A stretch of DNA of 64,000 nucleotides from Ceratodon purpureus (taxonomy: Eukaryota > Streptophyta > Bryopsida > Pseudoditrichales > Ditrichaceae), in the NCBI GenBank assembly GCA_014871385.1, contig CM026423.1:1401128-1465127 (forward strand), given 5' to 3'. A model generated the notes under the pieces. That model saw only the letters and a list, made by a program, of their open reading frames with translations. It searched no databases and was not told the origin of the DNA. Of this stretch, positions 1 through 64,000 are shown piece after piece (position 1 is the stretch's first letter; each line of letters begins with the position of its first letter). The position numbers were made by a program, and so were the translations under genes.

Positions 1-812
1 ACAATGCCTAAATTTTGAAAAATAGATATTTAATAATTATAATTAGATTTTTCTATTTGACCTTCACATTGTTACTATTTTTGTACATTTGACCATGAAA
101 GTACAATTGCTTTGCCAAAATCTGATTACAATGAAGAAATATCTATTTTTCAAAATTTGGATAGTGTCACCCCGTTTTTTGAAACCATTGCGAGGAAATT
201 CTAAAACCTTTTGGAGATGCTTATTAAAAAAAAGATGTGTATATAGATGTTTCCTACATATTGCCACAATCGGATTAAATTAATTCCTCATCAATGTTTC
301 TCAATGAATTAATTTGTAAAATCATTAAAACTAAATAAAACAATTCACCAAAAACAAAGTTTTGGTTTTTTGAAATCAAAATTTGGTATGCTACATTGAA
401 ATTGCACAAGAATTGTATGATAATTATGCAACACAAAAAATATAAAATATTTAATGCATTCTGCAATTTTTGAAGGGATGGCAGAAATGGGGGGACGACT
501 GAGAGTTGCCTGGTACTGTACATAACCTATAACGGACAAATCCACAATCATTAACTAAACCAAGTCGCCTCCAGTCCCAACCACAGCCACACCTAGCAGA
601 GGCCAATCATGTTCCCCCTTGCGCACCCCGCCCTCACCATCATAAGGAACCAAAACACACACAATGGACACAGCTGTCCCTTGTTTTAGCGCTAGAACTG
701 TCCGTCTCCCACATGAACTTGGACGGTGTTAACGGCTCCTTCCCGCGCTCTCCTTCCTCCCTCCGTTGCCCCTCCTTCCTTCATCCCCTCCCCCCTGCGT
801 AGGTGCCCAACC
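1..812. other. Intergenic, no gene seen
   Basis: The first 550 bases are AT-rich. From about 550 to 810 the plus strand becomes C-rich with CCT/TCC runs. Short open frames on both strands have no recognisable domain and no coding character. I see no RNA gene. Confidence 0.6.
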
Positions 813-3486
813 TTAAGTAAGGAAGATGTGAGCTATGTGTTGTAGTGGTGGAGGTTGTAGAATTGTTTGAGGTTGGGAGTTTGGCGACATAGATATCAGA
901 TGGTTGCTAAATTGATTGAAAGGAAGGAGGTAAGGGTGTTGCATTCCCGGACATGATGAAGCATATGAGAAGTAGGGGTTTTGAATACCTCCAGCGTTGA
1001 AGAAATAATCTACAGGACCTGCCTCTTGCGCAGCGATTGGAATTTTAATCCTCTCTTCTCCCAGTCCACCAAATTCGTGACCTTGGATTATCTTTGTGGC
1101 CGTGCCTCCGCACCTTGTAGAGGTTTTCCTAGCCTTCTCAGCTGCTCTTGCAGCACGTGCTGTTGCTACCTTAGCTGTGCACAACACCTTGAAGCGTACA
1201 GTCTCTTCTCTCTCTCTTTAGTTCAGCGAGCTGCGGCTTCGGCTACTACTGCAGCGCGCACCTCCTTCTCAGTAGCCTTTCGTTGCCGCGTCGACTCTTT
1301 CTCGGTATGTAACCTCTCCTTCTCTCTCGCTGCTAATTCCTTTGCGTCATTGAATAGCTGGACTCATGATGTGTACTTGTTCGATGTTAGAATCTTTGAC
1401 TTTGTAAAGTCCAATAGTGGGTCTTTCCATTTCGAGCTTACCCGGGCTGCAATGGTACACAGCGTCAAAAACCTCGTAATAGAATCAAACTCCCCCTCTG
1501 TATTATCAATGATTGCTATCTCAAGTGCTCCTTCCCAACTGTCTGCAGAAACTAGAGCGACAAAGTAATGGGAGGCGCTTGGGTCCAGAACCTCATCAAC
1601 TTCGCATTCCATCTTCAGCCGTGCCTCGTCGCCAATTACGCCTAGTACGTCTGTCTCCAAACCTTCATCACTCCCGTCTTCATATGCATCATGATGCTCT
1701 CCCTCTTCGTATAAACTGTTCCGTGTGCGCACTGATATGTGCCCGTCCACTGCAGGTTCTGGGAGCTCTTCGTCAACCTGCATGTTGAAAGCGGCAGTTG
1801 CATCGTCGGGGCTTTGAAGATATTCAAAGGGGCCATGTGAAAATTCACTGCTACAAGATTTAGAGGATAGATACATGTCGCGCTAAATGCGCAGCTAATA
1901 TTCTCTTTTGTTGATGCTTTTTGCAGAGCAGGATGAACCTAGTGAGCGAATGTCGACTTCATTGTAGGCTGCGACAAACTTCGAGATGTCCAGAAGTCCC
2001 TATAAGTTCTGAAATTATGCTTGAATGATTTATGTACACTAACATCTAGTGGTTGTAGAGCGTGTCATGTATGCGCAGGAAGCGTCACGGATGTCCAAGC
2101 CTGCAGCACGGGCCTCTAGGACGACATCTAATGTGCAATGTGAATTATGTCCATTGGGTATCAGGAGGTGCCTGCGCTCAGCTGAAATTCCCCCCATGTT
2201 TTGTACACTTTCAATAAAGTGTGACAACCAGGCACTAAAGAGGTATGTCGTCATCCAAGCGCGGGGCTGCATTGCCTAGCCACGGGCTCACATCTTTCAA
2301 TGTAAATCTGTCTAAACCGTGTGCCTTGAAAGACATAGAAAGAAGGGATACTCACTCAATCCGCATTTATGCAGACCAAAACACTGAGCCACTCTCTTTG
2401 GTCAGGCACGATTGAGTGTACATAGCGGGCGCCTTTTCGCGATAATAATGCCTCCACTGCTTTGTCCAGCTTGCGCACTTCACTTGTCGCAATTCCAAAT
2501 CATGTCTGTACTATATTCATGCAAGGTGAGTAACCTCTGCAAATTTTTGTAAAAAATTTCAAAGTTCTCTACACATAGGCCCTGTGCGCATACTGTTTCA
2601 AGAGCTTGAGACACATGCAGTGTAAGCTCCGGGTGGCGATGCTTCCACCACCGCATTTAGCCACCACCTAGAATGCCATCGCGTAATGGGTCGATTTATC
2701 TTTTGTTATCTCATACACTTTCAGCTTGAGCGCAGTAGGTGTTAGACCTTGCCCTATCTCACACATGCATATACAATAATCAACAAGTTCTTTTTCTTCA
2801 CTTTAGCTTAGGACTGTAGGTGGCCCCTTCTTTCTACTGGACCTCAAGCCATAACAACATTCACAAAAGGAAGTGTAAGGTATGTGATATAAATCTCAAG
2901 CCTTCTTCATGCTCAGTCTTCCATCGACGACAGCCACTTCATTCTGTAACTGAGTATTTGTCCATTTTCATGTCCTGCTTGGGATGTGATGTCCGCGAGT
3001 AGAAGGCTGCGAATCTGCTGTAGGGGGTGCATTGTTGATCGGAGAGGCCTGCACAACGGGGCTGAAAACTGATGCCGGCGCCTGAGAACCCACACCCCTT
3101 TAGTCTTCGATAGACATGCAGTTCGAGACTGCGGTCACTTGTGGCGCTGCCCCTCTCGACTGCTGCACCAATGATGTGGTGAAGAGCCGCACACTATGGA
3201 CTGATCTTCATCTCCAATGCTGTGTGCAGAAGGTCTGCGGCTGTGAGGCTCCACTTCTCTGTGCCGATGCTATGCGTCCACTCCTCCTCTCTGTCCTGGC
3301 AATGATCCACTCAAGTTGACTGTAATCCACATGTGGGTCGCTCACCTGAAGCTCGTCCCCGCTGGAATGCTCCTCTTCATTCTTGTAGCACATTGTCTCA
3401 TCTTGAGCCACGTCGTCGTTGTAACGTGGACTTTGGTCACTTAGGAATAAAATATCCTCTTTGCTTAGTTGCGGATTGAATTCCAT
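813..3486 (-). pseudogene. Decayed pogo-like (Tc1/mariner superfamily) DDE transposase
   Basis: Read on the minus strand, pieces in shifting frames follow the order of a CENP-B/pogo-type transposase. An acidic N-terminus lies at 3486-3208. A helix-turn-helix segment (LTPTALKLKVYEITKDKSTH) lies near 2750-2690, and a CENPB-type helix (RWWKHRHPELTLHVSQALET) near 2665-2605. The catalytic region opens with IWNCDK near 2500, continues with EWLSVLVCINAD followed by a stop near 2395-2355, and then has the block at 2272-2039. That block contains LLIPNGHNSHCTLDVV, where family members normally have a catalytic D in LDGH, so the second metal-binding Asp reads Asn. A disordered acidic tail (1876-1364), a Lys/Glu/Ala coiled coil (1360-1200) and a Gln/Pro-rich end (1187-813) follow. 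Several stops and frameshifts make it a dead copy. I did not find its terminal inverted repeats. Confidence 0.8.
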
Positions 3487-3558
3487 GACTCCCTGCCTAT
3501 TGAATTCACTCCGACCTATACCGCTCTCCGACCAGCTGCTGCACGTGGCTTCAATATC

Positions 3559-3706
3559 GAGCTACTCACCTCAATGCCGAGCTACTACACTCAAAGCATT
3601 GAACTACTTCACTTAAGCACCGACTCACTCCACTCAAACACTGAGCTACATAGCTGAGACACCGAGGTACTGCACTCAGACACCGAGGAGAGCACACTTA
3701 AGCATT
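3559..3706. repeat. Degenerate 21-bp minisatellite
   Basis: About seven diverged units of 20-22 bp, built on GAGCTACTNCACTCAANCAC, lie immediately upstream of the pogo-like remnant. The units carry point differences and neither strand is open through the array. Confidence 0.6.
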
Positions 3707-4384
3707 CCTTTATTCTTGAATTTACATGACATGAGATGCGAAATTCCGGCCAAGGTCATACCAATAACTGCTAATTCTCATATCAAAGACTGTCAACTTG
3801 CAACTCACCAACCACAACCAAGCGAAATGAGATCCATATCTATTATCACCCTAGTCTAACAAATCAATGGCCATTCCAGATCTCTCTTATATTTATTTCA
3901 ATCGCTGAGATTATGAAGTTTCATTTTTGCTTGGAGACATTTTGGCCACCACCTTCCACTTGAAAGATCATGCACCTGACGCTTGATGGATAAAATATCC
4001 AATTCTGATTCAGCCAAGCGCGGTAAAGAAGAAGTCTACCTATCAATCATAACGAAGTTATCCGATATGGGTGTCACAACCTTAACTACAATTAACTACA
4101 ATTGAAGTAATTCATAATCAACAAAAACCACCCAAACATTTGAATCAGATAGACATTTGTTTAAGCCAAATACGGAAAATGCTCATGACATGTTAGGGCT
4201 TTTACCTGGCACTAGGCAATTTAAGAGGATATTGTCAAGCTGACTAAATTTCAAACTCACATTTAAATAAATCAAAAACTGTTTGGTAACTAGCCACAAG
4301 GTCAGCTTCACCTTTGCACTTCTTTCTCTCTGTGGAACAAATGCTGCACTTAGACTCAGATCATGACCACCAATAACAGCAACG
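3707..4384. other. Intergenic, AT-rich, no gene seen
   Basis: No open frame of interest and no recognisable motif on either strand. Confidence 0.5.
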
Positions 4385-5340
4385 CTCACACAGACGGGGA
4401 GCTGGTAAGACCTGTCCTAGTGAAGTTGCCACTCGTATCACGTCAACTTTAAAAATCACGCTAGTCACTTCAAATGAGTTGCCTTAGACAGCAACTTGGA
4501 GTGAAGGATTTTTGGATTTAATATTTTGGTTTTTGCAAACATACACTTCTTTGAAATTGTCAAACATGGTTGGTCACTTGGTCGAAGGCAAAGGGCTGGT
4601 GCAATGGGATTGTCGGAGAAGGGGCCAACAAGGATTTGTTGCAAAGACAAAAAAAATCATCCACATTGAAGATTTTGCCATAGTAAATCAGATATCAAAT
4701 GCAAAATATAATTAGATACTAAAAGGACAAACAAAAATAATTGGGAATTGAAAGATAAACAATACACAAATATGAAAGAAACCAAAGATACAACAAAAAT
4801 ACATATGAGAGGACCTCTACATATAATAGAATCAAATTGTACTTCTAATTTATTTTTAACTAGATTTAGTAAAAATTAAATACAGATTCAATTGAAAATG
4901 AATTAGAAGTATGATTAAATTCAAATAAACTTACTTTTACTTGAATTTAATCTGCACTTAGGGTCCCCAAGTTTCTAGATTGGGGCTCCAATTAGATTCT
5001 TCAATTGTCCTTTGATTGAATGTAAAACATTCTATATAGCAAATAAATTTTTGTAGATAGGTAAAAAAATTCTTTCCATGAACAAAAACACCTTATAGTT
5101 TAACTCACACAATTCTTTACTTTCTATATGATTATCCTCCCCATTTCATTTCTAAATATGTTCATCAAAAGCGTCATTAAACGCAGGAATTTATTGAAAA
5201 AATAAATGTCTAAGAACAACTAACTAAGAAAATTAAGTTAATCATGTCTAATTTGCACTTTACATTTCAAATATTAAAAATTCTACATATTGTTGTAGTA
5301 TTTGCATTCAGATTGAATACAATCTACATCAAAGTAAAAG
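4385..5340 (+). repeat. Dispersed repeat, copy 1 (inverted relative to 55280-56215)
   Basis: About 955 bases match the reverse complement of 55280-56215 almost throughout, with small indels and substitutions. The match starts abruptly at GGTAAGACC near 4400 and stops at CTACATCAAAGTAAAA near 5338, with unrelated sequence outside. Both copies hold the same 67-residue open frame (4512-4715 here) differing at one residue, but I recognise no protein family in it. The abrupt ends suggest a non-autonomous element or a solo LTR. No TG...CA ends or target duplication were identified, so the class stays open. Confidence 0.8.
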
Positions 5341-5540
5341 GAAGAAATAAATGGATCTTTTGGCTAGTATTATTATTTAGATAAAGTTCATTAGGAAGTC
5401 ATTTATTCAAGCCATCTATACTGCAATTAGACAGTTTTTTAAAAAGTATACTTTTATAATATATATCCTAATTTCTCTCTATATTACAAAACTTTAACTT
5501 GTACGTAAAAAGAATTCAAACTTTCGACCAATATTTTTTT

Positions 5541-5645
5541 ATAAAATTTGAAATGTAGATTTGATTGTGTGATTCTTTAGACGTAATACAATTTTGGCCA
5601 ACAGTCTAAAGAATCACACAATCAAATCTACATTTCAAATTTTAT
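5541..5645. repeat. Perfect 42-bp inverted repeat, 21-base loop
   Basis: The left arm 5541-5582 (starts ATAAAATTTGAAATGTAG) and right arm 5604-5645 (ends CTACATTTCAAATTTTAT) are exact reverse complements over 42 bases. The 21-base spacer is GTAATACA...CCAACA. A transcript would fold into a long perfect hairpin. It may be a young foldback element or an inverted duplication that yields small RNA. Confidence 0.9.
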
Positions 5646-8587
5646 AAATTTCGTAAATTTCATAAATATAGGGAGAGTGTGGGTGGATCTTTCTAGTTTT
5701 AAGCAAGATTTGGTGTACACCCTCTAAATTTTGAAAATGTGGTGTTTTCAATGGAACATTTCACCTTTGTCAAATTTTTACAATTTTTTTTCTTGAGAAA
5801 TATCTCATGTTTATTTTAATGCGCTTCTAATGATGGTAATTTCAAAGTCTAATTTTAGGTCAGTCAAAAGATAGATTTGGTTTAGAAGGAAGCTTTATTG
5901 TGTTGGATTGGGGATGCTCTAAGATAACTATATTGATGAAACTAGATCATGATGCCATGGCCCAGAGCCACAGTTTGAACGGGATTCAAAGGGAGTGTGT
6001 ACCCATACAAACCTGCGAACAAACTACCAACAATATAAAACTTGGCAAAAGGTTCAAAAGTCAGCCGTTCACTGGCTGGAAGAGTGTCTGTATGACTCCG
6101 GTGGGTACATAATATTATAGACCATGGTCCATGCCCATCAAGTGGGCAGCGTCAGTGGTGTGTCCTGGTGCACTTTTGCTTCTAGAAAGTCGGGCGACTA
6201 GAATTACAGTAGCCTGGAGTTGGTGCATGAGGACAAACCACACAAGTCCCACACCAGGAGCAGAGGCAGGTGGAGGCTGAATCTGAGCCTTGGAATCGAT
6301 CAGGGGTCTATAAAGAGCATCCCCTAACAAAGTGTGCTTTAAGCAAAAGAAAAGAAGGCAACAGTATTGCACATGTCCACACGGGAACCACTGTAGAAAG
6401 AACTGAAAATCATAGCACCAGCTCGAATCTTCATCAGAGACGTGGGTCCAACAACTCACAAACACCCTATAAGTTTGAAAAAGAGTTGAATAAAACTGGG
6501 TCAGAAGGAAGTTGCAAAAAGAAGTCCAGTGTCCATCATCATCATATGCATGCTGCAGGTGGCCTAGAACCACCTCAAAATCCAAAGCCTGCTTTGCACC
6601 ATGAAAATTCTCGCAGTAGGAGGGTGAATGTGTTGGATGTCTATTGATTGGAGGGAGGTTGTCGTACAGAGATGGGCCCAAGAGTTGGTCCAGTATCGTC
6701 GTCGCCATTGAAACATTCTCCAGGATGGAGAAGTTTCCCCACGTAAAAGAGTGACACCACAGCCAGCATGGAGATATTATGATAGTGGCTACCAATTGGG
6801 GGAAAGGCAACAGCTTCATTTGCCTGTGACACATGATTAGATTCCTCATCTCCAATCCACGTACATGGCGAGGCCTCAAAGGCGGACTCGACTCTCCACC
6901 CTGGCGAGGCGAATAAAGGAGGTTCCTGGCTTTGGCCGAGGGTTGAATGAATAAATAAAGAAATGGAACTTGATTTTGTACTAGGCTCCGGAGGAAGAAA
7001 AACACTTTCCTCCGAGTAGCAACAAGTTGCAACTGCAGATGGTCTCTGACACTGTGTCCGAAAGCAGAGGCTCCACAAGGTGAGGATGTTGTGCATGTAG
7101 CCCCATCATTATTCTGGAGATACCATTACTATTCTCCCAAGGGGCACTGGTTTCCAAGTAGGGGGAAAAACGGTGACAGAACAGAAAAGATTGGGTTCAA
7201 GGATCCGAAGATTTACTTGCGGCAACTCGGGGTTCGTCTGCGACTCTGCTGCACAGTGGAAACGAGAATTCTGTTACTAGGGTTCGGATGAACGAGGGAG
7301 TTCGTTCCAAAACTGTAAAGTAGTGAGTTAGCTTCTAATGCGGAAGAGACGGAAAATGAGCATCTGGTTCAAGTCACAAGTGGTGGAGATGTTCACAAAA
7401 AACATTCGGCCAAAGGACTGTAGCGGAAGAATATGCTTGTGGGAAATAAAGGCAGAGGTGCCTTCCAAGGAGCCTTTTGACCAGCTACCCCTTCTCCCCT
7501 TCCCCAGCCAGCTTCTGGGACAGTTCACCTTTTGCTGCCTAGATGCAAGTGGAGCTTAGGAAGGTGAACAATGGACGGCTCGGTCCAGATATAAACGGCC
7601 ACTTCCAACCGAGGGATCCTTTGGCGCTTAGGACGACGTCAGATGCACATGGAACCCTCCACAGATGAGGTTTTCCTGTCCTTTGAAACGGCAATAGGAT
7701 TCACCCGGAAAAGCAGCAAAATTTTCAGGATTAAAGTGGGTGGGTGACAAGACAATGGCTTATCGACATGGGAAACATGTCACGGGATATGAGATCATGG
7801 ACACCAGTATTATACACGTTCAACATACAACGGAGAAATGTCACGTAAATGAGCGATAGAGATATGGGAAAACAGGACAAACTCATTGTTGCAAATCAGA
7901 ATCAATGTGTACAAGTTTCTTATTTCTCACTTTGAATCTACAAAACCGGTTGCCGCCTCCATCTGGGGATGGAAACAATCGGCACCATAAAGAGTGCCAT
8001 CTGTATAGAAGCTTTCATGATAACTGTACAAAACTAATCTCAGCGCATCTGCCACCACTCGCAGCTCCAGTCCCGATTACGAAAATGTTCCGGAACTGCT
8101 CTTCTTGTCCACTAGGAATTTACAATCACGGGGCTCCAGCCAGTCTCTATTTGCTTCTCTAAAGCTTCGGTGCTGGCATATACGTAGAGATTGGAAAGCT
8201 CTTCACAGTGTCTAATATTCACAAGGCTAAAGCTCTAAGTGCATCACTCCTATACACTACTGAGAAAAATCGCCGGTGCCATCCTCACATGCAAAAGGAA
8301 AACGAGACAAGCCTCGATGCCAGCAAAACCAGGCAACCCAAAAATTGAGAAGCAAAATAATCAAGTAACGTTCCGAATCGGAAAAGGGAGCAAAAAAATA
8401 AAAACAAACCGAAAAAGCTCTTGGGGTGAACAAAGAATACCACACAGCCTCGGGAGGAAGAGGGATCTACAGGTAAGAGGAAGATGGTTTCGAAGAAGAA
8501 AAATAGCACAAAATCCGAGAAGAGGAAGAAGTAGATAATCTCTTGAAGGGTAAAGCGGGACTGCAGATGATATCCCCGCATACTAAC
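5646..8587. other. Region downstream of MYB gene, no supported gene
   Basis: Mixed base composition. Open frames exist (for example 6115-7032, minus) but lack domain signatures and overlap similar frames in other phases. Part of 7900-8587 may be the 3' untranslated region of the MYB gene. On the minus strand GTGAGT at 8588-8583 and a pyrimidine tract ending CTGTAG at 8474-8469 could bound a small 3' intron. Confidence 0.4.
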
Positions 8588-10006
8588 TCACCCTGCCTTG
8601 CGAGCGGCGCTGGTGGCCATGGATCCCAGGAAGTCCGCCTGACCGGAGTACTTGCTGTGGGCGCCCATAGCAGCATGGTCCGGTCCAAAAGTGGGATAGT
8701 ATGGGGCACACGAGGAGCTGTGCACTGCCGCCATATACTTCTGCACTTCTTTAGCCACCATATCTCGCATCAGGGCCACAAGACCCGTATTTACAGCCGC
8801 ATCTAAACCGTAACTCAAAGGGGGGGCAGGTTGCGGCGCACTAGTTGCCCAAGGTTGAGCACCCTGCGCCTGGAAAACTGGGCTAAAAGCTTGGGCAACT
8901 GCAGATCGCACTGCTACACTCATCATCTCCGCAGTGGCCGAGTTCCCGTGGGGGGCGTAACCGTTGTGAGGTGGAACTACACTCAGAGATTGGGGGTGTT
9001 GGAGTCCCGGAATCTGAGATGGCATGGTTGCCGTGTGCACAGGGTAAGGAGCCACTGGAAACTGGTCTTGAAATGGCTGATCCACAGCGGGCCGGCTCTC
9101 CCAACGGCCATGCATTGGCAGATCTGGCGAAGAAGGCCGCTCTTTGTTCACAGGCACATGAGAGACCACAGATGCTTGACGAACAAGAGGACTATCCTCC
9201 GTAGAAGACTGCTCCTTCCTAGGCGGGCTTGAACCTGGAAGAGAAAGGCTCAAGGATGTCGGAGGATCGTTCACCTCAGAGACATCAGAGTCACGAGACC
9301 TCTCGCATGAAGGAGGAGCAAAGGTGCCATTGGGACTGAAACTGGCGAAAGCGGACGACCGAGGCACGGGTCGAAAGACCTGAGGTGCTTGCATAACATT
9401 TGAAGGCAACTCCCGGGGAGACACGCAAGGGGGGGATTCGGCTCCAATGTGCATACGCTTCATCTTGTGCGAATCGGCCTCCCAACCACTCTCTTCTTGC
9501 ACACTCCCGTCAGTAGATATCTCGTTACTGCTGCGCTTCCGGCCATCAACGCTGCCAATATCCTCTTCGTCCGGAGCTCCGACTCGACCGACGTGACTGA
9601 GCTGCTGCTCAACACAATCGGTGCGAGAGGATCTCTCGGCCAAATGACGACGACGAAGCGTTGAGTTCCAGTGATTTTTAATCGCATTGTCGGTTCGCCC
9701 TGGAAGCAGCCTGGCAATCGTTGCCCATTTGTTGCCGTGCTGGCTATGTGCTTGGATGATGGTCGCGTCTTCCATGGCCGTGAAAGGACGATGCTGAACC
9801 TGCGGGCTCAGCTGGTTACACCAGCGAAGCCTGCAAGACTTCCCCGACCTTCCCGGAATCCCTTTGCTGATAAGCGACCAGTTCCTGGCTCCATACTTGT
9901 CCACGAGCTGCTGAAGGGCGGCGTCCTCCTCGGGGCTCCAGGGGCCCTTGATGCGGTCGAACTCCTCCATCGCTGCGGAACTCCTCTGTGCACCCGTCAT
10001 TGCCAT
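8588..10006 (-). CDS. R2R3-MYB transcription factor, subgroup 22 (MYB44/70/73/77-like)
   Basis: A single-exon gene for a 472-residue nuclear DNA-binding protein. The first ATG of the frame is at 10006; an ATG two codons on, or one at 9970 ([16 protein letters not shown]), could also start translation. The R2 repeat spans about residues 19-68, with Trp 23, 43 and 62. R3 spans about 72-119, with Phe 75 in place of the first Trp, then Trp 94 and 113. The blocks [20 protein letters not shown] and [14 protein letters not shown] are diagnostic of subgroup 22, whose angiosperm members are intronless and act in stress and hormone signalling. The long Ser/Pro-rich C-terminal part holds an EAR-like LSLSLPG motif, suggesting repression, and a conserved-looking [12 protein letters not shown] helix. 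Family call is firm; the exact role is inference. Confidence 0.95.
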
Positions 10007-11340
10007 TATCGCCACACTCTAACCACTGCTTCATATACAAACCCCAACAATGTCTCGGTAACCGTAGCTCCACGCAACGGGACACCAAAGTATTACAGAC
10101 CGAATTATCCAGTTCTTCCGATCGATGAAACGCCCAAAACTCTACTATACCAGGTTACAAGGAGGATCCGCCTCCTCAAGAATGTTCACACGAGAAGCTG
10201 GAGCCCGCTGATGCAGGGATCCTAAGAATGGCTCAAAGCCGATAGATAAAATATTCCACGGACAGAAAAGAATGTCAAGACATTTTGTACAAGACTTGAG
10301 AAACTGACGGATGTTTAGAACTAATTATAACGAACCGTTGTGCTCGACGCTTCCAGATACAGAAAATAGCTAACACGACGCCTCCGCGGAGACCAAAACT
10401 CGTGCTCACGACCTGGACGTAGACCACCAAAAAGAATAGCGTTTCGAGAGATATACACTCTTTTAACACAGGACTCGAGACTGTGATACACAAAAAAATC
10501 ACAGGGCGCCTCAGATCTGCCTCCCAAGATCAACTCTCGAGTCCACCAGTCGAATCGAAGGCAGGGACCAGGTTCATCCACCGATCTCGCAAGTTATTTT
10601 TTTTACACACAGATCAGGTGTACTCTGCTCCGATGCGTGTCTCAACATTTACCAAAAGCTGAGCTCCGGACCCCCACCACAACTCCCTCACCACTCCGGA
10701 AGAGTGCCGAAATTTGAGCAACCGTCGCCTCCAATTCCAAGACCCCCTCGCTCAAAAGCAAAGCACCAAGCGACACATCACATGCCCTGGCAAAGGTACG
10801 CCGAACGAAGGAAGCTCAAACCCCCACTCTACACGCATCGGATCCCGCCCCGGTTCAAGTCGCACACACACACTCCCCCCTTATAGCGCGCGCAGTACCC
10901 GCCCGCACATCTCCCCAGCCCAAAACCCCGAACCCTCACCACTTCCGCCAACACCATCTATCACACCCCCTTGACACCGTCCAAAAAACCAAAAAAAATC
11001 TCTATATGCCGAAGACACGAAACGAAACCCCAGGAGGCTCGGCTGGAGGCGTCAGAGCACGGCGCGGGGCGAGAGAGGGGTTGGCGGAGAGAGGACGGGG
11101 AGGGGAAGAAGAGGGGGGCGGGGAAGAGAGGCCTGGGAGAGGATTTGGCGATGGCGGCCTCGAGAGGCAGGCTATTGTAGCGACGTGACGCTCCCCCGCA
11201 GGGCTCCCATTCTGTGCCTGCCTCCGCGCTCCCGGCGTCCCGGCGTCCCGGCGTCCCGCGGGCCCCGCGCCCCCCGCGCCCGGGCGCCCCCGCCCTGGCC
11301 TTCTAGTAACTTACTAGTGGGTTAGGTTACGGGGTGCGCC
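10007..11340 (-). promoter_or_regulatory. 5' leader and promoter region of the MYB gene
   Basis: This GC- and CpG-rich stretch lies upstream of the MYB start on the minus strand and contrasts with the AT-rich surroundings. It contains three tandem copies of CGGCGTCC near 11235-11258 and purine-rich tracts near 11030-11130. Several short upstream open frames exist on the minus strand. I could not place a TATA box with confidence. Regulatory role is inferred from position and composition. Confidence 0.5.
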
Positions 11341-11432
11341 CGGTTTTACTAGTTGGCCCGTCAATCCGTCGGCTTGCTACCGACTGCCTACCACCTACTA
11401 CTCCCCACCAGGTGACCGGCTGGCGGGGGTGA

Positions 11433-11569
11433 GGGGATCCTGGCGTGGGGTAGATTCTGGGGTTCCTCCGACCGCTTCAGGGGGTGTTTGTGTGGTGCAC
11501 CGCTTGGGGTTTGTGTAACCGACCCTTGGGTGGGTGTTGCGGGGGATCCTGGCATGGGGTAGATTCTGG
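11433..11569. repeat. 28-bp direct repeat pair, 109 bp apart
   Basis: Copies at 11433-11460 and 11542-11569, beginning GGGGATCCTGGC and ending GGTAGATTCTGG, differ at one base. The spacer is unrelated GT-rich sequence. Confidence 0.8.
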
Positions 11570-11709
11570 GTTTGTGTTGTTGGGTCCTGGGCTGGCGCTT
11601 TGGAGAGGGACGGCGGGCCGGGCCGGGCCGGGCATGGTGCATGGTGATTGAAAGCTGGGAGTGTTGTGTGTTCTGAAGTAATGTGTTGTGTTTTGTTCTA
11701 TTGTGCTAA

Positions 11710-12102
11710 GAGCATGTCCACCCCTCCGCCCGACACGAGACACGTGAAACCCTCTACCGAGGGCCCGCCCTGCTTCCCGTTGCTCGCAAAAAAACAGCCC
11801 CCCCACACCTCCCCGGTAAAATCCCTGACACCATCTACCCGAGTCGAATGGTGATGTTCCACCTCCGCTTGCGCCCACACGACCACCCAACCACATCTCC
11901 CGCAGATATTGGAAACGCCAAAATTAGGACATGCAATAAAGGAGGGGAGTACGTGAAACTCAGTACATGGAAAATTCGCGAGGTTCTTCAGGAGCCCGCT
12001 AGTCAAGTGCCGGAGATGAGAGTCCCGGTGGGTGCTTGTTTCCCGTCCAGGCCCCCAACAAACCTCCGCGGCCCCGTGTCAAGCGCAAGGGTGGAGATGC
12101 TC
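11710..12102. mobile_element. Tourist-like MITE (PIF/Harbinger type)
   Basis: The 393-bp element has imperfect terminal inverted repeats: left end GAGCATGTCCACCCC, right end in reverse complement GAGCATCTCCACCCT. They match at 23 of 28 bases, including a shared GACACG at positions 23-28. It is flanked by TAA at 11707-11709 and 12103-12105, the three-base TWA target duplication expected for PIF/Harbinger elements. No transposase is encoded. It is much more GC-rich than the flanking DNA on the right. Confidence 0.7.
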
Positions 12103-12105
12103 TAA

Positions 12106-13963
12106 GGTATGTTCGCACTTGGCCTTAGAGGTGGCCTTACCTCCTTAAGAAAATGTATGCTTCCATCTACATTCTTTAATAATTACCAATCCTACATGGA
12201 TGTTCACATGGCGAACTTTAAAGAATGGATATTAGTTAACATTTAAGAGGTCAAAAATATTTGAGCAATTGCTTTAGGAAGCACCAAAATTGGAAATATT
12301 CCCAAGTTTTGATCACCTAAGAATGGACATAACTAATGTAGCATTTGGTATTATATAATGCAGTTACAATTGATAACACCTTTCCATACATCATTGATGA
12401 CACCTTTCCTTCCAAAAATATAATGGTCTCAAACTTTTATCCACATTCTTTGCAAAGGCCACGTGCAAAAGGGCCTTAAGGTGGAAACACCAAATAACCG
12501 TCACATTTGTCAAATTTGTCACCTAGATTTTGGGAAGAAGTGTATTCAAAAAATATAGTAGACCATAGTGTGTCTGCCAAGCAAATTTAAAAATTAAAAT
12601 CTAAGAAAAAAAAACAATTATGCAGATAAAGAAATGAAATATAATATTTTACTTTTATTAGTGATTTGCTATTTCTAAGCTATTTAAGGTCATTTTTAAT
12701 TTTTTTTAATCTAAAAATTTAAAAATCATGGAATATTTTGATGGTGAGGAAAATCTTTTTATTTTCAAAACAAATATTTCCTATGGTACTACGGTACGTA
12801 GAATTCTAGCAAAGAGTTAGGATATTGAAGGATGGGATTACATTATGCTGACTTGTGTTCCATTATATGAATTCTTAAGGGCTTTTGTTGATAAGGACTC
12901 GTAATTAATAGTAGGAGTCTACCAAAACCACGTACATGTGAATCATAAATCAAGAGAGAATCATGTTGATTTGATTTATTTTCATGTTGCTACTTATTGA
13001 TCAATGCTACTCTTAATTGTAAGTGCAATTAATCCTTCATAATTGCTTATGCCCTTCCGTTATTGTTTGATATTACACTATTGAGTTATTGCTTTGTCAG
13101 CAGATCCATGTCTACACATAGAACAAACAGACTTTTAATCCCTAATCGACCGTAGTTATTTCTCACCAATTTTTTTAAAAAGCCGCCATTTCAAAAGCAA
13201 GAGTGAACAAACCAAAAGTAAAGCTTTCTTTGCATCTCTAACCATAGGATTTTACATAGAATTCTAGAAAATCATTCACAAATAATCTCAATATATTTGA
13301 TTGCAAAGATTAAAAGATTATTGAACTTGAAGTAAGGTACAATGTTAATTTTTTTTATCTTTTCCAAAGAGGATCAAGAGACCTTAACTTATCTTTCTAA
13401 AAATATTTTGCGCTACATAAGTTGGAAGTTTTATACTAACATGATGTATATGATGTCAACTACTTGTGCATCAAATATTAGACATAGAAAAAAGTGAAAC
13501 ATAGTAAAAAAAGTTGTGAAAGGAACTTAGATTTATGTTATTGCTATACTCATTGTATTTTGATGATAACCCATTTCATAATAGAATAAAAATCCATGCT
13601 GTCAAAACAAAGACTATTAGAAGAAAAAAAAAGAGGAAAAAATAACAAAATCTTTATCTTTTATGTAATAAAGAATTTTACAACTTGACTGAGAAGCATA
13701 ATAAATTTTTGATTCCTTACGAAATGAAAACATACCAAAATACAAGGTTTTCTTTCTGATAATCTCAAAACTAATCATGTTAGTTACTTGCATAAAAAAT
13801 CCCAAAGGTAGTTGAAAGGTGTAGCAAAAAATTTAGAACTACCTGAGGAGTAGGAAAAACGGCTTTTCCAACTATAAATATATTTTCTAATATTTAGTGC
13901 AAAAAAAACTTACATTCCTATGAAGCTCTTGAAATTCCCTACATCTATAAAAAAAAATTCAAA
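12106..13963. other. AT-rich intergenic DNA, no gene seen
   Basis: No open frame with coding character, no RNA gene and no recognisable repeat. A/T homopolymer tracts are frequent. Confidence 0.55.
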
Positions 13964-14137
13964 AACTCATATCCAAAATTGACATCGTAGAAATTTGCTT
14001 AAAACTTTAAAAAGCCTTATGTAGGACTATGTCCAATTAGGGATTAATTCAACTCATATCCAAAATTGACATCGTAGAAATTTGCTTAAAACTTTAAAAA
14101 GCCTTATGTAGGACTATGTCCAATTAGGGATTAATTC
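13964..14137. repeat. 87-bp perfect tandem duplication
   Basis: Two head-to-tail copies of an 87-bp unit (starts AACTCATATCCAAAATTGAC, ends TTAGGGATTAATTC) with no difference seen, so a recent slippage or unequal exchange event. Confidence 0.9.
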
Positions 14138-15422
14138 ACATCAGTCTGCTTGAAAGACCGACGTTTGTCTTCTTCTTATTAAGTTGCTATGAAGCCTTTT
14201 GTATACATTGATATTTTGTTTGAATTTTCTTCTTTCTTAATTTCTATTTATTTTAAACTTTTAAACCTTTAAATTCAATTGTTCTTTTGTTCAATCTTTA
14301 GGCTCTGGATGAATGAAGACTGCTTGTCTATGGATTATTAAATTTCAGGTTTCCTTTTTAAGTTGTTTGATTTTGGTTGGTGTTGTAGACTTTGGGATTT
14401 TGATTTATGGTAGTGGTGTAATTAGGATTGATGGTTAATCTGACTTGTACTTTTTTAAATTAAGAATCTTGTTGCTAAATCAGTGTAAACAAGCACACAA
14501 GAGGACTTGAACACAAAGATTGCCAAGAGTTTGTGATGTGTTTTTCTTGTTTTGTGGCAATGTACTCAGAGGCAAGGCCTTAGTGGCTGTAGGAATAGAG
14601 AAATTTCAGTTTCCAAAGGAATCCAACGAGAATAAAGTGTATGTTTGTCCACCTCCAATCCTATGCCCACGAGACAAAAGAATGAAAGTAATGAACTACT
14701 TTCTTCTTTTAAAAGTAAACACTATAGCCACAAGTAACCAATTACAAGATAGACCGGCATACTTAGTATAAGTTATGTTTTGTTAGTAGGTTTGGCCGCC
14801 AAGTCATGAGCTCATAGTTATAACAATGAGCTAGTTTTGGTGGGAGTGAGCATTATCTCATATAACTAGATGGGTTTAAATCCCGCTTGACTCATATGGA
14901 AAAATGTGAGAAATGTGGTCACTTTGCATTAATTGCTGAGTTAGCAATTGCGTACAGGAAAGGAGTTGTATCAACCAACAGCCCATTACATGCATACAAG
15001 AGACATTACACCCATGGCAAACATTCCATAAAGTAGCTTTAGCTATTAAATTTTTATGTTTTAATTAAGGGAGATCTTGTATGTGAGGCAAAAGTTGGTG
15101 ATTTTCTAGTCTTCCTTTGAGGAGTAGGATAATGATGGCATATTGTATGACGATGGTGTTAATGTTTTTAAATGCATATCATATACTAATTGATATTGGT
15201 ATTTTAAAGTTGTTTTTAAATAGCTTCCTTGAGGGGATGTGTGCAGCGGCTCAAGCGTCTGATGTGAGAATAATAAGAGAGTTAATTTTCCTGCCTCTAG
15301 CAGCAATAGTATCAATTAGTGGTTGGTAAATGTTAGTTTTGGCTTCAAGTGCTTTAGATGAGGATTTATAGTTACAATATATGTGAATTTAAAAAAAATT
15401 ATGGTGAGATTTTGATGGATGT
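14138..15422. other. Intergenic, no supported gene
   Basis: AT-rich. A weak tRNA-like B-box (GGGTTTAAATCCC) occurs near 14873, but no tRNA or clear SINE structure could be drawn around it. Confidence 0.45.
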
Positions 15423-15585
15423 GGTCTACTATATCAAAGTGAGATTTTGATTGATATTGTAAACCTTTGATATGGTAGACCTTTAATTGTTAAATGACAT
15501 ATGATGTCCTGATACCACACCCAATATCTGTTTTAAACTCCAATCTGAGCACACCCAATATTTGTTTTAAACTCCAATTTAAGCA
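15423..15585. repeat. Small inverted repeat and 34-bp tandem duplication
   Basis: GGTCTACTATATCAAAG near 15422 pairs with CTTTGATATGGTAGACC near 15465 with one mismatch. At 15516-15585 a 34-bp unit (CACACCCAATATCTGTTTTA...) occurs twice in tandem with about four differences. Confidence 0.7.
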
Positions 15586-18406
15586 CGATTTTTTTTTGAA
15601 TTTGCTTTAGCTCTATTCTAAAGAAGTATAGATCTCTTTAAGGTGCTCGGTTTGGCATTATAAAAACACCATTTGATGTAATGGAGTGTAAGTTTTGAGC
15701 AAGATTATTTCAAAAGAAAACCAAGCCCAAGGGGCTGGGATTGACATTTAAGGGTTAACGCATACAATGTTAGGTCTAAATCTTGAGTTGCAATGACATC
15801 TTTGGGTATCACATGTGCAAAAGAGTAGCATATTGGGGACGGTGTTTTCTTGGGGGTTGTTGTTGAAGGTGCCAGCGCCTACAAGCATATAGTATCAAGA
15901 TTTTTTGGACAAAATTACTAATTTTATGATTTCCCACAGTGTTATGATTGTGTCTTTTGACATGAAAGTGAATGAATATAATGTTGTTCGCATGTGGGTT
16001 GTACATGTAGCCATGTATTTGTAGTTATAGATAGGGCAAATAATAGTAGGATATCTTTGTTTACCAAGAAGGTTTGATTTCTAGTTTGACCCATATAAGT
16101 ACCTGTGCAAAATTTGATGCGGCATGATTTCTTTTTCTTTGTGACAGCAAGGTTTTCCATATATTTATTGGAAAATTCATTAGAAAGTTCTTTGGCTATA
16201 TCTTTGTTTCTTGTCCATTTACAAACAATATGGATTTGTATGTCTAATATTTCTAAATTATCGATTTTGTTGTATTTTATGATATGATTCTAGGAATGTG
16301 GTAAGACTTTTGTCTGGAACATCCATCATCAAAGGCCACTTGACTTTTTGGTAGCAGTGTGGGGTGGCATGGGCGTGTTCCTATAGATAAGTGGCATTAT
16401 CGTGTGCAAAGTCTAGACCTACTTTTGCTAATTAATTTGTTTATTCATTGCCGTCAATGTTGATATGTACTCTTACTTTGTATAATGTGATTGATTGTGA
16501 ACAATTTTGAAGCAATTGTACCATAGAGCCAAGTGTGACTTGGTCGGGATGGCTGTTGTGTAGTGTGGGATGTTTAATTTGTGTGTTTAGTAAGTATAAT
16601 ACATATACTCTATTGGTCAATATGTATGTGGATTTGTTTGGATATTAGGTGTTGATAATTTGTAGTGTTTTGTGAACAACAATCATTTCAGCTCCTAAGA
16701 TATTTTGGAGTTCATGAAGTCTCTTGCAAATATTGAGACCTTTGATACTGTATATGTTATATCTTGTTTTTTCTCTTTTCTACACACCATGTTAAAATTC
16801 TTTAGGTTTTTTAAGGAACCATCAATATAGTAGCAAAATTGTGGATGAGATTTCATTGATAGATTTGTTTGGTAGTTTAGAATTAGAGAGATAGGTGCGT
16901 TCATATATGCAAGTGCATTTTGATAGTTTTGTTAAGACCACTTTTTGCTAGAATTGATAAGAGTGTTTGGAGGGGTGCGTGTTGCAATATGTGTGTGTAA
17001 TTGTAATATTGAAAGATTGTTTACTATATAAGTGAGTTGATTCATTTATTTTTGGAGTTTCCAATGTTGTTGTTTTGGTGGTGTATATAGAATATTTGTA
17101 GTGTTGTTAATTTTGGAAGGTATTGTAGGTTCTTCATATGTGATGTGTTTGCGATAAAGTAGGCAATGATGTGTGTATCTCGGAATGGTCCACAAAAGAA
17201 TCAAAGTTTTGGTACTAGTTAGTGTCTGGGGAAATAAGTATATATAGTGATGGTGTTTGGATTCTTTTTAGCCGCAAGGCGGACTCAATGTTTGGCTTGT
17301 TATAAATTTGTTTTATTACGAGGGTAGGCGTAGCCTATTCACTTCCATTTATGGTCAAAGGCTTTCCTTAGAGATCCATATATTGTATCATGTGAGAATG
17401 GTGAGTAGAATTGATTAAGTTTTATAGGGCATGTAAGTGGGGATGATGAGTATGATTGGTTGATATTGAATATTGTTGTGAGAAAATTTAATACTTGAGT
17501 TGGCATTGTGTAATGGGTGCATTTTAGTGAATCATTTTTAGAAATACAATGTTTGTTATCTTTGATATAGCTAAAAAATTTCAGATTCAAATGGTTGTAT
17601 GGGTGGTTCTAAACCATGTGGGATGTTTTTGCGCATAAGTATTGTTTCCATAGCCAGTGTCGTCTGGTTTTAGGAATGGTGATGAGATCTTGGCGATTAT
17701 CTCTGTATATGTGCAACATCAAATTGTATTCGGATAGTATTGGTGTTGGTTTCAATGTCAATTTCAGGGTTGCATTCATTAATTGAGATGTAGGCCAATG
17801 AGATGGTTGTAGCACAAGTGACATACCTTGTATCTCTTTGTTGTTCTATGGAGAAGTAAGCTTTTCTTAAGTTTGCAAAGTGTTTATGTTGTCTTTTTTA
17901 GTGTAATATTGTGTCAATAATTCAGAATTATAGTGAAAGGTGTGGGCATCGCACGTAGGGAATAAATCTCTTTGAATGTACCATTTGTTATATGTTTTAT
18001 TGTTTTGTATAGTCCATTGGCATAAATATGATGTATCATTATTCTTTATTCCATTGGAGTAAGTGTAATGTCATTGTTTGAAACCAAGTATTCTATGTAT
18101 GGAAAATTGTTTAAGCTTTATAAGCATCGTTATGGGTGGGAGGTTGATGAGGGTGGGGTGGATGTGAGGGATGTATAGAGGAGTTTGGTTGTTGGAGAAG
18201 AATGTTGTGATTTATTGTTTACTCACTTTTAGAGATTGTGGAGGATGATTTTGAAGGCATGGTTGTTGGCATCTTTGGTGGCAGGGTGGGTTTCAAAATG
18301 GTTGTATGGCAATGCTTAGTGCGCTTTTGTTGAGTTTTTTGGGTTTGGAGTGATAGTTTTTGAAATCTTCTAGGCTTATCATATTGAAGCCGTTGAATAA
18401 AGTGAT

Positions 18407-21150
18407 TTAATCTGATTCAATCAAATTGTGTAGTAGTAATTTTTGTATTTGTTTAAGCAATGTTTTGGAAATTAGACCTTCTATGTTTGAGGCTTCTTTC
18501 ATCCTAGAGTTTTCAAATGGAGAGAGATTTAATATGAATATGTCCATTGTACTTTTCAAATGGACTCCGCTATTGTGTTTGAATAGAAATAATATTCTAG
18601 TGATGGATGAACTCACACAACGATAGTATTTAATACGAGGTATTCCTTATATCCATTTAATTTTGTTGGTTTAAAGTGTAGTAGACCATAGTATATTTTT
18701 CCAAATGTGCCCTTATCATCAAGGAGTGTTGTAATTGTTCTCCAATACATCGCAAATAGTCATTTTTCAAATAGTTCGTGAGGGAGTTTTGTAGTCATAT
18801 CAGACGTGCATTTTAGTAGTCCATATACTATTTTATGGAGGGCTATAGTCTTTTTGTCAAGGATTTTAGAGGCAGGTAGGAAGTAAGGTACTACATAGAA
18901 GTTGTACGCAATATGGACACACATTATTGTATCTGCCATGTTAATTTTTTGTTTCGAAGTGGTCAAGCATGATGCAAGGTCTTTGCATTGTTTTATGACT
19001 TTGACGGTTTTGTTTTGCAGTGGTCAAGCATGATGCAAGGTCTTTGCATTGTTTTATGACTTTGACGGTTGTGGTGTATTTTATATTTTCTATTTTTGTG
19101 AAGGAGCAAGGTTCATTCTAAATTATATATATGGTTTATTTGGTTTCAATTGGTAGCGGTTGGTTTTGAAGTCTATATTGGTAGCATGAATTTGAGCTTT
19201 AAATACTAAGGGATGAATTTTGGATTTGTTTCAACGTACATTCAATAACTGCGCATTTGGATATTCCAAGATCCATACTAGCATATTCATGAAATTTGTC
19301 AAGTTATTTTTAATTGTGTTTGTAATGATTTTAATTTGTTAGCAATTGCTGCCAAGTCGTCAACGTTTGCAATTGAGAAGATTTTGATTTTTGATGTTCT
19401 AAATGTATAACTATTGTCTCCTTGTTGTAGCTATTTAAAGAGAGGTTAAAAGAATATGATGAATACTATATGACTTAGGATGCCTCCTTGGATGAAAATG
19501 GATTGTATTTTACCAAAGTGTTTTCTACTGAGTATATTGTTGAATTGTGGCTATGTGTTTCCAATAAGGTTTATGGCGTCGGTTGGGTAGCCAAGGTCTC
19601 TCATTATAGCTAACAATCTTATGTGGTCAATGGATCCAAAGGCATTTTTGAAATCTATGTAAAGAATTTATATATCTTGGTTTGTAAATCTTGAGTCTTT
19701 TGGTGCCGCAACAAGAATTTGGAGATGTCTATAGGTTCCTCTTTTTGCTCAAAATCCTTGACTATCATGTAGAATCCGATGTTTTTCTCCGTAGATAAAA
19801 AAGATGGATGTAAGTGTACTTGTGTAAAATTTATACATTGTGTTAGCCAAGGCGATGGATCTGTGGTTACTAAGTTGTGATGGATCATCTTCCTTAGAAT
19901 TAAACAGTGAGGCTTGTATTCCAAAATGCAAGAATTTGTTTTTGTTTATAGCAGTGTTTATAGAATATAAGTAGTAGTTTGAGAAAACAAAGTAGCATGT
20001 TTTTAGTATGGAGTTGGGGATTTGATCTAGGCAAGGAGCTTTATTATTACCAAAGTTTTGAAACATAGATTGTAGGTTTCTTGATCAGTATATGAATTAA
20101 GTGGAATCCGTGCCTTATTCTGTATGTGGAATGTGGTAGGTGTGTCATTTGGTGATGGCATGTAAGGATTGTTGGGCAGTTACTAATGGATTGTCGTTTA
20201 TATATTTCATGTGCAATATCTTTAGAGTTAGTTAGAATACTATTTTGTCTACCAATGATGGAGTCAAGGGGTGAAGTTTTGAAGTTCTTGAAAACTTTCC
20301 TATTTACTTTCTTGGGGCTTTTTCCGTAGGGTTGTCTGTATTTTGATACAACTTTTACTATGCATTCTACGGTATATTTTGTGATAATGTTTTTGGTGTC
20401 TTTAGTAGCAATTTTTTCAATTGCGGCTATTTCATCTATCCATTCATTAGGTGGTATGTTTGTTATTGGCGGATGAAGTATTTGTACATTTTGATGATTA
20501 TGAATTTTATTTAGTATGGGGTGAGATTGCCAGTTTGGGTCCTGTTTATAATGTATATACTTTTTTTGATTAGATGGTATGTGACTAGATGCTTTTTCCA
20601 TGTCTTGGCTAGTTTCTGTAGTAGGAAGCCATCATGCTGTATTGTTTTGTTAGTTTGGTTTGGTAATGGGACCACTTTGCATGTACTTTCTATGATTTGT
20701 GAGATTTTTTTTCACTTTGGTGTCTAGTGAGATGCAAGCATCATTCTATTGGGTAAGGTTGAAATGCTTGTGGCTTTTAAGAAGAGTAATTAGGGTATCT
20801 ATTTAAAGAAATTGTATCTTAAGTTTCAATGTTTTCTGGTAGAATTGAATTTAGAATTTTGAGTTACTTATTATTCATTGGGGATATGGTTCTTGTTGAT
20901 ACGGTACTTTGTGGGATGTAAAGGGTAATTGGAAAGTGATCTGTGTTGATTCTATATTTTTATTTGTTGAGGAAGAATCTTTACTATTGTTTGGTGATTT
21001 AATATAGCAACTATCATTTAAGCTAGTGGTTGTGTAGTTGGTACCGCATTGCCTTTTGAATGTGATGTTTGTTGGATTATATTCTAAGTTTGAGGTTTCC
21101 GTGAAGGTTTTCCAATGTATGTCTTCATCTTTGGGCGGTCTTTTAAAGTT
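18407..21150 (-). pseudogene. LINE ORF2 remnant: endonuclease and reverse transcriptase
   Basis: Reading the minus strand, the endonuclease ends with TDHFPITLYIPQS near 20947-20910, matching the conserved SDH block of APE-type endonucleases. The reverse transcriptase follows: NKAPCLDQIPNSILK near 20045-20000, then DPSQLSNHRSIALANTMYKF near 19885-19830 (intact families usually have NYRPI and NTIYK), YGEKHRILHDSQ near 19790, and YIDFKNAFGSIDH near 19665-19625. The catalytic Y/F-x-D-D box reads NVDDLAAIAN near 19370, so the aromatic residue is lost. The C-terminal part (KINMADTI, IALHKIVYGLLKCTSD, GVHLKST) lies at 18966-18407. Multiple stops and frameshifts make it inactive. Confidence 0.8.
18960..19071. 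repeat. 61-bp tandem duplication inside LINE remnant
   Basis: TGGTCAAGCATGATGCAAGG and the following bases through GACTTTGACGGTT occur at 18960 and again at 19021, with about 52 identical bases per copy. It post-dates the LINE insertion. Confidence 0.85.
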
Positions 21151-22075
21151 GTCATTTTATCTACAAAGAAGTGTAATATCACAGCTGAAATCTTCATAGA
21201 TGGTTTATGTGTATCTTGGATATGCATGAATTTGGCTAGAGATTGTATTATTTATGTTTAAAATTAATCACATATCTTCTTAACATCTAGGCATGTATAT
21301 GTGGATGATTAGCCAAGGTTTTAATAGTTGATTGTGTATTTAGATTATTTGGAGGTACAAAAAAAAGTTTGTTGGTGTGGAGATTGTAGTGATATTGCTA
21401 GAGAAAGCGTATTTATTGTGTATGAGTGTAAACAATCCTCCTTTACCCTGTGTCTAGAACATTCTTCGTTGGATACATCTTGTGAGTGCATGTGTGTTGT
21501 GGAAAATAAGTTTGTATTGTAGAATTAAATTTTGGATTGTAGATTTTGTTACCATCAATTTGATTTCTTGGATGACTATGATTGTTGTATTTATTGTTGT
21601 ATTGGTGATGTGGCTATATAGATTAGAAAGGGTTGTATTTAGTGATGATGCATTCTATGCTATTATTATTGTTTCTTGGTTAGTATTGATGTTTATTGAT
21701 GTTGAGACATTTGATAATAGGAGAGGATGTGAACATTCATTTATATTTTCAAAACATCTAAGCGATTTGGTTATGAATTTGTTTGGTGAGAAGGAGAATT
21801 TCCTTTAAAGTGTAATCATGGAAGTTGGTAGTATTTCTTGGCTATGGATGAAATTGTTAATTTTATGTGTTGAGTTTTTAGGATGTATAATGTTTTGGTG
21901 GTTTGTAGTGAATTTAGGATATAGATGTTGTATGAGGGGATATCTTTCAATAGGATTGTTGAAGTGAGTGAGTTATTAACTAATATATTTGTCCAATCTA
22001 TATTAAAGTGGTTTGTGTTGGGTTGATTTAGCATGATATTGCAAACATTTATAAAGGATAAAATGCTTTCTATAA

Positions 22076-22414
22076 GGGGAAATCTCGGGTCTCTAAAAGG
22101 CCTCTGGATTTCCCACGTGCCTAAAATTTTGGTGAAGTCCGTGCACTTTATCTGATGGCACCAATGGTGCCAGATTTTTGCCAATGTTCAATAAATTTTG
22201 TAGGTCGAGCCAATTGCTGCTAGCGACGGCGTGTGCCACTGTTGTCAGCAGAGTCAATAGTGCTAGTAACAATGACGCTGTCAACACTGTAACTCCTGAC
22301 GTTGTCATCGAGCAGGATATCCACCAATGGTATTACTTAGAGAGGCATGCGTGGGCAGCAGTTCACCTACCTCATGATGTCTTACAAGGCCTTTTGGAGA
22401 TCCCATATTTCTCC
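22076..22414. mobile_element. Tourist-like MITE nested in the LINE
   Basis: A 339-bp insert, more GC-rich than its surroundings. The left end GGGGAAATCTCGGGTCTC and the reverse complement of the right end GGAGAAATATGGGATCTC match at 23 of 28 bases, both running into AAAAGGCCT. TAA flanks both sides, fitting a three-base PIF/Harbinger target duplication. Its right-end 70 bases match 40808-40880. A short palindrome TGGCACCAATGGTGCCA lies near 22155. A 72-residue minus-strand frame inside has a hydrophobic Leu-rich start but no recognisable domain. Confidence 0.75.
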
Positions 22415-23249
22415 TAATTAGTATTAGAGTGTATAGCATATGGGCTGAAGGGATGTAGCTAAGTATTTGGATGTATTGATATTATTGTGGAATTCTAAGA
22501 TTGATTGGTTGTGTAGTGGGTGATCGTGTTTCGATATGAGAGTGAAGAAATTTGCTAGATGTTGGTATTTGAGATGAAGTTTTATTGTATTTAAGATAAA
22601 GTAGATTTTTGCTAATCGCATGTGTTTTGCTAGATGTGTGTGTAAAACAGAATTATTGGTCGAGGATTAGGTTCAATGTCTCCACATTGTAATAGTGTTA
22701 TTTTATTAATGAAGTAGTATCCATGGTATTTTATTTAATTTTTTCTATTTAATATATATATAGTTGTTAGTGCATATTTTTTTGTAGTAAGTAAATTGGG
22801 TAGTGCAGGTATTCTTTTCTTGTGTATTTTAGGCATGTAGTGTGAAAATTTGTGGTTCCAATATGTATTGTAATCTTATGTTGGATGTGGTTATTGTTGT
22901 GGTGGAGTTTAATATTTGTGTTCTTAATTTTATGTCGAGGCTAGTAGGAAGAAGGTGTTCTCTTTCTACTTTGATGTGTGTTATAGGATTTATTAGTAGT
23001 GTATATAGTTAGGTTTGTTGTATGATATTTTGTTTATTTATCTTTGGAGCCTATGTTCTTTAATTTTGTATAATATAGACTTGTGTGCATATAATATAAT
23101 ATTGTATTTGATAATGTAGCTGTAAATATTGTAGGTATTTTATTTGTTTTGGTATATAAGTATTTTGTATAGAGTATTTAATCATGCTTTAAGTAATTTT
23201 TTATGCTTGTTTTTTTATAGAGATTTATAGTATATAGATCAACTTTGAT

Positions 23250-24750
23250 AGTAATTAATTCTATCGCTAGGTTTGTCAAAAGTTCAAAACTCATTTGACA
23301 AGTCCATATTCCATTCTATTTCAAGGTGTCAGGGTGATTTGCTTGAAGGGTTTCCAAGGTGATTTGCATTTACCTTTAGAGGAGAGCAATTTGAACCTTT
23401 GAATTTTGGTTTGGCTCAGCTTCAATTTTATTTGCATTGGTTCTTGCTTCTTCAACAATCTCATTCTTGAGCAGTCTTATTTCTTTCCAAATTTCTATTC
23501 TTCCCTTGATGATCGCTTCTTCAACCATCTTGTTCTAAATTGTTTTTGTATAGCATTTTAATAGAGCATTTACTAGTGCTTGTATGGTATTTTCTAGTGT
23601 AGTGTTGACATTAAGAACCCTAGCCTAGCAAGTTCTATCACAGAAGGTGCGTCAATACCATCAAAGCTTTTTAGATGATGTGAGATTTCTACATAATTAC
23701 CAAAATTGGGTGATTTCAATTTACAAACGTTTTGTAGACCGCTCCATTTAGACAATGCACATTGCAGGATTCCACATGCCTTCTTTTTTCCAATCTAAAA
23801 GAAAAAATCAACCACTTTTTCCTCCCAAAGGAGATGCTTTATTCCATCCTTTAAGGCTGAAGTGGTTTTAGTTTTGTTGAGGTTTTTTGCAATCAAAACC
23901 ACCACATTCATCTTAGCCTTATCATCCTGAGAGAGACTTTTTCTTACATTCAAAGTTAACTTTCATAATCTCATTCAAAAATGAGAATTTGTAAGTTTTG
24001 ATTTTCATGTTTGATCAAAAGATGGGGTTTTAATCCATACAAATTCAACATTGTCATTCTTCTATACATGGGTAATTTCATACTCATATCTTTGTCTAAA
24101 GCTAACTTTTACTATTTCATCGTGTAATTAAAAGCATTTATTGCGTTTAAAGGAAGGACTTTAGATTTTTTACTAAGAGTAAGCTATAGAGTGAAATGAT
24201 TTGATTGTTAGCCCCCAGAGTGGGTTATGTCATCTATTTTTAGAACAAATGACCTAGTTCTTTGTAGAAGGTCATTAACATCTTTCATGGGATTGTTGAA
24301 ATAGAGTTTGATTGTTCAACTCAACCTTTTGGAGCCATGAAAGCACAAAATGGCAATAGGCGTTCCCCGAATTTCATCCACTTGGATATCCATCTTTTAG
24401 AGCCTTGATATAGTTTTTTGAGTATATTTCATGTCTTGTCAAATTTTGTTTACATAGTTGAAAGGTTATTGCAAGGTAGTAGTCAAAGGCAAAACCTCTT
24501 CTATCAACTTTAACATCAAAGGGGACTTTGGTAAGGCTAAAATGTCCTCCTTATTTTCTATTTATAGGCCAATCCTCCTGAAGGATGTATGGAAAGGAGA
24601 GGACTGCTTATAGGTGCTCTAAAGCCTTATTTTGTGCCATCCTTAGCTTGACAAGTGCACAAGCTAAATGGATAGATTCAGCATTTACACATGCAATTGC
24701 ATTCAAAGCGTGATATCCAAGCTAAAAGAGAGGGCGCTACCATAATTGGT
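23250..24750 (-). pseudogene. Decayed coding remnant, possibly LINE ORF1
   Basis: On the minus strand short coding-like runs persist between stops. Examples are FTKVPFDVKVDRRGFAFDYY near 24535-24475, DDKAKMNVVVLIAKNLNKT near 23928-23870, and KLKSPNFGNYVEISHHLKSF near 23720-23660. I do not recognise the protein. Its strand and position just upstream of the LINE ORF2 remnant fit an ORF1 of the same element, but that is inference. Confidence 0.35.
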
Positions 24751-24788
24751 TTTAATAACAAACATGGTTTTTGCATAGTATGAATGCC

Positions 24789-25005
24789 GAGGGAAGCTTG
24801 TACGTGAGCGGAGAGCGCAGAGCGGAGAGCGGTGAGCGCAGATTTGGAGAGCGGAGAGCACAGAATGGGGGATAGAACCTTAAAATAGCACTTTTTTTAC
24901 TAAAAATAAATTATAAAATTAGAAGATTCGAATATTCTTAGTGTATTTTTGGAAAGTTACTAATTTTAGTAATTTATTTGACCCTATAACCGTGGACTAA
25001 TTACA
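24789..25005 (+). repeat. Left terminal inverted repeat of the large MULE
   Basis: Begins directly after the target duplication at 24779-24788. The outer 85 bases hold repeated GAGCGGAGAGCG motifs and match the right end well. An inner block GACCCTATAACCGTGGA near 24980-24996 also has a counterpart near 40300-40315, with a less conserved AT-rich stretch between. Confidence 0.85.
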
Positions 25006-25769
25006 GTATTTTCATTGAATTTGTAGTTCATATTCTCTTTTCTTGGTGATTAATTTTTTAACGTGCACCAATTACTATGCTCCAGCTCCTTCTAACTAGT
25101 TCAGGCATACAGTAATTCCCCTTATCTCCTTACATTAATATGCAAATTATTACTTAAAATGTATTGGTATTGAACCTCTGAACAGGGATCAAGTAACATT
25201 TGTTTTCGTAACATTTTCTTAACATTGCTAGAATTCATCCACCATAGTCTACATGCCTTTCTCCTTTTTTTTATTTTTTATTATTTTTTTTGAAATTTGT
25301 CTTGTATTTTTTATAAAATTTGTCTTTATTCTATCTATCTTGTTAGAGGGGTCAAAGGCCTCCTTTCATTTAATTCTCTCCTTCATTTTATTTTCACAAT
25401 CATTTTATTTTCACATTCAATTTGTTGATCTCCTTCATATTATTTTCAACCTTCATTTTAAATATTGCTATTCTTTTCTTTAATCTTTTTAATTTCAATT
25501 TATATAAATGTTATTTTTTAATTTTTTTTTTTTTTTTTTTTCATTCTTTAATTTTTAAAAAAAACTTTAAATGCTAAATGACCTCTGCTAAACCTTCATC
25601 TTTTTCCATTCGGTTTAGGAGGATGACAACTTTTAAATGAATGAATAGCCGATTTTCAAGGGCGCCAAGCATCTTCTTCAGGGATATTTAAGATAAGAGT
25701 AGGGAATGTCTCTGCCTCTTTTGTGTTGGTGTTATGTGAAGCTCTTTTCCGTAGTGCGGGACAGCAGCT

Positions 25770-26222
25770 ATGGAAGACGTCAGAGATATTGTTGTTTCAC
25801 TTGCTGACGATGCTTGTCCATTTCAACCTTATGTTGAGGTGGAGGACGAAGAAGAGGTGATGGCCAACAGCCAAGGGCGTCCTTCGACAGCGGATGTTGA
25901 CGTACAACCGGATGTAAGAGCTGACCCTCCACGTTCAGAAAATTCGGATGAAATCATAGTGCTAGAGAAGGAGGCAGATGTGCCTTTGCAACCACATGCA
26001 TACTCGAAGGTTGGAAAGATCCCAAGGGGAACCTATTCCTGGGAATCAGTTAATCGGAGGCGGGGAGGTGGGCCATTGCTGAAACGTTCATACCAAGGAC
26101 ACGCTCTAAGTGTGGGAACGAAATTGAATGCGAATGTAGTTTGTCCTGTAGTACAGTCAGCGGCTGCCATTCCTGCTGATAGTGTAGTGGGCAACCCTGA
26201 ACGTGTTAGGTTCGAAGATTAG
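25770..26222 (+). CDS. Small acidic hypothetical protein of the MULE
   Basis: A 150-residue uninterrupted frame with a true ATG (GCAGCTATGGAAG) lies between the left terminal repeat and the transposase 3' end, which it faces convergently. The N-terminal 75 residues are acidic (VEVEDEEEV, NSDEIIVLEKEAD) and probably disordered. The centre has a Tyr-Ser-Trp-Glu motif (GTYSWESVNRRRGGG) and a basic stretch. AATAAA at 26253-26258, about 30 bases after the stop, could be the poly(A) signal. I recognise no family. Position suggests an accessory protein of the element. Confidence 0.5.
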   Translation: MEDVRDIVVSLADDACPFQPYVEVEDEEEVMANSQGRPSTADVDVQPDVRADPPRSENSDEIIVLEKEADVPLQPHAYSKVGKIPRGTYSWESVNRRRGGGPLLKRSYQGHALSVGTKLNANVVCPVVQSAAAIPADSVVGNPERVRFED

Positions 26223-26476
26223 GACATCTAATAACAAGTATATGTTTGCCTTAATAAAGGGTACATGTCAGGGGATACGAGGTATATAGTGCACTTCTTC
26301 AAGATGGAATGTATTGAAATAGAATGCAATCAATGTGAACGACAAAGCCTTTAATATAATGAAAAAGTCAATACAGCTTCTCAATAGCTGACTTAGTATA
26401 TGGTATATTACTAAAATCATTCACTACGTGACAAATGGCCATCGTGGAAATGGCAGTTCTAAAGTAGGAGGGCTAC

Positions 26477-29018
26477 CTACTTCTTCGCCAAGGGGTGACG
26501 CAAGATTCCATTCTTTAAGAGTAGCTTGACCTCGTTGAAGCTGAAGGTAGGCGCATGGATGAAAAGCTCCGCTTCGGGATCACGGTTGCAGACCTTCAAG
26601 AGTATGTAGTATAGGTGCTTACAATACGTGAATTGAGTCTTGCCACGGAACGTAGTCATTGTCTTCTTGAATGCTGGGCAAGTGCAACCAGGGTAAGAAC
26701 TGATGGTAATCTGGTACCGTGTGATGTGTGGAGGGACGCCCGAATCCAGCCCAATGATGCAACCGTGGCCCGGCTCAGGTATCATGGTGACGGAACGGAG
26801 GCGCGCTTTAAGAGATTCGGAGGAGCCCATGGAGAGTCGCTGCGCTTGATTGGGACGAGTGGCAGTGCGCTTCACCATCTTGCCGTCTCTCTTGCCTGGG
26901 TAGCGGTCAGCGTCTGCAGGGACTGGCACTGAGCTGAGATTTGCAGGAGGCGGGGCAGAAGAGAACAGGCGTCTTGGGGAGACCGGTTTCTTCGGCGGAA
27001 GTTGAAAGCCCGCTGCTTCGAGGGCAAGAATTTCAGTAAGTTTTAGGTTAGTACCTAGTTTCACTGGCCACACCTTTGGAATGGAGGGGAATTCCTGGTC
27101 CTTTGAGTAGTGTGCTACCCACTTGCGCTTAGAGCCTTTCACGCAACGCTCAATATCGTCGAAGCAGAAGAAGAAGTCTGTCTTCTCAACTGTGTTCCTG
27201 CGGTAGTTAGTCCAGAGCCCAGTGTAGGTCGGTGCAGCTATGCAATGGGGCCCCCTGACGATTCTCTCAGTGCACTTCTTCTTCGTTTCAGCTCTTTGGG
27301 CCCAGTAGCACTTTGCAGAAAATTTGTGAAGTCTCGAAATGTGCCACTCCTTCACGTCCACCTTGGTTTCTTCAACCGCGTTGACATGGCGAATGCCGCC
27401 CTTGGTCACAGGTGAAGGTAAAGGAGAATCAACCTTCTGGGCAGGAGGTTGCGTACATTGTACCTCGGTGTCGTGTTCGGAGTCATCTTCCACAATGACG
27501 GGCATCTGCATAGGGCGAGCCCTGACGGCACGTCTTGGGCCTCTTGGGCGTGAGAAGTTTGTCTTATCCGGGCGATGAGACTCCTCGTCAGCTCCGATAA
27601 GGACGTCGGCTTTTTGCTTCTGTGAACCGAAGACTTCCGCTCCAGGCATGATAGGCTGACGGGTGCAGAACTCATCCGCGCCTGGCATATCGAGCATGGG
27701 CTTGTCGAGCAGTGTAGGATTTCCCCATTTCTTCGCGTTGCGTTCAGCCATCCAAAGCCTGAGTTCCTTCTTGGATGGTCCTATTCCGCCGACGTCACCT
27801 TTGAGGAACTGGTAGTAGTTGACAACCTGTAGAAAAGCCCGAACGAAATCGTCCACGGTAGCAACGTAGAGGTCGTTCCCGTTGTTTCCTGAAGCTTGGA
27901 GCCACTTGTTGTGAATTGTTTCGGCGAGGTCACAGGTAGGCATCTCTGTGAGTTCTTCTTTCGTGAATTTCTGCAGGTTTGACAGTAGGTGCCGTTAGAT
28001 TCACCGATTACAGTTTTGTAGGTTAGGGCTAGGTAACGAGTATGAAAAACATCAGAACAGAGTGCAGAGATCATACCTCGGTCATGAATCCCCCCCACTG
28101 CCGGAAGCGGTGGTGCCAGAATGACAGCCACTGATCGAGTTTGATGAGTCCGCTCTCGCCAACGACCCCGGTGGATGCCCACCATGCTCGCAACGCGTGG
28201 TACAGAGTTTCCGCCTCTGCCATGCTCGTCGCATTCTTGTACTGAGTGCACATCTTCTTGTGATGTTCCCAGAGTTTTTCGGGGAAGTGCTTCTGCGTAT
28301 ACGCCACCATGTTCTGAGTCCAGTGGAACAAGCACGACCTCTCCCGGTCCTCCATTGGGTCCACTTTGTTGCCATTGCCGTAAAGGATTCGGACTGCATT
28401 CCAATTCGTCTGTGCGTTATCCGCCATGAACCCCTTGAAGTTCAGCGCTGCAACGCCATTGATCTCCATGACCAGGTTCAGGTTTTTCCAGAAGACGAGC
28501 TGGGCGTCCGTATCCTCGGACTGCATGTCGCAAGTGGCGATTGTCATCACGCGGCAGTAGGTGGCGTCGTACACATGGCACGCCATCGCCGACCAATCTT
28601 TGACGCGTTTTACATGGTCGAACATGATCCATGCGTTCTCCAAATCGCCACCAGCTTGCATACGGCTGTCCAAGTCGACACCACTTCCCGGCCCGACCTC
28701 CGACATCTTGAAGACAAAGACTTTGTCACGCATCGATCCCTGACCAGGAAACCTATTCTCCTGGACATACGCCCAGAGACTGTTACCACGGAGCTTGGTG
28801 ATACCGTCCATGATTCCGTACCTTTTGAATTTTTTGAAGGTGGCGACCTTGTTGCGGATGTTGGGCGACGCCATGTCTTTGCATCGATCCAGAACAGGAA
28901 CCAGCTCCTCCATCGTCAGCTTCCTCGGTGGTGCATCCTCGGGCTGTAGAAGGTAGCTCCCGATGAGGAGTTTGCTCGCCTCCAAGACAACGGCGCTCTT
29001 TGTTGCTTTGTTGTTCAT
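26477..29018 (-). CDS. MULE transposase, catalytic core and SWIM zinc finger (two exons)
   Basis: Exon 29018-28077 joins exon 27970-26477 across a 106-base GT-AG intron (GTATGA...CTGCAG) in phase 0, giving 811 residues. The core shows WSAMACHVYDATY, which supplies the first Asp. FKGFMADNAQTNWNAV supplies the second, and CLFHWTQNM is the C-x-x-H block typical of MULE transposases. The final acidic residue may be in EAETLYHALRAWW. After the intron, ETIHNKWLQASGNNGNDLYV leads into a linker. A SWIM finger follows: CTCPAF near 26695 and YCKHLYYILL near 26618, pattern C-x-C-x(n)-C-x-H. Product would bind the terminal repeats and move the element. Upstream sequence 30250-29015 is its N-terminal part in another frame. 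Confidence 0.85.
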
Positions 29019-30250
29019 TCTACCTGCTCTTCTATTAAGCTACTAATCTCTGCTTTAGAGTCTCTGTAGTCTCCTACTTTCACTGGATGATCATGTGTTC
29101 CTATGTGAATACACGCTCTAGTCTGATTCGGTTTGCCCACAACGTAATAAATCTTAGCCTCGCATGTAGCTACACATGATGGAGGTTCTTTACATACCTT
29201 GCAGACTAGCGTGGAGTCAGATGGAGGAGGCTGGTTCATGACAAAAGCTTGCAGGGTACAGCCTTCGAACTCAGTCTCGTTAACCTCGAAGATCTTGGGA
29301 ACACGCTTCAGGAAGTCACACTCCTTGTTGCTGCAGCGGAGCCATCCGACGCAGGTGGAACTTCGAAAAGAGAGTCCGAAGTCGTTTTTGATGTTTGTTG
29401 TGATGGTCTTGGTCCACAAGTGTCCGTCGTATCGTTTGTCCATTCCCTGCATTGACTTGGCGGCGAGCTTAGAGGAACCTGCAGCAGCTGGGGGCAACTC
29501 AAAAAGAACCGGACCATCAAACTTCGCAGGCAAGTACTCTACTCTCTCGTGTCTCATAGTGGAATAGTCTATCTTCTTCAAAATGTTTTTGGACCCACGC
29601 GTCTTAGCAATCTCTTTAAGGAGCGGAACAATGCTAACTGTGACCTGGGACAATGGAGGAGACACATTGGAAGGAGGAGCATCTGCGTGGACCTTAGGCA
29701 CCAACTTGACGGGACTGACTTCGTCATCAGAAGAGAGAGATATGACGGTCGGAGGAGGTTTCTCTACATCTGAAGTCTCGGTACCAGGCTCGACTTTGAC
29801 CTTGACATCACGAGGTAAGTGAGTCTGAATTGTGCAAGTAGAAGAGCGACGGGGGGTGAGGATCTCAGTGGATGCAGCCATAAGAGAATCAGTAAGACCA
29901 TAGACTCTATTGGATCCAGGGAGGAGTCTCCACTGCAACATGTTGTTCTCATCTCTCACTGAAGGTTGCCCGAGGGTGTGGGTAACCTCGGCAGTAACGT
30001 CATCATACATCTCCTCCTCTATACTGATGGAATCCTCTCAAAAATGAAATCTGAGACTGAGGCGAAGAGAGGACACCGTAGCTAGACCATCGTCATCTAC
30101 GCGAAACCTAAGAGGGATGCCGATGCCTTGGGCGTACAGACAGACCATCCCCATATTCGCAGGAAACTCAGAGATACTAAAGGAAGACGAGAGAAAGGGA
30201 GTGTACCAGCGCAGCAGTATCGCGAGAGCAATGTGAGAGGAATGATGCAT
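29015..30250 (-). pseudogene. MULE transposase N-terminal part with GCM-like zinc finger, interrupted
   Basis: The frame starts at ATG 30250 (MHHSSHIALAILLRWYTP). It meets an in-frame TGA at 30040-30038 and resumes as EDSISIEEEMYDDVTAEV to 29015. A Ser/Pro/acidic linker is followed by a Cys/His-rich module: GWLRCSNKECDF, CKVCKEPPSCVATCEAKIYY and TRACIHIGTHDHPV. This resembles the WRKY-GCM1/FLYWCH-type fingers at the start of MULE transposases and probably binds the terminal repeats. At its 3' end the stop overlaps the ATG of the catalytic frame (ATGA). In an intact gene the two frames are expected to be one, so a one-base indel near 29018-29033 is likely. GCAG/GTAGAA here could instead be a splice donor. 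Confidence 0.7.
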
Positions 30251-30754
30251 CGCTGTTGATCATTTTATTCTAGTTGGAATGTCCATGTGGACCACTAGGT
30301 AATGATTCATTCTGTTAAGTAATGAATGATTGATTAAAGAGAGACGGCGCTAACTAATTAGAGTGTTGCTTTTTGCAGGCCCAAGTTAACAGGGTAGGAG
30401 TTATTAGAACTACTTATTTATTATATGAATCGTGGAACCGATTCTATTCGATGTGCAGTTTGGTGAGATTAGAATGAGCCGTCAATTGCATCCATATTTA
30501 ATACAAGTATTCCAGTGCTTAATTCAAATCTTTTAAAAATTTGTGGGCTTGGTTTATTCTCTTCCAATATAGATTGATCTCATCAGCTTTAATTCAAAAT
30601 GCAATTATATATAGTTTTCATTAATTTAAGTAGGTTTCGAATATGGTTAGTACTTAGGGTTGAGTCGGGGGGGTGAAGGTCTGGGATATATAAGTTAGAG
30701 GGAAGTGAGCGGGAGAGCTATATTGTGAGGAGAGTTCTCTCGTTAGTTAGACAT
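30251..30754. promoter_or_regulatory. Divergent promoter spacer between transposase and methyltransferase genes
   Basis: About 500 AT-rich bases separate two divergent start codons. On the plus strand GGATATATAAGTTAG near 30685-30699 supplies a TATA box about 60 bases before the ATG at 30755. No equally clear TATA box was placed for the minus-strand gene. Shared control of the two genes is inferred from this arrangement. Confidence 0.55.
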
Positions 30755-33700
30755 ATGAAGGAGAGTGGAGGGTCAGGTCCCTCCACTTATGTCACTCCTA
30801 GGCCGAGAAGAAAACCAGGTGGTATAGATTTTACTAACAGGAGATCGAGGAAGAGGAGAGAATTACGTAGGAAGTCAAAGTCGAAAGGCAACCTCTTGAG
30901 TGCACCACTGAAGGTTCGAGGAGCTGGGCTGCCAGTGGCAATTAAATTTTGTAGCATCCGTAAACTCATTCTAGAGTCCATAGTAGAGGTGGAAGATGAG
31001 GTTTTAGAGGATACCGCAGTTGAGCATGAGGAGCATGAGATAATAAGTAGCGGAGAGAAACATCTGGAGATGACGGAAGAGCTAGGGTTCAATTGCAGTC
31101 CGACTTTGGAGACACCGCAACCTTCTTTCGGATTCAAGGAGTGTTCAACAAGAGGGACGGATTCTCAGTCAGGCGACCATGCTAATACGGATGTGGTAAG
31201 TTCCATAATCCATAAATTTAAAAATGCTAAATGTAAATTATGTATTTTTGTAGAGTTATATTTGGTTAGAAGTAATGTCTTTGCTGCGGGTTCGTTGTTT
31301 TACTGTTTAGAATAGTGAAGCTGCATTAAACTGAATGGTTGTTCAAAATAAAAGTGGAGTAGTAATTCTCGTCTTAGTCCTAAACATTTGCGCAGACTGG
31401 CGACTGCTTTAGAATTGAGCAAGATGTTTTAGAGAAAAAGACGCCAGAGGTGGATACGGGCGAGGAGTCAGATCATGAGACGTTGAGAAAAGTCGCTAGG
31501 AGAGCGAGACGCCAAATTATGGAGGCGGGCGAAGGTGGGGAAATAGTTGCTGCTACACGAGCGGGGCGAGGGCACCCTGGAAGTCCTACTGAAACTAATG
31601 GGGAGGATGTTGATTCGCTCGACATTGCGGTAGGTCCTGGTCCAGAAGAGGACATGGATGAGCGGTCGTCCCGAGGGAGATGTCGAAAGTCGGAGGTGAG
31701 GGGTCGAGGGAGGGGTAAGGGTCGAGGTGGAAGAGGGAAGGCTTCTTTACAAGCCCCATCAAAACAAGCACCCGCGGCCACGGTAGAGCACGGGACAGGT
31801 AAGGAGATGGCGGACCGAGGAGATGAGCATGGAGAGGACCGTCTGGAGGACGTCACTGCGAGTCAGGACAATAGGTCGGACCGCGGCCCTGCCACCGAGG
31901 AGGTGAGGATTGAAGTTTGGCTTTTGTGTTTTTCAGATTTGTGGGTGTTTGGATTTGTTGGGGTTGTGTTTGTGGGTCATGAGTGAGAGACGAATTCGGG
32001 CGTGAGTCTTTTACGAAATTGAGAGAGGGCAATGGGGGCACATTCGGTGCGGAAAGTGGGTGTTTGGGAGGGAGATGGTGGGGGGGGGGGAGGCCATGGC
32101 AATGTCACTGTGGAAGCTGCAGTGAGTGAGGCCGCGAAGGCATGGGGGGCAATGGGGGCACATTCGGTGCGGAAAGTGGGTGTTGGGGAGGGAGATGGTG
32201 GGGGGGGAGGCCGCGGCAATGTCACTGTGGAAGCTGCAGTGAGTGAGGCCGCGAAGGCATGGGGGGCAATGGGGGCACATTCGGTGCCGAAAGTCGGTGT
32301 TGGGGAGGGAAATTGTGGGCGGGGAGGCCGCAGGAATGTCACTGTGGAAGCTGCAGTGAGTGAGGCCGCGAAGGCATGGACGGAGAAGAGGGCACATTCG
32401 GTGCCGAAAGTGGGTGTTTGGGAGGGAGATGGTGGGGGGGGGAGGCCATGGCAATGTCACTGTGGAAGCTGCAGTGAGTGAGGCCGCAAAAGCATGGGGG
32501 GCAATGGGGGCACATTCGGTGCGGAAAGTGGGTGTTGGGGAGGGAGATGGTGGGGGGGGAGGCCGCGGCAATGTCAGTGTGGAAGCTGCAGTGAGTGAGG
32601 CCGCGAAGGCATGGACGGAGAAGAGGGCACATTCGGTGCCGAAAGTGGGTGTTGGGGAGGGAGATGGTGGGGGGGGGGGAGGCCGCGGGAATATCACTGT
32701 GGAAGCTGCAGTGAGTGAGGCCGCGAAGGCATGGACGGAGAAGAGGGCACATTCGGTGCGGAAAGTGGGTGTTGGGGAGGGAGATGGTGGGGGGGGAGGC
32801 CGCGGCAATGTCAGTGTGGAAGCTGCAGTGAGTGAGGCCGCGAAGGCATGGGGGGCAGTGGGGGCACATTCGGTGCGGAAAGTGGGTGTTGGGGAGGGAG
32901 ATGGTGGGGGGGGGGAGGCCGCGGCAATGTCACTGTGGAAGCTGCAGTGAGTGAGGCCGCGAAGGCATGGGGGGCAATGGGGGCACATTCGGTGCGGAAA
33001 GTGTGTGTTGGGGAGGGAGATGGTGGGGGGGGAGGCCGCGGGAATGTCACTGTGGAAGCTGCAGTGAGTGAGGCCGCGAAGGCATGGACGGAGAAGAGGG
33101 CACATTCGGTGCCGAAAGTGGGTGTTGGGGAGGGAGATGGTGGGGGGGGGGGGAGGCCGCGGGAATATCACTGTGGAAGCTGCAGTGAGTGAGGCCGCGA
33201 AGGCATGGATGGAGAAGAGAGCACATTCGGAACCGAAAGTGGGTGTTGAAGAGAGAGATGGTGGGGGGGGAGGCCGCGGCAATGTCAGTGTGGAAGCTGC
33301 AGTGAGTGAGGCCGCGAAGGCATGGGGGGCAATGGGGGCACATTCGGTGCGGAAAGTGGGTGTTGGGGAGGGAGATGGTGGGGAGGGGAGGCCGCGGGAA
33401 TGTCACTGTGGAAGCTGCAGTGAGTGAGGCCGCAAAAGCATGGGGGGCAATGGGGGCACATTCGGTGCGGAAAGTGGGTGTTGGGGAGGGAGATGGTGGG
33501 GGGGGAGGCCGCGGCAATGTCACTGTGGAAGCTGCAGTGAGTGAAGCCGCAAAAGCATGGGGGGCAATGGGGGCACATTCGGTGCGGAAAGTGGGTGTTG
33601 GGGAGGGAGATGGTGGGGGGGGAGGCCGCGGCAATGTCACTGTGGAAGCTGCAGTGAGTGAAGCCGCGAAGGCATGGGGGGCAATGGGGGCACATTCGAT

Positions 33701-36700
33701 GCCGAAAGTGGGTGTTGGGGAGGGAGATGGTGGGGGGGGGGGGAGGCCGCGGGAATGTCACTGTGGAAGCTGCAGTGAGTGAGGCCGCGAAAGCATGGGG
33801 GGCAATGGGGGCACATTCGGTGCCGAAAGTGGGTGTTGGGGAGGGATATGGTGGGAAGGAGGCCATGGCAATGTCACTGTGGAAGCTGCAGTGAGTGAGG
33901 CCGCGAAGGCATGGGGGGCAATGGGGGCACATTCGGTGCTGAAAGTGGGTGTTGGGGAGGGAGATGGTGGGGGGGGGCCGGACCAAGGTCAAGGTGGAAG
34001 CCCTTGCTTTATTGTTTTTTACTATATTTTTTCGATTCATTTAACGTTTTTACTCTTTGTATTGTAGGAGTTCAGTGATCAACTCACTGCGACTGAAGGT
34101 GATGGTCCAAGTCGTGTCGAGACTGAGGTAACTTAATCTTATTTTTTTTTTTATTGAAATTTGCATTTTCTATTAATCTTTCTTAAGTAGTTTTGTAAAG
34201 TAAAATGGTTAATTGACATTGTCTTTGTTCCTATTGTTGTAGGTATTCTTAGATGCACCCTTGTCCATCAGTTCGCCGATCTCAGTGATCAATGTTTCCG
34301 ACCTCTCGGATTCATTTGATCAGCCCCATTTATGTAGGTGTGATTTAGGAAACCCTGTAGGTTTAGGCAGTGGACCTGTCGAGGTCCACTCCCCGCAGTA
34401 CATGCCTACGTCTCCTGTCTATGAGCCTACATCTCCGGGCTTCATACCTACTTCTCCTCGAGTTGGTACCCCGCCGATGTCTCCGCCTTCTCCTTCTTCA
34501 CCTATTAGAGTGAGGAGGCCAGCCCATGTTGTCTTCGCCCTTCCGGCGATACTGCCTTGCCCTGTCCAGTAGACCAGGCGTTTTTGGATGAGGCGCCGTC
34601 ATTGGAACTGTAGACAGGCTAGGGAGTACTATAGCCGTGCTCCACGTACATAGTGGCCCCTGTACTTCTTCCTACTGTGCCTTAGGAATTGCTATTCAAA
34701 CGAGATGTATCAGTACAGGAAGCTATTGTTCAACCTATCTTCATAATTGTTTGATTTCCTTTGATCCTCATCATGTATGACTTATGGCAGGTAACCTAGA
34801 CACAGGATACGTTGCCAGCGCCCTCTTTTCCTAGTGAATTGACGACTGTAGTTGACAGTGAATTGGGACATCGGGTACAACACAAGCAAGACTCCAATGG
34901 CGTCATCAACAAGCTCCGAATTCATCCAACGTCAAAGTCACGTATCCTAGTTCTCCTTTGCAGAATGCTCTCTATGGCAAAAGTGCGACCTGTGGGAGAA
35001 ATGGGAGTTCAACATTTGGAGCGAGAGTTTGTCAAAGGCTACAGAGATGGAGACAGAGTCATGTACATTTCCATGTACAACCACGAAGAGAAGACAGCGG
35101 ATGTCACTGAGGAGACCAAGGCTGAGTGGAGCCCTTGTTGGCAAAAAGCGAATGATGCTTTCGAGGACGAGCTCTTGGCCGACTTGGATTTGAAGGAGTT
35201 TTTTGGGAAGATGTTCTTCGTCTGGGAAGGTAACCATCGCCTCGCTGCCTGGTACAGACATATCAACAACCATCACAGCGAAGATCCAGCGTAGCACATC
35301 TCTGTGCATTGCATTGTTCTTGACCCACGTGGTCATGTGGGAAACCTTCTTCATGCCATGCACGACATCAATTGGTGAGAATTTGAACCCTTTATTTTGA
35401 TCACACCTCTTGCGCGCTGCTTGAACTCGTATTTCTTGCATTTTACTAACTACCGTCTTTTCGTACAGATCTACAGAAAATGATCATGTGAAGAGTAATC
35501 TTCCGGCTAAACTTTTTAGGATTCGGTCCTTCGGTGTGATGAAATTGGAGGAATTCAAGGATCTCCTCACAGCAGAGGAGTATCAATTGTCTCTGAATCA
35601 CAAACCATCTAATCCATCCTGGTTTACCTTGCCAACCAAAGTCTTCATCGCGTTTCTTTATCGTGTAAGCACTTGATCCATCCTTTCTCACACTTCCATT
35701 CGACAATTGATTTTACTGTTTACTAAAAAGGGGCACAACTATGTTTTTTTAGAGAGAAATCGTGGCGGCCTCAGACGAAGCTGCGAGAATCTACAAGGAG
35801 AAAACAGCCATTGAAGACCAAACCGCAGGAGGTGTTTGGGATGCCATGACTGCGGCTTCAAACAACATGGTCGAAGCCATTAAGAAGAAGGACTTCACCA
35901 AGTACTTGACAATTGCAAATCCCAAGAACGGTGACGACTTCCTTAATGAGGTGATACCCTTACCGTGGTTGACTTAATTATATCTTTTCACTTCTTTAAT
36001 TTTGTATTCACGTTTCCTCAATCAACTCTACTTGTTGGAGATTAATCGGCATTACAGTGAGAACAATAAACCTGAGATGTCACTCGATAAGCTTCAGAAG
36101 GTTGTTCCAGCGGCGGTTGAGGCCAAGTACAAGGCTCGTTGGTTGAGGTGGTGGAACTCATCTCCGACTTCCCGAAAGTCTTACAGATTTCCGCCAGCAG
36201 AATTCAAAGACACCGATTTCGACCCTTGGTTGAACAAAGCTTCATTCTGGGCCGGGGTAAGTTTCATTCATGAAGCGTTCTTCATTCATGACTTGAACCT
36301 TTCTTCTGTCCCTCATTTCTTTCTTACTACTACTGACATATATTCTGTATATTAGTTGGAGGAAGCCGTCATCAACGAAGTCGAGGGCCTATGCAAGGCG
36401 GATAACCTCGTTATCAATTGGAAGGCATTTCCTGATGTACAAGAGCCGGGCGACTTTGTCGAGAGTTCCCGTATTCTATTATGGGACAAGGCCTTCCCTA
36501 CGTTCGTTGGAAAGAATGCTGAGAAGGTGTTCGACAAGAAGTCCAACTTCGCTAAATTCCCTGGAACCGCAGAGGTTGTCAAGCGGGTTACTTACGGGTA
36601 AGTTACTTCCCTTAATCATATTCAAATTCCATAATGAGCTCTACATATCTTTCTCATACTAACCTTCTCCATATTGGTTTCCTTAGGTACTTTAAGCGAG

Positions 36701-38762
36701 AGCTTGTTCTGAAGGGGGCACTTAAAGTTCAGCAAGTGCCTAACTTCTTTAGTCCTTGGACTTCAAGAACCTCGGACCAGTGTATGTACTCTCCCCGACA
36801 GCTCAAAAGGTACAAAAACCCTCACTTGCTTGAGGGATGCTGGTATCTTGATTGCTCTCGTGGTTTCACGATTGACTCAGAGGCGGACGTCAAGACTCTA
36901 CACGATGGGGGTGAGGTTGTGGTGGAGGACTCCGTCGATGATGCAGAATGTCCTGAAGGAGAGCAGGATCAGTCTTCTGCTCCACCACCGAAGAGAGGGA
37001 GAGGAAGGCGACTGAAATCTCTGCGTTCGCAGTCGGAGGCCTCACAGCAAACTGGTGCGGAGTCTTCCGCGCCAACTGAGAAGGCACCGGAGCCCTCTCC
37101 GGTTATTGTCATTACAAACCCATGTCCAGCTTCTTCGCCGGCTCCTTCCTCGATCAGTGCTTCCGATGTCACCAGAGGGCTCCTCGAGCAGAGGAAGGCC
37201 AAACTATATCCTCAACCAACTTCTTCCGCTGGAGCTTCGATTTCCACACATGTTTCTGTTTTCAACTCATCTGTGGATTCCATGTTGCGGCGAAATAAGA
37301 GACAAGAGAGAAAAGGTGGCGACCCGGACTGGATCAAGACTCAAGGCTTCATTCGCAAGGTATGTTCCGATATTTTGACATTTAATGGATTCTGCCACCT
37401 CTACTCGCTACATAGTTACTAACTCTCCTTTCTTGTTTCCTCAAGTTTGGAGCAGGCCGCGAAAACAGAGTTCCGGACCGGTGCAAACAAGAGGACCATC
37501 TGGGAGTCGACTTGATCATTGCCGACATCCCTGAGAATCTTCCCGTCCCTTCCGTTTCCGTTCCTCCCACGAGTATTCCGCCTTGGAACTCTCGCGAGAA
37601 GGATTATGTGTACGACATCTTCCATTTTGCAGATAAATACCTGCAGAAAGATGGTGCCATCTGCCTCATCTACAACACTGATCAGAAGCTGGCTAAGGAT
37701 ATCGAGGAAGAAGCTGCTGGTGGTGACTACGTGCTTTTCAAGGACTGGTGGGGTGTCAATGTACTCGGCCTGACTTCTCCAACGAACCCCGAGAACTTGG
37801 TACTTTTCCTAAACATACCCTTCTCTTTGCTTACTTATAACCCTTCCGCTTAATTTTACTCACTAGTTTTGCTTGACTGCAGACTATGCGGTTCTGGATT
37901 CGCGTCTACGTTCGTAATGGCAGTACTTTCTCCTTCCAGACGAAGAAGGAAGACCTGATACATGGGCTCCTCAACATTACCGAGAGTGATGCCATTTTCA
38001 ACTTCACCGATGTGGATTCGCAGCTCATGAATGAGGAGGTGCCGTGGAGAGGCCCAAGGGAGAAATCCCCTGAGATGATGCAGGGCATACTTGAGGAGCT
38101 GTCAAAGCCCGGCGACATAGTTCTTGATTGGAATGCTGGGACAGGTAACTATTCATGCATATCTTTGCTGAATTATTCCTCTCGTTTTTACCACAGTTTC
38201 TCATTTCTTTGTATCTCTCCAAGTTTCAGGAGCCTCCATCAAGGCTGCCCAGGCTATTGGTCGCCACATTCTCGCTTTTGAGGAGGACGAAGCCATATTC
38301 AACGCCCTTCTCAAACCATCCGCCATGGGCCCTCCTAAACATCCTAGGCCGGCAGCAGCAGGCGAAGCGCCTCCAAAGAGACCAAGACCTGATAAGTGGT
38401 GTAAGTCTTCTATTCTTTGTTCAAATTATCCAAGCGTTACTTCTCTTTGCAGCTCTACGTACTCGATGTAACCACAGTCGGTTCTCTATTGCAGAGTAGT
38501 TTCAGCAACACCGCCACGTGGGCCAACATCAGTGTCCACTCCATCGTGGCGTCTTCATTCCAGCCCGATTCAGCCTTTCATACTTCCGGACTACGCAGAG
38601 GACTTAGCACAGGCGTTTCAATCTGGAGCCCTTACATATGTTCCTAGTCGGCCAACTACTTTTGATCCCAGGGCCCTTCTATTCGTCGATGACGAGGCGG
38701 TAGAAGGAGATTCAGAGTCATCTAGTTCTGAGAGTGAAAGTAGCGACTGTAGCATGTTGTGA
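30755..38762 (+). CDS. ParB-like / N4-N6 amino-methyltransferase-like fusion protein (14 exons), transposon-borne
   Basis: Predicted exons: 30755-31195, 31396-31902, 34068-34127, 34243-34509, 34806-35374, 35469-35664, 35753-35950, 36041-36256, 36356-36597, 36687-37359, 37446-37799, 37883-38144, 38230-38400, 38506-38762. They sum to 4413 bases (1470 codons plus stop), all GT-AG with matching phases. The N-terminus is Arg/Lys- and RG-rich. Residues 389-409 are three Pol II CTD-like heptads (YMPTSPV, YEPTSPG, FIPTSPR). Residues about 485-600 look ParB/sulfiredoxin-like, with FVWEGNHRLAAW as the core. The C-terminal region resembles beta-class DNA methylases. A motif IV position (DLIIADIPE, 1145-1153) precedes motif I (VLDWNAGTG, ending 1329) and IGRHILAFEED. 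Motif IV has ADIPE instead of D/S-PP-Y/W, so activity is doubtful. TAG at 35292-35294 replaces an expected Trp, and the 35374/35469 junction gives TGA. The gene is probably inactive in this copy. Confidence 0.7.
32031..33985 (+). repeat. 118-bp minisatellite, about 17 units, each with a G-quadruplex motif
   Basis: The core CACATTCGGTGCGGAAAGTG occurs 17 times at 116-121 base spacing. Units run through GGGTGTTGGGGAGGGAGATG, a run of 6-10 G, GGCCGCGGCAATGTCACTG, then GAAGCTGCAGTGAGTGAGGC. Each unit fits G3+N1-7 G-quadruplex spacing, with loops TGTT, A and AGATGGT. Unit length varies mainly in the long G run, so the plus-strand frame (GAHSVRKVGVGEGDGGGGG..., about 39 residues) drifts. Long minus-strand frames here are shadows of the repeat. 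The array lies in the predicted 2.2-kb intron 2 of the methyltransferase gene. Each unit contains GTGAGT and CTGCAG, so cryptic splice sites recur. Confidence 0.9.
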
Positions 38763-39276
38763 GTTTGAAGTAGGCTTCGGTCTATTGTTGTTTTCATTTG
38801 ATTTGATTTGATTAAATTGGAGTTCATTGGGTAATCCTTCGTCTACTCTACTACCCTAAACCTAAACTTGTTATGATTCTCATTTCCAATTCGTCTCCTT
38901 CTATGTAAAGGATGAAATGTCACAACTGTAATGCTCAAAATATAATATGAAGAATGAAATGTTACAAAAGAAAGGCTCAAAAATAATATTGTGCTGTTAT
39001 TTATATTTTACTCATTCAAAATCCCACATTTGCATAGCCATGTTACCTATTCTTGACTTGGTGTACATCTTGGTTTCTGCTACTCCATTATTGTACACAA
39101 ACTCTGAAATATTCCACAAACTTTTAAGACCATTTCTTTTAATTGGTTTCGAGTTGCCTTATTCCTAGAATCGTCTTTATTATCTAAAACCATCATGCTG
39201 TAATACTCGTATCTAGATCCAATAAGGGACCAAATCTAAAGGAATGTATTCGAACACCCCACTAGACTTCACAGTA
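38763..39276. other. Spacer after methyltransferase gene
   Basis: AT-rich 3' flank between two convergent genes. It probably contains both 3' untranslated regions. No further gene seen. Confidence 0.5.
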
Positions 39277-39648
39277 CTAATCCTTCGAAGGATATACAGT
39301 CCAACTCTTGTCCATATCAAACCAACAAGTTTTGCCATCCGATATGATCACTTCGGGCAGCTGAACAACTGGATTCTCATCGACGTTCGAAAGCAAGGGA
39401 TACGGGATTAGGGACAACTCCATAATACGGAGAAGCTCATTGGTACAAAGCATTGTCCAACGCCATTCACCTTCACCAACATGGAGGCTTCCGATGTGCC
39501 TAAACGGTGGCAGGTCCATGCCTCGTTCCCTGGCGCGCTCCACCTCCAGCAGCCACGGCCGCAGCTCCTCATAACTCGCCGGTGCCTTTGGGGGCAAACC
39601 TACAGCCGCTCTCGTCCTCCTGGATCTTGCATTACACACCTTCGGCAT
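39277..39648 (-). CDS. Hypothetical protein of the MULE
   Basis: The frame is open from 39876, but the best start is ATG 39648 (MPKVCNARSRRTRAAVGLPP), giving 123 residues. The N-terminus is basic. It continues with SYEELRPWLLEVERARERGM and ends with ISDGKTCWFDMDKSWTVYP. The protein is well mixed and Trp-rich, with no low complexity. It lies between the methyltransferase 3' end and the right terminal repeat, convergent with the methyltransferase gene. I recognise no family. It mirrors the small ORF at the left end and may be an accessory factor. Confidence 0.5.
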   Translation of the reverse strand: MPKVCNARSRRTRAAVGLPPKAPASYEELRPWLLEVERARERGMDLPPFRHIGSLHVGEGEWRWTMLCTNELLRIMELSLIPYPLLSNVDENPVVQLPEVIISDGKTCWFDMDKSWTVYPSKD

Positions 39649-39876
39649 CGCGCAACACACTGAATTCTTGTAGTCTTCAAACGTTACACTCAAGCTTGCA
39701 GATTGACATCCCCGAACTCCTACGCTACCTTCGCATACAGCACAGCATGCCAAGGACTGTGTCACTATCCAAATACGCCACCTAGAGACAAGCTCAAGAA
39801 ACCAAGAGTGACCTCCTTCTCTGGAACCCAGCTTACCAAGTGTTGTTTCATGATGAAAATCTCCTACTTGTATCAC

Positions 39877-40289
39877 TCAAATGAAGATGCTTTGCTGCCT
39901 AGGAAGAGAGAGTAATCTTCGATGAAGACAAAGACTCTAACAAGGTATATTTTGGTTTCAGCAGTTAAGATATTATACACGAATTTTGAAATATTCCAGG
40001 AAGTTTTCAAACCTTGCCCGCTTTACGTTCTTTCAAATTTGTTTTTTCCCTTGTGCATTTACATAATCCTATGAAAGAATTATTTGTTTGATCTAAAACT
40101 CAACGCCTGATCATTGTATCTTGCCTAAATCCATGACAAATCTAAAGGAATGTATGCATGACGTCATCATGACATCAGCCCTAATTTGTATCATTGAGAA
40201 CAAACGTAATAAATTCTTACCAGAGATAATCCTAATTTCCACGGTAATATACTCTTTTTCTAAAAAAAGTGTCAAAATTAAGCCTTAAT
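39877..40289. other. Subterminal spacer of the MULE
   Basis: AT-rich, no open frame of note, between the last ORF and the right terminal repeat. Confidence 0.5.
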
Positions 40290-40418
40290 TTAGTAATTTT
40301 CCACGGTTATAGGGTCTACTTTGCTTTTGAAAATTTTCCTAATTGTCAATTCTGTGCTCTCCATTCTGCGCTCACCGCTCTCCGCTCTACGCTCTCCGCT
40401 CACGTACGAACTTTCCCC
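40290..40418 (-). repeat. Right terminal inverted repeat of the large MULE
   Basis: In reverse complement it reads GGGGAAAGTTCGTACGTGAG, then GAGCGG/AGAGC motifs and GAGAGCACAGAAT, matching the left end. The inner block GACCCTATAACCGTGGA is shared. It is followed directly by the target duplication TATGAATGCC at 40419-40428. Confidence 0.85.
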
Positions 40419-40428
40419 TATGAATGCC

Positions 40429-40807
40429 CATTTGCACGTGTACATCTAGCAGTGTGCGCATCCGTCCATTATATCAATTTTCTTTTCACAAGCCTAGAAA
40501 CTTAAGTTTCTCTAGTAGACAACACATTCCAACTCAAGATCGATTCCAGAGTGCAATGGAAAAAATCCCATTTACCGAAGCATTTAAAATTTCTGCTAGG
40601 ATTCTCTCTACCAATAAGAGCATGCATGTACACCTATTGTGTGTTGTATTGGACAAAATATTGACTAACATTGCAAGCCTCGAACTCGCTGAGCAAAGTC
40701 CAACTCAATAAGACGCTATTGGCAAATTGAGTGTGTCCTTATCATGAACACAATATAGAAGGAGTGCAACCCCATGAAGTCTCACACTGCACATACACAT
40801 TACATTA
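40429..40807. other. Right flank of the MULE insertion
   Basis: A plus-strand frame continuing to 40711 includes a 50-residue coding-like stretch (AMEKIPFTEAFKISARILST...), not recognised. Otherwise nothing seen. Confidence 0.4.
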
Positions 40808-40880
40808 GGAGAAAAATGGGGTCTCAAAAGGGCCTTGTAAGATAGCCCGTGGTAGGTGAACCGTTGCCCAAACACTTCTC
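40808..40880 (+). repeat. Harbinger-type terminus related to the MITE at 22076-22414
   Basis: GGAGAAAAATGGGGTCTC followed by GGGCCTTGTAAGATAG and GGTAGGTGAACCGTTGCCC matches the reverse complement of 22345-22414 over about 70 bases. It is preceded by TTA, a possible TWA target site. I did not find a matching opposite end nearby, so the element is probably truncated. Confidence 0.6.
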
Positions 40881-41039
40881 CCCATAGAAGCTCATTGATG
40901 CATGTCGCTACCTGCCAGCACTATAATAAAGAAATCCTAGCATCCCTATTGGTCCGTATGACCGACTTGTGCCTTCACATCAACACATCACTCCTATGTT
41001 CAAGTCAGATATTTGAGAACTTACTAGACTAGAGCCGAT

Positions 41040-41865
41040 AGCGAGCCCCCATTACCGTTGTCAAAGAAACGAAGGTCAATGTGGGGGAGTGGCACATTTT
41101 GAGACCTCCTAAGACTTCTACTAAGTCCAATTTTGGATGAATGTATTACAGTAAGTGGAATTCTTCTCCTTCTCCAATGGTGTGTAAAAGGTACATGGCG
41201 CAAATGGATTTTTCGGTATGTAGACCATGAAGAGAGGCCTACCATTCTAAACGTTTGGCTAATGAAGGTAAGCACAAACTTCAAGCAGACTACAATCCTT
41301 GCCCTTGGAGCAACTGGATTCCAACTCCCACAGAAACAGTCGGTATTCCCAAAGCGGCTCTTCTCTTCTACCCCGCCATTTGCAAATCTAAGCGCCGTTT
41401 CACTTCCTCCAGAGGCAGACCGTTACCTTAGTAAGAGAGATGGCAAGATGGTGAACCAAACTGCAACTTGACCAAATCCAGAGTAATGACTCTTTATAGG
41501 CTCGTCAAACTTCCATATAGCTTATTTGCGCTCCATCACTATGATACCTCATCCAAGCCATGGTTACGTCACTATGTTGGATTCATATATTCCTCCTGGC
41601 ATAACACAATATCATATCACCAGTAGCTCTTTCTCGGGTTGCACATGCCTTGCATTCAGAAGACGTTGAGTAAGATCAAGCAAGGATCGAGTTTTTTTAA
41701 TTGCAAGCATGTGTACTTCATCCTTTAGAAGGTTTGTCACCGTGATTTCGAGGTTGACTTTTTCATCCACGCACCTACCTTTAACTTCAAGGATGTCAAG
41801 CTAGTCCTTGAAAACAAAATTTTGACCCAAACTTTGGCTGAAAAGAAGGAAGCAGTCTAGAAATA
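41040..41865 (+). pseudogene. Second, decayed MULE transposase C-terminal fragment
   Basis: The plus strand repeats the C-terminal third of the large MULE transposase with many substitutions. ETKVNVGEWHIL (near 41070) parallels ETKVDVKEWHIS. FQLPQKQSVFPKRLFSSTPP parallels FQLPPKKPVSPRRLFSSAPP, and RYLSKRDGKMVNQTAT parallels RYPGKRDGKMVKRTAT. The SWIM region survives as SSSFSGCTCLAF near 41640 and FNCKHVYFIL near 41705, with FFIHAPTFNF at the end. Stops and frameshifts interrupt it. It lies outside the 24789-40418 element and in the opposite orientation to that transposase, so it is an older insertion of a related MULE. Confidence 0.85.
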
Positions 41866-41869
41866 GCTA

Positions 41870-44800
41870 AGATTCCTTGTCATCACTCTTGCTCAAATTG
41901 AGCCTTTTACTGAATCAGCAATATGAGATCCGTATTGTCCTTTTCAATATAAAGAGTGTTCACATTTACGTTGATTGCATTGGACATCCACATCTCTAAT
42001 CGCAAATGCCTTGCCAACTTGAACAAGTATACTAAGCACAACCAATCTTCAACTACCCATCGAGGCTCTCCTAATATTGATCTTTCTCGCTTTATTATTG
42101 CCAACTAATGCTTATTCAAGTTGGTTACAATAATTGAATCTAATGCATTCAGATTTGTTCCTTGTCATTTTTTCATAACTACCAACATCTAACTACACTA
42201 TGGGACAAGCGACGTTGACATCCATCTTTGGCACTACACTTATGCATTGTCTACGTTGAGAGAGCTTGAACAAGGGTCTGCTCCAATCAAACTACTAAGT
42301 GCTTCCGCAGAATGAATTCCCAAAGAATCTTTCCAACCTTCACATATGCATGGCTTAGCAAGGACATCTTTGCCTCCTCCTCAAGCACCAAGGAAGAAGT
42401 AGGGTCCCCTTCATATGTTGGATTTGGTTCCAAAACTGATCTAACTTCAACATCTCATCGAACTTCTAATTAGTGGATGTTTACCTGTTGGACTCTTCTT
42501 CCTCAAGCTACATATATGGTTGAAACGAGTCGATGTCGTCACCAAACAAAACATGAGTACGAGCAACGTCATCCATAATATTAGCACTAGAAATAGCCAT
42601 CTACTAGCATGACCCCGTCAATCAAGATACAATCAAGAAAGAGGAAGCTTTGAACCATGGTTAAGATTATATATCTACAAGAATAGTGCTTTGCATCCTT
42701 GAAAACTAGCCAATGAACATTTGGATGAAATTTGTCCTTTTAAAAGAAACAAAAATTGACCCCAAAAAAGAATTGATAACCACACACGCCAACGGGCCTT
42801 AGTAAGCCCTCTAAAAAAATGATGGCCCAATAGAAATTGTATAACTCTTGCCAATCGAATCGGCTACGCCACATATGGTTTGTTCTTGTCAAATTTATTA
42901 TTTATGGAGGGAGATGTATAAACCCTCGCTAAATCTAGTCAACTGTGCATCCACCATGAACCAAGCAAGTCAAATTGACATCTACCGGGGCCCGAGCTAT
43001 TAAGCGGGAGCATTGCGTGTGTGACCACTCCTCTAATATTAGATCATAGTTGGGGTTTGATCTCGAGACCTCCCTACGAGATGCTCTTAAGGTATACACA
43101 CCCATGACCGATAATGCACCGATGACTAATACATAGGCTTCCCATAACAGATAAGTAGCAGAAAATTTGATGAACAACAGATTTAGGATGCATCCTCCAA
43201 TAGAATGACGGAAATAAGTAGTCATATGTTTGTTCACTAATCTGAGTATTGTCGGTCATGGGTAAACCTATATGTCAGTCATGGGATCTAAGCCACTTTT
43301 GAACAAAAAAAATTGTAGTAATTTGAATTTTACTGAATTAATTTTGAAAAAATGCTCATTCTTCATAAACCTTATGATACTACGCACAAAAAATAACTCC
43401 ATATTAAAAACCTAAGATTTACTATGCGGAAATGCTTAAATTATCGGTCATGTGTGTATACCTTAACAAACTTTTGAAAGTTTTAGAATCTTCTAAATCT
43501 CACAATAGGTCTTTTAATATATCTTTTTTTGAAACACATGATCCCTCCTATGAAGAAAGTTCCAATTTTTATTATTAATTCAAACTCAAATGCAAATGCC
43601 AAATGTTTGGTAACAGAAGTCATTGCAAATGTTGAACTTTCAAGTACATCAGCCTTTGACTTGGTCTGAAGGCTCAAAGGTTGATATTTGTTCTTAACAT
43701 GATGTAAACTTGTAAAGTAGACAATACACTCATGGGCTCAATCCAGAGCCTTCTGCCAAATGACTCCAGAAAGCCAGCTGGCTCACAACCAACAAGAAAA
43801 TGATCAGGAATGTTTTTGTTCTTGGTGAATGTGAGCACTTGCTTTAAGTCTGTGTCTTGGTTTTTGAGTTCTTTGGCATAGAACTGTAAACCAGCCTATT
43901 CCTGGAACCATGCCTATTTCCTGCTCCCGCTGAATTTAAGAAAATTTTGAAAAAAGTAATAGAGAATGCGGACAAGAATATACATCAACTACATATGGAT
44001 ATCTACAGCCGGAATTAGGTTTAAATATTATGACCATCTTAAACTTTTATAATTTATTCATGTATTGTCCGAAAAATATTTTTCAAGATGCATTAGTATT
44101 TTTTATTTTATTTTGTTTGATAGGATCCAACAAAAATAAGTTGGTTTGTTAAAATTAAATGTGCTAATCCATTTCATTAAACGAGAATAAAGTAATTGAC
44201 CACATGTAGGCCGTCAATTCTAGACAAGAGTAATCATTCATAAACTCTATGTTTTGTATTTGGCACACCTTGTGTATGATGGACATCATGCTATGCATAT
44301 TAATAATTCAACAAGACTTTGGAGCGTTCAAGGCATGTTGCACAGAAGAACATAGGATTCAATTCAAAGACAAAAGTGGTGCCTTCTTTCCTTAGAGAAT
44401 ATTTAATACTAGCCACCATAAAGTTTATGTTGAATCTTTGCATTTCAACATCTCTCTCTTCAACAACTAGCACTAGAAAAAACATTGTACAATCAAGTAT
44501 TTGCTACGAGCATGCTATATCATCATCGGCAAAAACATTCTAAAAAAATAGATCATGGTGATTGCAATCAAGTTGTCTAGAAGACTCCAACATTGTGAAG
44601 CCAGGTTCAGCGCTCCTTGTATTATAGCCATTAGATTTTTCCAACCTAAACTTTAAATATGGAACTTCGTCACCATATTCACCATGCAATTCATGCTTGA
44701 TGAGTGCAATGTCGTAGCTTGTGGACACTTTTTGTTTATGTTTTAATGAATAGATATAGCCATAGAGACAAAACCATATTCCAGAAGATTGCCAATGTTT

Positions 44801-45491
44801 TGCATTGTTTTAGGCAAGTATAGTGATGTTGTAATATATGTTTTAGAGCTATAAAGGCTGAATATTTGAGCAAGGTAGAAAGATGAATGACTGATAGAAT
44901 GTAATTTGGAGAAACAAAACTTCATTCAAAGACAATAAAAGGATCAAAGGATGAAAAGTTTGGGAATGAGCATATGAACATTATTCTTGGAATTGTTTGG
45001 CGATATTTTTTAAGTCTGGTCATTTATCAGTGATGGCATGAGGTGCATTTACCAATTTTATTAGTATCCTCGTGTTATTTTGCCATCCAATATATGGAGA
45101 AGTAGAGATCTAGTGGTTCGGTCGCTTATTTTTTCTCCACAAACACTTTAAGACACTACTTATGGAAAATGGCACATCGAGGAGTTAAAGTAGAAAAAAG
45201 TTTATCACCTGAGGTAGCTTTCATTGCCTACAAAATTTCCAAGCATGAATCCATATAGAAGACTATAATACACAATGGGCACAAAAGGAGATTATCGCAA
45301 ATTAGAAATGAATGAGCCAATACAATCCAACTAGCATAAAAAAAAATGCTTTCAGATACACTTGAAGTTTTCTTTGCTAGTGTAATCTACTACATGAAGA
45401 CAATAACCAGTTGTGCAAATGGTGATATCACTAGATGGTAAGTAGTTTGTCTTTGAAAGTTAGAATTTATTGTAAGTTTACTTATTTACTA
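41870..45491. other. Intergenic, no supported gene
   Basis: AT-rich with short frames only. A segment near 42935-43140 is more GC-rich and has the look of an old repeat, but no structure could be assigned. Confidence 0.5.
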
Positions 45492-45892
45492 CTCCCTCTG
45501 TCCCAAAATGATCTTCCTGTTGGCTTGCATTTCTTGCCCCAAAATTATCTTCCTGGTGGATGGATGAAATTTATTAGATTTTTTCTATAATTTTAGATGA
45601 AAATCGGAATATTTTGGATGAACATTTGGATAACATGGATGAATGTTCCAAGAAGAACCAAGGGACCTAAGGAAATGAGTGGCTATCGGTGCTCCTCCAA
45701 AATGGCCTAAAAATCCCATTTTTCAATGCTCCAAACCTACACTTTTAAAAGGATTTTTAAACTCAAATTTTCAAGGAATAAAAGAGTGCACTAAACTCTA
45801 CTTCTAACTCGAAAATGATTTCAAAATTTTCATTTTCAACCTTAATCCAGATCATTTTATCAAACAGGAAGATCATTTTGGAACGGAGGGAG
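45492..45892. mobile_element. Stowaway-like MITE (Tc1/mariner type)
   Basis: A 401-bp element with terminal inverted repeats CTCCCTCTGTCCCAAAATGA (left) and, in reverse complement, CTCCCTCCGTTCCAAAATGA (right). Both continue TCTTCCTGTT, matching at 28 of 30 bases. It is flanked by TA on both sides (45490-45491 and 45893-45894). The CTCCCTCYGTYCC terminus is characteristic of plant Stowaway elements. A second partial copy of the terminal motif lies just inside the left end near 45535. No protein is encoded. Confidence 0.92.
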
Positions 45893-46357
45893 TATAAATT
45901 ATTGTTATTCCAATGAAAATAACCTTGCCGAAGCACCTTATAGTTTGAGATTTAAGACCATTTTATAACATGTTGTCGCAAGTCAAAATTAATGGTATAT
46001 ACTCTTTCTAAACTTTCAACACACTAAACCTGCACTTTTCTAGTTGACAATGTACGTTGGAGGCCCCAAAAGTATTCATAATTTTTGAATCCAACAACCT
46101 CTACAATTCTTATTTGTACAATATATGTCAAATGAGACTAAGATTTTGGAGATAACGCTCTTTTGTTATCCAAAATACTAGTATGCTCTAATTTTAGTTT
46201 TGTGTAAATTAAGAAAGAATAAAATTCAAATTCAAATCAATGATAATATTCAATATGCAAAAATTGCAATAATTACATGAATCATTCTAGAATCTTGGAT
46301 TTTATAGTTAAGAACAACATGGTGATTGTCAATTTTAAATTAAAGAATGTGCCAAAA

Positions 46358-46359
<2 letters not shown>

Positions 46360-46414
<55 letters not shown>
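46360..46414. repeat. (TA)27 microsatellite
   Basis: Uninterrupted TA repeat of about 54 bases. Confidence 0.98.
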
Positions 46415-46417
<3 letters not shown>

Positions 46418-47454
46418 AGTCAATATATGCTTTTTCATAATAATATATGTATTTCCAAAGCATATCAATTGTACAATAATATCTCTAATTTCGTTTAAAA
46501 GATTTGATGAGATCATGAATTTTGGTAAACTTAAAAATATATAATATTATAGTAAATAAACCTTTAAAAATGTGATTTCTTTTACACTTGATATTGAGAT
46601 ATATTTTCACTATTTCTAAAAAAATATTTGATACGTCTTAAGTAAATATGATTTTTCTCTACAATGAAGTAGATTAATTAGGTTTTGAATTGCACTAAAA
46701 ATCCAAAAATATTTATTTAGAAATCAAAAATATGTTGTACATGTAGTGTATCTTATTTGATGCATCACCTAAAATTTGATTTTTATGAATATTAATCTTC
46801 AATATTAGTTTTATAGAGTGATTATATTTATGCTTCCTTTGGATTCCAAATTACTACAAAGTGACAATTAATTTTACATTTTTCATATTCAAAAAAACAA
46901 GAATGAAACTTGTGTTTAAGGCACATAAATTTTCATCTTCTACTAAACTTGGACTATTTATAGTTAGTTCTAATACATTAGTATATATAACTTGTATCTA
47001 TTGGTTTGATCTTATAAAGTCAAGTTTAAGTTTTTACACAAGAAAGCAAAGGCTTGTAGTAGAATATATTTTGATGGACTAAAATTATATTCTTTTAGAT
47101 TAAAATCACATTCTATTACAAAAAAAAAAAACAAAATTTGAAAGAGTCTAAAAGAAACAAATTAGTTTGAACCAAATTGAATTTCAAGTCTTTTCCCTTA
47201 AGTTGTCATCCATTGCTTGAGCCATTTTTCATGTAAGTTGGCTTCAAATCATGTTAGCTTTAGCATGTGATGTAAAAGTTCAAAACATTTCCAAGATTGG
47301 TTTGATATTTTAACCCCTAAAATTCCACAAAACCCAAAGTGGGTTGCAGGAACTTCGGCAAACTACCACGGTTAGGATTTTTAACATTTTTTTACAAGAT
47401 TTTTTAATGAACATGATAAATCATAATCTTTATGGGGTTGAAATTTCAACATTT

Positions 47455-47458
<4 letters not shown>

Positions 47459-47491
<33 letters not shown>
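47459..47491. repeat. (TA)16 microsatellite
   Basis: Uninterrupted TA repeat of about 32 bases. Confidence 0.97.
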
Positions 47492-47493
<2 letters not shown>

Positions 47494-48770
47494 TAGGGAT
47501 TTTTTTGAAATTTTCAGCATTTTAGAAGTGAAAATTGGCAAAAACGGGTTTGGAATTTTAAGGGTTAAAGAAATTCTAATTATGTTTATAGCCTTGTTCA
47601 ACATAGCATCTTTTGCCTGTAAAATAGCCTATGGATGGTCAAATAAGTGTGTCCCATACTAATGCTTTTCAACCAACCAATGCACTCCTTCAAATGTACC
47701 TAGTATCTTTCAGAACCATAACTTAAGCAATACAATGTGAAGTATTTGTTTAATCCAATATGATGCACCTATCAAATAATTTAATATTTGATGACTAAAG
47801 TTTGGCAAAATGTTTGAAGAGCAAAAATATTATGAAGTTTGATGATTTTGTAACTTTGTGAATGTATGAATTTTACAATGAGGTCATACTACTTGAAGTT
47901 TTCCATGTTTCATTTTATTTTGAACTGGTTCATAGTGATTTTTTCAGAAGTGCTAAAAATTTGAGCTCCTAAAATTTGTAGAAAAAATTAATACCATTAA
48001 ATAATCACACTTAATCCATCACAACAAATTTTGACCCCATAAATTTTCATTTTCTTTTTGATTTATTTTTGTAAATTATTTAAAATATTGGTGATAACAA
48101 TAATATATCAAACCATAGGCTTGCAACCTTAAATCTATGATCTAAAACAATAACATCTTCATCAACTTAAATTTTTCCCTTCCATGCAATTTTTTTTTGT
48201 TTAGTTTTGGTTTTTTTGAAAAAACAAACCCTTCCATATAGATCTCACAATGAGTCTTAGCAACTACTGTCCATTGATAGCAGATTTGTCTATAAATATT
48301 TCTTAGAAAAGAAAAAATATATGAAAATTTTATTCCATGTAATATTTTTTTAGCCATTCAATACTATTTTTAGTGATTTAAAAATGGTTTTCTATATTGG
48401 GAGGCGAACCTTAGTTTTCCAGAAAAGGAAATGTTCGTTCATGGATGAACGAATCTGCTATCTATGTACTGCATATAAAGCTGGAGAAGAATAGGACCCA
48501 GGGGCCTCCAGGAGTCAAAACCAGAAATAAAGATCCAACCAATCTGAAAACCAGAAACGAAGTCTGAATTTATCACAGCATTGAAGCCTCAGGCTGTCTG
48601 TTTTGGTATTTAGTTATAATTGATGGCATTACGTTAGAAACAAGTGTGAGGAACTGTTCCAGCAGCCCAGGAAGAGGATGAGCTCCATAGTTGGTGACCC
48701 ATGTATATATATATCAGTGTTCCATAGATCTATCACATATCTACGCTGCTGACACGGTGGTACTGGTCTG

Positions 48771-51095
48771 GGAGATGGAGATGGAGATGGAGATGGAGAT
48801 GGAGATGGAGATGGGGAAGGCTGACTCAGATGGGACCCACCCGCGTTCATGATCACATTCCCAAGCAAGTGCACGGCCAAGCTGGGCCAAACGCAGACAC
48901 GTCAGGTCTGGTGGATCAGTTATAGAGAACTTCCTTCGTTGATAAGTTACAAAAACCAACTTGGAACAGAGGCTGGGCAAATGGGCCAATGGGCCCATGG
49001 GCCAATGGGCCGATGGGCCAATGGGCAGTGGGCAGCGGGGTGAAGTTAAGTTAGTTGCACTCCACCCCAATTGCATAGAACAGAACAGAACCGAACCGAA
49101 CCGAACAGAACCGAACAGAACAGACTCGTCACTCCAGAGCAGTGAAAGTGCAGATCGAGATAATGGAGCTGGCAGTGGGCAGTGGGCAGTGGGCAGTGGG
49201 CACCAGTGCAGAGGAGAGGAGGGGCAGTACTGTTGCACACACTGAAGTTCAACAAACTAACTTCTTACCACTGTAGCACAGTCTATGACTCTATAACAGC
49301 TCCAGTCTCCAACTTCCAAGTCTTCATTGCCATGAGCCAGCCAGCGCCACAACGGCCATAAAGCACAGCATCTCACCTGGTCAGCCTGACTATAACTGGC
49401 TGGCGGGCCCCATCACTTTTGGGCGCGTTGAAACTTTGAACCTCCAGGCTCCGACGAGTGGTTTTTCTTGCCCTATATTAGCAAGAAAAAATAATCATTC
49501 CCATGTACTTTTAAATGCATTATTTGGACTATGTATGAATAACTCATGAATTTTTAAAGGGCTTATTATGGTGACACTTAATGTTGACCCTAGGGTTTGA
49601 TGTGAAGATGGGGTACATCCTTTGAATCACATCTATTCATTTCTCTAGATTTTACAAGTCTTGACAGGGATATCTATGGGTATTATTCATCACCTTATTG
49701 ATTCTTCTAGTTTGGGTCAAAAGTGGAAAATCAAAAATGATAAAACAATTGAGATGGTGTTGTCATATTATGAGATAAACACTCTCTCCAATGGACATAT
49801 GAGCTCGTGACTTGACAAACACCATTCACCAAAATTAACTAAAGTCTTAATCAATTAATTTTTCATATTTGTTATCAATTACTTGTTACTACAATATCTA
49901 ATCTTGAAATGGGAGAGTACTTATATACAAATTACTTATGTCTTATGGACTTGGATTCATTTGCTCATCATCTCTATGATATTTTTTGAAACTAATAATT
50001 TATAAAGGTTTTATTCCTGGACACCATTGGGCATTTTTGAATTAAATATAAAAGATAAAGCTGGATATTATCTTTGTTTTAGATGCCATCACCTCAAATG
50101 TACACTAACTAAGAAACTGTGGTAGAATCTACATGTACAGTATACTTGATGTCAAACGAAAATTTTAGATGGTATTTAATATGTGAACCACTTCCATTAT
50201 TAACATTATCAATGAATTTTTTGCCAAATCAATCTCGTTAGTGGTTGCGCATGCAACTACCATTTAGAGTTTTTAATTGCTAAATCTCATGATCAATGTT
50301 TCTAAAGCCAAAGTTCATAATTTTTCACAATAATTTGTAAAATTAGAAGATGATTGCGATCTTAAAAGGAAAAGCATGAAAAATATGATATTAATCATAA
50401 CTTAAATTTAATTGATTTAGTCAAATAAAAACAAAGAACATTATAGTAGATAAGAAAATGTCCTTAGTATTAGGTACTAAAGTTGAAATTACAACAAAAT
50501 GCTCAATTTTAAGAAATTTTCCAAAACTTTGAATCATAGTAGAATATACATAGTGTTGTACGTGGGAACTTCAACAAAATAAAAAAACCTAGAAATTACA
50601 AACACATCTTTAGAACTCGATTCCCTGCTTACACTCAAATAGTAATAAAATAGAAAATATATAATATTATGGTTTGTATGCATGGGAGCTAGGTTCTACT
50701 CTCGAGCAGCCACTTACTTTGTAGTTGCTCAGGATACAAGGGGTTAACATTTGATTTCACAAAGGAAGCTTAGAAGTTAGTACATGAGGAAATACAATGG
50801 GATGAAGGACAAACATGCAAAAAATCAGAAACAAACTGAATGCATCATGATTGTCCAACTGTAAGACCAGCCTTTTGAGGTGTTTGAGCATAACTTCTTT
50901 CCCATCCCACATAGGTAACTGAACTGGACAGGACAGGACAGGACAGTACAATACAATACAATGGCAGGCAAGTGATGTGTAATTTAAAGGGGCCCAGGCT
51001 CAGACCTCAGCCCAGCTGCCCAGCTGGGCGAGAAAGCATGAGAAGTGGGGAAGTGGGGGACTGGGGAAGCGTGCACCTGGTTGTTGGCAGCCAAA

Positions 51096-51127
<32 letters not shown>

Positions 51128-51245
51128 CCCAATTCAATTCAATGCGGCAGTTGGGCTGCTACTCCCCAACCTCACAGGCACAGGCACAGGCACTGAGGCA
51201 GGCAGGGCAGGGCAGGGGGCTGCACAGGCACACTGCACTGCACTT
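48771..51245. repeat. Cluster of unrelated 5- to 8-bp microsatellites
   Basis: GGAGAT x7 at 48771-48812. ATGGGCCN units at about 48980-49030. GAACA/GAACC pentamers at about 49077-49123. GGCAGTG x4.5 at 49171-49202. GGACA x4 at 50926-50945, running into ATACA units to 50964. GCGTCT x5 at 51096-51125. CACAGG and GGCAGG units near 51177-51215. GC-rich islands containing these arrays stand in AT-rich DNA, with a plain AT-rich stretch at about 49450-50900. No gene could be assigned. Confidence 0.85.
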
Positions 51246-54200
51246 GTGCCAGGGCCCACTGCCCAGGCCCCAGTGGGTGGATCATGATTCATGGCCCAGG
51301 CCCCATGGATGGTGGGGGAAGGGGTTGACTGCACAGGAAAAAGGACTCTGTGGAAGGTCAAGGGCCCAAGCTTGCGGTTGCTTGTTCCTATGGTTGTTTG
51401 GTTGGGCGTTGTCTCTCTGGTCTGGTCACAGGCACCTCACAGCTCTCATGCCAGAGTTCATGCAGTTGATGGTGGTCCTACACTACTGAATTTCACCGCG
51501 CAAGGTAGGGGACCATATTTCCAACTGAATTCCACATATGCATATTGTAGCAACACCTGTAAACATGGCTTTAACCCTTAAAGCATCAACTCAACAAAAA
51601 TGGTAAGGTAGAATGACCTTAAACCGCGCGGCCCCCCAGAAGTGCAGGGTAGACCGCTCTTGTAGCCGCCCATGGCGTGACCTTATTACGTGCACAGCAC
51701 TTTCATAAAATTTCATAAATAGTGACTCGATATGGACATGTGTAGGGAGGTGGTTGGTTCATGGTTCATGGTTCATTAACTCTATTTTGCACGGTTTTAG
51801 CTACATGCGTGAGCGCCACAAAGTACTCGTCTGCCGGATAAAAAGGAGAGTCTACTGATCACTTTAAGGTTATGTACACTTTTCGCTTCAAAAATTTGTA
51901 GTAAATTCAGTTTTCGCTATTTAATTCTGGAAATTTCTGCATTCACTCTCCCTCCTTTTTTGCTTCGAAGAAAAATTTCACGTCATGCACTCGAAGTCCA
52001 GAACCACGCTCAATTCCTTATTCGAGCGGTTTACGGTCATTCTACCTTACTCTCTCTGTTTCCAAAAGAAACCATGGTTTCCTCAAAGTCTTTGTTTCAC
52101 AAAGAAACAATGGTTTCATTATTACCAAGAAGTCCACCGTCAAGAATTCAAATGAGGAAACTGCCACAAACCTGAAATCAACAAGGTGGCACCAGTTGAG
52201 GGAATTTCAGAGGGCTCTTTATCTTAAGTTACATAATGGCTGCATTGAAACTAGGAAGGAACGTGACTTTTCGACTACACAACCAATGAGCAGTACTGCT
52301 GATGCGTCACTGTGTCACTGTGCTTAATCTCGCCCTAATTTCAATCCAATATTTATCCATATGCCATTTTTATTATCATAGAGCAGCCTTTGTATCTAAA
52401 TTTCAGCATACCTCCATGTGGAAAATGAAGCATTTCTTTATGTTTTACAGGTCACATGAGGGGAAAAAGTGCATGGACATATTCTTAACCAACCTAAGAA
52501 CAAGAATTTGAAGAGTCTCATATCAAATCTCTTTTTGAAATTGGTTTTTTTGGCTCACAAAACACTTGCATCTCATTTTGCATCAAGGGAAAAATACTTT
52601 ATTTTGAACTTGGAACATTACAATCTCAGAAATAGTAAGGAGTTTGAATCTAAGATTTGGGGTATACATACATTTACAAGTAAGGTACTAGATCCTACGG
52701 TTATTTTCCCCCATAATACATCAAAACTTCAAAACTTACACCTTGTATTGAAAGAGTCTAGTTTTGAGGGTATTTAGCAGTTTTGAGGCCTTTCAACTTT
52801 AGTGGTTAAGAACTTTGAGCATATTATCTATTTATAGATTTTTCAAATTTTATTGGACCACATTAGCAAGAGGAAAATGATTCCAATGCACTTCAAAATG
52901 TGCTATTTGGGCATTGTATGAATAAATGATGAACTTTTAAAGAGTCTACCATAGATAAATCTAATGCAAACCTTTAGGGTTTGATGTTCATACGTGGTAA
53001 ATCCTCACAATCATATTTATTTACTTCCTTAGATTTTCAAATATTTTAGAAGGTGCGTTTATGGGCACGAGGATGCTTATGGATATTGCTACCTTACTTA
53101 GGCTTGTGAAAAAATAAGTTTATAATTTTTGGATGCTTTGCAAAGTTAATGCAAAGGCATGCCACATAGAACACATTTTTTGAACATTTTCAAAATTTTT
53201 AACCCCTAAAATTCCTTGACAATTCATCCCCTACAAGTCTCGACTCTCAAAATCTCTCTTTCCCCAAAAGTATGGTAGAAATTGTTTCTTAGGGTTTATT
53301 GGAGAATCTAACCGTAGGATTTCGAATGTTATGATATTTGGAAGGGGCGGTATTTTTTTTGGAATTTTTGACCCTGCAAATTAGAAGATTATAGCAGTTG
53401 ATGTTATTATTTTTAATTTTTTTTAGAAGTGTACCGAACAGTAGTGTAGGTTTGACCGCTTGTAGAGAGAGATTTCTTCAAGTCATGATTTGGGGTTTTT
53501 CCATATTCAAAAAGTTGACATTGTAAAGTACATATGTATCAAATTGTAGTTTCAAAAAACAAATGTATGTTTTATGAAACAAATGTTGCTAGTTGTTTTG
53601 GAAAATTGTTCTTCATATCCAAGGCTTTTGTTTAATGAATTTTAGTAAATCAACTTTCTATAATTGAGACAATCCCAACGGTCAAATTACAACTCCACAT
53701 GTGTACTTCAAATTCATTAAAAAATAAATTAAAAAATAACAACATCCAAATTGGAATAGAGAGTTTTTCCATTATAAAATTTGTTTGGGGCAGGGGTGGC
53801 AGGCCCGGAGGTGATTGCCAAAGCCGATCCTAGGGGCCCCCTGTACACTGCTCTGAATTTAAAAAATGATTATATTAAAACCCCATCACCCTTCTCCAAC
53901 CACTCACTACCGCCCACTCCCCTTAGTCTCACCATCCCTCAAACCGGTCTACAGTTCCTCCCGACTCCCCCGCCCGATCTCCTCGATGACGCCCTCGCCC
54001 GACCCGCCCTACGTCGCCCCCGCTCTGCCCCGCCATCGCCACTTGACCCCCCGCCACTGTCGCGGGCCCATCCGCGCGGATCCTAGTTGCTTGGACTCCC
54101 CTCCATACTCCTCCTCCGCCACTTGTCCATGTGCCCCACTGCCCTCCTATTTCCTCACGTACCCTTAACTCTAAATCCCACACCCTCCATCACAATGGAC

Positions 54201-54556
54201 CTAAATCCGTCTCTATACCAAAGGACCACAATTGCGAGCATGGAGAAACAAAGGAATTTTGACTCTACTCCAAATCAAAGACATTCTTCTTTCACACAAA
54301 AGGAAATAAAATACTAGCAATTTTTTTAAAGCCTTTACATTATGAAGTTATAAAGATTGTAATGTTATGGAAAAAAATATATAAACTAAGTGTATGAATT
54401 TAGAAGTGGGAAAATTATAAGTTTCAAATTATTTTGAGCTTGGAAAAAAAACCTATTTTGAAAGAATTTTCTCCCAAACCTAAATGTTAGAAAACAAATG
54501 TACACATAAAAATGACCAAATAATCAACTATCAAGGAAATTGCAACACTTACGTTT
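51246..54556. other. Intergenic, no supported gene
   Basis: Mostly AT-rich. A C-rich patch at 53870-54190 opens several short frames of low-complexity Pro/Ser/Arg without coding character. Palindromes GAAACCATGGTTTC and GAAACAATGGTTTC occur near 52067 and 52102. Confidence 0.5.
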
Positions 54557-54775
54557 TGAAACCTTCGACGGCGAAGACGTTCGTGATAATCCTGGAAACA
54601 TGTAGCATTCAAAACACACATGTATTTGTTACCACATGAGAGGCAGTAGTAATGTGGTCTTTTCTCCCCGTGGGTCTTTGCCTTATTGCAAACCACACAA
54701 GCCTCTCTGTGAGTTGAGTACATTGGAAAGCATATACCACGATGTTGTGTTGCAATGCTTTCCAATGTGTTAGTT
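54557..54775 (-). pseudogene. piggyBac-type transposase C-terminal zinc-finger remnant
   Basis: The minus-strand frame reads REACVVCNKAKTHGEKRPHY, then YCLSCGNKYMC and TCFQDYHE. This C-x-x-C ... C-x-x-C ... C-x(n)-CF-x-x-YH arrangement is the Cys-rich finger at the end of piggyBac-family transposases. After RRRRFQN a good splice donor (GTAAGTG) follows at about 54556, so this may have been an internal exon. No DDD catalytic domain was found upstream on that strand, so it is an isolated fragment. Confidence 0.6.
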
Positions 54776-55279
54776 GCAAAGATTCATTCCTGGACCTTGA
54801 GTTGATTTTTGATCTAAAATCCGTTGTGACAGTTTTACACTATACTTTAAAAGTTATTTACAATTCAAATGATGATATTGGATTTTTATAACTTCCATAG
54901 TTTCAAATTTAACAAAGTATCTAAAAGCATGACCATTGCTCATTATCAACCAGCGGTCGCGGAGGTCATGGAGTGCCTCGGGCTCCTTCCCATGAGCACT
55001 TGTTAGCAACAACACACCAAGCTAGGGTCTCCTTCATCCAACAAGACACGTGGCTGGCCGATGAAGGCCCTCCTTCACAAGGCCCTCCATGACAAAGTCC
55101 CTTTCTTCCAACTTCTCCCTTCCTTACAGCTCCTTCCTTCCTTCCCCGCTCTTTGGTCCACTGCCCTTCATCCTCATTCCCTTCCTTATCACCTCTCACA
55201 AAAACTGTGAGCACTTGTTTTCACACTTTTGCAAGGATTTTTCAAACCTCAAACCTATCTCAACACGCTTTTACTTTTT

Positions 55280-56215
55280 ACTTTGATGTAGATTGTATTC
55301 AATTTGAATGCAAATATTCAACAATATGTAGAATTTTTAATATTTGAAATGTAAAGTGCAAATTAGACATGATTAACTTAATTTTCTTAGTTAGTTGTTC
55401 TTAGACATTTATTTTTTCAATAAATTCCTGCGTTTAATGACGCTTTTGATGAACATATTCAGAAATGAAATGGGGAGGATAATCATATAGAAAGTAAAGA
55501 ATTGTGTGAGTTAAACTATAAGGTGTTTTTATTCATGGAAAGAAATTTTTTACCTATCTACAAAAATTTATTTGCTATATAGAATGTTTTACATTCAATC
55601 AAAGGACAATTGAAGAATCTAATTGGAGCCCCAATCTAGAAACTTGGGGACCCTAAGTACAGATTAAATTCAAGTAAAAGTAAGTTTATTTGAATTTAAT
55701 CATACCTCTAATTCATTTTCAATTGAATCTGTATTTAATTTTTACTAAATTTAGTTAAAAATAAATTAGAAGTACAATTTGATTCTATTATATGTAGAGG
55801 TCCTCTCATATGTATTTTTGTTGTATCTTTGGTTTCTTTCATATTTGTGTATTGTTTATCTTTCAATTCCCAATTATTTTTGTTTGTCCTTTTAGTATCT
55901 AATTATATTTTGCATTTGATATCTGATTTACTATGGCAAAATCTTCAATGTGGATGATTTTTTTTGTCTTTGCAACAAATCCTTGTTGGCCCCTTCTCCG
56001 ACAATCCCATTGCACCAGCCCTTTGCCTTCGACCAAGTGACCAACCATGTTTGAAAATTTCAAAGAAGTGTATGTTTGCAAAAACCAAAATATTAAATCC
56101 AAAAATCCTTCACTCCAAGTTGCTGTCTAAGGCAACTCATTTGAAGTGACTAGCGTGATTTTTAAAGTTGACGGGACACCGATGGCAACTTTACTAGGAC
56201 GGGTCTTACCAACTC
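55280..56215 (-). repeat. Dispersed repeat, copy 2 (inverted relative to 4385-5340)
   Basis: Reverse complement of the copy at 4385-5340, including the 67-residue shared frame (55899-56102, minus). On its right lies TATATAAAGTGG at about 56257, a CT-rich stretch and GGTAATTTCGGCTG. This could be the promoter half of an LTR whose U3 is the repeat, but the other copy lacks that part and no LTR ends were found. Confidence 0.8.
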
Positions 56216-59200
56216 TCTGACTGTGTGTTTGTTGGTCTGAAATTGGGAGTATAGGTATATAAAGTGGAAACACATTCCGCATTATTTACAACTTTAAATA
56301 TATAAGGGCTCTCTCCCTGTTCCAGAGCTCTCTTTGAATCTCACTAGTAGTCAAGTTCCTTTGGCCTTTAAGTACAATATCACCAAGGTAATTTCGGCTG
56401 TGCTAGTTCTTGGGCCCCGAACTTTCGATTCAGCGGTGGTCTAGGTCCAAGTAGACAACCACTCTTGACTCTATAAAAAAAATGAAGTAAGAGCTGGTTT
56501 AGACTTTGGCAAAGCCTAGTGGATAAGCATTCGTTTCATGGCCCAAAGTATGATCAGTGGAGAAGCCTTTAATCTGAAAATGTTTATTAAAACAATCCAC
56601 TTTAAGCCTTTGGCTCGTCATTGTGTGATAGCCTAAAGGAGAAGTCCAAAAGCATAGACATATATTCCGAATATCTAAACATTTATAGAAAATTGGAAAA
56701 ATATTTTTAAAAAATTCAAAAATTAAAAGAAGGTGTAAAAACCTATGAAGAATATGTGGAAAAAATTTAAGCATAATATACATTGTTATGAGAAAGTTAT
56801 GAGTGATTGAAGTTCAACTTATGTTTGGACCAACATTGATGTTATGCTAATGATTGTAAAGAGCCCAGGAGCCTTCTTGCTTGTGCATATTTTAACCCCT
56901 AAAGCATTGACTCAATAGTTTTGGTATTATTTAGGGTCCGGTCAGGCTCCCTATGAGTCAAATTTTACCGATGTAGCTGTAACTTTGGCACATCATGGGA
57001 AGTTGTCATATCTTTCTAACAAGACCAAATTTTACTTTCATCGGGCCCGCAATTAAGAAATAATTCGTGTTTAAAGATCAAAATTCAATTCAGGGCAGTT
57101 GGGGCAGGTTTGTGGTGGTGTACCAAATCTGTGGCAGTCTAGAGTGACATTTAAATGATTCTTTCTGAAATCGTTTAACAATTTTTTATAAAACTTGATT
57201 TTGAGAAATCCAACTGTAGGATCTTGTTCAAAGCCATCCAATTATTATACGTACCATGTTTTGTAAATTTTGACCATACGTATCTTGAGATATATTCAGT
57301 CAAAGTTCCAAGTTTTATAAAAACTTTCAAACAGATCAACAGTGATTGGGTCACCTTCGTCATACATTTTTCCTTCACCATTTTCTCCTCCTAAACCATA
57401 GTATATGCTGTAAAATTTATATCTATTTTGGATTTATTTATTTTTTGGATTTCTTTCCTCTACAATTTCTTTTTTATATAAATGCATGTTTACACCGTTC
57501 GGATTTCAAAAAATAGATGATCTTCTTAGGCGTTTGTAGTGTGGAAAAAGAGCTGGTTTATATGCATTTCATATGACTCCCGTTACTGGAAATGTGGTTT
57601 CTAATGCTTCTCTGTGTTGTATTGTCTTCAAATTTTTTGAGCATACTCCCAACTCACTTTAGAATCCAAAAATGAAGAGCCTCCAACCACAAGATCTCAA
57701 AAAATTGTCTGTTTCGCTCTCCGAAGGGTGGCTGTCCCTGCTAGGCAGTACAAAAAAAAAACCTTTCTCTCAAGTTTAAACCTTACGATCTTCCAAACGG
57801 TGAGGAGTTACAATCTAAAATTTTGTGTACACATACATGTATAAGTTAGTACATGTACATATATAAGTTGTGTACATGTACATATACTAGATCCTACGGT
57901 TAGATTCTTCTAAATACGTTTGAATTTGCATAATTATACCTTGAACTAAAACAAGGCAGAATTGAGGCAGAATTTGGGATATTATGGCCAAAAACTTCAA
58001 GGGTTGACGGAAAAAAAATTCGGCCTCTCAATCCAAACTTTGCTCGAGAGGCCAAACTTTTGGCGCCATAATTTCTTAAAGGTGCTACGAGCAAGGCTTT
58101 TTTGGAGGCAATGTCCTTTGGACTTCGGCCTCTAGTGTGAAGGCCGAGAGGAGGAACTTTGTGCATTTTTGTATTTTCATTGGTTGGGACGCCTCTCCTC
58201 ACAAAGTTTGGCCATAGTCTGAACAGGCCCGTAGAAGCCAAAGAAACGTTCACAGATCCACAGTCCCTCAACTAGAAAAATGGTTCTCAATCGCTTCATT
58301 TGCTCCAAAAAGAAAAAAAAAAAATGGTTCTCAAAGGGTGGCAGTTACAGTTGATTCATCATTCAGATGAGACACACCATTAACTGCCAGTTTCAGTTAC
58401 AATCTAGGAAACACCTAGATTTGTAACTGTGTTCCCCCAGAAAGACACAATTTAACCATTTGGCAGTTACGATATATTGGTTATAAACCCACCCAACTTG
58501 AGCCTTAACTTAACTGAACTTCTCATGACTCTTCACCTCATGTTTTGAGTGGCCCCATAAGTTGAGTAAAGTAAAGCTAAACCAAGAAAATGCAATGGTC
58601 GCTCCTTGTATTCAGGCACCATGGTTAGTTACCTATTGTATAAAAACCAGTTTGCCTTGTCAGAGTAGAGTATTCTTTTATTTTTTTGGGGGATTATCAT
58701 GTCTCCAGTGGCCCCATGGTGGGCCCATAAGATGGTATTTTTGAATAGCCCCAGCCAGGATGCCCATAAGATAAACATAGAGATGCCCCTGACGTTGTTG
58801 TTTGTTTCTGTTGCGTTAGTGCGCCACTGCGCCATGAGGGGTGGGTTGGAAAGTATAAGATGGGAAAGCAGTTACACTAAAACCCGGGCATTAGTGGCCT
58901 TTTTTTTATGCCTTTCATGGATTCCTGGGATCCGACTTTTTTTTGTTGGATAACTCTTCTACGCAGATTCTTTCGAGGGCCGGGCATTAGTGACCTCCTA
59001 CAAAGTTGATTTCGGCAATGTTTCTGAGTAGCCCTGCCCGTCAAAATGTCGGGTGGGTGAATGCCGGGTTGAAGGGCCTCCAGATCCTGGTCGGCCCGCG
59101 ATGTTTGACGATGAAACTCCGCGCAATATGACACGTGTTAAATTTTATTTCGAAGACAACTTCCTACCTTCATTTGTCTTCATCGTCTATTGTGTATGTA

Positions 59201-60799
59201 CGTTCTTGTTCTGTGCTGTGTTTGTTTTCTTGCAAAAAGAGTGTGATGCCGCTTAACGCTTGTGCTACCAGTTCCGAAGTGAAGAACATAGGGAGTAGTT
59301 GTCCTAGGAGGCGGTTTAATTTTCTTTCCGATAAAACCAAATGGACATCTAATACGAGTACATACAATTAGAGATGGACGCTGAGTGCTATAGACATAGA
59401 CCTCGGTTGAAGTCGGAGTACAGCTGAACAAAGATGATAGATTCAACATCGGTGCAAAGACTTTGAAGACTCCACCTCTGAATTAGGACATTTGCCAATG
59501 ATATGTGCCATTTGTGCTCTTTTCTTTTCGAGTCTAAAGCCGTTGTTGATGTTTTTAAATTGGGTGAATAATATAGATTGGCTTCAAGGTGTTCAGATTG
59601 GGATAATGAGGCATTTATGTAGTGTGATTTTCTTTTGTTGCGGGTTTGTTGTGCGTTAATTACAAATGACAGCTAAGGTTAATAATCTTTTGTTCAGTTG
59701 TAGAAGGTTCAGAAATACCATTGTAGAAGACCAACATAGTTGAGGCACTATAGAAGGGAACGCTAAAGAAAGTATTCACGACAGTACCTCCTATTAGTAA
59801 GACAAGGATAAGAGCACAATAATGCGTTCTTCAATTGGAATAGGGTTGTATATACTTACGGAGAGAACGAGGCAAAACACAAGACAAATCCTGGGTGTTT
59901 CATCTGATCACTGCCCTGTTAATAGTATGCGTGAAGATAATTATGAGGACAACACTCTCTTGGCCTCAATGACTTCGTTTGCTGCAGACGCTGGTAAACT
60001 GGGACGATCTGCAAATGCTAAGGGTACTACTGGAGGGCCGGTTGATTCAAGGTTTTTGATGAAAGGATACGACATCAATGCAGACCATCAGATCATAAAA
60101 GAATTGCGCTTCGAGAAGTGACTGCATTTGATACTAGACGGGAAAGTGGCCATATTAGAAGGGTCACTTTGGGCAGACAAGCTGTTCACCGGTACACACT
60201 GATGTAGAGTAGGGTGCATTGTGTGCTTGTAAACCGAGGATGAGTTCAAGCAACTTGTGATTGAGTAGTACTACACTTGCCATTACCATTTTTACAACGA
60301 CAAGCATCGTTGGTCTTGGTTTAGGGTTCTTATAAAGGGCGCTGATCTTGGTTTAGGGTTCTTAACAAAGGGCCTTATAAAGGAGACGACATCATGGCGA
60401 TATGCCACATCGGAGAAGAAGAAGAATGAATAGAAGAATAGAAGAAAGTCCAGCTTACAGAGGTCTGAGGAAAGTTCTGGAATTGTAGAGTACGTTGGAA
60501 GCTAAATCTAATAGTGTGGTCGAAGTAGCTTTTAATCTAATGCTGTTGAAATAAAAAGGGAGAGAAGACCTTGAGGTTGACAGAGTTGTAGTTGTACTGT
60601 AGTTCAAAGATCTAGGAAAGGAACCAGTGTTACTTAGTGGCACTGCCACATTCAAGCCCTTGAAGAGGCATTCAGAATCAGAGATTGGAGGAGATAGAAA
60701 GAGAAAAGATTGTCCATCATGATGATTCCCCACCGAGATACCAACCTTTGGTTCGGGAGCACGTCCGAACCTTATCATCATTGCAAATACTGTCCACAA
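56216..60799. other. Intergenic, no supported gene
   Basis: AT-rich to about 58.0 kb. 58018-58215 is rich in short inverted repeats based on GGCCTCTC/GAGAGGCC and CAAAGTTTGG. CGGGCATTAGTG recurs at about 58885 and 58982. A 99-residue frame at 59822-60121 (plus, true ATG) is uninterrupted but unrecognised; it may belong to the pseudogene that follows. Confidence 0.45.
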
Positions 60800-62820
60800 A
60801 TGTAGAAGAAAGACTGCCTTGTGCTGCAAGGTATAGTGACGGAGTTTTGCAGCGACTAAATAAGCCCACAACCCACAACTATATTTCACAAATTCGATTC
60901 TCCAAACGACGTCAAAGAAACCGTGGCACTTTAACATGCGCTTATCTCCAAGGATGCTTCAAATACTCTAACTTCCATGGCAATCTATGTAGTAGCACAA
61001 AAAGATGCTGAGTGTACGTGTGCTACAATTTTGCCTGAGGTTGGTCACCTTCATCCCATCCGCATAGTTCTAGGGTTGTATTATATGTTGTCAGAGTCTC
61101 CACAGCATACTCTAGAGCTCTTTTGAAGACTCCAAAGGCTTGTATAAAGGCATTGCATTTGTTAGAGGACAATAATGACCTAAGCGTGAGGATAATGGCC
61201 GTAGTGGGGTCCTGGATTCACTCGAGAAGGGCACAATTGGTAAGTACTAGGAATGATGAATTGTGTATTTTAAATGAATATCATATCCCAGATTTTACAA
61301 AAACCATCAGAATTCATTGTTATTAACGCTCATCTACATACTTCTACTCTGTTTTGCACTGTAGGCTATAATGGACAAGGATAACAAAGAGGAATTTATG
61401 CACTTGCCAACTATGCCATAGAACCCCTACGTCAACATCCTGAAGAAGGACGAAAAACAACAAGAGCTTTCTTTCTACTTAGAATACCTGGTTAAACAAT
61501 CCATATATGTTGTGAGGGCTACTAAAGCCGTTAGGTTGGCTAAATAGAAGCCTATTAAGAGGGCGCAGAGGAAGTACGATTTGAAACAGTTGATTGACAC
61601 CGAGAATCGAGAGTGGGCTTGTTCTCCACTTTTTTAAGCCTTACTCTCTGACCTACCGAAGTTTGTACCACATAGGCCTTAGAGTCACACTAAAGAGCAG
61701 CTGATAGCTCTACTTGCACCATTAGATGGCGATTTCACTGTAAAAAAACTACAATGGAGTATGATTGCCCCCATGTAGTGCAAGTCCTAAAACATTATCA
61801 ACGATTATTAAGGACGCAATCTTGTATAGTGTCTCATCTTATGTTAAGAGCTATGCGGCATAGGTTGTTGGAGATCACTAATGACAACGTGGAGTTCCAA
61901 AGACTACTGCTTTGTGCTCAACAAGTGTCAGAATTTGGGTGGACTCTTTTCCCATGCATTTGTAGCAACCTTATGGACCCCTTTCAAAATGCTGTGAGGA
62001 TGTAAACTCCTTGATTGGCCTATACTAGACATGGCAAGAGAAGATTTTCTAGAAGGTTGAGTCCTTCTTCAACTGTATGGTACTGCGGGCCTTATTTGAT
62101 ATCCGCCAAACAAACAAGTCCTACAAACTTCTATCAGCTATGTAGATAACGTCAAACTCCAAATATTAGACGATAGCCGGAGATGACTTTGTTCAGGTAT
62201 TGTACAAGACTTGTTTATAAAACATATAACGATAGCAAGGCATAATTAGTGTAGTACAAAATTTTAGTATATTTTTGTAGTGTAGCTCGTTTTGTGTCTA
62301 TTTTATACCGTATGAAAGAATTTGAATTTTATTGATGAACTTTGTGGCAGTCTACTATATTTCTTGGTACTAATCGTGGGGACCTTACAAGTATTTTCTA
62401 CAATGCTGCAACTAAGGAGGATGTGGATACCGGATGAACGCTATTGGATGTTGGAAAGTTGACCAACTCGTTTGACGACATCTTGACCTGCGTTTGTAAT
62501 GCAATAAAGGCCCTCGTAGATCTCTTTGAGAAAGGCTTGGATGTAACCTATCATATTCTAGGCTACAAATGAACAAAAATTCAATCTGGTGTAGTGCAAA
62601 GCCAGCCTGAAGAAGGTACACTCCAAATCCAAAAATTCCAGCATGCGTGTTCAATGAAAGCATTGACGTCTTGTGCGTCACTACCTTGCAAAGCAATGAA
62701 GAAGACCTTGTTTCGAGCCCTACACTGAATAGCCAACAAGAACAGTTGGCGCCATCATAAGTGGAAGACCAGAACGACAAGGTATCAAGATCCGCCTTTC
62801 AAGCGCTTCATTTCCAAGGT
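60800..62820 (+). pseudogene. Unidentified multi-exon pseudogene with many Gln-to-stop changes
   Basis: The plus strand keeps coding-like text with splice signals. One block reads FDSPNDVKETVAL, stop, HALISKDASNTLTSMAIYVV, AQKDAECTCATILPEVGHLH (60885-61050). The next reads KTPKACIKALHLLEDNNDLS and ends at GTAAGT near 61240. After an acceptor near 61364 comes MDKDNKEEFMHLPTMP, KKDEKQQELSFYLEYLVKQS and YDLKQLIDTENREWACSPLF (to 61635). AGDDFVQ ends at a donor near 62197, and TNRGDLTSIFYNAATKEDVD follows an acceptor near 62350. In-frame stops at 60857, 60932, 61419, 61545, 61635 and 61680 are all one C-to-T step from a Gln codon. I do not recognise the protein; it may be cargo of another large transposon. 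Confidence 0.5.
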
Positions 62821-63496
62821 TTGTAATTGATCTGGAATACATTTTATCCATAGTCAACCTTTCCTCTACCCCCTTTTCACCTACACTATTATCTACGAGC
62901 TTTTTCTAAATTAACGGTCCATGTTCATTGTGGTGCATTGCCTAGGCTCGTCTAACATTCCCTTACCGCAAGTCGTTGTCTTTGGGGTTGTACAACTAAA
63001 TATGTATTGTAATCATGAACATTCTAGATGTGCTTTGTTTTCTAGACCAAAAAATAACCGAAAGTCTAGTTGTTAGTTTGTACGAGGTTATAACAAAGAG
63101 GATAAAAGAAGATTACTATGATGTACAACATGCACTAGAGCAGAACAACATTCTGTCCTGTGTTAAACTTCGTCATCGGAAACGTAAATCTGGGTTTATG
63201 GAAATTAGTGTGGAAATGTGATCCAAATAAACATACTGCACGTTAAACGTTTTAACGTGCACGCGTCACTTTTGACGTTGCGTTAACGGCTTCTGTCAAT
63301 GAGTGTCAACTTGAATTTTGAAGTGACGGTTCGATGTTAAAAATAACAACATGAGTGACATCGCGTCAACTTAAACAAAAATCTGCATTGTCGAAAGTAA
63401 CTTTTTGGGAGATTTTTTTACCTCACAGTAGTTTTTAATGGTTAAATTTAGTCACATTCCACGTCAGCACGTTTCTTTTAACATAGAGGGCGTTTT
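62821..63496. other. No supported gene
   Basis: A 68-residue frame (63015-63221, plus) is Lys/Glu-rich and may be a further exon of the preceding pseudogene. From 63240 GACGT/GTCAC-rich sequence leads into the terminal array. Confidence 0.4.
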
Positions 63497-64000
63497 GGGT
63501 GACATAGGAAACGTTCAACTGTGTTACTAAAAACATATTAACAGATCCTACGTGGAATGCCCAGCTGACTTGGAACGAAGGCGTGGAGGATACGGCTGAC
63601 GTAGAACGTAGGGTTCGGATCCTAGAGGGTATCAATGGTGACGCCTGCGTTCTGGGTGACATAAAAACGCGTCACACTGTGTTTCAAGAAACATATTGAC
63701 ATAGCTGACGCATCCCCTATGCGTGTAAGCTAGAGCTGACGTGGAGACTAGGTTATGACATGGTCTACATCCTAGGGGGTGTCAATAGTGACGTGCGCGT
63801 TTTGGGTGACATAAAAACGCGTCACACTGCGTTTCAAGAAACATATTGACATAGTTGACGTATTACATGTGCATGGAGGCCGTGACTGACGTGGCGGCTA
63901 TGGTTTGACTTGGTCAACATCCTAGGGGGTGTCAATAGTGACACACATGTTTAAAGAGACATAAATTGCGTTAAATTGTGTTTCAAGAAACGTAATCACA
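63497..64000. repeat. Tandem array of about 150-bp units, running off the window
   Basis: GGGTGACATA begins units at about 63497, 63654 and 63804, with a partial fourth from about 63950. Units share GTTTCAAGAAACATATTGACATA (quoted in part: GTTTCAAGAAACATATTGAC), CTGACGTGG and CCTAGGGGGTGTCAATAGTG. The last full units are most alike. TGACG-type motifs recur several times per unit. The right boundary is outside the window. Confidence 0.85.

Follow-up and report, generated by a model that had tools for sequence, protein, structure and literature searches.

A 15.6-kb probable Mutator-like element of the moss Ceratodon purpureus carries a ParB-like, methyltransferase-like gene and a tandem array: a candidate self-recognition module

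Introduction

Three described systems come closest to the locus analyzed here, and the statements made about them refer to the sections of the sources cited. First, the VANDAL elements of Arabidopsis are MULEs described as non-TIR (PMC6446971), and their VANC proteins target tandem repeats, which are not the same from one TE to a related one (PMC5735166). Second, Sola1-1_Ec32 of Ectocarpus is a 21.5-kb element with a ParB + 4mC/6mA methyltransferase gene, for which self-modification has been proposed, and its source also cites green and red algal relatives (PMC12477816). Third, VirB of Shigella is a ParB-family anti-silencer with a palindromic, parS-like binding site and the capacity to spread (PMC10653881).

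The moss element described below shares traits with each of them. As in VANDAL/VANC (PMC5735166, PMC10398659), a conserved transposase is accompanied by a second, fast-evolving gene (here referred to as the “cargo” gene), and tandem repeats, also intronic ones, contain a short recurrent word and are not the same in related copies. However, the cargo protein is unrelated to VANC in the profiles scanned, with no Pfam match to DUF1985 or DUF287 in the cargo pieces scanned (all but 31396–31902, 34068–34572 and 38495–38762); the moss element has clear terminal inverted repeats, unlike VANDALs as described (PMC6446971); its word is a 16-bp near-palindrome, and its anti-silencing role is putative. 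With Sola1-1_Ec32 it has in common that it is a giant DNA transposon and that a single accessory gene, encoded opposite the transposase, combines a ParB-like region with an amino-methyltransferase. The Ectocarpus element differs in its transposase superfamily and in an enzyme presumed able to modify DNA, and section 5 of its source does not describe copy-specific arrays with a common word (PMC12477816). The model that we propose would work like VirB (ParB-type protein, palindromic site, loading, spreading), but VirB is a bacterial plasmid regulator countering H-NS, for which the cited part of the source mentions no methyltransferase fold (PMC10653881); the likeness proposed is one of mode of action. 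Among the matches listed in the open full-text literature (PMC), as distinct from subscription papers, no moss MULE with such a cargo is described.

Results

Borders, ends and copies of the element

Within the window, i.e. the whole stretch of 64,000 nucleotides of C. purpureus DNA that was analyzed, the borders of the element are exact: its inverted ends match each other, and the 10-bp duplication beside them is perfect.

24789..40418, 15.6 kb: the element
24779..24788, no strand: left 10-bp target-site duplication, TATGAATGCC
40419..40428, no strand: right 10-bp target-site duplication, TATGAATGCC
24789..24866, plus strand: left terminal inverted repeat, with GAGCGGA-type 7-mers
40349..40418, minus strand: right terminal inverted repeat
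25365..25460, no strand: 17-bp tandem repeat, about 5 units in the window copy (up to 29 units in one other copy)

The preliminary description had reported these ends and this duplication, and both were confirmed at exact coordinates. Positions 24791–24842 and 40365–40416 are 92% complementary over 52 nt, and their gapped alignment scored 99, whereas 200 shuffles reached 30 at most. The word TATGAATGCC occurs exactly twice in the whole window, as it also did in 2 of 100 shuffles. Moreover, the left 82 bp recur with 100% identity at all 40 scored places of the moss's own genome (the window included; 1299 candidates in total), and these places have 39 distinct flanks. From the 40, ten copies and five 4-kb pieces were read, the sample being picked by the identical left end. 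Seven of the ten fetched copies have both ends, with the same right end as in the window, and six of these seven have an exact 10-bp duplication, while one nested copy shows its own empty site. The further copies proposed as a check were seen, and so was one empty site. The element is a real transposon that has transposed in the past, and its family was apparently active recently.

The proposal that the element is one mobile unit was also supported: other copies have the transposase and the methyltransferase-like gene together inside the same pair of ends, with 10-bp duplications. The word “intact” applies to the ends of the window copy only: its transposase and cargo gene are interrupted by stops and a frameshift.

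Transposase and small open reading frames

28076..30147, minus strand: transposase, N-terminal and catalytic exon, borders set by hand; in-frame TGA at 30038–30040, frameshift between 29015 and 29039
26477..27967, minus strand: transposase, C-terminal exon, SWIM-like CxC..CxH
25770..26222, plus strand: small ORF A (150 aa)
39277..39876, minus strand: small ORF B (199 aa, stop to stop)

MULEs are characterized by target-site duplications of about 8–11 bp, terminal inverted repeats and a transposase domain classified as PF10551, along with a SWIM finger. The duplication of 10 bp, in the window and in the six two-ended copies mentioned above, lies within this range, and terminal inverted repeats are present in the window and the two-ended copies. 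None of 19 catalytic-exon members matched the MULE profile in Pfam at E<=1; a SWIM match was obtained for 5 of 17 C-terminal members (best E 0.008), and D..D and C..HW residues were seen by eye. The 10-bp duplication, the inverted ends and the SWIM-like C-terminus together make it probable that the element is Mutator-like. Among the fetched copies the transposase has a mean dS of about 0.09–0.10, with dN/dS of 0.09 and 0.13 for its two exons. The in-frame stop and the frameshift of the window are both absent from a 97% identical relative. One GTDB scan yielded a 4.1-kb contig, assigned to a cyanobacterial MAG, that has the transposase only.

The element had been described as a four-gene layout; four genes of equal standing were not supported. 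The minus-strand transposase, the long spliced gene on the plus strand and the two ORFs are all there, but the small ORFs are weakly supported as genes. ORF A is open in 10/10 copies with a dN/dS of about 0.87, and its coding status is doubtful. ORF B is full-length in six of the ten fetched copies, four of which have a stop in it, and one further match sits in a neighbouring copy; the case for a gene here is weak.

Structure and selection of the cargo gene

30755..31902, plus strand: first two predicted exons (30755–31195, 31396–31902), variable N-terminal region
34068..34600, plus strand: predicted exons 34068–34127 and from 34243, 3' border not set; TAG at 34570–34572
34791..35374, plus strand: ParB-like exon with VWEGNHRLAAW motif; TAG at 35292–35294, and at 34797–34799 if the exon starts at 34791
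35469–35664, 35753–35950, 36041–36256, 36356–36597 and 36687–37359, plus strand: predicted middle exons
37446..37799, plus strand: exon with presumed motif IV, IIADIPENLPVP, degenerate
37883–38144 and 38230–38400, plus strand: methyltransferase motif I exons (DIVLDWNAGTG/ASIKAA), carrying the PF01555 match
38495..38762, plus strand: predicted last exon, 5' border uncertain

The cargo gene was found in nine of the ten fetched copies, the tenth consisting of 9.5 kb of N at this place. In six of the nine it is stop-free over the part tested, from the ParB-like exon through the last exon. The premature stop at 34570–34572 of the window is a sense codon in 8/8 copies compared, and that at 35292–35294 in 8/8 other copies aligned; two more stops, at 34797–34799 and at the 35374/35469 junction, hinge on predicted splice sites. 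Both the transposase and the cargo gene are thus broken in the window copy and open in some sister copies. Examples of copies with open frames lie on C5 at 6.97 Mb and on C6 at 11.95 Mb. We regard the cargo as probably a single gene. A second gene starting at 34800 was judged unlikely, because all eight sister copies carry a sense codon at the stop of the window.

The dN/dS is 0.12 for the ParB-like and middle exons and 0.28 for the methyltransferase exons, and purifying selection acts on transposase and cargo alike. The centre of the cargo gene is far more diverged between copies than the transposase and the ends, with a mean dS of about 1.2 in the ParB-like exon against the low transposase values given above. 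The copies also cluster differently from exon to exon, and the divergence of the cargo is a mosaic.

The GNHRL residues, which we take to resemble a ParB motif, are invariant in 9/9 ParB-like exons. No ParB match was obtained in the Pfam, PDB, PHROGs and NCBIfam searches, and 0/9 of these exons match the ParB profile in Pfam. The ParB label given earlier stands as a resemblance in motif, which is what “ParB-like” denotes here. With the cargo opposite the transposase and a PF01555 match, the layout corresponds to the Ectocarpus type, its ParB part by motif only.

Tandem array and near-palindromic word

32027..33976, no strand: 117-bp tandem array of 16.5 units, with a CATTCGGTGCCGAAAG-type near-palindrome about once per unit (17 matches, all on the plus strand)

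Arrays occupy the same place in the copies, with units of 117 to 422 bp that differ between lineages. The 16-bp near-palindrome is kept once or twice per unit in all ten arrays tested, and also in 5/5 further copies, one of which has an array unlike the earlier ones. With the tested array and its nearest relative left out and dinucleotide shuffles as null, it was the top recurrent word in 10/10 arrays (p 0.001–0.025), in tests that are mutually non-independent and not fully independent of their data, because these very arrays had initially supplied the words, by eye. Reversed arrays, used as a control for shared k-mers, are a poor null, since a reversed array still holds its words in mirror form; the shuffles took their place. 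The word has 137 matches in the arrays, 2 elsewhere in the same elements and 0 in 48 kb of flanks; 136 of the 137 are on one strand, as are 61 of 65 in the five further copies. It is kept in unrelated units, with array GC ranging from 0.31 to 0.69. In three AT-rich arrays, compared through units picked by the exact word, it is identical amid surrounding sequence that is 64–87% alike, one site with one mismatch excepted.

The word itself varies between arrays, and the exact 7-mer CATTCGG is present in only 6/10 of them. Its covariation with the cargo protein is only suggestive: exon e4 was best (r=0.43, p=0.007, uncorrected among 32 tests), and the ParB exon gave p=0.086. Many arrays have a high GC content, long open frames and a period that is a multiple of 3, and part of the array may be coding in some copies. 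A plain coding repeat was rejected as the sole explanation because two AT-rich arrays without frames >91 aa keep the word. The word could also be bound by a host factor, or it could be a seed of repeat formation.

Self-recognition and other possible roles

The pattern of array and word suggests sequence-specific self-recognition comparable to that of VANC or the ParB-type VirB, the role of which would probably be anti-silencing. The reading we favour, to which we would give an even chance of being right, is that this MULE-like family carries a self-recognition module for anti-silencing or marking, which would consist of the long gene (ParB-like DNA-binding region and degenerate amino-methyltransferase fold) and the array of candidate sites in or beside it. 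The cargo protein would bind the word as a dimer, load on the array of its own element and then spread, and would thereby prevent silencing of the element or else mark it for the transposase. Arrays and recognition regions would be swapped between lineages, by which specificities would stay apart, a scheme already put forward for VANC and its targets, and the window copy would be a broken member dependent on sister copies. A more specific version is tentative, and we lean against it: a eukaryotic ParB-parS-like system, in which a dead-methyltransferase ParB-like protein would spread from lineage-specific palindromic arrays and block silencing, with cassette exchange giving rise to strains. Of the self-protection suggested earlier, a VANC-like role fits the evolutionary pattern.

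If the self-recognition reading is true, it would represent an independent land-plant invention of sequence-specific transposon anti-silencing from prokaryote-type parts, with a putative target site already visible. With open copies, arrays and a defined 16-bp word, the role of ParB-methyltransferase cargo in giant eukaryotic transposons is now testable, and C. purpureus is amenable to laboratory culture.

The near-confinement of the word to the ten tested arrays, together with ends and transposase that are homogeneous beside a variable array, would also suit a helper of transposition. Here the array, bound by the cargo, would serve as an internal enhancer or bridging site for assembling or targeting the transposase, and the cargo would have no part in silencing. 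We consider this unlikely, since array units vary widely and the transposase hardly at all, which is odd for part of a transposition complex. It is improbable, too, that the arrays are mutational by-products grown in a relaxed intron, with the word as a leftover seed of repeat formation. Tandem arrays are indeed unstable, their units turn over, and the word varies between them; but it is kept mostly on one strand across unrelated units and compositions (GC 0.31 to 0.69), and is exact, bar the one-mismatch site, in the three arrays that are 64–87% alike around it.

The preliminary description had further proposed DNA methylation or epigenome editing. The catalytic motif IV of N6/N4 amino-methyltransferases is (D/N/S)PP(Y/F/W). 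The cargo resembles the Beta class of these enzymes (CcrM, DpnA) in that its presumed motif IV precedes motif I and in its PF01555 match (34.9 bits, cut-off 26.7), which covers profile positions 145–218 of 221, i.e. the motif I half only, as does the best PDB match, CcrM (E 0.004). It differs in that DPPY is replaced by D-x-P-E or similar in 42/42 aligned rows, none of which has an aromatic residue there (2 of 44 rows are unaligned at this place); this motif IV was assigned from place and order, the sole alignment pairing DIPE with DPPY being not significant. Motif I is also altered (DWNAGTGAS, DWKAGTGAS, DWSASTGAS). An active writer that puts 6mA or 4mC on its own element, a role suggested for the ParB-methyltransferase genes of algal transposons, might be expected from the above-cut-off match and from the domain pair and opposite orientation, as in the 21.5-kb Sola1 element with its proposed self-modification (PMC12477816). 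Because 0/42 rows have the aromatic residue and motif I is changed, such a writer is quite improbable, and the proposed methylation was not borne out; the fold probably serves as a scaffold, non-catalytic or altered.

A centromere-like retention device of the ParB-parS kind, or some other form of selfish chromosome behaviour, is very improbable: 16-bp near-palindromic sites, arrayed next to a ParB-like gene, are reminiscent of plasmid partition sites (PMC10653881), but an integrated transposon does not need partition, and no match to a ParA-type ATPase was obtained in the element pieces scanned.

No relatives of the element were found in the viral contigs, plasmids and phages searched. The phages gave nothing beyond weak matches, at the C-terminal part of their methyltransferases, and one viral contig matches 75 residues there.

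Terminal structure and mobility of the element

The element at 24789-40418 is bracketed exactly, at both sides, by the 10-bp direct repeat TATGAATGCC, and inverted repeats of 52 nt, matching at 92%, lie at its two ends, whose alignment scored 99; none of 200 shuffles scored above 30. The matching terminal inverted repeats and perfect 10-bp duplication claimed in the preliminary description are thus borne out. Another sequence, CCCTATAACCGTGG, was seen by eye to be common to both ends in inverted orientation, internal to the terminal inverted repeats (24982-24995 and 40301-40314). The window also holds two tandem repeats outside the element: a perfect duplicate of 87 bp at 13964-14138 and a repeat of 150 bp at 63619-63991.

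The window lies at C3:1401128-1465127 of its own assembly (362 Mb). The search for further copies and empty sites suggested in that description yielded both. The left 82 bp of the element are 100% identical at all 40 places scored among 1299 candidates, the window included, and 39 of the 40 left flanks are distinct; the one pair with a common left flank is a local duplication. Ten copies were retrieved, which are the first of the list rather than a random sample and were chosen by their identical left end. The element's right end is present in seven of them (lengths 12.6-18.7 kb), and six of these seven have an exact 10-bp duplication, different in sequence in each, while the seventh has its left flank in common with a neighbouring copy. 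Among the three copies lacking the right end, one has 9.5 kb of N, another meets other sequence 0.3 kb short of that end, and the last does not reach it within 20 kb. One copy is nested, and its flanks, joined minus one duplication, align gap-free to uninterrupted element in nine of ten other elements, window included; the tenth has a deletion there.

A cluster of copies, with one nested in another and one pair sharing a left flank, occupies 19.61-19.67 Mb of C5 in the same genome (G000). Of the 40 left ends listed, four are on C6 (110 Mb, probably a sex chromosome), where one copy meets 9.5 kb of N. According to PMC8000587, the C. purpureus genome measures 360 Mb, and its U and V chromosomes each exceed 100 Mb.

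Transposase

minus strand, two exons: transposase

Of 7998 candidates scored, at least 142 proved to be relatives of the transposase at E<=1. The window copy's transposase is broken, judging by its sequence, because the best relative among the matches listed, 97% identical, is open across the window's stop and frameshift. Both exons are open end to end in 4 of the 10 copies, named by contig and Mb position (C6_12.53, C6_11.95, C6_8.75 and C5_6.97). MULE profiles matched none of 19 transposase members and the SWIM profile 5 of 17; we call the transposase Mutator-like from the 10-bp duplication, the inverted ends, a SWIM-like finger and D..D/C..HW residues.

A 43% transposase relative in two exon-like frames lies at 1-4101 of CADCWO010000080.1 (L002), which is filed under an uncultured Synechococcales MAG and is probably eukaryotic contamination. 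A transposase relative (P0055) and a methyltransferase-exon relative (P0158) come from the same source, with a longest contig of 18151 bases for both, which suggests that they are on one contig.

Cargo gene

The cargo is probably a single gene, since its apparent stops in the window at 34570 and 35292 are sense codons in 8/8 copies compared and in 8/8 other copies aligned, respectively; its exon borders are predicted and were placed by hand. The ParB-like exon was found in nine of ten copies and is stop-free in eight of the nine, and the stretch from it through the last exon tested is stop-free in 6/9. Profile searches left the ParB assignment unconfirmed, and the label rests on the motif VWEGNHRL, present in all nine ParB-like exons. 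In its C-terminal part the cargo has a match to N6_N4_Mtase that scores 34.9 bits, above the cut-off of 26.7, and spans the motif I half; the best PDB match is CcrM (E 0.004).

At least one cargo relative was obtained among 8000 scored candidates, a Ceratodon protein of 788 aa without the ParB-like part (P0001), which has DAPE at the presumed motif IV and an altered motif I. The presumed motif IV exon as query gave 42 relatives among 62 candidates, and 42 of the resulting 44 rows (window, P0001 and these relatives) align at the motif. It reads D-I-P-E in 27 of the 42, with D-A-P-E and similar in the others. Canonical methyl transfer by the cargo is in doubt, because none of the 42 aligned rows is aromatic at this motif, which was assigned by place, and motif I of P0001 is changed.

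Mosaic divergence

Divergence between copies, by region (the same copies underlie all regions; pairs are non-independent, stop codons were passed over and saturated dS values removed)
Region	Mean dS	dN/dS	Pairs
Transposase exons	0.09-0.10	0.09 and 0.13	28 and 36
ParB-like exon	1.23	0.12	45
Methyltransferase exons	0.35	0.28
Small ORF A	0.043	0.87
Small ORF B	0.064	0.44

Clustering at 90% identity changes between exons: transposase and ORF A each form one cluster, the cargo exons B1a to e6 five to nine, methyltransferase and last exons two, and ORF B one. The element's centre seems to have been swapped between old lineages within young ends; choosing copies by identical left ends biases the left side to low divergence but cannot produce high central divergence.

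Tandem arrays and the near-palindromic word

All 11 elements (window plus ten; C6_12.53 up to its N) have a long tandem array on the upstream side of the exon at 34243; in the window it separates predicted cargo exons 2 and 3. Unit sizes are 117, 128, 171, 201, 212, 225, 342 and 422 bp. Only C6_11.95 and C6_12.53 align over the full array, and one other pair has 55 bp in common. Ten arrays were tested, with C6_12.53 omitted as a near-duplicate, and each contains on the plus strand a recurrent 16-bp word, initially chosen by eye (e.g. CATTCGGTGCCGAAAG, CATTCTGTGACGAATG, CTGTCGTTGACGACAG); the exact 7-mer CATTCGG occurs in six. With a weight matrix built from the other arrays, nearest relatives excluded, it was the top recurrent word in 10/10 arrays (p 0.001-0.025, the null being 1000 shuffles of a unit that preserve dinucleotides).

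The full matrix gave 137 matches in arrays, 136 on the plus strand, a count partly by construction as the threshold is the lowest training score. There are one or two words per unit, one array having 5 in 7.2 units. Elsewhere in these elements two matches occur, both in C5_6.97 and separated by 116 bp, where a fragment has probably become detached from the array; across 48 kb of window flanks the full matrix found none. Pieces of 4 kb from five more copies, retrieved by position only, served as new data. Each of the five has an array in which the word recurs roughly once per unit (65 matches at the unchanged threshold, 61 on the plus strand). Four of these arrays are of known types, 72-98% alike to earlier ones; that of L062 matches no earlier array and has CATTCGGTGACGAATG 23 times. 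Most words of another piece, L066, fall below threshold (4 matches at 17.6, 15 at 14).

Across three AT-rich arrays, aligned on units picked by the exact word, word flanks are 64-87% alike and the word is the same except for one one-mismatch site; by eye, its palindrome there reaches 11-bp arms. Covariation of word type with protein peaked over the ParB-to-e5 exons, where r was 0.21-0.43; values were low for transposase, ORF A and methyltransferase, and significance was lost after correction.

Comparison with known systems

PMC5735166 and PMC10398659 report for VANDAL/VANC elements that the transposase is conserved, that a second gene evolves fast, and that the target-like tandem repeats vary from one relative to another. 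The moss element resembles this pattern in all three respects, whereas its cargo protein is unrelated to the VANC protein in the profiles scanned. VirB is described as a case of ParB-type anti-silencing in PMC10653881, and section 5 of PMC12477816 presents an Ectocarpus giant transposon with the same domain pair, for which self-modification was proposed. As far as our literature searches show, three features would be new: a ParB-like/methyltransferase pair in a land-plant Mutator-like element, a catalytic motif apparently replaced across the aligned family, and arrays with one common near-palindrome as a candidate site.
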